A stretch of DNA of 64,000 bases, taken from assembly GCA_023078555.1 (NCBI GenBank), contig CM041200.1:8238807-8302806 (forward strand), in the 5' to 3' direction. The notes under the pieces were generated by a model, which was given only the letters and a program-made list of their open reading frames with translations, was not told the origin of the DNA and searched no databases. The position numbers and the translations under genes were made by a program. Numbering within the stretch: the first letter of the stretch is position 1; every line of letters starts with the position of its first letter. This stretch comes from Ulva prolifera (Eukaryota > Chlorophyta > Ulvophyceae > Ulvales > Ulvaceae). This document shows positions 1 through 64,000 of the stretch, piece by piece.

Positions 1-144
1 TTTGGTTCAGGGGACCATGACCCATATGTACCGCTCATGACCGGTGCGCACGTCAGTGGCCGCATCTGCGTGCTTGGGGTGGAGTGTGTGGCTGGGCCAG
101 CGAGAGGGGATGCAGCGGGGACATACCGTGCAGGCCCGGTGGCA

Positions 145-170
145 GGGGGGGGGGGGGGGGGGGGGGGGGG
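145..170. repeat. Poly-G tract, 26 bases
   Basis: An uninterrupted run of G on the + strand. Comparable tracts occur at 10076-10100 (G) and 33883-33912 (C). Such runs can form quadruplexes and are prone to length error in sequencing. Confidence 0.95.
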
Positions 171-185
171 ATTCTATTCGAATAG

Positions 186-1545
186 AAGATACATACACTC
201 ACACACACACACACACACGAACACTACAACCGCACTCACAACTCAGTCCGGCAGGATCGCGTCCTCCACTGGCAGGCCCGCATCATACCGCAACCCCTGG
301 GGAATAGAAGATGTTTCGGGAGAGCTGCTAGATCTAGAGCTATAAGTGTCTATATAGACACTTTGAGCCGAATATTCAGCCCCGTTCAATCTGCTGTATA
401 ACAAATTCAACTCATGCAAATTTGTACGTGCTGAGCCACATCCTTATCGGACCTTGACAACTGCCGAATGGCTGAAGGTAAACCGCCTGGAAACGCTCTG
501 GACAACCGACCTCGACTCGCAGCGCCTCCTCCAGTGCCACGCGATCTTGGAGTAAAAGTATTTTGGTTCCGGGGCAGCGATCCTGCCGGACTGAGGTGCG
601 GGCGCGATTGTGGTGTGATGGTGTGTCTATGTATGTGTTGCTGTTGATTCGGATGAGATTCGGTTTTGGTGCGTGTCTTCTTCCGTTCACTGTTTTGTAA
701 TAGTAACATTTTGGTTCAAGGCCCGTTCACTTTTCTGGCACGTAGCGAGGTGTGGTACAGAAGAGTAAACGTATGCAGACAAATACGGCAACAGAATGTC
801 TTCCGAATCGTCGTTCACACACATAGCGAGGTGGTCACGCACGGCCTTTTCGATTCTTCAGAGCTTTGAGCGCACGCGGGGTCGTCGTATATACAATGCA
901 TCTCCGGCGAAGGAAGCGGCGGTGAACAGAACTGATATGTGTACTGTTCTTAACCCCTTGCAATGACTTCAATTGGATGGTTACAGTTTCGATTTACTTT
1001 CAGCACTGCCGCGCTCAAACGGTAAAATCTGGCGTCGCGATGCATCAAGGGTGTCGATATGCATGCGGGCCCAATTGATTTTTCGATTTGCCTGTTGGTG
1101 GATGTACATCTCGCGACATATGCAGATGAGGAAATGCCAGATATTCCACAGTGGATCGGCGCCGCGGCCATCATGCACATGCAACGCAACAATGTGCGGC
1201 TTTCACGTATCTCGAGAATACACATTCAGGAGATATATACACACTCGCAAGGGCACACACACCCCCCCTGCAGCTGTTGTATATCTCCGGAGATAGTCCG
1301 GCAGGATCCAGGCTGCTGAGGCGCCGGCCGGCCTAGCTAGCTGTAGGAATCGAGGTTTATGCCTGCGCCTTTGCAGCGGGGCAATGTGGAGATGTAACGA
1401 AAGTTGGGCTAGTCATCTCGCGTCAGCAAGGGTTGCGGTATGATGCTGGCCTGGAGGATATCCGGACCCGAGCCTGCCGGGATGAGATGTGGCCGTGGTT
1501 GTAGTGCATGTGCCATGGCCGTGTGTATGTTGCTGTTGTATATAC
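186..1545. repeat. Dispersed ~110-base repeat, three diverged copies
   Basis: The segment 186-303, read on the minus strand, matches 1434-1545 on the plus strand. Both begin with a shared GGTTGCGGTATGATGC-type block, then a GGCCTG block, a CTGCCGG block, GGTTGTAGTG and a GT-rich end. Part of the same unit (the CTGCCGGACTGA block through TGTTGCTGTTG) lies at 557-655. Copies are diverged and in both orientations, as expected of an old dispersed repeat rather than a tandem array. The family is not recognised. Confidence 0.6.
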
Positions 1546-1561
1546 AACAGCAACATATACA
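1526..1561. repeat. Near-perfect inverted repeat (hairpin)
   Basis: The arms GTATGTTGCTGTTGTAT and ATACAACAGCAACATATAC abut with essentially no loop. The structure sits at the end of the dispersed repeat copy that finishes near 1545, so it may be a terminal palindrome of that element. Confidence 0.75.
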
Positions 1562-2854
1562 CCTATATATAGGTTTATATCACTTAAACTCGACGACTCT
1601 AGAGAATAGAGCCAAGATCTGTGGCTCAACACGCGCGGCCATATATGTAGTTACAAAGGACACATGCCGGGCATGGAGCCGTTTCTCGGAATCCACTCGC
1701 AAATTAAGTATATATAGGTATGCACATGCAGACGAAGCTACCCAAAGTTTATACGTCGCATTTGCAGCCGCGCTTCCGAAGAGCCTGAACAGCCCAGCTC
1801 AGGATGGCCGCTTGCCTGCCATGCAGTGCTACTTAGTGTACACTTCGAAGTCGACGATCGAAGTCGACGATCGTCGCTCAGCTGCACCTCGAGTCTCGAT
1901 GCATCTGCATCCTGTGCACGTGGCAGACGCGTGTGCACGACTATCGTGGTCACAGCGGCTCTGCTGCTGCGCGGGTGCACCTGTCCCAGTGTCACTGTCA
2001 GTTCATAGTGAATTCTCGGACAGCAGTTTCCGCTAAAGTTTGAGCTGACCCAGGTGCTATCAGCAATTGAGGGCGTTGCAGAGCCATGGTCCCGTGGCTG
2101 ACAGCTCAGCGATCCTACGGGAATATTCCGCTAATTCATGCAGTGGAGTTGTTACAGGAGCGTGGACGGGTCTAAACAAACGCATCCGATGGTCCTGGCA
2201 CGAGTGCGATGGCTACGTATACGCCAGCTGTGTTGGAACCACGCCCTGCGCATGCCATTACTCTTCAACTCCTCTTACTTACGGAGGTTTCTGCGTGCGA
2301 ACACTTTCATGTTGCTGTGTTTGGTGAAACAGAAGAGTCCTCGCCACTTGCGATTCTCGAGATCGTGCCTTGTGATCAATCGAGGCCTGGTGACACCGTT
2401 TCCATACATGGGGAACCGCTCCTTGGCGGACATCAAAATTTCGACGTTGACTTGGCCAGACAGGTGAGACAGTTTTGTTTAAAGCATGTGCCGGCCTGAA
2501 TGTGTGCCTTGTGACTTGTGTCAGTGGCTGCCATCACTGTGACACGGGCGTGCCTGTCGTCACGACGTCCTCGGAAGCATCGCTGTCCGGATCCATTGCG
2601 CTGTCCATTGCGAACCAGCGCCTGCGCGTTACAGTGCGCAAAGAGCTATATAATACCTGACACCTTGTGAACTCCATGCTTTCTTTGAGCATGATCTACC
2701 AGCATGATGCTCAGCGCTCAGAGGTAACGTCAACGGGCCGCTCGAGGCGATTTCCGCACCTGCTTGCTTGCGGTCCAAATCACCAGCACTGCATGGTTCA
2801 GTAAATATCCTTCAGAGCCACAGGTCTCAATAAGAGGATCGGTGGTGCTTTCGG

Positions 2855-5800
2855 ATGCTCCCTCTGGTGATGCGGGCGACGGCGAGCAAAACGTTACTGG
2901 CGCGTCAGCTCTGGTGCAGAGTTGACAAACCTGCCCGTGCTTCGTCACAGCTTTATCTGGCCGCCCTGCCGACACGCAGATGTGTTAAAGCATATTCAGC
3001 ACGATACGAGCGGCCTGTCGAACGATTTGTGACGCAAGAGGAAGTTGATTTGGCACTGCGACGTGCTGCCGACCAAAGCGAAGCATGGCACCGGGTGACT
3101 GCGGCAGAGAAAATTGACATTCTCGAGAGAATACGCAGCAGGATCATAAAGTGCTCTCTGCAAATGGGTCGCCGGGGCGCAAAGGTGTGCTCTGCCACTG
3201 GAGATTTGCCTTTGAAGCTCTGCGGTCCACGACAGGCCCGCGGTTACGGCCTGAGTTCACTTCGCTGCCAGCTCGCGTACAGCTAAATACACGCAAGAAG
3301 CAGCGCATTAACAACCTGTCTCTACTTTAGAGCGCCCTCGTGCCGTGCATGTGCAATTCGGTGGCATCCCACTCAGTGCGCCAAGCTGGCCACTGCGTGC
3401 TTAGGCATTACGGAGTGCCAGCGGCATCATCCCACGAGCATCTTCGGCACCTCAATTGACTGACTCCCAGTCATCCGTTTGCACGATCTGCGGTTCATCT
3501 GTAGCAGCCGTGCAATCTCCTTCACTGCACCACAAAGCCATGCAGATGCCAAGTGTCTTGACCTGGTCGGACATTAACTACGCCACACCCAGGACAGCGC
3601 CCTCAGCTGTCAGTAACTTCACTGATCATAACCTCCAACATGAGTCAGCGCTGGCCAGTCCCAGTGCAGTGCCTATCTGCTGGCCCTAATGCCAAGACCC
3701 CTTGTCCCACCTGGCACAGCACAAGAGATAGATGCATCGATTTTACATTCCATCGATCTGCAGACATACGTCAGAGTCTGCACAGGCGCCTCGCAGCCTT
3801 GTGCAATCACCGCCGTCCAAATCTAGCAACCACACATACCTCCTCAACGCATTGTCCAGCAAGGGGGTGTCGACACACAAAACTTGAGTGATTGCAGCAT
3901 CAGCAAACTGTGCCACACAACCTCCAGGCCAGGCACACCCCAGTGTGGAAGGCTTCGATGGCTACTGTGAGGAATTCTGCCAATTTCCCGGGCCGGCAAG
4001 GAGGTCTAGGAGGCAGCAGTCACAGCAGCACCTCAGACCTCTCTTTCAGTATTGCACAATGGCATCCATCTGCCTCTCTGGCGCTGTGCATGCAATGCAA
4101 CGGCATCCACCTGTGGGCTCCGGCACACAGCGTTCAGTATAGCCGTCCCACACAGCATGTGGTCCCGCTCCGGTGTAGTTGGCAAGGTCCAGCAAGGACA
4201 TGTAGAGCCCATAATCGATCAATTGACTGCAGTTTACACAGGCCGACCACACGCGTACAATAGTTCCGACTGCCAGGGTCAATGGTGTGGTCGTCTGTCT
4301 TTCACTGCCCCCACGCATGCGGTTTACTCCTCTGCCTGCTCGCAACCGTTATCCTTTCGGTGCCCTTAAACTTCAGCCCCGTTCACTTTTGGCACGCGCT
4401 GCGGGTAGCCGCTCTGGCGCAGAGGTACACCATACACCTGTACCTTGAGTCTTGCTTTATCTTTTACTGTTTCAAAAATCAGGCAGCCGACCGTCAGTCT
4501 GCGCCCACGTGCGAGCTGAATCGCAACATTCCAGGCTGTATAGACATGCATGCATGCAGGTGGCTGGGTATGGCGACCCGGAAGACAGCGATGCTGTGCC
4601 CGCGGGCCAGGCCAACCTGCTCGCGCTTGTGTATGCAACGGTCGTATGCAAACGCATCGCGTACGAGATTGAGCTGCTGGAGGCGCTGCAGCAGGGGGCC
4701 GCTGCGAGCGGCGGCGCCAGCGGCGGCGGTGGCTCGGCGCCGCCGGGGGGCCTCGTGGGGCTGCCGGAGGTGCCGGTGGTGCGCCGCACGGCAGACGGCC
4801 GCGAGGTGGCGCTGGTGCAGCGCGAGAACCCTAAGGCAGCTGAAGAGTTGGCTGGCTGCCGAGGTGTGAAGCTGCCCCGTCCCCTCCCCTCACCCGGGGG
4901 GGGGGGGCCGTCCCTCCTCAGCCCTCCTGTTCATTTCTCGTGAAATTTATCGCTGCCTGTCTTGCTAGATCCATCTTGAATGATGGGTGTGAAGAGAGTG
5001 AGTGGTGTGCATGTGATTGAAAGTGTATATTTCTGAGCATGCGCCGGAATTCCGCTGTCTTTGTTGTGCGTGTTGGCAGGCTCTGGGCGTGCCGCATGCT
5101 TGGGTGTGGCTGTACCGACCAAGGGCCATCGGGGGTCCGTGGGCTGCTGCCGCCCGGATGTGGAGTGGCGGAGGCCGCCGCCGACGGCACGGCAGCCAGG
5201 CGCATGGGCCAAGCGGCGCCGGGCGCAATCCCCGTAGTGCTTGCCCGTGATGGACGCGGCAGTGGCCGGGGGGGGGGAGGATGAGAGATTGCTTAGCAGG
5301 CGACCGGCTGGGCTGCCACGCCGCTCACACGGCGATGCAGCTGCATGTGATTGTTAAGACTCCTCGAAAAAGCTACACCACAGAGCATGCTCGCGTGTCC
5401 GAAATGCGGTGCCGGTTTGTTTCATGACGCACGACGCTGTTCGCGTCCAGGCGCTTGGCTCGCCGGTGCCTTTGTGATCTCATGCCACACCCATGCATGT
5501 GTATGATTTGGTCCGGGTGCCGCTGGTTCTGAACAAATCGGTTGCGCAGGGGAGGTGTACCTGCGGCCCGGCCGCGCGCTGTCTCAGGGTGCCGAGTACG
5601 CGCACATGCATGCGCAGCCGATGGACGGCGTGTGCTGCGTGCTGGGCGGCGGCAACCAGCCGACGATCGCGATTTTTGACGTCATGCATGCGATGTTCCG
5701 CGTTAACGCGGTCGTGTGCCTGAAGATCCACGACGCCCAGGTGCGAACCTCCTCCGCACTCTGCCGGCGCGGCTGCGGCAATCGCACATGCATGCCTATG

Positions 5801-8800
5801 AGGAGGACGCATGCATGCCCAGGAGTAATTACATGTAGATGGGCAGATGCATGGATCAACACAGGAAACTCCGTTCAGCGGCGCGGGATGCGGGTTTGAT
5901 GGACGAGACAACCGCTGATTGTTTTGTGTCACCAATTCGTACGGCGTAGCTGTGGGCCACACGGCCGTGGCGTCGTTATGGGCGTAGTTATGGGCCACGC
6001 GGCCATACGGCCGTGGCGGCGCCGCATCGGCCCAATGCCTCGCAACCAGCGTCTCCGGCTGCAGTGTTGACGAGCCCGGTTGGCGTACTGTCAAGGGCGT
6101 GCCTGCATGTGTGGGCATCGCTGGTGTGTCGCTTGACTACGCTCAGATATTTGATTCACGGGCTTGTCGGGACAAATGGCCCCTCGCGGCACCGCAGTGG
6201 CCCAATTTCTCGGCGCGCGCGATGCTGCAGAGCTGCTGCAGTGCGAGCAGGCCTCTGTCCCAGCGCCACCGCGAACCAATCAGCGCCACCGCGAACCGAT
6301 CAGCGCCACTGCCAATATGCTGCAGCAAAAGTTTCGGCATCAAAAGAAAACCACTTACAGTAGCGTGACTGCATTACCGTAAGTTACAGTACCTCAGAGA
6401 CACAGGAAGCACGCAAACTGCCGTGGTGTATCTGACGTGCATGCTCTGCTTGCGATCCATTGCGCCACCGTGGCAGTGCGACGGCGGCACATCGGACGGG
6501 CTACTAGGAGCAACAGCAGAAAGACAGGGTCCATCGGCCACTTCTGCAGGATATTACTGGGATATGACAGTGCATGGTTCTGCTGCTGCGTCTTGCTCGG
6601 GGTGGATTCCGCAGTCATGTGGTCAAGGCAGGGGAGTCGCTTGGCGTCCGTGAGTTGCTGCTGCACAACAAGGTATCTGTCTCTCGACCTTTACCTTTAT
6701 CTTCAGGTAGGTCTCGGGGCCCCAGGGAGGCAAGGCGAGCTCTGCTTGGGGGTGCATTATCAATGCGGTGTGCTGTGCTGGGCTCGTGACGAGGCAATTC
6801 TGAGCCCACTGCAAATTATTCAATCATTGTATGATTCAATAGGTTTGTTACTGGTGCAATCTCAACCTCCCATGCTTAGGTGGCTGATTTGTTGGCACTG
6901 CCTGATTAGTCATATCTGTGGTCCACTGTGGTGTTTAGTCAAATACAGTAGCTTGGATGTACATCAGAGAGTGCGGGCTCACAAACATGGAAGTGCTGTG
7001 ACTGAGTTTCTGTTTTCTGAGTGGCTGTGAGGCTTTGGTGATAGGATTCTGATTTTGCACCGTGATGGCTGGCCTGTGCAGAGGCAATCTGTGCTTCCTT
7101 GGTCGTCAAATATGCAATCTCAGAACACGACATCATTCTTGATCAAAGCAAACATACCTTCATTCTACGCTACCCACCCCACCACAACACACAGCCATGA
7201 ACCTGACACAGGCGATGCCATCAACAACAGCATGGCAGCCTGCATGCATGCCATGCCTCTGTCAGTACGACATGCTCACATCCTGTGGCAATCCAGTGGT
7301 ATAGCGGCCAAACCACTGAGTTGTCACACATGCGCTGGCATCTACATCAGCACCTGTGAGTGCGTCTGTGCGCGGCTGAGCGTGGCAGCTTTGTGGCTGA
7401 GGTGAAGGGGGCCCCGTGCAGGCCGGCCTCGCGCCGCTGCTGCAGTACGTGCTCGAGCCCCTCTCGGAGCGGGGCTTCCTGCGCGCCTTCCGCTGCGACC
7501 TGCCCAGCACGCAGCACATGCTGCGCCACCCCCTCGTCTCCCGTGTCCACATGACCGGCTCGAAGAAGACGCACGACGCCATCGTCTGGGGCGACGACGT
7601 ACGCCCTCTGCCAATCTTTCCTGATCAGTACTCCTGTACAACTGCATGCATGTAATGCATGCATGCATCATGTGCATGCACGTCATGCATGCAGGCTGAA
7701 CGAAATGACACCTACCCACCACGACGCTGCCTGACCGGTGTTCTGCTGCTGCGATGCTTGGCTGCAGAGGTGCCTGCTGACAATGCATGAGGGGCTGTGG
7801 GTGCAGGAGGAGGAGGCGGCGCGGCGTCGAAAAAACGGGGAGCCGCTTCTGAAGGTGCCGATCACCTCTGAGCTTGGCAACGTGACGCCGGCCTTCATCG
7901 TGCCTGGGGAGTGGCAGCAGGAGTCTGTGGCCAAGGTGGCGCAGCTCATCGCGTACAACATGCTGGACAACGCCGGCTGCAACTGCCTGTCGCCACGGGT
8001 CGTCGTGATGTCAGCAGAGTGGCCACAGGTGCGATCATGCATGTGTGCTTCACTGTGTGATTTACCGCGGACACTCCAACGCTGCCCTGCGGCTGTGTGC
8101 GCGGGTGCCATGCACCGTGGCAATTTGCGGAGACCTCGGCTCATAGTACTAGCGAATGCTCGGCTGTGCGTGTGTGTGTGCCGGTTGCAGAGCCATGCCG
8201 GATGTCCTCGCCCGGCCTGGGCCAGCCAGCAAGGCAGACCGAGGTCTTGCAGCGATGTGCATGGCCGTGCACCTGGCATGGATTCATACGCACACGCGAC
8301 CCACCATCCCCTGCCCCTGCCCCACATGCATGCCATGCATGCAGGCGGACGAATTTGAGGCGGAGCTGAAGGCGGCGCTGGCCGCGCTGCCGGGGGCGCC
8401 GCTGTGGTACCCTGGCGCCGACGCACGGTACCAGGACTTCCTCGACGCACACCCTGGCTGTGAGCTGGTGGAGCCGAGCGTACCAGAAGGCCGCCTTTAC
8501 AGTGCGCGCTCTCCCCCCCCCCCCCCCTCCTCCCAGCCCTCCTTCCTACATGAATCATTTCACTGCCTCCAATGAGAGGGGCTTTTGTTCCGTGTTTCTG
8601 CCCCGGGCCGGTCATGAGTCGTCTGCACAGGGAGAACCAGCCGAGGGAGACCCTGCCACTCCAGGGACACAGCTATTGCATTCTGGCGGCCGAGCTTGTG
8701 CAACGCACCGTTCCGCCACAGCTGCGCCGTCGTCTGAACCTCGATGTGCCCATTGGTGCATAATATCGATACACGGGCATGGTGGCCCGGATGGCTGTGC

Positions 8801-9618
8801 TGTGCTGTGCTGTATGCTTGCACCCCCGTGGCCACCCCACCTGCGTGTCACTTCTTCGGCCATACGCCACGCTTCCAACCACTTCCCTTCAGGCTAATCA
8901 ATTCGCACCAAGCAAACACTAGCACAGTGGCGTTGGCGGCGCTGGCAGTCCCGCTCCGACAACAGGGCCCCCCCTGACAGAGTTTTTTTCGGTTGAAAGG
9001 CTCTGCCGTAATGGTTCACAACCTGCTGCTGCAGGCAGCCCGGTGAAGCCGTGGGCAATCCACAACGCGACCTTCTCTTCTGCCGAACAGGCCAGCGCCC
9101 TCCCCGGCCTCTCCGAAGAGTTCTTCGCGCCTGTCCTCACCATCCTCCGCGTCTCAAACCCCCCAGCCGCCACACAGGCCCCCCTCACAGAGGCGTTCCT
9201 CTCCGGGTTGCCTGAGTTTGCGGAGCGTGGCCTGTGGGGCACCCTCGTCGCGTCCGTCTATGCGCCGCCGGAGGTCCGCGCGGCGCCGCCGGTGGCCACC
9301 GCGCTGCAGGCATGCATTGACGACCTCGCGTACGGCTCCGTCATCGTCAACGGGCCAACGTTTGTTGCTTTCAACTTCCCGGCGGGCGCGTGGGGCGGGA
9401 TCGGCCGCGACGGCGAGAGCACCGCGGACGCCGGCTCCGGCATCGGGAAGTTCCTGAACTCGCGGCTTGTGGACGGCGTCGAGAAGCAGGTGATAACGTT
9501 TGATGCCGTGTTCACAGTGCCGCCGACGGAGCTCCCGCTGCCGCCTCCCGCCGTGAAGGCGCTGATAGGCGTGCTTGGGAATGGAGCTAAGGGCCTGCTG
9601 CAGGCAGCGACGCCGTGA
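2855..9618 (+). CDS. Aldehyde dehydrogenase superfamily protein, bacterial-type, organelle-targeted candidate
   Basis: NAD(P)-dependent oxidation of an unknown aldehyde is the likely role. Exons fit as 2855-3184, 4560-4863, 5550-5740, 7422-7598, 7807-8028, 8345-8501 and 9035-9618, all GT-AG, giving about 654 residues in one frame. Visible motifs are VLGGGNQPT in the cofactor fold, VHMTGSKKTHDAIVWG, a TSELGNVTP segment whose Glu (about residue 356) matches the general base, and NAGCNC, whose second Cys (about 394) matches the nucleophile. The C-terminal RGLWGTLVAS and ALQACIDDLAYGSVIVNG segments resemble long bacterial ALDHs. The first 45 residues are basic, hydroxylated and poor in acids, like a transit peptide. 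The start is the first ATG of the exon. The join between exons 3 and 4 lacks a few expected residues, so a micro-exon may be missing. The exons are strongly GC-rich. The substrate is unknown. Confidence 0.85.
6262..6312 (+). repeat. 20-base tandem repeat, about 2.5 copies
   Basis: The unit CAGCGCCACCGCGAACCAAT is repeated with few changes inside the third intron of the dehydrogenase gene. A nearby pair of GGGCCAC-ACGGCC blocks (5951-6015) is also duplicated. Confidence 0.75.
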
Positions 9619-12600
9619 TGCGCGCGCACGCTGCGCTGTGCTGCGCTGCGGGTGTTGGCACACGGCCGATGCATTGCCTGCATGCATGAGCAGCCATGGC
9701 ACTGTTGCATGCTGACGGCTGAGCCAAGGGTCGCTCACAGCCATGGACGGGCATAGGTTTGCTGGGTGCATGGGGGAGGGTGGGGCTGGTTGGGATGGGT
9801 GTTTGTGTGAGCATATACCGCGGTGGCGGCGGCGGCGCCAGCCATCCAGTGCAATGGTGCGGTTGTGTATCTGGAGTGTGGCAGCTGTCGCGCCGGTAAG
9901 CAAGTAGGATGGTTTAGCTGTACATGATGGAGGCGTTCTGAGGCCCGCCCGGGCCCGGGGGCGTGATCTGGGTGGCTACAGGTGGAGCGACCCAGCTTTG
10001 TGCAAGTGTGGCAGACGTGTGCTCTGTTTAATGAGTGCAAGGGCACACCACGTCAATTCGGTAGGCCATTGTAGAGGGGGGGGGGGGGGGGGGGGGGGGG
10101 AGCTTTTCGTGAATGCATGGTCGAGCGGCCGCTCAATGCGTACATTGCATCTGCCGCAGGCTGAATCGATTCAGTCCACTGAATGTCTCGGCAAGGTTAA
10201 GAGGGGGTAAGTAGGGGTACGGTCAGGCGCAGTTTGCGTTCCGTGCGCCGGTATTTTATGGCTTGCCCGGCCGACACGGGGCGGGCGCCATCAGGACGAG
10301 ATTTCGGGGAGAATCCATGCATGCGTGTGTGAGGACGGAAGCCCGGCGCCTGCCGCGGCGCGATGCGGCAGGGTTTGCCCGGGCTCAACCAGGGGCATGT
10401 TGAGACAGCTGGCTGAAGAGCAGTGCGGCGGCTGTGTGGGGGGCGGCTGGCTGTTTCGGGGTCGGTTGGCTGTGACCGCCACGAGCCCCTCCGGCTGCAC
10501 ACAGCTGGGTCACTGCTTGTCTGGGTGGCCGTGATTCTGTTATGCGAACATGACCAGGGTGAGGTGGTTTGAGAGCCTGGTTAACGTTGTGTAAGACGAG
10601 GCCGGCAGAATGAGTGACCGTGTTCAAGGGGCTGCAAGTGTGCGTGGTTGAGAGTTCACATGGCACGGAAGCCAACCCGGTAGCCTCATTCCTTTGCATC
10701 GTCCCTGACCTGGATTCCATGGTTGCAAAGGAGTCAACATTGCTGATGCTTGACCGGTGTGTGTGGCGGCCTTGTGGGGGTGCAGGACAATGTGCAATTC
10801 AGGAGTATCTGCAGGGGCAGCGGTCACTCCACAGCAAAGCGGAAGCCTGCATGATCTCGTATGTCCTCCCTGAAGCGGCGGCGCAGCCTCGAATGGATCC
10901 GCCGTCGCATGTGATGTATGGGTGGTGGTAGACGCGTGTGGTAGACAGAGACTGTTGGTTCATGCCAGACCACAACGAAAATGATGGTCACCCCAGCCAA
11001 TTTGCTGGCCCACTCAAAGAGTATGGTTACGGTCAATTTAACGTTGATCACGGTGACCGAGGTGCACAGACCTCCTGGCCGAACAGGCTAGCAGCAGCCT
11101 GGCTTATGGAGTGGCAGCAGTGCCCTTCAGTGGAGGTCAGGCTGATGCCAGTGCATGTGTGGACAAGCCATGGTGCACATGCTGGCATGGACACCTATCG
11201 TTCTTTCTGTGACCAAAGTGATGTCGATCAACACTGAATTGACAGCTGGCAGCGTATGAGTGACGGGTGGTTCAGTGCATCTGGATCCCGAAAGTCATCA
11301 GCCCTCAGGCTCTGTCCACAGGTGCACAACGGCGCCAGTCAATTTGTCCGGAATATCGTTTGAAGTTCGAAGCATCGCTCGTGGCATATGGAAGCTCTAG
11401 CGATGTTTATGTGTGGGGTGTCTTTGTGAGCTGTGTGACATAGCCTATGTGTCACATAGGCTGTTTGTCACGCTGTACACAGCTGAGATAACAACACGCA
11501 CAGGAGCTTGATCCGACTTCTGCATTCCTTCCTGATTTCAAAATTTCAATTCAGTTTGATCCAGTTCAAGTGTCTGTGACTCGCGTCGTGGCTATGTAGA
11601 TCACACGAGCAAGGAGAGCGAAGCTCGACGTCTGCAAGCACCTGAGATCGAGCATCGCAGCTTCAGGACAAGTGTGCATCCACCATGAACGAACGAGCAC
11701 ATGCCTTGACATGTTCAGGGCTTGATGTGAGCCATACTGCATTGCTAATGTAGCCCGTAGCTCAAGACACTCTGGAGGCTCGGCCGTGCGTGATAGTCGC
11801 AGCAACAGCGCAGCTAGATGGCCTGTCGTGTCATATTCTCACATACGCGCAATGGTGAATTGATCAGACTTTGCAGGCGTGTAGCGATTCGAATTGGCGT
11901 GGTCCGGCGCCTGAAGATGCTATGTCGCTGGTGCAGAAATGCGCGGCACCTGCTTCCGACTTCAGTGCAGCATTTCCGTGTTTGCGCACATGCGACAAGC
12001 TGCAAACTTCCAGCTGTTGCAGCTGAGAAGCTTCCAGCTGTTGCAGCTGAGAAGACGTACCGGGACACAGATCTCGGAGGTATAATTTCGGTTGGTCGGG
12101 CTGCTGGTGGCGTTTGTGCAAGGCGCAGGGGAGGGCACTGTCGTCCACAAGGCCCCCACGACCCACGAGAGATCATGAGCGTCGTGCTGATTGCCAGCCA
12201 GTTGAGCATCAACATGCTTGTCGTACTCTGTCATCTCTGGTGCTCAGGCCGACGCGTGTATGACTGCTGCGCACCAACAGCCACCGTCCAACTTGCCCAA
12301 GCGCACAGTGCAATGCATTGCGAACGGGCGGTGACGAAACGAACAATCCTGTATGCAGGCATCGTATGGAAATCTGCGCAGCACTGGAAACTGACTGACT
12401 GAATGTTTCTAGGCGCCCCAGAAGCTGCAGTGCACATATGACATACCCCGGCGTAAGACAGGTTGAGGTTGACAATGCTCACACCCAAGTCGCTGCAACC
12501 ACCCCATCGCTGGAGATTGTTCAGTGCCACACGCGAGATCGCAGGCAGAAATGCGCATGTGCTGACCTGGTTCCGGCCCGGGAGCCTGTTGCCTGGCGGT

Positions 12601-12983
12601 TACTAGAGCGTATTTGGTGTTCACGAGGGTAGCGCCTGTCGGTGCGACACATGTTGTGAATCTTGCGGCCATGCCTATGAATGTTGACGAACAAGCAAAA
12701 ACCCAATCCCGCCGCTGTAAAACACGACAAAAAACACAGTCTCCCTTTCGCATACGCAGTTATCGGCTGAATGATCGGTGGTGTGCGCGCGTGCTCGCCG
12801 CCGCCCGTCACAACGGTGGGCCGCGCGCTGTGTGTCGCTATCGCACCGGCGCCACAGCAGTCCGTCTGTGCAGTCAGAAGGCTTGGCCACTACCAGGGCA
12901 TGCGCATGAGAAATAAACAATTTCGCATGCTTGCATCATGACAATCGGTTGCGGTGCATGGTCCTTCCGAGCTGGAGTCAACA
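9619..12983. other. Intergenic region, no gene recognised
   Basis: About 3.4 kb between the dehydrogenase stop and the mutase start. It contains a run of 25 G (10076-10100), a short palindrome with AGCCTATGTG arms near 11440-11465, and a 24-base tandem pair CTTCCAGCTGTTGCAGCTGAGAAG at about 12007-12054. Open frames are present on both strands but show neither family motifs nor consistent splice sites. Base composition falls from GC-rich on the left to more balanced on the right. Confidence 0.6.
10076..10100. repeat. Poly-G tract, 25 bases
   Basis: A pure G run about 460 bases downstream of the dehydrogenase stop codon. Confidence 0.95.
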
Positions 12984-14158
12984 ATGGCGCACGCGCACCA
13001 CGTAGATATTGTCATCCCGACCATCAGGAACTTAGACTTCCTCGATTTATGGCGTCCTTTCTTTGAGCCTTATCATTTGATCATTATCCAGGACGGTGAT
13101 CCCAACAGGAAAATAGCGGTACCTCCTGGCTTTGACCATGAAATTTACAACAGGAAAGACATTGAACGTATTCTCGCCGAGAACGCGTCTTGCATTTCGT
13201 ACAAAGACTCAGCTTGTCGCTGTTTTGGCTTTCTCGTGTCCAAGAAGAAGTACATCTTCACCATCGACGATGACTGTTTTGTTGCCAAGAATCCATCTGG
13301 CGAGGACATCAACGCGCTTGAGCAGCATCTGGACAATTTGACAAAGCCATCAACTCCATATTTCTTCAACACTTTATACGATCCCTTCTGCGATGGCGCG
13401 GACTTTGTCCGCGGGTATCCGTTCAGCTTGCGCGAAGGCGTTCCCACGGTCGTGTCGCATGGTCTGTGGTTGAACATTCCAGACTACGATGCTCCCACGC
13501 AAATGGTGAAACCTCTAGAACGAAATACCAAGTATGTGGATGTTGTCATGACGATCCCAAAGGGAGCTTTGTTCCCGATGTGCGGCATGAACCTAGCATT
13601 CGACCGGCAACTGATCGGGCCAGCGATGTACTTCGGCCTTATGGGTGAGGGTCAGCCCATTGGTAGATATGATGACATGTTTGCTGGATGGTGCTCAAAA
13701 GTGATAGCTGATCACCTGGGATGGGGCGTCAAGACAGGTTTGCCATACATTTGGCACAGCAAAGCATCAAATCCTTTCACCAACCTACGAAAAGAGTATA
13801 AAGGAATATTCTGGCAGGTATGTTTATTCTCGCTAGTCCGAACTGCTTGCCATACAGATTGGAGCAGGGGTAGTTGACACCCGCAGTGCTTGCCATATTG
13901 GCTTCCCGCAGCAGCGGATCACACTAGATTGCAAGCGTTGTGCCAGAGAATATACTGGATGTACAGGAGGAGATCATTCCTTTCTTCCAAAATATCAGAT
14001 TCTCAAAAGAAGCCGATTCATCATTGAAGTGCATGTATGAGTTAGCAGAGCTGATCCGAGACAATCTGAAGAACCTGGATCCATACTTTGTAAAGCTTGC
14101 TGATGGAATGATATCATGGTGTGAGAGTTGGAAGCAGCTGAACCCCGAGTTTGTATGA
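12984..14158 (+). CDS. RGP: UDP-arabinopyranose mutase / reversibly glycosylated polypeptide
   Basis: This enzyme interconverts UDP-arabinopyranose and UDP-arabinofuranose for cell-wall and glycoprotein arabinosylation, in the cytosol at the Golgi surface. Exons 12984-13817 and 13967-14158 join in frame (GTATGT donor, GTACAG acceptor) to give 341 residues, the usual family length. Nearly the whole protein matches plant RGPs: [20 protein letters not shown], the metal-binding DDD at 95-97 in [27 protein letters not shown] whose Arg143 corresponds to the self-glycosylated arginine, [16 protein letters not shown], and [10 protein letters not shown]. The second exon must begin EEIIPFFQN to continue the family sequence; an upstream acceptor at 13948 would add six residues. 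The ATG at 12984 is the first in-frame ATG of the exon. The gene has lower GC than the dehydrogenase to its left. Very confident. Confidence 0.97.
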
Positions 14159-15613
14159 CAGTCAGCTGTGTCTCATCCCAAATATTGCCGGCCACCAGAT
14201 GCGTATCACATCTGAAATGTCGGCTCAATGTAGTGTAGCACAGGAATCGTGATGCCAGTCACTGATGAAACCATGAGTGTAACCTGAATGACGTGACGGT
14301 GCCCTTTCAGTGCCCCCACTGCATGCTTGTAAAGGCCAAGCTACTGTAAATATCAAGTGTGCATCTTATGCATTCTTGCAACTGTGGGATGAAACCTGTC
14401 ATGTAATGAGCTCCCTAGACTTCCTGCCTCTGATGTGTGCTAGGTTTTAGACACAGTATCAGCATCACAGCCACGGAGTGCGCACACTAGCCAGGTGTCC
14501 GCAAATTTGTGACGTTGTCCTGCAGATGCTGGTAATGTGAACACGTGTAATCTTATTCCGTCCTTGACTTAGTGAGATTATGACCTATGGAGGTATCAAG
14601 GGTTTTAGAAGTTGAACAGATTGGTATATTTTTGTCTCGAACTACAGGCCTCATTCTGGAGCCTATAAATACACATGTACTGTCTAACAGCTTCGGACTT
14701 TACTTGTAACACTCTTCTCCCTTTTGTTACAGCCCTCTGAACTGTCCCTCTGAGCCTAACTGCTCTAATTTACATATCAACACGCTTGCATCAGTGCCTA
14801 CATATGCATGTTATCATCTCTAGTGTGTCTGGCATACGGCTTTGTGCAAAAACAAATCATACAACAACTTTGTCCTGCTGCTGTGCGTTACAGCATTCTG
14901 AAGTACGCGGTTGTGCTGTGTTCTGCATGCCCAATTGGGCATGCAACATAACATCAGCCGTGCCCAATTCGGTAGCTTCTGCAGGGACTCATCGTCAACA
15001 TCAAGGACTTCAGCGCGATGCTTGTGCAAACCAGGGACCCGTGTGGTGTCTTGTGATTCTGCTGTGCATCGCTTCCCGATGTTGTCGTTGAGGCGCGTCT
15101 TAACTCGTCAAGTTGAGTTCAAGCTGAAGCAACCAGTGAGAAGCAACCAGTGAGAAGCAACCAGTGAGAAGCAGCCAGTGACAATTCTTGAATCGTGCAC
15201 ATTTCAGGACTCACCCTACTCTGTTTGCACGTGACTGTTTGATGTGTGACCCCGGCTCCAACTCCATGGACGCCACAGGGTTGATTCATTGTTCCAATTC
15301 CATGGCCTTCAATGTCAGAGGCACATGACCTGGCTATCAGCGTGGGAGCATGCGAGACGGCTGTAGCGCAGCAAGATCTACAAACCTTCTTGGCCATGAG
15401 CACGCCTGGCCTCGTCCTGATCTAATGAGTCTCTGTGCAATTGATGGCCGTCATCCTATTCCAAGCGTACACTTCCATGAAAGTTCTTCCCTTTAGCGGC
15501 AATGGCCGGTATGCCCATGCTGATGTACCATCCTCCCTCACACACCAATCGCATATATACACACTCTATGGTGCGGCCCCATGCGCGGTACACAGCAGCG
15601 AGTGTGTCCCAAC
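14159..15613. other. Intergenic region between convergent genes
   Basis: The 3' ends of the mutase (+) and the coiled-coil gene (-) face each other here. TGTAA elements, the usual green-algal polyadenylation signal, occur shortly after the mutase stop (near 14329 and 14345), consistent with a 3' UTR. A 14-base tandem repeat lies at about 15125-15180. No gene is recognised. Confidence 0.6.
15125..15180 (+). repeat. 14-base minisatellite, four copies
   Basis: The unit GAAGCAACCAGTGA is repeated head to tail about four times. The last copy has an A-to-G change. Confidence 0.9.
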
Positions 15614-18600
15614 TTAAGTCCCCACATCGTTATCAGCCTCGTCTGACGCCGCCCCAGCCTCTGCACCTCCTGCTTCCACGTCCTGATCCGTGCCCGCACT
15701 GGATGCAGCCCGCTGCTCTTCCACTGGCTGTGCCTGCTGGGGCGTGGAGGGCTTGCGGCCTGCATCAGCAGCCCCGCCAGCGCTGCCGCCTCCACCGCCG
15801 GCGTGGTCGTTGAGGGACAGTATGATCTGCTCCTGGGTACTCAGCTGTGCCTCCTGCTGTGCACATCGCCGCCGCAGGGTGTCGAGCTCCTGCAGCATCT
15901 GCCCATCGCCGCTCCTGCATCCTGACTGGCGGATCACCGTTTGCACGTGGCAGCAATAAGCACGCGGCCGAGCTGATCTGTCCACTGACTCGTCTACAGC
16001 CCCGCTACACACCATGCCACAGGTGCAGCACTGTCCTGCCCAACCCGCCCTGATTCTCAGTACAACAGTTGCGAGTTGAATCATAGTTATGCCTTACATT
16101 TGTCAGGTCGCCCATGACAAGACAACCATCTAGCACTCTCTAGTTTGTCTTGATGCTATGATGGCAAAGTTCATGTGCGAGTGATCAGATCGGACGTTCC
16201 TGCCAGGACGTGCCCACCGCGTTCTTCTCTCAGCAAATGCACACCATTTGAGCTTGCAGCCCACAGTCCCCCCCTGCTCTGTACGCCAACCTGACATAAT
16301 ACCCAGGCTCAACTGCCAGTAGCCTCGAAACGATCTGGAGTCGAATCAAGGCTCCACGAAGCTCCGTAGGATATACGAAACTCAGTAACTCAGTCGGATT
16401 AGTCGCTGGCGGCACATGTGCACGACGTTCTCAGCATTGCTGCAGGGGCAGTGCGTTCGCGCACTGGGTCGCAGGCGCATGTGGGAGCGCTGCTGTGCCT
16501 GACACCTGTTCAGCCATGCACACCGAGGCCTGGGCCCGACTGGAAAGCAATGCTTCTGTGCCATCGAGCCGTTAGATGTATGTATGTATGTATGTATGCA
16601 AGATGTACATGAGCATAAGAGAACCGAGCCCAGGTCGTAAGAAGGTCCCACACCCTGAGGCAGCACGGCGCAGGACAGCAGCGCCAGGCTGTATGTATTG
16701 ATCAATTTATATTGATTGCAGAAAATAACTTCTATTTTGCTGTTTTTCGCCTCCAAGGCTTAAAACATAGCGGAACTGCTTACTGCATTTTGACGCCACA
16801 ATATCTTCTTGTATCGCAGACGATACACGATTTGATCACATATTATTCGAGATGTCTAGGAATGCACAGTAGAGGGCCGCACCCGGCGGCGCCGGAGGCG
16901 AGCTTGCTGTGGAGGGTGGTGACGAGGGCGTCGTCCTGCTCACTCTTCTCCACCAGCGCCCGCACCTGTTCGCGGGTGCGCTTGATCTGCGCCTCCAGCA
17001 CGCTGCGCCGCGCTAGGGCGCCCTCCGCCACAATCCGCACCTCCGCCAGCTCCTCCTTCACCTGCACTGCCAGCCAGCTCCTCGAGAGGGTCACGGATTG
17101 AGGAAAAACACAGGCCGATACATTGTTGGTGTACATAGATGGAAAATATACAGCCTGCATTTGTTTGATCGACACATTGTTGGTGCGTGAATTGTGAAAC
17201 AGATGCGTCCTCTGTTGATCCGCGATGCGGTGGAAGGTGATGGTAGAGATTGTGTCAAGCGTGTTCACTTGCACTGCTCACACCTCCTGCAGCCGCTGGA
17301 GTCCTGAGTCAGCATGTTTTGTGGTCAGTTGATAGCAGGCCCTGGGTGTCGCCCCACTGCCTGCGGAGCTGTGCCAGCCCCTCCAATGGCCAGACCCGGC
17401 ACAAAACCCCGCATGCTTGAATCACTCACACTGGTCCAGCACACAGCTGCACCTGTCCATCACTTGATTTTGATCAGCGTAGTGCTACAATCGTAGTTCT
17501 GGTGCACATACACTCACATTGGGTCCCGTTTGTACGGAGCCTGTGCCAGAGGGACATGCTGAACATTGGATAAAGCCGTGGTATTAGCACTCTGGCACAC
17601 CAACATACATCCCTGCCACTTCAGCCTTGAAGACGTATCAACATCCAATCACAGATGTCGTTCCTCACGGCGCTGGAGTGCACTTTTGTCGTAATCTCGG
17701 CGAAAGTGGATGTCAATGCCACACTGAAAGGCCAGCTAAAGCCGAGAGTATGACTCGCACAGTGGGGCGCACAGCGCAGTGCGCACCTGCTCTAGTTCTG
17801 CTACGACCTCGGCATGGCGGCACCTCCATGCCAAGCCGAGCCGGTCCTCGTCTGCTGCTCCTGCCCCTCGCCGCTTGCGAGTTCCGTCAGCCTCCCTCTC
17901 TGGGCTCTTCTACATTGCCACAATCGCCTTTACAATTGCATCATGAGATGTGAAGCAGAAGGCCGGAGAATGAATCTCTTCAGTTGCTATGCCAGAGAGC
18001 TGCGACATGTATTCCGAGCGCTGCCTGAGTGATGGAGAGTGCGCATGCTGCCTGTATCGAGTCCACTTAGCAAAGAAGAGCAGCAGTTACACAAGCAGAG
18101 AGATGGCCTTCAAGCCGAAATCTCCATCAACTCGTGTGGTACTTGCTTATCACTGGCACAGGACATGACAAGAACATTGCATGTTGCGTGCACCGCCAGT
18201 GTCCACGCAGCCATTGCGCTGCATGTGGCACACAGAGCATGGGCCCCCATACAGGAACCCCTGTTTCACATGGACGTCCCTGGAATGAGTGCGCATGGAG
18301 CAGAGATGAACAAACGTGGCATGTGCGCGTGACAAAGTGCTGACAAGGTTTGACGCACCGAGTGCGCTCTGAAGCTTTCCAGTTGATCTTCTAGGGAAGC
18401 GACTTTGCTCTGAGATGTTTTGAGGGCCTTCGCTGACTTGTCCTTCTCCATCTTCAATCGCTCCACTTCTTGCTGCAACTTGCCTATGCGGGAGACGCCT
18501 GCGTCATACAACCCTTTGTACTTCTGAGATTCTGCAGCTGCTTCCTCATCAGCCTTTGCTTTTTCTCGACGCATGCTATACGTCATGGTGGATGGATCAT

Positions 18601-19006
18601 AATGGCCAGGGGCTGTGGCACGAGCATGATTGACTTCATCTTGTAAGCGCTGCACCCTCAGATGTAAATCTCGGTTCTGCATTTCCAAGTACGTGTTAAG
18701 CAAATATGCGGTAGGTTTCAGGTTCAAAATAGAGGCGTTTGAATCTGCTAATGCGGGAGGAGCGTTGGCAATTCACTTTCTTTGCTAATTCTTTTGCTTT
18801 GCTCTCCACAGCACTGCCTGAGTCCTCGGCTGTCCTGGCTGCAAGCACCCTGCACACGGCAGAGAAATAAGGAATGAAGAGCTAGCACACTCTTGTGGTC
18901 TGATGCCTAGATCACAGAATCGGGCTTACTGTGCGCGCTCTGCTTCGCCCTTCCACCTTTTTACCTCGGCTTTCAACGCAGCAATATCATTGGCTGCATC
19001 CTGATC
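15614..19006 (-). CDS. Coiled-coil protein, 5' end unresolved
   Basis: Five minus-strand exons join with matching phases: 19006-18930, 18849-18777, 18676-18359, 17061-16883 and 15914-15614 (stop), giving 315 residues. The sequence is mostly heptad-rich: DIAALKAEVKRWKGEAERA, KAKELAKKNRDLHLRVQRLQ, RIGKLQQEVERLKMEKDKS, and SVLEAQIKRTREQVRALVEK. It then runs through a QMLQELDTLRRRC coil into an unstructured Gly/Ala/Ser/Glu tail ending ASDEADNDVGT. One or more 5' exons are missing. A candidate initiator ATG at 19581-19579 (MAGFDGTLN, then a GTGCAAG donor) lies 97 bases from the divergent PTPA start, which would make a shared promoter. Centrosomal or ciliary coiled-coil families such as CCDC13 are possible, but composition alone cannot settle this. 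Confidence 0.7.
16573..16602 (+). repeat. ATGT microsatellite
   Basis: Five to six copies of a TATG/ATGT tetranucleotide, within an intron of the minus-strand coiled-coil gene. Confidence 0.85.
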
Positions 19007-19581
19007 CTGCAGACACTAGCTCATCATGAATATTTATGGCAGACTGAGGTTTCTTCTGTTTATAGCGCTCATGAATGCGTAATGCACATTCAAGTGGGCA
19101 TCGTTGCGACAGTGTAGCACCGCATGCGAACGCACCTCGTCACCCATGACTCAGAGTCACTACAGTTTATGATGAGCAGACGTCACGTTTTTTATGTTGA
19201 CGCTGCCTTCATTGGGCTTCATGGAGTTTGAAAACGCAGGCAGGTGCAAATGCTCAACAGCCTTTTCATCTTGTTATAGCTGTTGGTTTGAGCATGACAG
19301 GTGGTTTACCAACGTCAGTGACGGGTACACTTGAATGCAGCAGTGCGTGCGCAGCGCATGCCGTCATCAAAGCCATGGCTTGACCATGCACGTATCCACA
19401 ATGCTTCCGCCGCGCGTTTGCCTCGAAGAGCTGCGTGGATGAAGGCTGTGATGAAGAGCCCCCTTTTACGTATGTGCCGAGCCCTGCACGAGCTGCGCAA
19501 TCTTGTACAGGCCGGTAGATTAGCAGCACAGTCCTGTCAGCGCCTTGCTTGCACGTTCAGAGTTCCGTCGAATCCAGCCAT

Positions 19582-19678
19582 GCTTCCCTCCTAAACACAA
19601 CGCTTAGCACACTTTTTAGATATTATATGGCTGAATTGTCTGTGGCTTACTGAGATTGGCGCACAACGCGCACGAACA
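19582..19678. promoter_or_regulatory. Possible bidirectional promoter
   Basis: A 97-base gap would separate the PTPA start codon (+) from the candidate start of the coiled-coil gene (-). It contains an AT-rich stretch (TTTTTAGATATTATATGG). The call depends on the unproven start at 19581. Confidence 0.3.
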
Positions 19679-22183
19679 ATGAATCCGACACGCGCGCCTT
19701 GGGCTGATGGAGCCAACGGTGACGTACCACCCTCAGATTCCCAGCCTGAAGATGTCGAACCAGCTGTACGGAAGAGCCATCACACTGGTACCCCTGTGCA
19801 AGCTCTGATCGTAGCCACTCCGGCACTCCCTGTCCCGAAGCGGTCTGGGTGGCCCTCCACATGGCAGCCTGCTGCCAAGATGATTCGGACACCTGAAGAT
19901 GTGAAACAGGCGCTCAAAGGCTCCACACTTCAAAGCTTTGTTTCATTTACTATGGCGTTGAATGAATCTGTGATTGGCGTGAAGAATAGCGATCCGTGCT
20001 CAGTGAGCCCGGCTGTGCAAGCACTTCTCGACTGTTTGACGAAACTGGATGAATTCGTCAAAGCAACTCCTGCTGTCACCCAAGAAGTACGCTATGGAAA
20101 TCCCGCGTTCCGGGACTGGTATGATAAGATGAAAGATGCAGCACCGGAGTTGGTGTACAACATTGTCGGTGATGATCTAGGAGAGGCCACCATCGAAATC
20201 CTGCCATACTTGTTAGACAGCTTCGGGAATCGTACCCGTATCGACTATGGGACGGGTCATGAGACCGCATTTGTTTGTTTTCTGTATTGTTTGTTCTGCT
20301 TGGGAGTGCTGAAGGAAGACGACTGCAAAGCCACCGTCATCAAGGTGTTCCATGCTTACCTTGCGTTGATGAGGGACATCCAAACCACCTACTGGTGCGC
20401 CTCATCATCTGATGAATTGCGAACGACCCACATTGTGCAGCTGTTGCAATCCGTGACGTGTCGCCTGCAATCGTAGACCCATGCATCAGCCTAGCTTGAT
20501 GACTTGCATGCAGAAGCAGCTTTGCCAGCCACGCTCGACCACTCCGATGCCGCACCCACGTTCACATGGCAAAGCACAACAGCGCTGGCGTGCAGAAACA
20601 AACAGCCACTGTCCCTCAGTGTCTGTCGGTCTATGCTCCAGATCCCCAACAGCGAAAAATTGCGTGAGTGCAACACTGCAGAAGCATACGGGGGAGACAC
20701 CGTGTTGATTTGTCTTTGTTCACCGCACCTTCCGCACACTTGCGGGAGTTGTGATGCCTGCTGTGTCACAAGAACAAAGTCAGAGAGCCAGGCACCCCCA
20801 CAGGCTCCGCGCTCACCACAGAAACAGCACCATTACGCACTCACGCCATCGCCATCACTTCACACCAGACACGACCCACACACCAACGGGGAGCAGTGTG
20901 TGGGTCGTGTCTCGGCGTGGGTGTACATCTCCTGCGGTGCATGCATTGGGGCGTTGGCATGCCTGTTCGTTGCCCTGGCGGTGCTACCGGCCACTCCGAC
21001 TGTGGCCTTGCAACACACTGCTCCCCGTCAACACTTCCCGCGCACTCCACCACCTCTACACACCCCCACCCATGCCGCCGGCTATACGTTTTGGATTATC
21101 AAATGCTTTGGGCAGCATCTGCAAATGTGATAATGACGTGATGCATGCAGGCTCGAGCCGGCGGGGTCGCACGGTGTGTGGGGCCTCGACGAGTACCACT
21201 TCTTCCCGTTCCTGTGGGGCGCGGCGCAGCTGCGCGGGCACGACCTCGTGCGCCCTGGCAGCGTCTCCAACGACGAGGTGCTCGAGGTGTACGCGCATGA
21301 CTACCTCTACCTCGACGCCGTGCAGTTTGTGCGCAAGGTGAAGAAGGGCCCGCTGCACGAGACGTCGCCGCTGCTGTACGACATCACCGCCGTGCCCAAC
21401 TGGGTCAAGGTGTGCTGCACGCCCACCCGAGTTTCCTCTTGGACTAGACAGGATTGCACGGCTTCCATGGATCCGTATCCAATCTCCATGACACAACAGG
21501 AAGTGTAGTGTCAACGATGTGCTTCCGGATGGGGTGTGAGACAGGCAACGATGATCTCACACCATGCATGTCATATTATTCTGCTTCTGCTCCACTTTGC
21601 AGTCATTAATGTGCCCAGCCAGTGGCCCCCGGCGGGACCGAGGCTCTGGAGCGGCCCCTAGGGCATGTCTCGAGTGCGGCAGTATACGTGGACATAGGAG
21701 GACATCCTGTTTGTAGCCGCGGTGCGTGGCTGTGCGTAATGGCCGGGGACTGGGACGGTATGCATGAGCGGGCGTCGTCTCTTACAGGGCAGAGTTCAAA
21801 GGTCGGGCTTTTGTGACATCGCCCGGGAGCTGTCAGGATGTGTTAGCTGGACACCAGAAACGATTGTTGCCCCGCCTCCTGTCTGAGGCTTTCGTTTGCT
21901 GATCGTGGCACACGGATGGTCAATTGACTGCGTATCATGCTGGTATGTGCGACTTCACACACTGCATCAGTGAATGGCTGTAAATTTAGACTGAGTCACA
22001 CCACGTTCTCCGTGCCATGCGAGCTGTAGTCTTGCACCTCATGAAGGCACGAAGCAATTCAGCACAAAGCGTGGCGTGCAGGTCAACCAGGGGCTCTTCA
22101 AGATGTACCAGGTCGAGGTCCTCTCGAAGCTGCCCATCATGCAGCACTCGCTCTGGGGGTCCCTCATGCCTTTCCCGGGCTGA
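19679..22183 (+). CDS. PTPA: Serine/threonine phosphatase 2A activator (PTPA)
   Basis: A peptidyl-prolyl isomerase-like chaperone that activates the PP2A catalytic subunit. Exons 19679-20394, 21151-21409 and 22082-22183 join in frame to give 358 residues, close to family size. Family landmarks are KMIRTPEDVKQAL (start of the conserved fold), YGNPAFRDWYDKM, the nucleotide/peptide-binding DYGTGHETAFVCFLYCL, a split codon joining TTYW to LEPAGSHGVWGLDEYHFFPF, the LRGHDLVRPGS segment, and the C-terminal GLFKMYQVEVLSKLPIMQH with WGSLMPFPG. The first about 65 residues are unconserved and disordered. Exon 1 has near-balanced GC while exon 2 is much richer and enters through a TGCATGCAG acceptor, so one gene carries both composition styles. 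Intron 1 contains perfect inverted repeats. Confidence 0.95.
20867..21028. repeat. Nested perfect inverted repeats in PTPA intron 1
   Basis: A 17-base arm AGACACGACCCACACAC (20867-20883) is perfectly complementary to 20896-20912, with a 12-base loop. A 16-base block ACGGGGAGCAGTGTGT (20886-20901) is perfectly complementary to 21013-21028. The two structures overlap, so they are mutually exclusive foldings. The second half also carries a dispersed repeat copy (20957-21017). Confidence 0.85.
20957..21017 (-). repeat. Dispersed repeat (GTTACAAGGACACAG family) copy
   Basis: Read on the minus strand, this segment closely matches 61355-61410: both carry an AAGG(C/A)CACAGTCGGAG block followed by GGCCGGT, then a CACCGCCAGGGCA block. 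More diverged relatives lie at 1641-1708 and 32375-32445. Confidence 0.65.
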
Positions 22184-24250
22184 TGTGGCTTGCTGTGGTG
22201 CCATGGCTGCCTTGGCGCCCTAGGGCTCGCACTGAGGCCCTTACAGTCGCCTTGGGCGTCCCAGAGGCCCTGTTGAATCACCTGCTGAACGCGAGGGGGC
22301 TACAAACAGCTCTGCACATCAGTTTTGCTCAAGCTGTGAGCCTTTTTTCCCTCTGTTCAATGCTGCAAGAGATCGTGCTGGGTAGTTTCTGCCCCCATGC
22401 TGCCTAGGAACTGCACTTTTGGTTACCGTGTAGCTTTGGGCTGTTGGTGGGCCTTGAATGGGTCCAGGGGTTACTGTGTGCGGCAAAGTGGGCGGTTCCC
22501 GTGCCTTCAGATAGGGCATCTTGTCCGTATCGGCTGCGACGATGCGGAAGATGTCAGTGTCTGCCCATCCTCATAACAGATGCGTGAGTCTCATCTGCCA
22601 ACCGACAGGCGCTGCATGTCTCAGTCACGATGTCCGAGTAGTGGTTGCTCACATGTGTATGCGTCGCCATCAGCTTCGCCAGGCTCCCAATTCTAGGCCG
22701 GTGCGATGATGAAGTGGATTTGTACTTTGCAAGTATTTCCTACATGCGATAAGCCAAGCGGTCGAGGCCCAGGTCGACTTGACCAGGACAGGAGGCCCAG
22801 GTCGACTTCTGTTGGCGCACAAGAACATTGACAATTCTGGCATCAATGCGGGTCTTTTTTTGGTCTATGCTTCGACTGGGAGGGGTTAATTGTTGATCTC
22901 ACGAAGCGATCCTTATGCCAGTGCACAAGAGGATGCCTGTAGCTGGTGTCTGCAGTTCGTGGTAACCGGCATCTGTGCTCACTGCATTAGCATGTGGTGA
23001 GGCTTATGTAAACACTCTATGACGTGTGGTTTCCATTGCCATGGCTAGGCTTGGTTGTGTAGTCCAGTGCCTGCTGGGAGCTCCTCTGCGATGGGCCTGT
23101 ATGCCGATGCTGATGTGGAGCTCTCTGCCACGGGCTGTGCTTGGGAGCCCCGTTGAAGGTTGTCATGTTTGATTTCTCAGGACACAGCAAGTCTGCGCTG
23201 TGCAGGTCATATGTGGCTTTGTGCAGTGGTGAGTGTGCTGCAGGGGTGCCATCACCACAGTGTTCTGTTGCCTGGCTCATACAACACCTCCTGCGGTACC
23301 GCTGCAGCGCTCACGTGCAAGATGTAGGTGTGGTGAGCGTTGTTGTAGCATAGTGGTGAGAATGCTTGCAGCAGAGTTGTGGGTGGCAAGCCAGCTAGAG
23401 AGACCGACTGCCCATTCTTAATCTGCGTGGGCCTGGCTGCTGAGCACAAGGTTACATCGCTTATCACAAAATTGACCGAAAGCCCTTAATGAACCTTGGT
23501 CACAGAGTGGCAATGTGTACATTTTGCGTTGATCGTGCTGTTGTGTACTCCGTGTACTATCTGAGGTAGAAAAGTGCACTGGTTGTTGCTGGTTACATGA
23601 CAATCACGGACAGACACGACATGTTTCGGCCTTGTCAAAGGGCCTCATCAGATGACCAGGTGAGTCAAGCAAACAACATCGATATCAGAAAGCATGTTTC
23701 TAACATGCAGCCCTCGAGAGCGAGGTTGTCCGCGTCCGGCAATCCACCGTGAGCACAGAGAAAACTAACACGGGGTAAGACAACGGGACAATGACATCAC
23801 GTCGCCCACGAGCGTGAGCAATTCATGCAACAGGCACGCACAGTGAACCTCCGCGGAGCTCCGCAGCACACCTACCACCAGTACGTGCACGTGCAGAACA
23901 GCTCCACATGACGCATGCATGCAGTTCATGGAGAAGGAGCCATGTTCCGCACGCCACAGACTGAGCCCGGTCTCCCATGACACAGCACGGCCTCGCGAGG
24001 CATCACTGCACTTCGATTCAGGCATAATCTCAGATTCCCGTTTTTCTCTTTGAAAATTGCGCATGTTCGGGAGTGTGCGTGTCAAAGTAAGTGATGAGGG
24101 TAACTGTGCCTGCCAAAGCATTGATTCCCTTTCGATCAGAATTGCATACATGATATGGTCACTTGGAATATCGTAGTGGCGCTATTAGCTCTGTGTACTT
24201 GCTTCAGCTCTCATTAGCAGAATTCTGGTGCGTCGATCTGTGATTCCAAG
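22184..24250. other. Intergenic region carrying a ribozyme motif
   Basis: About 2 kb between PTPA and IFT52. It contains the hammerhead motif described separately (23591-23657) and a stretch near 23334-23372 that resembles the 5' half of a tRNA. A minus-strand open frame (24151-23765) shows no family motif. I see no reverse transcriptase or endonuclease motif beside the ribozyme. Confidence 0.6.
23591..23657 (-). ncRNA. Hammerhead ribozyme motif (type I, Penelope/retrozyme style)
   Basis: On the minus strand all invariant parts appear in order. Stem I 5' strand GGTCAT is followed directly by CTGATGA. Stem II is GGCC, a 9-base loop, then GGCC. GAAA comes next, then a short stem III (ACA with TGT, plus a CGTG/CGTG helix), the cleavage triplet GTC, and ATG-TA-ACC pairing back to stem I with a two-base bulge. 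Position 1.1 (A) pairs with 2.1 (U) as required. Predicted cleavage lies between + positions 23599 and 23598. Type I hammerheads with short stem III are known from Penelope-like retroelements and from plant retrozymes. No other copy was seen in this window, so this may be a solo remnant. Confidence 0.8.
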
Positions 24251-27200
24251 ATGACGGTTCCGGCGTTCAAAGATTTGGACGAGGTACAGCGATTACCTCG
24301 TATATTTATGTCGCCTTGTGCACCGTGACCATGGGTTAGGTCTGTACATCTAAATCGGTGTGCGGTTGTTAAGCTCTATAAACATTTCTGCAGCGGGGTG
24401 ACAGTCTAAACGACGACGAAGCTTTCTCTATGGACTCAAATCCGGCTGGCGAATCAAAATCTTGTGATGATGCATCTGGTGAACGAGCAGACAGGCCAAG
24501 CGCCTGTGTGTTTTCCAGCGTTCTTGGCGAGACATTCACTCGCTCATCCGGGTACAAGGAGTTATTCCGCAGATTAGAGACCACCTTCCCAGACCGGAGA
24601 AGAGTGGAAGCAAAATCCCGGAATGGTCCCAGCTGCTATGCATCCTTGTCAAAGGCGCTGCGGGCAGAGTCTGGCATGGGTGTCCTTGTCCTTGGGAACC
24701 CCACCCGGCCATTGTCCACTGCGGAGCGGCAAAAGCTTGTGGACTTTATTGTAGATGGTGGACATCTTGTCGTCGCGGCTGGGGACGGTGGCATAAAAGG
24801 CAGTGATGTCAATGACATTCTTCGCCTCTTTGGAATATCAGTGAACACTGATTCAGTTCTGCGGGTCATGGTGCACAAATACTACCATCCAAAGGAAGTG
24901 CTCATACCCGATGGCATTGTCAATCGAGCCATCACCAAGGCTTTTTGGGAACATCAAGGCACGGTCCACACCTCATCGTCATTCGTTAGCCAGGTCGCAT
25001 CGCACCATCAGCGAAATGCGATGAGCTCCTGGCTGTGGAAACATCATTGGCTGCAGTTCTGCACAGTTCCATGGCGCTGCTCTACAGATGTCACCAAGGC
25101 AGTGTGCAGTGTTTGGACACCAGCCGTAAGGCGGCGTGGTGGTTCTTGATTTACAGGATCCTTTGGTCACGGATTCATGCAGGCCGTCGCTGCTTCATGA
25201 ACGATCTTTCGATGCATACTCTATAACAACATCTGGTTGTCGGCGCCGGCAGGTGCTTATGACTCCGGTGTAGCCATGTCAACCTCATCCCATGTGCATG
25301 TGCTGCCATGCAGGCAAAAACCCCTCATCAGCTCGCACCAGCAATGGCGCTGACAGCCGGGGATCTCGCTCCGAGGATATGCCGGAATTCGTGTATCCCT
25401 ATGGATGCACTCTCACACTGGCAGAGCCCGCAGTCGCGCTGCTATCGAGTGGGGTCGTGTCATGTCCTCCAAAGGCATGCATTGCAGCGCTGTCGCAGGA
25501 CATGACAGCCAGCGCCAAGCGGGCCAGGGGCATGCCTCTCGCAGGTGACAAGGTGTGCAAGGGGCGAGTCCTGGTCCTTGGCTCTGCAGCCATGCTTGCA
25601 GATCCCTGGCTTGACAAAGAGGGCAACGCTGGCCTGGTGAGGTGTGCTACCTTGTTGCTCCGTATACAAATGTCCTGAACTTGTGGTGGCTGGCCTAAGC
25701 TCCACCAATTAAAATATACCTGAACAGAAAGCAACATCTGCACATGTGGGCAGCTCAATCCTCACTTTGGGAGCATACAGCAATGCGTGACCCGAAACAG
25801 TGCTGGCTAGAGAAGCAGTTGCAACGAATGACGCCTGCGCTGAAGATGGTCCGTGATCTATCCTGCCCACATTGACGGATCCATACCATGCCATCAGCCA
25901 GGCCCTAATTCGGTTGGAATACAGATCTAAACGGTCTAAGACCCTGCCCCGCAGCACCCGCACAGTCCACGAACCTTCAACCACGGGTTATGTCGCGTCT
26001 CGCTGTATAGGTGCCTCTTTGAGCTCGTGTCACCCGAGCGCCCGCTTCGGCTCAACGCGGCTGACGCCCGCACCCCGAACGTCCGCACGAAACAAATCAT
26101 CCCGGACATCGCGGCCATCTCGTCACAGCCGCGGGGCTGCCTCGAGGACGCGATGCAGCTCCCGCCGAACCCTGCGGAGCTCTTCGAAAGGTCCCTCTTC
26201 TCCTTCAACGTTAGCCTCGTGCCGGAGGCGTCTGCGCTGTACCGCAAGCTCGGCCTGCCCAAGAAGCCACTGACGCTCATCGAGCCGCAGTTCGAGCAGC
26301 CGCTGCCGCCGCTCAAGCCCAGCGTGTTCCCGCCCCGGATCTCCGAGCCACCGCCGCCGAAGCTCGAGCGGTTTGACCTCGACGACGCGTTTGCGAACGA
26401 GTACTTCAAGGTGACGCAGCTGACGCTCACGGCGCAGCGGCTGGGCCGCAAGGCGCGCGCGGCCACGGGGCCGGGAAGCAAGGGCGTTGGGTCGAAGGCT
26501 GAGGAGGAGTACACGGGCGTTGTGGAGGACTACGTGTCCAAGGCGGCGCAGGCTGTTGGCATCCCGGGAGCGGCTAAGATGTCCCCGCAGCAGGCGCTGA
26601 TGCAGGTGCGGCTGAGTGCAGCCCTGACCACGTGCGCACAGAGCGCTCGCAGTACATGGCGGCACCTGTGCTTCTGCCATGAATGCTGTGCACCGTTGAA
26701 GGCTGGTGGGGGCAGCAGTGCCGACAAGCTGGGCCAGGATCTTGCAGCAATGTGTCCAACTGCAATTGTCTCATCTGCTATGTGTGCGCCCCGCCATTTC
26801 GCTACAGCCCATGTGGTTCAGTGACGTGCATCTGGCATCGAGAGGGCGTCTGAGAGGCACATGATTATGTCATGGCCGCACAGGCGTTGGGTATGGCTCT
26901 GACCATGGGGGATGCACACATCTTGTGCCTGAGGCAACAATTTGCACGAGTTGTGTGTATAAATTTGGCCCGCAAACACCATGAGAGATCCTGGCCTGAT
27001 CAAGTGATCGAGGAATTACTACTTGTGTGTTGCCTGCACTTGACGTGCGGAGTCCTGGGCGTTCCAGACTGTGATCTGACATGGCCTGGGTTTACTAGAC
27101 TGGCGTTCACAGCTACACATATGGATAGGCTGCATATGAGACGGTCTCTCGCTGTGTGCAGGTATTTGATGCCATTGCAAAGTGGAAGCTTCAGTCTGAC

Positions 27201-27263
27201 CCCGCCAGCTTGCCTGAGGCTGCGACTGGTATCATGGGGCTGGACGATGGTTTTGAGATGTAG
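24251..27263 (+). CDS. IFT52: Intraflagellar transport protein 52
   Basis: A core IFT-B subunit needed to assemble cilia. Exons: 24251-24283 (MTVPAFKDLDE), 24394-about 24963, about 25315-25641, 26011-26605 and 27162-27263 (stop). Landmarks match animal and algal IFT52 in order: VLVLGNPTRPLSTAERQKLV, DGGHLVVAAGDGG, HKYYHPKEVLIPDGIVNRAI, FVYPYGCTLTLAEPAVALLS, GRVLVLGSAAMLADPWLDKE, IEPQFEQPLPPLKPSVFPP, and PPPPKLERFDLDDAFANEY. The last exon encodes a short amphipathic end. The junction of exons 2 and 3 is not solved: the obvious donor and the TGCCATGCAG acceptor differ in phase, so a micro-exon or another donor is likely. With an N-terminal extension and a Gly/Lys insertion, the protein is about 540 residues, longer than the usual 430-460. 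Confidence 0.93.
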
Positions 27264-29523
27264 ACGCAGATGCATGCCGCCCCAGGTGCAGGCAATGCAG
27301 GGAGTAGTTGAGCATGGTTGGTTCTTGGATGCAGAAGTGTGAAGCTTCCAGAGCATCGCGGTTTCATGGTCTGCTGTGGTCATGGCACTGACTGTGTTCC
27401 ACCTGCTTCTGCACCAGATGGTGGTACAAGAGATTATGAGAGTGGAATCAGATGCGCAACACGACGATTTGCTAGAATAGGAATAATGATAATGATTGAA
27501 CTGATGATAACATAGATTGTTTCATCACTGTACAGTGTCCAGAGTGTAGAGCAAATATTGTGAACTGGGTCGCACTGTGCAATGACATTGGATGCATCCT
27601 GAGCATCTTATGGCAACGAAACTCACAGCAAAGAGAAAATTCATGCAGTGGCGACACTCCCGAGCATACTGGTTGGCATTCACGAAGCGGCCAGAAGCAT
27701 GGCGCATGCCATGCCGTATTGCCTTGCTGACTGCTTCGCCTGCCCGTCTTGGAGAAGAAACCTGCTAATACAATGCAGGGAAGAATGAGTGCTAGGCATG
27801 CGACCAGCTGTGCAGCCTGCCACAGCTACTAGCGCCCACATTGACCACGTGAAAGAAACTCAAACACAAGCTGCCATGTGCACTCACTATCTACGTGATG
27901 CCATCATTACAATCCACGTAGCACGCAGAGATAGCAAAGTTTCGTCAGCAACAGCCATGCCTGCAGACACCCCGTAGGGACGATGCAGTTTCTAGACTCG
28001 ATGAATGCGTTCATGTGGTAGCATTCTGCCTGCTCATGCAAGGCATTGATCTTGTGGCAGGCGATCCTGCTGCCGCCGATCACATATTTAACGTTTCGTT
28101 ACAAGCAAATCATTCTTGCAAAGACGCTCTTCCTACAACAGCTCACAGGGGAACTGTTGCCAGGACAGCAGTTAACGTTGTGAATATGTTGTGAATATGT
28201 TCAGACGTATATTGTCGCTAGCCACCATGTCAGTATGATCTCAATAGCTGATATCGTCTTCATGCCGGGACTCGGCATTTCAAAGCGGGGGCCTCGCGAC
28301 CTGTCCACTGTACTGGATGTCACGAATCGACCGTTGCGGCCATACTTCCTGTAAGATTCCATCAAATTCTCCATTTTGGGGTTCATTAGAACAGTTGTGC
28401 CTGGATCAGAAACTGCCTCCCTACAAGCACAAGCTGACATGATGTTCACAGCTTCAGCAAGACGTTTCCGGCAATGCTGATCGCTGGAAAAATTGCAAAT
28501 GATCACGATGGGGTGAACATGCGATGATGACCCTGATGTTGAAACTGGCCGGATGATTATTTCATGGGAGAGCACACCTGTAGTATGGCAGTTTGGACTT
28601 GATGCTATTCTCTGGCAGGAACAGCCGCTTGCAAGCGCTACCGAACATGACCAGCTCCTGATAAGCTTCTACCATCCATTGCGGGAAAATGACAGTTACG
28701 AGTGGTTCAGACTCAAGCTGAACAAGGCTAGTGAAACGTTCAGCCCCGGCGCCCTCATCTGACGATGCCGTTTGGGTAACGCTCGAGTCATGAGTATCTT
28801 TGGAGGCTGACGCGATTTTATTGGAGGCATTGGTGCGATCGTTGGCCTGCGACGTTGCAGATATTGAAGCAAAAGGAGCGCTGATGTGGCGAGCGCAACG
28901 ATGTGCAGGCCTGCAGCAGCGACGACCGCGGCACAAGCGCAAAAGCAAAGGTCGTCGATGTGACAATTCAGAAGACTCAGATGACATGGTTTGGTTGGGG
29001 GGATTAGAGCACAGGAGGCCACGCGAGTCCTCGTGTTCTATGACGACTCATGCTCGTTTGCCAATGCGCGCACCGCGCTTCAAGGGCTGATGATGGCAGG
29101 AAATGCTGTCTGCGCCAGGCCTTACCTACAGATGCCACATGTTGCGAGCTTGTCAATGCAATAATTTCTGCTCCGTGGTGCATCGCAGTAGCGTGTTTGC
29201 TTCGCGGCAACCTGCAGTGGCTATGGTGCACTGTTGGGCATCGCCATCCCGGGCTGGCATGCCATTGCCCCTTCACAATTCTGCGTCTTTGGATACGATG
29301 CTGCAACGCAGCATCAGTGGCACACATATCACCACAGCACTGTATGTTGCGCCTGTGATCTCCTGACAACTAGGACGCTCCAGGCTACTCAAATCTCAGC
29401 CTCCGTCGCCCTGATTCAACGATTAGACTTGTGTCCTCCGCCGTGAAGCAGTGACAACACAGCGCAGATCTCCAGTGCCAACAGGGTCTTCAATTTGACT
29501 GTATTTCCTATACAATGTTGCGC
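27264..29523. other. Intergenic region with a weak minus-strand gene candidate
   Basis: Between IFT52 and the first membrane-protein gene. The only coding-like signal is the minus-strand segment 28201-28987, listed separately. Open frames at 27264-28150 and 29000-29500 show no family motifs or consistent splice sites. Confidence 0.5.
28201..28987 (-). CDS. Unrecognised protein, partial gene candidate
   Basis: Two overlapping minus-strand frames look protein-like. The first (28987-about 28578, real ATG) reads through a Ser/Ala-rich part into SEPLVTVIFPQWMVEAYQEL and ENSIKSKLPYYR, ending at a CTACAG|GTGTGC donor-like site. The second (about 28575-28201) contains HPIVIICNFSSDQHCRKRL, MNPKMENLMESYRKYGRNG, and a stop. 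Their frames differ by one base, and the 46-base gap between plausible splice sites is out of phase, so I cannot join them. I do not recognise the family. It may be a real short gene with a junction I mis-see, or chance frames. Confidence 0.3.
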
Positions 29524-32500
29524 ATGCAAACTAACATTGCTCATGGCCGAGTTAGCGTTCCGACAGCATCCTCACGCTCGCGCATGAGAGCTGCAGCGCA
29601 AGCGCCAAAGCGAGGTAAGTGACTCCAACATCTACAATGAGCATGTAAAACTGATGCTGTTGTCTGATCAGTACGCTTGATCCGAGAGTTCGGTATCAAG
29701 TGCCACATGTTTGTGTGGCAACATTCCATGCGAATTCTGGCTCGAGGTCAACAGGCCACACGACTGCCGCGCTCACGTACCGACGACGACACCTGCATGT
29801 CGCAGTTGTGCAGGCCTCCCGTGTTCGCTTGTCCCTTGTTGCTCAAACTTTCGGCACGTCGCTAGCTAGCGCACAAACACTCACCGCGTCGTGCTCTCTG
29901 GCGCCAGAAACACCGTCCATGCACTCATCTACACCTCTCACGTCAGTGTGGAAAATATGTCTATGTACATGCTCGCGCCTCAAGTTCGCCGTTCCTGCGG
30001 TGGCGTACCGGCTAGGCCACATCCCTGTGCCATACCAAAACACACGTGTTTCGAATTGCCGGAGGCACAGCGCTGCCTGTGACGCCTCATCCTCGCCCAA
30101 GTGCTGTGGTCTGTGCGCCCTGACGGCCATACAGCACTGTCGTAATTTCAGCCAGGTACCCCACCACCTCAACTGCCAGCTTTGCATGCGTCCCTGGGGC
30201 CTTCACTGTCATTGCCCACACAACAGCCAGAGATATCACGCAGATGCAGCGATCTCTCTGCCCCAGCACACAGTACCCGTCGAAGCAACACAACAGTCGC
30301 CTTGCCAAGGTGCACCTTTGTGTGCTACTTCACGTCTATCTCCACACAAGCAGGCACCTGCTTCCGCACCCGCCCCCCCACCCTCCATTGACCCCCTCGC
30401 ATGCACATGCAGCCTCCGCCCACGCCCCCCCGCGCCGCCGCCGCACCGCATGCGCCGCGCAGAGCCCCACCTCCACCGTCGACAACGCCGACCAGCCCCC
30501 CCTCTCCACGAAAGCCGCCCTCTCCGCCTCCAAAGACGTCGTAGACGCAGGTAAGGAAGCGTTCGAGTCGTCCAAGGATGACGTGCTGGAGACCGCGGCC
30601 GCGGCGGGGGACGCGCTCTCCTCCGCCGCCTCCTCCGCGGCCACCACCGCCGCCCAGCGCCTCCGCAAGCTCTCGGCCTCCGCGTCAGAGGACCGGCCGT
30701 ACGCTGCGCCCAACGCGCTCTCCCTCGCGCGCCGCCGTGCGCTGCAGAAGTGGCTGCCGTACCGCTGGGCCGAGACGGCGCGCCGCGTGCTCGAGAACAT
30801 CCCGGCGCAGCAGTTCTCGTACCTGCAGTCGACGGGCGCGATCCTCTTTACGGCGGTGACGGCATTCGGGGTCGCGTACGCGTCATGGCCTGCCGCGCAC
30901 AGCGCCGTGCTGTGGGCGTTTGCCGCCGGCGGGCCGGAGGCACGCAACATGCAGGTGCCACCCCGCTGCTCTTTACCCCCCTCGCCATGCAGGCTCTGCA
31001 GACCGGAACACCCCTCGCATGAGCCTTTTGCACGCGATTCTGTCGTGCTGACATGTACGTACTATCTGCGGTGGAAAGGTCACTGCCGGATGCTGTTTGT
31101 GTGCCGATCACGGACTGACATGCATGCGCATGTGGGGATCTGGTCAGGTGACTCTGCCCGTACCTGACTACGAATTGAGAGTCCTGTTGTACAAGACAGA
31201 GCATGGCTGCCTCCGCGACGCCGGCTGCGAGCTGCTAGCCGTTCCAGCAGCGGGCTTACACGAGTCAGCACGCGCAGCATGAAACTTGCGAGAGTACACA
31301 GAGCGGCAGCATGAACCTTGCGCGAGCACACAGAGCGGCAGCATGCCGCCGGAGAGCGCCAGCGGTTGACGGCGGGTCGCGTGGGGTGCAGGAGATGACG
31401 TTTGAGACGCAGTACCTCGCCGCCGTGTCGCTCGTGACCGCAATCCTGCTCGGAAACTCGTTCGGGCTGTGCTTCGGGCGGCAGGCGCAGCTGGTGCAGG
31501 AGATGGGCGAGGAGGCGCTCGCACTCGAGCTGCTGCTGCAGGAGCTCTTCATCGAGATCCCGGAGCCGCACCTGCGGTGGCGCGTCATCAAGCACATCCG
31601 GTGCGTGCGCCGCACCCCACAACACCCTGCATGTGGGACTCTTGTGCCTTGCCTTCTTTTAGACTCGTTTGCCCTTCTGTACGTACTTGTGTATGTGTGC
31701 GGGCAACAGTCAATGCGTGCGATGATGGTCTGCTGCTCGTTGCCAGCGCATTTGCAAGCAAGCCATCCAAGCGATGCCAGATTCACGTAGTCGTATCTGC
31801 ACCGAGCATAGATTGCCTGGTTTCCGCGCTGTGTGTGCTGTGCGCGCTGCGGCTTGGTATATTGGCAGGCGGTCGCGTGTATTCGCTGCGTGTCGGCATG
31901 CTAGTCTGTGATCGAGGCGCATGCGCCCATGCATGGCTGCACGGAGCAGCAGGTCTGCATAGGGTTCACTGCATGCGCAGGGCGGCCGGTGCCCGGCGTT
32001 TCCCCGCATGCGCGGCAAACCCAACCCGCTGCGCGCAGCCCGTGGCCTGACATGGAGGGCCCAGCACCCGCCCTAAAAACGAATCGGTCGCAGGCTCAAC
32101 AAGGCAGCACGCAGCACAGCAGGTCGGACATCACAGCATGCACTTCACCAGACCCCCACGACGCAGCACGGAGCAGCAGGCGCATGCGCCTTGTTGTCCG
32201 GATGATCTGCTGGAGTGAGATTTGGTGGTTGTTCGCGTGGGTGCCCGTCGTTGCTTTGAGTTAGTTTTCTTGTTGTTGCTCTGCCATACAATGGCCCGAC
32301 ATGTTGTAAATTGACACGGAGCAGCAGGCGGTGCATGCATGCATGCGCAGTTCATACAACAAAACAAGCAGGTGTGTGTATGTCGTTACAGAGGACAGAG
32401 GCCGGGCAGCGAGCCGTTGCCAGGGATTCACGCGCAAATCCACTCATGCAGTCATGCATGATTACATGCATGCATGAGTGGTGCATGAACTACATGCATG

Positions 32501-33883
32501 CACGGTGTGATCACGATGGTGGCGGTGCAGGTCGTACGTGGACAACGAGATGCAGGTGCGCGACGTCGACTCCCCGTTCTCGGCGAAGGGCAGCATCGTG
32601 GGGCTGTTTGACGCGCTGCTCACGCTCAAGTCCCAGGAGAACCGCCAGATCGGGAAGCTCGTGGACTGTGTCGAGATGCTCGCCCGGGTGCGCTCCCCGC
32701 CTCTCGTCTTGCATGCATGCACACTTGTCACCACACAGAACAGAGCCCGCTAAGCTTAGAGCCCCGCATTGCATAAACTGTTCATGCGTGTTGCATGCGA
32801 TCTCCGTTGCGGCGATGTATTGCGGTCCCTTATGCGGGCCCGGCCCGGCCACAGAGAAGCGACACGGCAGCCCACATGGGCCGTGCAGTAACGCAAAGTA
32901 AATCTGGATCTGCGTAGCCATATCCTGGGGACGACATTGACAATCCTGAATGAACGTGCCCACATGCGGAATGAACGTGCCCACATGGTCCAATGGGTTG
33001 AGGACGGATTAAAAGCTACCCCCTCCGTTTCAGCAGGTCGTGGGTTCGATTCTGCGTGCGCTTTGGGAATCGAAACGGCCGTACGTGACCACCTCGCTTA
33101 GCACAGGAGGAGGCCCTGTGAGTTGCGTACGGTCGTCTGAGGGGGGTTTCCAGGTGGTTTACCCCTTCGGCATATGTGGTCCCGTTAATTCGGAGTTGTC
33201 AATGTCCAATAGGATACGGCTCAGTAAATTCAGATTTTCTTTTACTTTACATGCCGTGGTGCGACATTGCGCTCGGTGTTGAGACGCACGCTTCTGCAGC
33301 TGCGCGCTTGCGCACGCTTCAGTACGACGGGACAGCCACGCGGGAGTCGCAGCTCGTCGGAGGGTCGCAGCTCCGCGGTCTGCTGTGAACCCCGACGAGC
33401 CGCAGTGTCACCCTGTGATCGCTTTCACATCCCCATCAACACCGCGTGTGTTCATATTACATGCACAAAACTCCCATTGATCACTCCCTAGACTGCCAAT
33501 GTTCGAGGCCGCTTGCTTCCACCCCGCAGTGGAGGTGCTCGGCGAACAATCGCAGCCATGCATGTGCATGCGATACTCAACGAGCCACGTCCAAAAAGAC
33601 GGAAAAAAAAAGCGCCCCGGGCGGCTGGGTGACGGCTTTGTACACAGCGCCGCCGCGTCCCTCATGCCGTGCGCACATGCATGCAGGCCAACTCCCGGCG
33701 CGGCGGCATCGCGGCGTCGCAGCTGCCGTCCCTGCACTGGGTCATGCTGAGTGCGCTGATCAGCCTCGTGCTCGTCGCGTTTGTGCTCTTTGACTCGGAC
33801 TTCAACACCGCCGTGGAGGAGAACCGCCGCACCTTTTCCGTCATCGCGGCCACCTTTGCCACCATACTCGCCGTGCGCTCCGC

Positions 33884-33915
<32 letters not shown>

Positions 33916-35784
33916 CCCCCCCGCCTTCTCTGCCGCTGCATAGGAGGCGCTGAGATGCATTTACGACCGTCTTGGCGGGGGCTCCACGTAGGGCTCCAGT
34001 GTCCACGCTGCCATTCTGCCTCCATGCGTGTTATCCTGTCTCATGGTGGAGTCCCCCGCCTCTATGCTCACCCCTGGCTTTGACGTGGCGGTGGATGATA
34101 TGTTGGGTTTAGAGCTCGTCTTATAAGGAGCATATGATGTAGTTGTGCCTGGTTGTTTTCCGAATGGCTGGAGTGAGATCTGATCCTTGCTCATCCTGGA
34201 TGCAGTCGTTGCTGTGTTTGTGTAGCTGCTCTGCCATACGATGGCCCGATATGTGTAAATTATTTCCGCCTCTATGCTGATGACACCGCCTCCAGGCTCG
34301 TTACCCCGCCTCTAGGTATATCAATTCACAACATATCGGGCCATTGTATGGCAGAGCAACTAAACAAGCCAACCGCCTCCAGGTGGTGCAGCACGGCTGC
34401 AGGTGGTTAACCCGGGGTGTGTGTGGTGCAGGTGCTACGGGACATCGCGGACCCTGACGACGGCATCTACTCCTGCCGCGACCCGATGGAGACGCGCCTC
34501 TCGTACGTGCGCTGGCAGATGGACAACATCATGGCGGACCCGACTATCAAGGTGTCCATGCTCGACAGCGGTGCGGCCCCTGCCCCCTCCGGTGCGTGTT
34601 CCTCATCGCGTGTGTTACAAGGACAAAGCAAGCAAGGCAGGTAGCACCGCGAGCAGCAACCAGGGGAACCGCACACCACGCAACAAGCCGCACGCAGCAC
34701 ACACCAACACACCCACGCAGCGTCAGCACCCGCGTCGGCCACATCCACACAGCCACACACATGACCACACACACCCACAAACACACATAAGCCACCCAGC
34801 CGACACCCACAAGCACACCCACACGCCCACCCCCACCCGCACCCCGCCCACCAGCCAGGCGCAAGAGCCCCGAAAGCACATGCAGCCAAGGCCTCCGAGC
34901 ACAGAAACAGCGAAACCCCAACAACAACCCGGCCCCCCTCATCGCGTGTGCGGGCGTAACAAATAGAGCCAACCTGGAGTGTCTGAGTCGCATCCTGCAG
35001 AGGACATTGACAGCTCCGCGTGTGGACTGTGTGATCATGAAGTTCGTGGTGTGCTTCTGTGGGCTCGCAATCTCACTGTGGCAGTGGCTGGAATCAAAAT
35101 GGATGATTTATAAAAAAAAATCATGTTTTTTTTATGCTTGACTGCCATGGTGCTCTGCCGCAGCTGGGTCAGTGTAGGGTTTATCTTGATCAACTAGTGA
35201 ACGCTGTAGTGCACTCAATGGGACTTCTGTTGTCGAGGCGCAGACGTGGGCCTGCTCCCCGAGCCTGGACAGGTTCGTCAGGAAGTGAGGCTACCTCAGG
35301 TGGGTGGTGGCTGCCGCAGTGCTGTGAATGCCGAGATCGCACATATACACCAAGCGGCACATCGACGCCACACCGCAAGTGCTCCGTGTCTACAGCATCC
35401 ACAGCGTCAGTGGGCAGATTCACATACCCAAGAGGGCTCCACAGCCAGGCAGAACTGCAAACAATTGTTGGCATCACATGCCAATACTGTGTGCTGTGGT
35501 TAAACTATGTAGCTTGGAGCATAAGTCGATGAACAACACAGTCGCACTGAGTGGACGCTTAGCGTGTGGCCATGCGGCGGCAACGGGAGGGCTGCTATTG
35601 CGTATGCCAAGCACGCCAGGTTGTTGCTCATGTGTGAATGCTGACAGGAGCAAGCGGTGCAGATGGTGAGGATGCAGAGACGTCAGAGTCTGAGGGCGAG
35701 TCGGAGAGCACAGCTTCCTCCAGCGGCAACGGCGCCCCGGCAGGCAAGCTGGAGAGCTCCGCTAAAGCCGCAAAGGATGCGTAG
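29524..35784 (+). CDS. Four-helix membrane protein, DUF4239/bestrophin-like candidate, tandem copy 1
   Basis: Exons fit as 29524-29614, 30413-30954, 31392-31600, 32531-32687, 33687-33872, 34432-34591 and 35648-35784, giving about 493 residues. The N-terminus (MQTNIAHGRVSVPTASSRSR, then an RRRRTACAAQS stretch) looks like a plastid transit peptide. An alternative start is the ATG at 30244 with no upstream intron. A conserved core follows: ALSLARRRALQKWLPYRW, a hydrophobic helix (ILFTAVTAFGVAYASW), FETQYLAAVSLVTAILLGNS, ELLLQELFIEIPEPHLRWRV, the DVDSPFSAKGSIVGLFDALL loop, LHWVMLSALISLVLVAFVLF, and METRLSYVRWQMDNIMADP. The tail is acidic and Ser-rich (AETSESEGESESTASSS). The arrangement resembles the DUF4239 bestrophin-like family, but I name that from memory. 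Role unknown; a plastid membrane location is inferred. Confidence 0.8.
32262..32313 (+). repeat. Solo arm of the inverted-repeat element
   Basis: This segment repeats one arm of the foldback at 34211-34369, including TGCTCTGCCATACAATGGCC and the ATGTTGTAAATTGA end, inside intron 3 of copy 1. No complementary second arm is seen nearby. Confidence 0.7.
32375..32445 (+). repeat. Dispersed repeat (GTTACAAGGACACAG family) copy
   Basis: Matches 1641-1708 over about 70 bases: GTTACAGAGGACA, GCCGGGCA, GAGCCGTT and CGCAAAT blocks occur in the same order and spacing. It lies in intron 3 of membrane-protein copy 1. Confidence 0.65.
32895..33262. repeat. Two copies of a dispersed ~75-base repeat, opposite orientation
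   Basis: 32895-32966 (+) and 33183-33262 (-) share an AAAGTAAATCTG block, a GCCGTATCCTATTGG-type block and GACATTGACAACTCCGA. The minus copy is nearly identical to 36700-36785 (+). Weaker copies lie at 34968-35022 and 36862-36902. Most copies crowd around the two membrane-protein genes. Confidence 0.75.
32979..33060 (+). other. tRNA-like segment with A-box and B-box matches
   Basis: TGGTCCAATGGG (32986-32997) fits a Pol III A box and GGTTCGATTC (33043-33052) fits a B box at tRNA-like spacing. The acceptor and T stems do not pair, so this is not a working tRNA. It may be the head of a SINE or a decayed tRNA. It sits between the two repeat copies at 32895 and 33183. Confidence 0.35.
33883..33912 (+). 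repeat. Poly-C tract, 30 bases
   Basis: A pure C run beginning 11 bases after the 5' splice site of the intron that follows exon 33687-33872, with further C-rich sequence to about 33925. On the template strand it is G-rich and could form a quadruplex during transcription. Confidence 0.95.
34211..34369. repeat. MITE-like foldback element
   Basis: Arm 34211-34261 and arm 34323-34369 are inverted copies of each other: TGCTCTGCCATACGATGGCC on one side, and its near-complement GGCCATTGTATGGCAGAGCA on the other. About 60 bases of CCGCCTC-repeated spacer separate them. A solo arm lies at 32262-32313. Long inverted repeats, small size, no coding capacity and intron location fit a miniature inverted-repeat transposable element. 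Target-site duplications are not evident. Confidence 0.6.
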
Positions 35785-38585
35785 ACTGGATGGCTCAGCA
35801 TGCACAGCGTGACGTGGGGCTACAGAAGGGCAGGGCGCTGTGAACCATGGGGGGGGGGGGAGTGCCGGGGTGGAGCATGCACTGCAGCAGGCCACAAGAC
35901 TGCAGCAGGAAGGCAGGGACGGCACGGTGATGGCACCATGCAGCATCATGCATGCAGGCGAAGGGTTGTGGGTCATTGTGCCAGGGGCGGAATCTGTGCA
36001 CGGGCGAGCGGGAGGGGGTGGTTGACAGCCAGCGCCGATAGCAAACACGTGCCTGCGTGTTGATCGTCAGCACAGCCGGTAGCTGGCAGGAACGACAGCC
36101 GATGTTTTCTCAGTGTACGTGTACGTGTGTGCTTGTTTGTTTTGGTTTTTTCTGCGGGTTTTCCGGCGTCCACGCCCGCCCGCTGCTGGGGAAGCTGCGG
36201 TCAGACTCAGCCTCAGGGTACGGGCAGACTCAGCCGCGCAGCTGGCCCAAGGGGCTGCATGGCATTTACGTAGGGGACACATACACTGTGTCGGTACTTT
36301 TGACGTTTGGGCACTACATAGCGGTCCGCTAATGGACGCAACTACATCTAGGATTGTGTAAAGTATGAAGTTTCCGACGGGGCCGCAGCGCCCTGCATTA
36401 GCCAGCATCTGTTCTGCACGTGAAGTAAGCAGTCAAGTAAAACCCCGGAGACAGAGGTAGCTGCCTGCTGTGCTGCAATCTTGTGGGCAGCTGCAGTTGT
36501 AAGCTGCGCCGGAAGCGGTATGGCTGCGTCATCTTGCTGGTGCCATTGTTGGCCAGTAGCCATGAGTCGTGCTTGAGGCGTTGCTCGAGACGTTGATGTT
36601 CAAGAGATGAACGCGCCACGCGCCTCTGCAGTCGTATATCGCAAGCATTTGTGAGTGGCACACCGCCAGGCACATGTGCAACACGGGGTTCTGTGGTGTT
36701 TGTGTAAAAGTAAAGTAAATCTGAATTCACTGAGCCGTATCCTATTGGGCATTGACAACTCCGAGTTGACGGGACCACATTTGTGCTGGCAACCGGCTCC
36801 GCTTCATTCAACGCAGCCCTTTGCAGTCATGCCCTGGTCCTGGGGATGAGATGCTGAGCGCAGGCCTACATTTACTGAGTCGCATCCTCTGGGGTCATGT
36901 GGTGCTACAGACTTGCCCATGGGATGCCGCACCGGGAGGTCTCCCGCTGGTGCTCCTCCACTTTCGAGACAGCCTCTAACATTGCCTGCAGCCACTGTGT
37001 GTGCTTGGGCGGTGGCACGGCATTCGTGGCACACAGGGGCCCGGGAAGTTGCGTCCTTGACCTGCTTGCTGCTTTCGCGGTGCTGTCCGCCTCGCCACCG
37101 TCACTCGTGGCAACACAGAGGCCGGGAGAGTCTGCGGTGTTGTCACAGGTTGAGGGTGAACACGCAAGCGTTGCCACGTGTTCGGCCTGTGCCATGGATT
37201 TCGTAGACGTGTGGCATTCCACGCCCGTGCTATATCGCAGCTGTGCAGAGGTTTGTGGTAGCACACCCACCAAGGCTGACGGAAGCGTTTCTATCTTCAG
37301 CTGCACTTGCTTGATTGTACAGGAGAGCTGCAAGTTCACTGCAGGGTGCACTGATGGCCAGGCATGTATGGGTCGGAGGTCAAGAAAGCTGCAAGCTCGC
37401 TCAAAACATGTCCACTGACTGGCATACTAAACATGTCAGGTGCTTCGTTGAAAGCGTCAAACCGAACGAGTGGCAAAGAGACAACATCAGGCGAGAGACA
37501 GGTCAGAGAAATACAGGATTCTGCGGTGAAAATATTGTGCAGGTGTCCTTTTCAGGCTGGTTATTCGTGAAACATGGCGAACTGAGATGTGGTAGCTGGA
37601 AGACCTGGAATGCCATGACCGTTGCACGCTCAAGAACACATCACGCAAGCGGGGGCACGATGTTCTATGTCAGACACGATGGGGACTTTTGTCCATCCTC
37701 ATTGGCTCCTCGTTTGTCTGCAGAACTTGTGCGGGTGCTAGGGAGACCAGGTGGACGGTGTCGCAAGCATGCTGCGCCATGCCATGCGTGGCGGTTTAAC
37801 TCAGCCCGAGTATACCTGACATTCTGTCTGAGGATGTCTTAAGAAGCACGAACTCATCCTTTGTTCACGAGGTTTGTGGCGGAGCCGGTTTTCAGTCCCT
37901 TCAGCCAGTGTGTATTGCGTGTGCTGTTGTGAATCGACACACAAGCACTCGATGTGTTCGACCTGGATTTACCGTTGAAAGGGACGCAGAGGCAGCCTAT
38001 CGGCCACAGCCATACAGCGAGGCCCTGCTGTATCCGATGTTATGACTACGCGACTGCTGGCCACCGACTGGGTAGCTACATGTGGCGTAGACTGCGCGCC
38101 CCACAGGCGGTGACGTTCGATGGCATGCCACGAGCAGCCTTCAGGAGGCGACGAATGGCATCCATGCAACCTGCAGCACTGGCCGATGGATCGCAAATGC
38201 AGCCACGGCAAGCTTCGACTGCATTGCGCGCCCAGCAAGTTGTTCATGAGGCACATCTGATGGCGAATTGGAGCATGCATGTGACCTTTTTCAACAAAAT
38301 CGCCCCCCTTTGATACTGCAAGGCTGCAACGTGTGTGCCGCCGGGCCCGTGTGTCGTAACTGCAGCGGTCAATCGGCAGCACTCACTCGTGGCAGATTAT
38401 CCGCGAAGGATCATGGGACAACCTGTCAAGACTTTCAGATCAAGTCTACTAGCCCCTCGAGTCGCACTCTCGCCGCCATCACTGGGTACGCTGTTGCGTG
38501 GCTCGCTCGAGCAGTGAAATGCCGTAACAAGGTGGCCGCGGACCTCACGCCCAACTTCTAATCCACCACCGTGAAAAATGATATC
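35785..38585. other. Spacer between tandem paralogues
   Basis: About 2.8 kb with no recognised gene. It holds copies of the dispersed 75-base repeat at 36700-36785 (strong) and 36862-36902 (partial), plus a GTGTACGTGTACGT microsatellite near 36110. Several open frames overlap on both strands without motif support. Confidence 0.55.
36700..36785 (+). repeat. Dispersed ~75-base repeat, best copy
   Basis: Near-identical to the minus strand of 33183-33262: AAAGTAAATCTGAATTCACT, then GAGCCGTATCCTATTGG, then CATTGACAACTCCGAGTTGAC. The similarity ends abruptly on both sides, as expected of a small mobile repeat. Confidence 0.75.
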
Positions 38586-41500
38586 ATGCGCTTTAAGTTC
38601 CTTATGGCTTGTCTTGTGCTGGCTCAAGTGTGTCCTGCACTTCGGCGTCATGTCCGTTTAACCGGAGCTGTCGCAACGTATATCGTCGTGGCAGCACGAA
38701 CAGCTGCTGTACAGGTGGGAATCATGCACTACAATTTAGCAGCCAACAACATCGATGTGTTCGCGTCTGCGCGCAGCAAGATGATGCAGCCAACACCGCG
38801 CCCGACCGAAGGTCACAGCTCGGTCAATCGCCGGCTCCAAAGCCCAGGTACATCCCCGAGTGGAACTCAATTGACATTGCGGAAGGCGAGGCACTGGAGA
38901 CAGCATTAGCAGACGCGCAGGTCCCCGTGCAGCCCTCTCCGCCAGCCGCTGACGCAGCGGACGAGTTCCCCGAGGAACTGTCAGGTGCAGCTGACCAGAC
39001 CGCGTCCCAGCTCCGCTCTGCCGATGCCCCAGACTACTCCGACGCTTTCTCCTGGCTCCCACCCTCATCTACCCCAGCCACACCATACGGCGGCTCACAG
39101 CAACCGCCACCCCCAGCCCCCAGCGCAGTCCAAGCACAAGCCACACCATCCTTCCCCCAGGATCAGCCGCAGCAGCAAGCTCAGCCCGACCCCCCAGTCC
39201 CATCGTCATCTCCACCCGCCCCCCCTCATGCGTCCGCAACACCCTCGACACCGCCCCCCACGTCACCCCCTGCAGCAACCGCCTCCGAGCCCATCTTCCC
39301 CGCCCTCGGCCTCAACCCCCGCCCCCCCTCCTCCTCCTCCGGCCAGTCAAACTTCTTCCCCTCCCGCCGCAGCTCCTCCGCTGGCCTCCCGTCCTCCGCC
39401 TCCCTCGACTTCTCAACCCCCGTCCAGCCCCCCCTCGACACCCCGCGCGCCCCCCCCACCCGCCAGGACTCCTCCACCTCCAGCGCCGCCGCAACCACCG
39501 GCAGCGTTTCCTCTGCGGCGATGCGCTTCCGCTCGCTCGCGGCCAACGCACGGGACGACCGGCCGGCGTACCGGCCGCGCAGCGCGCTGTCCCTCGCGCG
39601 CCGCCGCATGATCTCCAAGTACCTCCCGTTCTCGTGGCAGCGGCAGCTGCGGCGGCGCGCGGAGGACATCCCGGAACAGCAGTTCAACTACCTTCTTTCC
39701 ACGATCGTCATCGTCGGCACGGCGGCCGCGAGCGGCGCGTCCGCGTACACCCTGTGGCCGTACGCGCGCCACGTCATCAACTTCATCTTCTCCGCCGACG
39801 CCGTCGAGGCGCGCGTGCTGCAGGTGTGTGCGTCCCCCGCATGCATGTCGTCCATGCATGCAGCAGTCCGGCCAGCTAGCGGCTGTTGCGAATTTGTTGC
39901 CGCTGAGCAACCCCGGCGACGTTGGCGCTGATTCGCGTCATGCGCCATGGTTGATTAGCATGTGCCCACGGCTGAAGCCGTAACGGCGGCAGTTTTGGCA
40001 ACGGGCGACCTCGCCGTGGGGATGTGCGGTCGGGACAGATGCGAGCCGAAAGCGTGAGGTTGGTCTAGGCAGAGCTGCGGGGCAGAGCAGCACATGGGGG
40101 AAGGGCCCGGGGGTGCTGCGAGGCAACCGCGCAGTTGTGGTATTGTGATCACACAACAATCACGATAATAATCATCATACACCATACAGAAGGATTGGGT
40201 GCAGGAGCTGACGTTTGAGACGCAGTACCTCGCCGCCATCTCGCTCGTCACGGCCATCCTCTTCGGTAACACCTTTGCCTTCTCCTTCGACCGCCAGCGC
40301 CAGATCATCCAGGAGATCGCGGAGGAGATCTTTGCGCTGGAGCTGCTGCTGCAGGAGCTCTTCATCGAGATCCCGGAGCCCCACCTGCGCTGGCGCGTCA
40401 TCAAGCACATCAAGTGCGCTGCCACCCGCTCCTGTCGATGCTCGTCCGCGGAGGCCCCTGCCGCCCAGCAGCCCTTCACTCCGTGCCGTCATGACTCTCG
40501 GCCTCACCCTTTGCGCCTCTTGCCTCAGCAGCGCGACCCCTGAGGACACCTTGCCGCTTGCCCTGCGGCTCCTCACACACGTCGCTCATGACAGCCGCTG
40601 TTGCGACTGCTGCCGTTACCTCGAAGGCCTCATCAGCTGCAGCACCTTTACACATCACACCCGCCACTGCGTGATGCGGGCGTCTTTGTGGGGGGACGAA
40701 GCGAGCCTCCTGAGAGCTGTGCTGGCCATGCTCCCTCCCGCTCCTGTTTACCTCCGTTGCTGTGTCCGTTTGCCGTTGGCATGTTTGTGCGGCGGTCGCC
40801 GGCGTGATGCACGTGTATCACATGGGGGATTGAACCCACATGATTGCCCCATTCCGGAGGAGAATGAGGCCATCAGGGTGGTGGTGCAGGCGGTACGTGG
40901 ACGACGAGATTCAGGCACGCGACATCGACTCGCCGTTCCGCGTCGGGGGGGCCATCATGGGCCTGTTTGATGCGCTGCTGACGCTGAAGGAGGAGGGCAA
41001 GACCATCTCGAAGCTGCTGCTCTCCGTTGAGATGCTGGCTCAGGTGCCTCTCCCGCCCTGCTCCAGTAACACCGATACAATTCACAGTGTAGATGATGAA
41101 AATGTGTAAAATACACGTGTGAGAATGCTGCCATCTATGCTCGTCTCAAAGCACCCGTCAGATGTGTCTACATGGGTCGAAAGGCAGGGTGCGCTGAGCA
41201 GGCCAATTCACGGCGCGGCGCGCTCGCGGCGGCGCTGCTGCCGCCGCTGCACTGGGTCATGCTGGGGTCGCTGTGCGTGCTGCTGCTGAGCGCGTTTGTG
41301 CTGTTTGACTCGGATTTCAGCAACCCCGTCGCGGAGAACCGGGCCATCTTCGCCGTCCTCTCGGCGATGCTCGTCACCATCGTACAGGCGTGCCCCCCCC
41401 TGTGCCGTGCCTGCGCATGTGTGTGGGTATGTAACATCACGCAGCTGTATCCCAATGCTCATTCGGATATATAATAGATTCCTGTGCCGTCTATGTCTGA

Positions 41501-42743
41501 ACCCGTTCACTCCACTGTCACGAGCCACATGTATTGTATTGGGACCCTCATAGTTATGTATATGTATTGGGATATGTAACGTATTGGGACCCTCATAGTC
41601 ACTGAGACCATTGCGATGAAGCGAGTGCCTGTGGCTGTGTTGTACTGTGTGATGTATGCTGCGGTTGTTTCATGCGGGGGAAGAATGCTTCCATTTCTGC
41701 CGTGTGCCGAAGACGTCGGTGACGGTGCAGCAGCTGTGGTGCAGGTGCTGAGGGACATCTCGACGCCTGACGAGGGGCTGTACTCCGTGCGTGACCCAAT
41801 GGAGACCCGGCTGTCGTATGTGCGCTGGCAGATGGACAACATCTTGTCTGATCCCACGATCAAGGTCTCCATGCTCAGCAAAGGCACGCCCCTTGCCCTT
41901 GGGCCCAGCCTACCTTGTTCAGCCCCTCCGCATCAGCCCCGTTCCCCGGGTGACCTGATCGAGTACATCCAATCAGACACATCTGAATCTGATGCGATGC
42001 GTTATGTTGTAGTAGTTTGTGACATAATGGCCCTTGCTCGTGTGGGCGATAATAGAGCCACTGAATGTGTGTGCCTGTGTGTGGCGCACGCACAGTGCTC
42101 CTCACAGCCCAGGTGCACATCCCTACAATTCTAGCAACTCGGGGCTGGTTGTGCAATCGATGCAAGGACTGTTCTGTGTTCGAGCAGCGACGAAGGTGCG
42201 CGCTCCACGTTCAGCAGCACTCCACGCCCTCGGCCCTGGTCCAGCCTTGTTCCAGCCGTGCTCCAGGCCCTGGCCCTGGCTGCCCCTGCTACAGCAGCTG
42301 CCATTGCCGCAGCTCTAGCATCAGCATCAGCAAGCTCTGTGTTGTCGCGCCTGCTGGAGGACTCGTGTAGGCAGCGAGCTCATCGCCCTGATCGCACGTG
42401 CACTGTCTGATACAACTGTATCATGTGTGACACAACTGTATCATGTGCGTGGGGTGCTCATTTTAGACAGGTTCAGTGGTATCAGCGCCGCCGTTTCAGT
42501 GGTTTTAGCGCCGCTGCTTCAGTGGTTTTAGCGCCGCTGCTTCAGACTGCTGTGGTGCCCTGCCATGTGATGGCCGGGGCTTTCATCACTTTCACATCAC
42601 CAGGGCAGTCTACTCGACAGTTCTGTGACCAATTTGATGTGACCACTGGGGCTGTGAGTGCAGAGCAAAATGAGCCGACCTCAGATGATGAGGACGACGA
42701 TGACAGCCCCAGTGAGCCACTGTGGATGAAGGATCGGGCGTGA
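38586..42743 (+). CDS. Four-helix membrane protein, DUF4239/bestrophin-like candidate, tandem copy 2
   Basis: Paralogue of the gene at 29524-35784. Exons: 38586-38714, 38777-39823, 40205-40413, 40890-41043, 41202-41381, 41745-41949 and 42664-42743, about 667 residues. From the transmembrane core onward the five introns have the same phases as in copy 1 (0, 2, 0, 0, 1), and the FETQYLAA exon is exactly 209 bases in both. Core motifs: ALSLARRRMISKYLPFSW, ELTFETQYLAAISLVTAILF, ELLLQELFIEIPEPHLRWRV, LHWVMLGSLCVLLLSAFVLF, and METRLSYVRWQMDNILSDP. It differs by a roughly 240-residue Pro/Ser/Ala-rich disordered insert before the core and a different acidic tail (SDDEDDDDSPSEP). The 5' end is inferred from a 62-base intron (38715-38776), because no in-frame ATG opens the long exon. 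Confidence 0.78.
42474..42545 (+). repeat. 24-base tandem repeat, three copies
   Basis: The unit TTCAGTGGTTTTAGCGCCGC is followed by TGC and repeats about three times, inside the last intron of copy 2. Confidence 0.85.
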
Positions 42744-44795
42744 GTCATGCAGCACCTGGCTTGTGTGGACGTGTACAGGCAGCTACACATGGAGAAGGGG
42801 CGAGATCTGAAAGGAGTCCACTCACAGGACTGGCCATGAGCCACGACTTGGATGCAGTCTCCCACATGGCATGGTGTCGTATGCTGCCGTATGTGCCACC
42901 TAGGCCTGTGGAGCAGCTCAGCACCTCCACACATCTGCGCAAATGGGGGTTTTCCGTGTCTCTCAACAGCTTCAGATGCAGCGCCACTGCCTCCCTGCCG
43001 ACCTGTGCATCTCTGCTATACGAGCTTGCTGCTGCACCCAAGGCAGGCACAGGCAAGGCAATGTGAGACCATCCCAAAGGAGACGCGATAGAGTGGCACA
43101 CGATGTCACTGCAGCTTGACTTGAACCGCCGAGCCAGCTTCATGATACATGGCCGCGTCAAGTGGGCAGATCGTGCCACCACTGAGGTGTCAATGCAGCC
43201 ATGCGAAGCCTTGACTCATACTCTTTTTCTCTGCACAGCAGCGGGCCTTGTGCCACAGGCGCCTGGTGGTATATCCAGTGAGCAGGGCTCAGTCCCCTGT
43301 GGGTACACAGCACACCTGCACCGCGGCTCCAGAGACGCTGTCGCTTCTGACTGCAGAGCAAGCAGGTGTTGTTTCGTGTGGCCCTCGGCGGCCCGGATTT
43401 GCTCCGTGCCAGCAGCTTGTAGGTGGCACCCCTTTTCACCCCAACTGCTGATGGGGTGAGTTGATGTTACATGGGTCATGAAGCCGGCAAGCTGGAGCCA
43501 CGGTGCCGGAATTGAGGACAAATGTGCGGGGTCAGCTGTGGGCATCTGGAAGCGATGCCAGTCCAGGTTGTGGCCTGAAGCGGAGACTCACAGCCAAGTT
43601 GTGACGAGGCGTTTCTCCACTGTGCGTGCTTCGAATGGCGGGAATAGGGCCTGGGGCAAATGCCTGGCGTATTTGCGGGACCTAAGTGGTCTGCATTGTG
43701 CTACATTGTTGCCTAGCCACAGATGTAGTAGTAGATGGTGTCACATACAGGAAGCATGAGGCCACCGCTAGACTGTAGTGCACCTTTATGTATTGCTAGA
43801 ATAATCGGGTCACAATAGAGGCCTTGACAGCAATTTCAAGTAATCCGTACGCTGCGATTGCAAAGTTTGAACTTATATCTTTTTTAATCTAGCTTGATTG
43901 TGCCAGGGTCAGTGGCATCACCATCGACGACTCTAGGTTTTGATTCATGGGCGAAGCAGATAGATGAATCTTCATGTGATGGGGCATATATTTGTTCTGT
44001 CTGTGCCTATAGACTATGATCTCTTTTCCAAGAATCGGTTTGCTTTCGAGGCTCCAGGTTAGTTGAGTCCAACTGCCTTGATCAGGTACCAATCAAATGT
44101 GCAAGAGGTGGTGCTGCAACAGCTCCCTCTGGACTTGGAAGGGCATGAGAAACAGCAAAGTCCACATGGAATGATTTACGATATGAATTCACATTCATGG
44201 ATTGATGTCACTGCATCAGGCCTCCAACCATGCTGTGCTGCAGCATGCCAGCCAAGGACCGGTTGATACCTTTTTTCAACAAAATAATCAGTAAGGCTAC
44301 TGTCTCCGAGCATGTGTAGACTTGGGAGCAGATCAGAAATAGGTATCCAGGTTCATGCAAGCGTGCATACACACATCGCATCGCGAAAAGTCACTATTTG
44401 CCATGGCCGATAGCAATGCATATGTGAACATCAAGCACGTCCACGATATACCTGAGCGATAGCAGCAGCCCGGCAATGTCAATACATTACAATTTGCAAC
44501 CGTGGAAAAACCACAGAGAACTAGCCACAGTGCATCCTCATGTTTTCAAATAGCACGTAGCTCACATGGAGAGAGCACCGTGGCAAAATGCAACGACACC
44601 CGGGTGCAGTGCATCAGCATTACACCCACCATCAGCACAGGTTCCACTCAACCAGCTCAGAACCATCAAAGCAATATTGTTTAGCAACAAGCAAAGAATA
44701 ATGGCACACCACTGCCTCCAGAATACTACCCCATGCCTGTGGTATGGGGCAGTTTTGGCCTTGCTGACCTAAATCATGCCAGACGTGGTACTCTT
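42744..44795. other. Intergenic region between convergent genes
   Basis: About 2 kb between copy 2 (+) and PRP39 (-), both ending here. No gene is recognised. The right half is lower in GC, and long open frames are absent there. Confidence 0.55.
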
Positions 44796-47700
44796 CTACT
44801 GAGGAGGATACCCATATGCAGCATAGTAAGCTGCGGCCTGTTGCTGCTGCTGAGGATTTGCGGCATAGTATGCGCTGTAGTCATACCCACCATAATACTG
44901 CTGCTGTGCCGCCTGTGGGTAATGCTGTGCGTAAGCTGCAGCATGGGGCTGCTGGTAGTGCTGGCCGTACGTAGCATGTGAAGCATGCATTTGAGCAGCA
45001 GCAGCCACAGCATCTGCACCAGCGGCACGCTTGACATCAGGCTGACCTGCAGCAGGGGCCTGTGCTGGTCGCTTTTGCCCTGACGTGGCTTCTGTGGCAA
45101 ACTTGTCTCCCCAGATGGAGATCATGAGCAAGTATGCCTCCCATGTCAGTGCTGGTGTGCCACCCGCATCCATTGCAGCAATTGCAGATCTTGCAAAAGC
45201 TTCCCTGACTTTCAGATCGAGCGCCATATTGGGCGAATCGCCAGTAACAGTGGGTGATGCCTCACTCGATGCTGGTGCTTCATCACCGGCTGCTGTTGGA
45301 TCACCTGCAAATCAAGTGTTTGAGTAACAGATGATCCACGATAAACCGAGGTCCTGGCAGTGCATGTGACACTGAATCTTCAACACACCTGTTACCTTGC
45401 GCGCACCCAGAGCACGGATATGTACATCAAGAATGGCACGTGCGCGAGTCTCTCCCCATGGCAGAAGCTCCTTCTCTGCAATAGCAGCCTCCCACAGTCC
45501 CCGGTTGCCAGGAAACTCCGCAAGAACCTTCTCTAGTACATCCGCAATACCCATGTTGTCGGCACTTGCCTTATCACCAGGCGCCGCTTCTTCACCAGGA
45601 GGTGCTTCATCTGGACCGTTGCCCGCAGCATTGTTCTCCTTACCACCGCAGGCGTCCGTGCTGACAGCAGTTGCGCTTTCAAAACGGGTTGACAACGACC
45701 GCTCAAGGGTAACGCATGCACGCGCAAGCTCAGCAGCTGCCGCAGCATCTTCATTGACGCGTGCTTCATCGAGCTTCGCCAACAGAGCTGCGCGGGCTGC
45801 CACAGCATCACCAGAGCGCCTCTCGTAGTGTGCAAGCCGAGCTGCAACTGTTGCGGATCGTGGAGCAATGTCATTCGCGACTGTGCGCAGTGCCTCACGA
45901 GCTGCAGCTGCAGCAGCCTGGGCCTCCCCATCTGCTGCCTCTTGGCCGTTCAAGCGGGACGCGGCTGTGGCACGGGCATCCAAAACGGCTGCTGCGGCTA
46001 AGTGGACCTCAGGGCGAGCACGGCAGAATACACGTGTAGCGCGTGTTATGGCGTAGTTGAGGATGGTTCCAACGTCTGGTAGAGTCTTGGCACTGTTGAG
46101 AAATGCAAAGTACCGGCACCAGAACTCTGCAACCATTCAGCATGTCAGCGATTGATCAATACCGGTAGCTCTGGAAGGGCTAGGTGAAAGCTGCAAAACA
46201 TTGGAGCACAACATTGGCACATGCAATAGGGGCTGCAAACATGAACAAGCAGACAGCGGCAGACCACAGGCTGAGTACATCCTTTCGCGGCAATCAACGA
46301 GAACGAAGTTTGCACACAAACTTTCATTGTCACCGACCGGACTGCGGAAAATGCATCTTGTGTGAAAGCATATACAATGGCCACATACCTGGATAGCTTG
46401 CACATGGAACAAGGCAGCGCTCATGGAGGCCATACAGTGCAGATTCATCGCCACCGGCAGCAACTTCATCAAGGTAATGCCACCATGCGGCAAGCTGTGG
46501 TGCTTGCAAGGCATTCCAGTGCCACCATCTCCTGCGGATCACGCTTTCAAATGGTTGAACCTTCGCACAAACAGCCTCTGTCTGCTTATGTGCAGCGGCT
46601 TTGGATCGAAGCCATGCCGCCTTAACATCTTCATCTGTGACCTGCAATACAGGGACTTCGTATCTTAACTAAGATCCCCATGTGACAAACGGTGTCAGTT
46701 CTCAACACCGTCTTGAACACAGCCCTTGGCACAGTGGAGGCACTACATGAGCTCACCTGAATCGCGTCAAGGGTCATCGGTGCTTCAGGATCACCAGGAG
46801 GAACTTCTTCCATACCAGGCACCATTTCCTCATCTGCACCAGCAACTGCAGCCGCAGACGTGGTGCCACCTGGTGCATCAGTTGCGGCAGCGGCATCTTG
46901 CTTTGCTTTCTTTGCCTGCACCACAACAAGACAATGACATCATCCACAGGCAGCAGATCATTATGCTGCACCCCACCTTCCGCCTGTTGGCTCTCATGAA
47001 CTGTGACATGAAATCAACCCACAGATGTACGGCACAGTGAAGACAAGAGTGACGTCAGACACCTAAATCTAACACGTCTCACACAGCTGAATTGCCACGT
47101 AAAGTGAAAGGTCTATCTCAGGCATGCGAACGCTTTGTGAAATCCTGTGCAGCAGACACAGAGCAATTGCGGCGTGCCTCTTCTGTGTACTGCTGCACTT
47201 CAGCTTCCGTGAGCAACTCTTGGACACTGTGCTCTGCTGCAAACTTCAAGAATGCGGCGTTCAGGCGCTGAAGGTCTTGACTTGGGGTGCAAATTGCCAC
47301 TGAGTAAACTTTTGCAACCTGCTGCAGATCATGCTGCTCCTCCTCATAGGCAATCCACTTGTCGAAGACCTTGAATGCGTGCCAATCGATGCCCACATAC
47401 TGCAGGGCACGTCCAAACAACCTGCAGCAGACATTCCAGTCAGGGAGCAGCCCAGGCGGCATGTCAGAACAAGCAGAAAAGTAAAGACTGAACAGGACTT
47501 TGGACATCTGGAGCTGGGATGATTGCATCTGGCCCTTGGTGGGGTACCTCAAGCTGCTTCATGCGGAATGAACACTGAACGACCTGCACGTATACAGCAG
47601 AACAGCACTCACGGACCATGATGTCCAGCGAACACACACGTTCTGACTTCTTCAGCAGCCACTCCGTCTTGCTTGCGAAGCCAATCCAGGTAGTAGCACC

Positions 47701-48359
47701 ATATGTCTGGGCTGTAGGGCGTGGACGCCACGGCCTGCTCGTACACTATCTTCGCGCGGTCACCATGATGTGCTTCCGCGTTGGCGTACTGCTGCCAATA
47801 CCCGTAGCACAGCGGGTATTTGCTCAGAAATTCGTCGCAGACTGTTCGCGACTTCTCTATATCGCCCTGTAAGAAATGAGATTAGGATTGGAGGTTGGTT
47901 TCTCATGTCACGAGCAAGCGTTTTCCCGAGGGTCGCCGTCGTACCTCACAGCGCACCAATCTGCAACGCGGAACTTATTTGCCGCACTACATACGAGTGG
48001 CAGGAGATGCCATCCTCACATAACGGCAGCCGAAACACAAAGCGTAGTGGCCCTCGAGAGGCTGCCTGCCAGAGTCAGATCTCGGTCAGAGACACATAAA
48101 TTTGCATATTGAAAAGGAAAGCTGGAGCGAAACATTGACATAGTCGTACCGACTTTAGTGTATGACTGGCGAGCTTGGCCCAGTTGTCGAAGGTCTCCGA
48201 GCTTCGAACCTGGGCCCAAAGGTTGTCGTACTCTGAAGGTTGCTCAGCTGCATGTAATTTTTTGTTAAATTACCAATTCTTGACTTGATGTGGATTCCGA
48301 CGTCAGCGTTCTTGGAATTTCGCACCTGGTGCGGCTTGCACATCGGCTGCTGTGGTCAT
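44796..48359 (-). CDS. PRPF39: Pre-mRNA-processing factor 39 (U1 snRNP-associated HAT-repeat protein)
   Basis: A U1 snRNP factor acting in 5' splice-site recognition in the nucleus. Eight exons join with perfect phase agreement: 48359-48326, 48232-48150, 47866-47613, 47421-47160, 46915-46757, 46641-46389, 46126-45389 and 45304-44796, giving 763 residues, near the plant family length. HAT helices are visible: SETFDNWAKLASHTLKSGDI, LCYGYWQQYANAEAHHGD, ASTPYSPDIWCYYLDWLRK, ALQYVGIDWHAFKVFDKWI, RWWHWNALQAPQLAAWWHYL, LVPCASYPEFWCRYFAFLNS, and FPGNRGLWEAAIAEKEL. The C-terminus is Gln/Tyr/Ala-rich (AQHYPQAAQQQYYGGYDYSA), as in algal and plant forms. Donors here are GTATGT, GTACGA or GTGAG types, unlike the GTGCG style of the GC-rich genes. 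The ATG at 48359 opens MTTAADVQAAPEYDNLW. Confidence 0.93.
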
Positions 48360-51300
48360 GACTGCGGCTCCCCCAGTGACTTCAATAAAATCAAATTATG
48401 TTGAGAGATGCACAAATTATGATCCAAGTCGATGTCTCCGGTGATCCACACGTTTGCTTGTGCTGCGTATCCCACTTTACGTTAGCACAGCGATTTTGGG
48501 GCCATTGTTCCCTCAGCGACAGATATACAAGGTCGTTGTTGTTGCAATAGTGTGCAGGCCTGTATCACATCGAACTCGTGTGCTGCCACTCGGGTGTCGC
48601 TGGTTGCGGCCGAATGCGTCTGCCGCGTTGTTTCAGCTGCTTTCGAAATGCACATGGCTGGTCAGATCTAGAGGTGGCGACAGATCTCCTGCGGACCATT
48701 CAAATCATCGGAGCCAACAGCGAGGCCGAAACAACCCGCCCACGACGCCTGATCGTGTTTCCTAGGCAGGTCATAGTTGTCTGTGTTCCGGACAAACGGT
48801 GTCGGTGCATAATGCTTGGGAATCTAGACCAATCCAGGTACCAATGCACAAATCGAATGCTGGTATCGAGTGAGTGCTTCTTCTGCTTTCGGTCTCATGA
48901 GTTGTTGGACAGGGGCAGAGTCATGTGCGGTCTATTTGGTTTTGTCAGCAGCTTGTTGATCTTGATCTGCATGTGTGGTCAGGCCCAGCAGTGGAGCCGT
49001 CTGCAATCATAATTAACGATGCGACATCAGAACACCCAATCAGTCCTCTCCGAACTCCGGATGATGTCCGGCAGAAGCTACGCTGACAGTCCATCGTGCT
49101 GTCCTTCCTTACCTGGACCCGCAGTGGTCAGTGGTGATGTGTTTCCAGAGGTACAGGTCATTTTGCACATCTGCAGATCATATCCTGCAACCGAGTGCAC
49201 TTTCATCTGGGTTCAGAAGAGAATACCGTGCCTGAACACCTGTCCTACTAGACCTTGGGCAAGGTATCATCGCAAGTGGGGTGCCTAAGGATATGACCAG
49301 ACACCGTGCAGTGAGTGAACATGTTGGCCTTGAGCCAACACAAGGTCCGTCGTGTGCCGGACCACCACAGCTACAAAGCACATGTTGAAAATCTGCTCTT
49401 TACAAACTGCTCGTGAGAATCCAGTGGTGTAACGCTCATGCCACTGGATTGCTGATGATCGTACCCGTCAGAATTATCTTTATGGCACTCTCGTTTGTCC
49501 TGGCCAACGCACATGGTCACTCAAATTATTAGGATGAGGGCTGCTGAACTACAATCAATCCCATTTCCAAGCATAATCTGCACAACACTTCCTAATCGTA
49601 GTTGTGCGGAGGATAAAGCATCCGATCCAATGCAAAGACAATTGTACGACAGCATTGCAGTTAAACCTTTTGATGTAAACAGCAGTTTAGCAGAGAATCA
49701 CCCAGCCAAGTGGTCTGCGCATGCGTGCAGCAGTGCCCCGATCCAGGTGATGTCCTTCGGGAGCAGTCTTCGCAATTTACACTGTGCACATTGGTTTTGT
49801 CATCCAGCTCTCTTACATTGTGGGCAATTCAGAAAGGCACAGGTCATTGCGATGGCCCGCGCTGTCAAGCATTCTCAGCAGAGCCACACAGACGCTGTGC
49901 CCAACCAGAACAAAGGAACCAGATCACCCGGAACGAAAAATCCACGCTCACACAAGCAGCCGATCCATGTTGACTGCCGCAGAAGACTTCTGTGAGGCAC
50001 TCTGGACCACTGCCTCAAATTGAAGCTGTTGAGCATCAATCAAGCAGAGCTGCCAGCATGTAGTTCCTATAGAGCAGTAGCCCAGATTTTCGGCTGACTT
50101 GCATGATGTGACATGTCAGAAACGTGCTTAGAGCAAGCTGTGCTGAATGCGTGTGTGCATGGAATCGATGGACTCGGGCGGAACGTGCACTCAGGTGCTC
50201 CTTGTAGTCTGCCACATGGTTGACCAAGCGGAGACTGGGCTGAGATTGTAAGACTAGAGACAAAAGGGTATTTGAATCGCAGTCGGTACCCAAAGCAGTT
50301 CATGAGAACTAAGCTGCGATCCGCCCTTGAGCAAGGCACCATAGCTGCTCACGCACTGCCTGTCCAGTCCAGACCAGAAACGGCTCCGCAAGATGGGGTT
50401 GTCAGTCCAAAACACTCACACAGTTGACAGTGCACGCGCCCATGAACCTTATCAATGAGCAGAGTGCTCATCCACATGCAACTGTTTCCGCCCAGCAGCA
50501 GCAGAGGGCATCGGTCTATCACTCAAGATGCGACAGCAATCGGATGAAGCAAATGTGGTACCAGATAGCCACGAATTACAGTGGGTCGTACAGATTAGAA
50601 GAATAGGCCAATCTTCTACAAACAATTGGTTTCGATAATACCTTGCCTCAACAAACCAGTCGCATCGCACGGCCCATAAGCACCGATCCTCAGCAAGGAC
50701 AGCGCGTTTGGCAACCCGGCGCGCGCCCATTGTTGGCATTTAATCAGTCCACAGAGGCCCAAAGACCACCTCACACCCTTGCCAGCGGGCAAGCCATAAA
50801 AACACAATCAAACACAGCGGACAAGCCATCAAACTACATCAAACAATAGTGAACTACAATTTACAGGCCCAGGCGGAACAGGACCCACGGCCTCGTCCCT
50901 GCTTGGCCCTTCTACATCACAAGGAAAGCTTAGGCATGGTAGCAAAGTCGACCCCAACAACAGAATGATATCTAACAACGTTTGGATCTGTCGATGCAGA
51001 ATCAGCGCCAGGCTGATGGCTTCGGCTGACCTGCACAAGCAGCACTGTCAGCATCGACTTTGCATAGGCAGCTGTCATGGTGATATGCTGTTGAAGTATG
51101 CTTGCATGCTCTGCCATGCCATGGCCCAGCTCTTAGACAACTTGCTTACGTCTACAAGGGTAGACGACATAGCTCAAAGCAGAGCAGAGCATGCACATGC
51201 CAGGGCCGGCATAAGATATGCACTGTTTGAAGTGCCACGCTACCAGTTTGAAGGATTTGACCGGGCAGCCGCACTCCAGCAGGCTGCCTGAGCGGGCATT

Positions 51301-51365
51301 GATGCACTGCCTCCCTCAACCACGTAGAGCGGTCTTGTATATACATGGGATCGGAGATCCAGGCT
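48360..51365. other. Intergenic region, mostly unassigned
   Basis: About 3 kb between PRP39 and the 3' end of the giant gene. One exon-like plus-strand segment (48614-48769) is listed separately. A second coding-like fragment near 48988-49110 reads HPISPLRTPDDVRQKLR before a stop but does not join it in phase. The rest shows nothing recognisable. Confidence 0.5.
48614..48769 (+). CDS. Possible first exon of an unrecognised gene
   Basis: An ATG-led segment of 52 codons reads MRLPRCFSCFRNAHGWSD, then LEVATDLLRTIQIIGANSE, and ends PRRLIVFPRQ at an AGGCAG|GTCATA donor-like site. It lies 255 bases from the PRP39 start on the opposite strand, so it could be a divergent gene. No downstream exon joins convincingly. 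The amino-acid pattern looks coding but no family is recognised. Confidence 0.25.
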
Positions 51366-54300
51366 TCAGATGGGGTGTAAACGGTCGCGCATACAGCTGT
51401 GCCGACCCTTAACAGTACCGGCGAAAGCGCAGCGTGGACCCTTTGAGATTGCAAGAGCACGTGTGAAAGCGATCACAGATGAAGCATTTCCTCTCACATT
51501 CTGAAGCAAGACAGGAAATGGATCCCAGATGGAGAGCGCACCGTGTTCACCAGTGCAGTGCATCCGCCTTGCAAACCTGCTCGCCGTCTGCGCAACCCGG
51601 GACCGCCCGACCGGCGTCGACTGGATCGATCCCGAGTCCACAGACGAAGGTGTCTCCGGTCCACGGTCCGACCGTGCACCTGTGTATGCATGGCTCGCAT
51701 GCATACCGCCCGACTCGGGCATCGCGACTCCGCACCCGGGCATCGCGTGCCGGAACTTCTCAACCGTCGCGCGCACGAGCCCAGCACGCACAGCAGGGGC
51801 CGGAGCCGGGTCTATGCAGCGCACCGGGGCCGGACTGCAGGGCGCGTGCGGGCTGCGCGGCACATGCCGCAGCGGTGTGCTGGAGCCGCTGGTGCCACCC
51901 TGCGACAGCCGCGCACGCGCAGGCGTGGTGGGCCGGCTATGGCAGCTGCCCCGCGCGCCGCAGCCGGATGCGCCGCCAGGGGGAGCTGCCGCGCGGCGCG
52001 CAGCGGCACGTGGCGGTGTGGCTGGGGTGCGCTGCGTGCTGCGCGCAGGCGAAGGCGCGGGTGTGATCTCTTGCTGCTGCTGCTGCGGGCGTGCCGCAGA
52101 CCGAGCCGGCCGGGGTGGGGTGTTCAGGCGGATATTCTCGTGGAACACGCCGAGGTCACTGACGCGCGCATGCTCCGCATGCGCTGCGCGCAGCGCCTGC
52201 ACCGAACGCCGGCCTGGGAACGAGCCAGACGAGTCGTGGCGGGACGCGTCGGCCGAAAAGCGGCCATGCGCCGCTTGCCCGATGGACAGCCGGTGCGCCG
52301 CCATTCGCTGTGCCTCCCGCGCACTCTGCAGTGTTGACCCGCCAATCGGGGTTGAGACATCGGGCGTCGTCGGTCGTTCCGCGCGCGTGCCAGATGCATG
52401 GGGCTGTGCGTTGCTGGTGCGAACCGGCGTCCGTGCAGCCGCCGGCGATGCGGGTGCGCGGCCGGTACGCATCGGCGTCCGTGCAGCCGCTGGCGACGGG
52501 GGTCCCCCGCTGGTGCGAATCGGCGTTCGCGCAGCCGCCGGCGACGGGGGTCCGCCGAGGCTGACCCTGCCCCCTCCGAAAGCTGCCCTGCTGCTGCGCC
52601 CTCCGGTCGGCGCATTGTTGGACGTAACAGGGCCCAGCGCCTCCAGCTCCAGAGCCTCCAGATGCAGCGACAGCTCGTGCGGAGACCTGGCGTTCCCACT
52701 GTCTCGGGCGTGCGTCACGGCGGGATGCACGGCGGCAGCGGGCCGGTCCACCGCATGTGGCTGAGGGGGTTCCACCGCCTCGCGGCGACCCGGCGGCGTC
52801 CTCGGTGTAGGGTCGCTGGGGCGGGCGATGGCCGGGACCCGCGCGGACGATGCCGCGGGGTGATGGCTGGGCCGCCCGGTGTAGTGCTGTGCGGGGCGGC
52901 CGGTGGTGTGGTTTTGCGGCGACGCTGGACGGCCCGGTTGACGGCCGCGATGGGAGGGCGTGGGGCCGAAACGCTCGCCTGTACTCACATCAACCCCTGC
53001 TGTCATAAAAAAAAAATTAAAGAATAAAAAATACGGACTGCACTATTGCATGGTAATGCATGAAGACAGACCCCCGGCCGTGCAGCATCAAGGAACACGT
53101 GCACACTGTTTGCACGTACTGCGTACACTGCAACACACACAGGCACTTGTGTATACATACAACTGATCCAACTGAAGGTTGTGAACAGCTGGGATTGTGA
53201 GACTGGAGGCGGGCCGCACGACCGCCAGTTTCGCCTGGCCTGGGAGCACAAGCTGCGTGCATTGCTGCATCGGAACACCCGCAGTTGACACAACAGATGC
53301 GTCGCATCGAGAGAGGATGTTTGGCTGTACGAGCCCCACGACATGAGTGTTTGTCAACAAAGGCGTACATACAAAGCACAAAATTGCGGCCGGCACAGGG
53401 GGAGGCGCACCGGCGTAGATGATCTCCTTTGCCCGCCTCAGCACCGACGACGGGAGGCCGCGCGGGCTGTCGATAGAGCTCCGGCGACCCGGCGGCCCGG
53501 CCGTCATCCTCTGCTGTGCATCAGGGTGCTGCCCGGCACCCTCGCGCGCAGCGGGGACGGCAGCGCCATTCTCTGGCAACGCCTCGCGCTGGGTATGTGG
53601 AGTGGCGCCGGCGGCGGGCCCGGTGCGCGGCCGCCCCCGTGCCTCCCGCACTGCATGTGACGCATGTGGCTGCTGTGGGGGCGCGTGGCTGGGAGCGGCC
53701 TGGGGGGGTGCCTGATGGGCCGGGCCCACCTGCGACTCGCGTGGAGGGCTTGCGTCTGGTCGGCGGGTAGCGTAGCGACGCGCCACGTCGTCCAGAAGAT
53801 TGTAGTCTGCGGACAAGATCGCTGCAGAGGGGCTCGGGCGGGGCCCAGGCGACAGAGGCGAGTACGATGCAGCGGCGGCCGCAGGGCCGGTTCGCGGCCG
53901 TGCATGCACGGTGGCATCGCCATGTGGACGCGATGTCTCGGCATGCATGTCCAGCACGTGCGGCAGCTGCGTGACCACCGGCAGAGACAACGCGGCTGCG
54001 CTCGGCTGATACATATCCTCTGCACATCCGGGGAGCGCAGGGCGTGCGGAGGGCCTGTCAGCAGCATAGCGGCGCGCCACGTCCTCCGGGAGATAATTAT
54101 CCACAGAAAATTCGATGCTGGACCGGCCGTGCTTGCGCTCACGCCTGACATACACACCCTCGCTGCCAAAGCCGCCGTTCGGCTGCAGCTGCGCGTGCGT
54201 GGGGACGAGATCCCGCGACGCCATGGACCCTGACGACTCTTGAGCGGCGGCGGCGAGCCGCCGCGACTCCGTGTCGCTGGCTGTGTCGAGGAAGCACGAG

Positions 54301-57300
54301 GCCTTGGGCACGAAGCGAGTGTTGGGTGGGTTGCTGAGCTGCGGAACGTCCGCGTCATCCCCGGGGCCAGCTGCGTTCGGCTTCTCGTCCGGGCTGCATA
54401 AGAGCGCCGGCGTCGGAATCCCGAGGTATGAGCTCTCGGCGGTTGTGAGCGGGGGCGGGGCAGAGTCATACCGCACGCATGGTGCGGGGGAGTGCGCAGC
54501 GGCGGGCTGCGACGGGTTCCGCGATGGCGAGCGGTGGGAGCACTGGGAGAGGCGATCCCCCCGGCCAGGGGTAGAGGAGGGGCTGCCGATTGTGGTCGCG
54601 CAGATCGAGTGCGCCGGCGGGCCGGGGGGGATGGTCATTGCATCGGTGATGTTGGAGAGGGGCGGGGAGGCCTCATGCGTGTTGAGCGGCGAGACGACGG
54701 GGGAGGGGTCGCCGAAGAGCCACATCGGGATGCGGAGCTCAACCGTGCTGCCGGTCATGTGTGAGTCAGGGGAGGAGGATATGGAGTTGCACCGCGGCAG
54801 CGGCGGTGGAGACGCCGGCGGCGAGCCGTCGGCAGGAGCGTCCGCCGCTTGCTTCTCAAGAGGCTTGTGCACGCTGCCATCACGAGCCCCCTCAGGGGCC
54901 ACGGCGGTGGAGGACGGCATCAGTGGCTGAGGTGCTGCGTGGACGGAGTGTGGGGGGGTGGTGGTGGGGAGGCTCGGCGTCGGGACGGGGGCTGGCGCCA
55001 GCGAGTACATCGTGGCTACAGGGGTCCAGTATGTCGCGGGGGCGCTGGGGGATTGCGGCCCGGCCGGGCCGGGGGGCGGCGGAGACGGCGGTGAGCCGGC
55101 GGTGGGAGAGGCGCGGCGGTCAGGCGTGATGCGGGGGGGTGTAGGGGGGACGTCGGCTACCGATTGCATGGTTGAGGAGCCACCACCGGCAGATTCGGAC
55201 GGCTCCGCCGACTTGTCCTGCGGGCCGGACTCCGCGAGGGAGATGGCAGGGGAGACCGCTTCTGCATCGGCGGGTGGGTCTTCGGGCGGGGGTGGCGACA
55301 GGTGGCGCGACCGCGAGGTGCGGCTGTCGTGACGGGAGCTACCATGGCTCAGTTCTGCGAGGGGGCTCGGGGGGGTAGGGGGGTCGGCAGCCGGGGTCGC
55401 GGGGAACGCGGCCGCGAGGTTGCGACGGGCGGAGTGCTGCAGCGGCGGCCGGGTCGGGGAGAGGCCGGAGGGCGTGGCTGAGGTGGAGGAGGGAGGGGAC
55501 TCGAGCGCGGGGAGGCGCGGCCGCGGCGTGTGGAACGTCGACGCGCTGCGCAGGCTCGACTGCACAGGTGAGAGGCGCGCAAAGGAGATCGAGCCTCCGC
55601 AGCTGTCGGACCCTGCGTCCTCGTCATCCACGCCCGACGGCCCGTCTTCCCGCGGAGGCGCTTCGTCCTCCGCAGCGGTGGCGACGGTGGCGGCGGACGG
55701 GTCCGCGCGCGAGAGGCGGGCCACTGCCGCCTCGCTGCAAGCTGACGTGGTGCTGATATTGCCCTCTGCGTCTCCGTCGTACCCGGTTCGGTAGGATCCG
55801 TGGAGGGTGTCGGGCCGACCGGAACGGCCCGACGCCGGCGCGGCTGCACCACTGCTGGCGGGAGCACGCGTGGCGGCAGTCGCCGGCGCATGCATGACAG
55901 CGCCGGTGTCCACGGCTGCGCCCGCGGCACAGAGCTCTTGGGAACCGGGCTCCGTTTCGGCAGACATATACTCTGCAGCAGATGTACCCTGAACTGCATC
56001 CGTGTCACCAGGGTGAGCCTCGATGGCAACTTCACCGCCGCTCTCTCGTGAACCTAGGCGCTCAGAACCCACGTGGGTTGTCTCATCTTCCGCTTCAAGG
56101 TCCTCAGATCGGAACACGACCTCCAGCTCTCGGCCGGACCTGCCCGTGGCAGCGGTGGCCGACCCCACCGCTCGCGCGCTCAGCAGAGGCTCCAGCTCAA
56201 GCGGAGCCGTCTCACGGACACCTCCCGGTAGGGCCGCATCGCCGCACAGGGTCGAATCACCGCCACAGATGGAGGCAGAGTCCGAGTCGCTGAGAAACTC
56301 GACTGTCACTCCGCCCTCGGCCGCCCCGTCGCCGTGGGCGCGCGCCGCAGCGATGAACGAGTCGAAAGAGATGAAGTCTCGGAGCGAGTTCTCGCTGCGA
56401 GCCTTACGGATCTGCTCCTCGGTCTGCTGGAAGGTGCGTATCAGGGTTTCCAGGGTATTTCGGCCCTCGGAGGAGTGCGGCGTGGGCACGGAGGCGTGAG
56501 TGTCTGACGCAGGAGGCTCGGGGGCGCCGGGGTGGGGGTACACCGGCGGGGGTGGGGCTGCGGGTGGGGGGGTGTGAGGGGGGGTGTAGGGGCGCGTGTG
56601 GGTGCTGCCGGTCGAATCGAGGCCTGTGTCTGACTCTGCAGGCTTTGTTGTGTCAGTGACATGGGATGAGCAGCGCGTGTGACAGAGCTTCTAGCCGTGA
56701 TCGTAACAAACATCGATCGGACACGCACGGGCACGGCCCATGCATGGAGGACCCCACCCGCGCAATGTTTGTCCAGCAGTCGCGCAAGCACCGGAGGCGC
56801 TGAGTAGAGCCGATGATGATACACATCATACACAATTGTTATACTCATGCATTCCCCAAGGCCGCAAGTGCCTTCAGAACGCGCTTCCGGTATGCTATTC
56901 AGTGAGGCCACAGTAAAACTTAGCAAACAGGAAAACATCCCCTGAAGGCAGCAGCCATGGAGGACCGGGGCGCCGGGGAGGGGAGGTCGTACCGACATCG
57001 TCGTAGTCACTGTCATACGCATCGCTGCCATGCATGACGTGCCCGGCCTTGACCTCGTTGCCCGGCTCCTCAGCGGCAACTGCATCGCCGAGCGCGCTGC
57101 CGTGCTCTGCGACTAGGCTCCGCATGGTGAGGGGGGGCAGCTGGTCCCACAGCGGCGCGTCGGGGTGTTCGCCACTCTCGCGCGCCGACTCCACTTCATG
57201 GCTGTGCGGCGGTGTATAGGCCTCGGGCGTCCAGGGGACGGACGCGATTGATGTGGCCGCCGTGACGCCGCCAGACGCCGTGGACACCCCGTCGTCCGAG

Positions 57301-60300
57301 TCACACATTTCCTCCTCGGCCCATGCATGGTGCTCATGCGCGAGGACCCCCTCCTTTGCCTCCTCCACGTAGGCATCCAGTGTGTTGACATCATCATCAT
57401 CGTCATCATCATCACGCGCTGACTCGTTGCCGTATGCATGACCAACATGGGTGCAGACGTCTTCTGCTTCCTCATGAACGGTTGCAGGTTCATGACACAC
57501 TTGCTCCTCCTTGGCCGCATGGGCATCATGCATGTGGACCACCTGGTCGTCCTCATGGGAACTCGGCAAGGGTTCTTGGTCAGCGTGCGCAGAGGGAGTG
57601 ATGCCGCTCTCCATGCTGACGCCAGTGCTGAAGCTATCGGGAACTTGGGAAGAGTAGCTCGCCACGGCGCAGCTGCTCTGCCGCTCCACCACGCCTGCTG
57701 TCTCTGTCAGCGCCACCACCTCACCGCGCGCACCGGAATGTGGCAACTCTGCAGACGCGCCCGATGCAGTGGGCGTCGCCTCAGGCCCGGCTGCAGGCAG
57801 CGCGACCGCCTCACTGTGCGCACTGGTATCTGGCATCTCTTCAAGGGCGCCATATGCATTGACATCCTCAGGCGTGGGTGTGGACTCGGGCACAGCTGCC
57901 GGCGATACCTCCACATCACTCAGTACACCGGGGTCTTGCATGCCTGCAAGAGCGCCTCCTGCCATGGCATCCTCAGCCGTGGGCCCGGCCTCGGGCTCGG
58001 GCTCTTCTGCAGGTGGCGCCGCCACCTCACCGTGCGCAGCGAGATCTGGCATCTCTCCAAGCCCGCCCCGTGCATTGGCTTCTTCATCCGTGGCCACCGC
58101 CTCAGGCTCTGCTGCAGGCGACGCCTCGAACCTAATGCGCGCGCTGGGATCTGGCATCTCTTCAAGAGCGCCCCATGCATCGGCATCCTCAGGCGAGGGC
58201 GTCGCCTTAAGCTCTGTTCTAGGCAACGCCGCAGCGACCACATCATCGGCTTCTGCTTCTGTACTTCCCAGGTCGACCTCAGCTGAGTCCTCCCGTGGTG
58301 TGGGATCCGCAACGGGAAACAACGCGGCGCCTGCGGCGGGCGCGGGGCCCGCCTCCGCTTGCGCCCATGCATACGCCGGGCTCGGGCCCACCCATATGTG
58401 GCGCTGCCGTGGCATGGCAGGGTCCGACGCGGTGGAACTGGTGCTCGACGGGAGCCCATCTGCGCGAGCCCATGCATACATGTCCGCCACTGTATGCACG
58501 GCCTCAGCTGCTGTGCCAGTGGGTAGCTCTGCTGACGGGGCTTTGCATGCATCGCCCTCAGCCTGCGAAGGCTTGGACTGAGCGGAGGCGGCGGCGGCGG
58601 CTGCCGGTATCGAGGCAGACGCGATCTGTGTGACAGACGACGCCGATGCACGCATGGCCGCGGCCGCGGTGCGGCCGGCACGCGCCGACGCGGATGCCAT
58701 TCCGGCGAAGGAATTAAACATCTTGTCGGCCCATGACGTGACTCCACCGCCCAATGGCGACAACGCAGCGGCAGCACTCACACCCGCGGACGGCAGTGCC
58801 TGCTTGGCTTCAGCGCCGGCGCCGGCGGACTCTAGCGACGGCGCGGCCGCTAGAGTCACATGAGCATCAGCATCGCGCGCATCAGCATCCCTGGCGGCGG
58901 CGAGGGCGCCCACATCAGTCGTGCCGCATGACGCCGACTCCTCAGCCACCAACGCGCCGGCATCTGCCGCCTCGCCATCACCGCTGGGGAGAGACGCCTC
59001 AGGCGGTGGCCCGCACGCATGTGAGTCTTCCACCACATGCTGAGCCTCAGCGCCGGCGCGGGTGGGCAGCGCTACCCCGACACCACACACATTGGGGGCC
59101 ACCGATTCAGACCCACCATGAGAGTCGGCACTGCTGCGCTGTGGCTCAGCCGGGGGCTCAGGTAGAGTTGCGCTGTTTGCCGTGGGTGTGGGCCCTTCGT
59201 CGGCTGTTGCGTGCGTCATCTCTCCTGGACTGGCCCATGCATTGGCATCCCCCGGCACGGGTTCTGCCTCCGCGTCTGCGCCATCGCAGGCAGCCTCCGC
59301 AGGCGTACCACATGCATTGAGGTCTACGGCTACCGAGTGCGCCGCAGCATTGGCACCGCTGTATGGCGCATCCCCAGAGGCGCTCGATACATCCGCGTCC
59401 TCTGGCGTAGGCCTGGGGGCGGCATTGGCAGATGGCATCTTGTCTGACGGTCCCCATGCATTGGCGACCTCTGGCGCAGGCTTGCAATCGCCAACGACAT
59501 TGACATCGGCGGACGGCATGTCTCCTGAAGCTCCCAATGCAATGGCGCCCTCCGGCACAGGCTTGGGATCGGCATCAGCGGATGGCATCTCAGCCGAAGC
59601 TTCCCATGCATTGGCATCCTCTGGCATTGGCTTCCAATCAGCAACGGTATCGTCGGGTGGCATCTCTCCCACTGCTCCCCATGCATTGGCGTCCTCTGGG
59701 TCCTCTGGCGCAGACTTGCAATCGGCGTTGGCGACCGCGGATGGCATCTCTCCTGAAGCTCCTGATGCAACACCGTCCTCCGACGCAGGCTTCGATTCGG
59801 CATCGCCGTCGGCGGGCGCCATATCTCCTGAAGCTCGTGGCGGAAAACTGTCCTCCGGCGCAGGCCGGCACTCGGCATCGTCATCGACGGATGACATCTC
59901 TCGCGCAGCCGCGAATGCATCGAGGCCCTCCGGCGCAGCCCTTGAATCAACATCGGCGTCGGCGGAACGCATCTCCCCGGAAGCTCCCCATGCACCGCCG
60001 TCTTCCGGCGCAGACGGGGAAACGGCATCAACATCGGCAGATGGCATCTCCCCCAAAGCTCCTGATGCATCGGAGGGCTGCAGCGCGGGTGCAGCCTCTG
60101 CCACAGTAGCAGCAGTTGCCGTCTCTCCTGCTGACCCACCCTCGTCAGTCTCCTCTGCCATCGGCGGGTCCTCAGAGGACACCCTGACAGAGCTCTCTCC
60201 GACAGGGGAGATCGGCAGCAGCGGCTGTGACGCCTCACCGATCACGGTCGGCCAGCCGTCACTGTCCTGCATGAACCCTGCCGGGCACGAGCCCGAGAGG

Positions 60301-62452
60301 TCCTCGTCCTCAGACTTGGAGTCCTCCGATACGGTCCAGTCAGATGGCAGAAACTCTGACGCGACAGACCAGCTGTCACATTCATTCTCGGCGTTGCTGC
60401 TTGTGCCACCGCCCACCCTGTCGAGGCCTTGTGGGATGAAGGCACCTGCATTGGTTTGCATGTCGGCATCGGCTCCCAATGCTTCCGCGTCGCCGCCAAA
60501 CGCATGGTAGCTGCATGCATCTGGCGCTGCTGGCGCGTCCAGGCCTTCATGCAGTGGCGGGAGCGGCGGCTCGGCCGCAGCGGAGGCAGGCGATCCAGCC
60601 CCGTCCGTACACGCATTCACCGCATGCATGTACGCGCCTCCGCAGTCCGCTGACAGCCCCACGCCAGCGTTGCCGTGGCTGCCTCCAGTGAGCGCTCCTT
60701 CAGCATGTGGCATGCATGGCGCGCTTCGTTCCGGCCGCGCGCCCGGCGCTGCGCCGCCCAGCGCCCCAACCGCAGTGCATGCATCGCTTGCATGCGTGCA
60801 CCACGCCTCACCGGAGGTGGACTCGCTAAGAGCATCCGTGAGGAAAGGGGATGGGAGAATGCCGGAGTGGCCGAAGCGGTGCGGGGGGGCCGCAGGTGAC
60901 GCCAACTGTGATGCCGACGACGCCGCGAGCCAGTCGTAGGACGAGTGCGAGTCTATGGTACCAGTGGACTCGGCCCGGTGGAGCTGGGGGCTGCTGGCCC
61001 AGCGGTACTGGGACGGAAGGTTCGCAAGTGTTGCGCTGCGGGCGTCCAGTGGGAGGGGGAGATTCAGGCGGGGAATGAGTGGCTTGGGCGGTGTGGGGGC
61101 ATCGGAGCGCGCGTGCGGGCTGCGCGGGGTGTCCAGCGAGGAATCCCGCCAGAGTTCCGGGGCGGAGTTCTGGGCGAGGGCGGGGGCGGGGGCGGGTTCG
61201 GCGCAGGCGGGTGCGGCCTGTGCTGCCGTGGCTGGTGGCGCTGGGGTGGCTTCAGGCGCTCTGGGCGCCTCACCACTCCCTGCAGACACTCGCTGTCAGG
61301 CCTCAGCCTCAGTGCACGGCCGGGCACCCCGGCGACTGCGTCGCCAGCCGTCCAGCATGTGTGGTTACAAGGACACAGTCGGAGAGGCCGGTGGCACCGC
61401 CAGGGCATAGCACAAGCACGCCGAAGCCGCCAGTCACAGCGGACACCGACACACGCCGTACAGCATGTCTGTGGACAATTGCCATGCATGTGTGGACCGG
61501 ATCGGGCAGATGCTCTCGTGATGACAGTCACGGGGCCGAAAATGATTGCGCATGCATGCAAAGGCCCTCTTGACATAACAAGCCCAACGAGTGTAGACGT
61601 GGGGTGTCCAACCTTAGAGCCCCAACAGAGAGCAAGAGGGCAGTGATTTCAGTGCATGTTGATCATGCGTTCGACTGTCGGTGCCGAAGGTGACACGATT
61701 CTGATAGATTCGGCCACGCAGCCATGGATTATGCGAATTTACTTGAGTACGTGCACACCAAGTGGCAGGTCACGCTGCTGTATGCTGATGCGCCCTCCCC
61801 CGCTCTAGCTCTGTGTGAATGTGCACGCATGCCTACACACCGCCGGATCAACAAGGCATCATGCATGCGGCCAAAATCAGCAGCATCACACCTGCAGCCG
61901 GAGCCGGGCGGGACACCTCCGTGGAATCAAGGGACGTGGAGCGGCGCAGTGGCGGCAGCGCGAGAGGAGTGTCCGCGGTGGTCTCCGGGGAGCCGGGGGG
62001 CTGCGCGCGCACCCCCCCGCTGCTGGGGAACGCCGTCGGGCCGGAGAGCGCCCGCGCCATGCGTGCGGTGCGCGCGGTCTGCGGTTCTTCCGCGCACTGC
62101 GGCTCATCCACGCCGCGCGGCGGGCCGGCGGCGGCTGTGCTGGAGGGGTTGTGGCTGAAGCGCATTCCGGCCGGGGGGTCGATGCGGGGGGTGTCGGGCT
62201 GGTGGGCGCCGGGGGTGCCGTCCGCGCGGGGGGTGAGTTTGGAGGCAGTGACCGGCTGCCACGTGCGGGGGGTGAAGGCCAGGCCGGGGGGGTTGCATGG
62301 CAGGCGGGATAACAGCGCGCTGAGTGCGTCAAAACTGCAGTCTCTGGGAGGAGGAGCATGGTGTGTGGGCCTGGCGACGCGCTGGGCCGGCCTTGCGAAT
62401 GGGTGGCGGGGAGCAGGAAGGCTTGGGGGGGATGTGCCCGGTGGGACACCGT
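51366..62452 (-). CDS. Giant low-complexity repeat protein, function unknown
   Basis: Four minus-strand exons (62452-61892, 61279-56993, 56635-53411, 52999-51366 with stop) all meet in phase 1 and encode about 3,235 residues. At least one 5' exon is unseen, since the first listed exon begins mid-codon behind an acceptor (TGTGTGCAG). An alternative acceptor for the last exon lies at 52978. The sequence is dominated by Ala, Pro, Ser, Glu and Asp and has no recognised enzymatic domain or membrane segment. Internal repeats: an acidic repeat of about 25-35 residues centred on AWGASGEMPSADAD (DNA about 59210-60075), a second array around AWGALEEMPDPSA (57715-58190), DVARRYA modules (near 53780 and 54075), and three PPSPAAARTP units (about 52440-52560). 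Short structured islands include NTLETLIRTFQQTEEQIRKA. The length of open frame under strong composition supports real coding. Confidence 0.75.
57715..58190 (-). repeat. Second acidic repeat array in the giant gene
   Basis: About five diverged units of roughly 30 codons with a core of E-D-x-x-A-x-G-A-L-E-E-M-P-D, seen in DNA as recurring GGCATCTCTTCAAGGGCGCC-like blocks near 57833, 58049 and 58153. Confidence 0.8.
59210..60075 (-). repeat. First acidic repeat array in the giant gene
   Basis: About ten diverged units of 75-105 bases, seen as recurring GATGGCATCTCTCCTGAAGC-like blocks. Each encodes a variant of P-E-D-x-x-A-W-G-A-S-G-E-M-P-S-A-D-A-D. Units vary in length by whole codons. Confidence 0.85.
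61355..61410 (+). repeat. Dispersed repeat (GTTACAAGGACACAG family) copy
   Basis: Lies in the intron between the first two listed exons of the giant gene. It matches the minus strand of 20957-21017, including the ACACAGTCGGAG and CACCGCCAGGGCA blocks. Confidence 0.65.
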
Positions 62453-64000
62453 CTGCACACATGAAGTTGAAGACGTCATTAGCTTTGGCGCAGTCTGGTT
62501 GTTGGCATGCTGTCAGGAGCAGTTGTGTGAGCTACACTCACACAGGCAGACAAGCAGGTAGCACAGCAGGCTTGCCGATCTCGATACTCGACGCCCAACA
62601 AACGATCGCACGCGCTGCCCAGGCCGCATCACCACTGGGCCCACGCTTCAGTGAGACGGTTGAAATATCAGTTATATGCATGGATGGGCATTATGTGGCA
62701 GGCGGGTGGTGGCAATGAGCGTGTGATCAGGGAGGCATTCCGTTCGGACAGCTGAGGCGGATTCATGACGTGCCGTACCGTTCGGAGTTGTCATAATCGC
62801 TAAACATTGGATGTCATTAAATGTGGCGCAGTCTGGCAGTGGCAACGCTGAGAGGCACAGTGGCGCATCCGGGGCATGGGATTTGGTTTGAGCGGCCGCA
62901 GAAGACTTCAGCGTACAAGGCAGCCATGCGCACGATTCACAACAGATGACTGAATATTTGAGGAGGTTTGCGGGGGGCGTCGCGTGCCTGCTGCTGAAGT
63001 TGTATGATGAGCACTGTGCAAGCTTTTTCTGGCGCGAGTGCATGCCCGCGGTGCTTGAAGTCGTGCAGCTGCGGGAATGGTTACCGGAACTCAATTAAGG
63101 GGATGATACACTGGCCTACGGTTGAGCACGAGCAATCACCGTAAATAAGCCTCTGTCAGCGGAATGATGTGCTGATGAGTGCTGCACGCATTCGCTGCGG
63201 CGACAAGCTCGCGTCGCTCGATGGTATGACAGCTGCGCCTATGCATGGGCATGCTCAGTGATTCACGCGCGCCACGCCGGATACCTGCTCTTATCACATG
63301 GTATGAGATGTCGGCATGCACGTGAAACTGTGAAATGAATTGAGACTGCTTGTCATGGCAGATAGCTCCAAGACGGAGGATGAGCTGCAAAGCGGGCATG
63401 CAGCGCCTGAGATACCGCCCACAGCGCATAGCCTTAACGCAAGCATGACTACGGATTGAGACCGATCCTAACAAACAAAATACATGCAAAAGCGTGTAGC
63501 CGGTACCGACAACGCGAATACACTGTACCGGCACAGCAGCCCACTACGACAGTTTGAGCCACAGGTGCCGGATTGCGCAGCTTCGGGGACTGTCGCAGAT
63601 TGACCTGTACATGTGCCGCCCTCACACAACGACCCTGCCACTCTGCCTCATCAAACTAAATAAGGTTTTAACGCGGCGCTGGAATGAATGACCACGGATC
63701 GTGGCGTCCAGCGGCACGCTACTGGTGCCTGCAATGCCACTCGAGAATCTGGCGCTCAGGCGCACACCAAATGGAATGTTCGGGTCAATAAGATGACCTT
63801 ATGGTATCGCCACAGCCACAGTCAGTATCTGGAGCAGAGTGGGGTCAGCTGATGCACACCTGCACTGTGTGGGTCTTGCACAGCTCTTGTGCTCTCGCCC
63901 TGTTTTGCTCCACCTGACAGCCCCGCTGATGGGCTCGCCTTACGAAGGTGCTGCAGCACGGCGGCAAGCATTGCCACTGCCTCACATGCTGCTGTGGCCG
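62453..64000. other. Right edge, no gene recognised
   Basis: This should include the first exon(s) and promoter of the giant minus-strand gene, but no phase-compatible ATG exon is clear. A weak relative of the 75-base dispersed repeat (CGGAGTTGTCA block) lies near 62770-62800. Nothing else is supported. Confidence 0.5.

Follow-up and report, generated by a model that had tools for sequence, protein, structure and literature searches.

A hammerhead-like motif beside an algal dispersed repeat, probably a look-alike or non-working remnant rather than a working ribozyme

The reverse transcriptase of Penelope-like elements often carries a GIY-YIG domain. Hammerhead ribozymes of Penelope-like elements include forms without helix III (PMC7761336), and in one axolotl class helix III consists of a single pair with a palindromic tetraloop (PMC7229834). 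Plant LTR retrozymes mostly contain type III motifs, in monomers or repeats several hundred bases apart, and form elements with target-site duplications (PMC4918200, PMC7761336). Isolated algal hammerheads are mentioned in PMC4918200, and a review warns that hammerhead searches are prone to many false positives (PMC6155905).

Here, we analyzed a 64-kb stretch of algal DNA (hereafter the window), for which an initial annotation had proposed an intact hammerhead ribozyme between the PTPA and IFT52 genes. This position was borne out by Pfam, as the exons of PTPA match PF03095, while IFT52 matches PF23355 and PF23352. Both genes are encoded on the plus strand; the motif follows PTPA, precedes IFT52 and is antisense to the two of them. 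An inverted repeat of about 75 bases (20950-21022 / 61354-61428; 83% identical) was also observed, the first copy of which lies between two PTPA exons.

Read directly on the minus strand, positions 23659-23589 have the order CTGGTCAT-CTGATGA-GGCC-CTTTGACAA-GGCC-GAA-ACA...TGT-C-ATG-TA-ACCAG. The hammerhead-like core CTGATGA (23651-23645), also retrieved by descriptor search, is followed by stem II (23628-23644), in which GGCC (23644-23641) pairs with GGCC (23631-23628) around the 9-nt loop CTTTGACAA, and then by GAA (23627-23625), the second half of the core, and an A. The invariant type I core, i.e. CTGANGA...GAA and an H17 preceded by U, is present and stem II is adjacent to it. Stem III was initially drawn as ACA (23624-23622) pairing with TGT (23602-23600), 3 bp around 19 nt; it can also be drawn as 3 bp, a bulged U and 6 pairs including G-U. 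C17 would accordingly be position 23599, with cleavage at 23599/23598. Stem I is composed of the 5' strand CTGGT-CAT (23652-23659) and the 3' strand ATG-TA-ACCAG (23589-23598), which form CAT/ATG (3 bp) and then an outer 5-bp helix (CTGGT 23659-23655 / ACCAG 23593-23589). All elements had been placed within 67 bases; the letters agree, but the last helix extends 2 bases past each end, to 23659-23589. No other site in the whole 64-kb window fits a relaxed descriptor of type I hammerheads (stem II at least 3, stem III at least 2 and stem I at least 2 bp).

How often such an arrangement arises at random was estimated from 6,000,000 flank pairs per pairing rule, drawn from the window, which contains 12 CTGATGA and 48 CTGANGA. 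CTGATGA followed 6-30 bases on by GAAA is expected 0.82 times per window and was seen twice. All further descriptors were drawn up after the site had been seen, and their figures, which hold for a single window and are to be multiplied by the number of windows scanned, depend strongly on stringency: the loosest descriptor (G-U allowed, all stems at least 3 bp) gives 1.0e-3 per window for CTGATGA and 4.2e-3 for CTGANGA, G-U pairing with stem II of at least 4 and an outer helix of at least 5 bp gives 4.8e-5 to 1.9e-4, and Watson-Crick pairing with at least 15 bp in total gives 1e-5 to 4e-5. Watson-Crick pairing together with an outer helix of at least 5 bp, for which the window site qualifies, occurred in none of the 6,000,000 random pairs, i.e. 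below about 1e-5 per window. The earlier statement that the arrangement is very unlikely at random is supported for the exact Watson-Crick form; the loosest descriptor gives up to 4e-3 per window.

The stems closing the motif are weak. Four GTC triplets, ending at 23618, 23613, 23609 and 23599, lie inside 22 bases, and each offers some closure with 3-5 contiguous stem III pairs. With C17 at 23618 (GAA-ACAUGU-C), stem III of a monomer would have just one pair, with the palindromic CAUG as its loop, and stem I consists of U-G, A-U and C-G followed by a U-U mismatch. C17 at 23613 permits the stem III ACAU(GUC)GUGU, which is accompanied by no contiguous stem I. Contiguous pairs in stem III and stem I amount to 3 and 3 at 23618 (G-U included), 3 and 3 at 23599, and 5 and 0 at 23613. 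The description of the ribozyme as "intact" is not supported, the best contiguous closing stems being 3 and 3. Nor is 23598/23599 supported as the sole cleavage site, which is ambiguous: other GTC triplets can be closed as well and the two covariance models described below disagree. The short stem III of Penelope type that had been assumed is here 3 bp around 19 nt, not a short capped helix.

Closure was also compared with viral sites found by a core pattern, of which 128 of 133 had full flanks, the remainder being too close to an end. Closure by stems III and I of at least 4 bp each was found in 84 of these 128 sites and in 0.5% of random flanks (G-U allowed), but not at the window site. Given the core, stems III and I of at least 3 bp occur in 3.3% of random flanks when G-U is allowed and in 0.7% under Watson-Crick pairing, and 0.04% of random flanks also provide an outer Watson-Crick helix. 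As this outer helix is present in just 2 of the 128 viral sites, it is no marker of real hammerheads. At -6.5 kcal/mol, the stem I duplex of the 23599 reading is less stable than random 20x20 duplexes typically are (median -8.2); those of the other two readings have -9.2 and -12.3, and none reaches the 5% level of random duplexes (-15.8). For the 89-nt stretch, the minimum-energy fold has -19.2 kcal/mol and surpasses the hammerhead fold (-8.3 to -12 kcal/mol) in stability by 7-11 kcal/mol, and the folding z-score of the 67 nt is -0.86, although minimum-energy folding is a poor hammerhead test, as such energies ignore tertiary contacts.

A search with the Rfam hammerhead models, which had been suggested as a check, returned no gathering-threshold match in the whole window. 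The best permissive score was 18.5 bits to RF00008 (type III; cut-off 48.5; E 0.32 in a 501-base search), while the output left out a weaker match from that clan, so that this search provides no type I score. The Rfam score is not significant, though Rfam proved insensitive: among 20 control loci with the core pattern (of 120 fetched), 11 had a closable site, and just one of these 11 (L059) passed at that site. Locus L051 gave a type II match away from the pattern site, and two well-closed viral type I sites of L015 scored 27.2 and 30.2 bits to RF00163, under the cut-off of 34.

Because Rfam is a weak test, we built two models of our own, R1 from 19 viral type I sites and R2 from 137 R1 matches in viral loci. 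The window site scored 29.3 bits with R1 (rough E 1.9e-8; next best in the window 11.0) and 32.9 bits with R2 (next best 12.1); R1 placed the cleavage site at 23618, with ACAUGU as stem III, and R2 at 23599. When 85 viral loci (of 120) were searched with R1, 137 matches were obtained, 94 with at least 29.3 bits and 43 with less. The scores of the window site overstate the case and are partly circular, since the pattern used to retrieve the viral loci had itself been modelled on this site. The motif thus stands out as hammerhead-like with models shaped on it, but not by Rfam gathering thresholds. Of note, six viral loci contain several type I-like R1 matches (L015, 4; L027, 6; L036, 4; L055, 7; L079, 7; L104, 4), spaced a few hundred bases or more; L015 was the one among them included in the Rfam check, in which 1 of 20 loci passed at the pattern site.

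BLASTN of 23300-24400 against the window detected a second copy of part of the region, showing that this part is an old dispersed repeat. Copy A (23533-23616, minus strand) covers just the 3' part of the motif. Copy B (31043-31120, minus strand) lies within a plus-strand gene, in what is probably an intron spanning about 30954-31388, and contains no hammerhead core. The copies have the same orientation and are 72.6% identical over 84 columns (E 2.7e-6). In a self-search of the whole window the pair has an E of 1.6e-4, the weakest of the 26 self-matches listed at E 1e-3, and its score of 45.5 bits was equalled by none of 300 dinucleotide shuffles (best 36.5).

Aligned with the motif as a two-sequence alignment, copy B keeps 2 of the 10 catalytic letters (2/7 in CTGATGA, 0/3 in GAA), so that the core is not conserved in this one homologous copy, with the reservation that homology may stop short of the core. 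Matches to A amount to 20/39 letters in the 5' half, 20/28 in the 3' half and 39/60 further downstream. Stem II of copy B retains 3 of 4 standard pairs, one via a change on both sides. When copy B is read as for 23599, 1 of 3 stem III pairs and 0/3 and 2/5 of the stem I pairs are kept; when read as for 23613, all 4 stem III pairs are kept, one having changed from T-G to T-A. In anchored extension with windows of 20-30 bases, the similarity between 23613 and the ACATG block was equalled by 47-397 of 3000 random sequences; past this block, in the upstream direction, similarity is no better than random, as 820-1489 of 3000 random extensions equalled it across six settings. The repeat thus takes in the 3' part of the motif, while its core is not detectably included. 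Some doubt is left by the string GASTCACCTG, which recurs ahead of each copy although its offset differs, and the core may simply have been lost from copy B. Rfam gave no match at copy B in permissive mode, and model R1 scored 5.1 bits there at most. No third copy in the window exceeded the inclusion threshold with an A+B profile (best E 0.083); the exact degenerate A/B pattern was absent from viral contigs (0) and from prokaryotic contigs (0), which is expected for an algal repeat and says little.

The gene carrying copy B in its probable intron belongs to a duplicated multi-exon gene, in which five blocks (68-82% identical, same order) recur at 30.6-34.6 kb and 39.5-41.9 kb; no Pfam match was obtained for the ten ORFs scanned of 29.6-35.0 kb. 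The corresponding stretch of the duplicate at 39.5-41.9 kb is without the repeat block. Duplication of the repeat along with this neighbouring gene was considered and rejected, as an 18-base match (E 0.16) is all that was detected in the paralogue stretch 39700-40250. Likewise, coding exons were dismissed by eye owing to stops and a one-base indel between the copies, and a C/D or H/ACA snoRNA owing to boxes seen by eye in one copy and not kept in the other.

For a mobile-element context, Pfam was applied to 40 ORFs of more than 100 aa, 34 of them at 16.6-35.0 kb; the scan took 28 of the 40 listed ORFs of at least 100 aa in 17-31 kb. No reverse transcriptase, GIY-YIG or other mobile-element domain was matched in these 40 ORFs. 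This agrees with the initial observation that no reverse transcriptase is visible beside the motif and speaks against the Penelope-like element proposed with it. No long direct repeat is present in 22000-26000, where the longest family has 24 nt at 75% identity. Neither the terminal direct repeats in which Penelope-like elements have their hammerheads, nor the set of at least two hammerheads, spaced by a few hundred bp, with a target-site duplication that characterizes retrozymes, were found with this single motif; inspection by eye revealed no target-site duplication around copies A and B. ARAGORN found no tRNA gene. Judged by eye, the string TAGCATAGTGG at 23346-23356 (plus strand) is consistent with a tRNA box A; it precedes copy A by about 180 bases. 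Elsewhere in the window, another dispersed repeat occurs at 33171-33248 and 36707-36783 (91% identical), and fragments of it are present at 418-544 and 825-856. Beside this repeat, at 33042-33052, the string GGGTTCGATTC resembles a tRNA box B by eye, and the repeat is possibly a tRNA-derived SINE. Two very long open frames without Pfam match (1200 and 1466 aa) were further observed on the minus strand at 53088-61295, the 1466-aa frame overlapping tandem-like repeats at 57.7-58.2 and 59.4-60.1 kb.

With moderate confidence, we regard the motif as a hammerhead look-alike, or a non-working remnant, located at the margin of an old dispersed repeat that has degenerated. Either is likelier than a working ribozyme because the stems are weak, the site is ambiguous and the repeat copy is without the catalytic letters. 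With several GTC triplets nearby, some closing helix is easily found after the fact. Self-cleavage would then not be under selection at the motif, and minus-strand RNA, if made, would cleave poorly or not at all. It is possible, though less probable, that the motif is a true type I hammerhead, in minimal or partly decayed form, inherited from a hammerhead-bearing retroelement of the Penelope-like or the animal-type non-LTR retrozyme kind. On its own, such a ribozyme would have weak activity, and dimerization via the palindromic ACAUGU (C17 at 23618) would improve cleavage. The perfect core, stem II and GAAAC argue for such a descent, as do R1 and R2 scores far above the rest of the window, an exact Watson-Crick arrangement seen in no random flank pair, the largely retained stem II of copy B, and the minimal axolotl and Penelope-like forms and isolated algal hammerheads introduced above. 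However, stem I at 23618 is poor, catalytic letters are absent from copy B, no reverse transcriptase was matched in the 40 ORFs scanned, and the window holds no second hammerhead and, in 22000-26000, no long direct repeat.

Two further readings concern the repeat itself. We consider it unlikely that a short non-autonomous algal retroelement has its 5' end at the hammerhead and that its copies derive from self-cleaved RNA. This idea is suggested by the A/B similarity, which begins within several bases of 23618/23617 or 23613/23612 and runs downstream; copies of such templates would start at the 5'-OH end and would be without the ribozyme core. The boundary near ACATG fits self-cleaved templates, but two copies cannot establish that. 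It is quite improbable that the minus-strand motif is irrelevant and that the repeat has another role, e.g. as a SINE fragment or as an element expressed from the plus strand. The splice-donor-like strings CAG-GTGAGT and CAG-GTGACT, found on the plus strand just past the shared block in both copies, and the box-A-like string upstream of copy A would be in line with such a role, but no Rfam family was detected at either copy, the one-base indel breaks a shared frame by eye, and there are two copies only, with no tRNA-like head seen at copy B.

As things stand, the lesson is that core letters plus one stem are insufficient for calling a hammerhead. If the look-alike or remnant reading were wrong and the ribozyme did work, it would be one more case beside the isolated algal hammerheads mentioned in PMC4918200, and it could show self-cleavage setting the ends of small retroelements. 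Compared with the type I hammerhead (RF00163), the window site shares CTGATGA, the GGCC/GGCC stem II, GAAA, GTC and an open helix I, but its helices I and III are short or ambiguous, no gathering match was obtained and the only other copy is without the catalytic letters. It resembles plant LTR retrozymes (PMC4918200, PMC7761336) in its non-coding, dispersed repeat context, but no partner motif or target-site duplication was seen. Unlike the minimal hammerheads described for Penelope-like elements and for retrozymes of amphibians (PMC7761336, PMC7229834), it is without a tandem partner, without a Penelope-like gene in the scanned ORFs and poor in helix I, but, when read with C17 at 23618, it shares with them a one-pair helix III and a palindromic CAUG loop.
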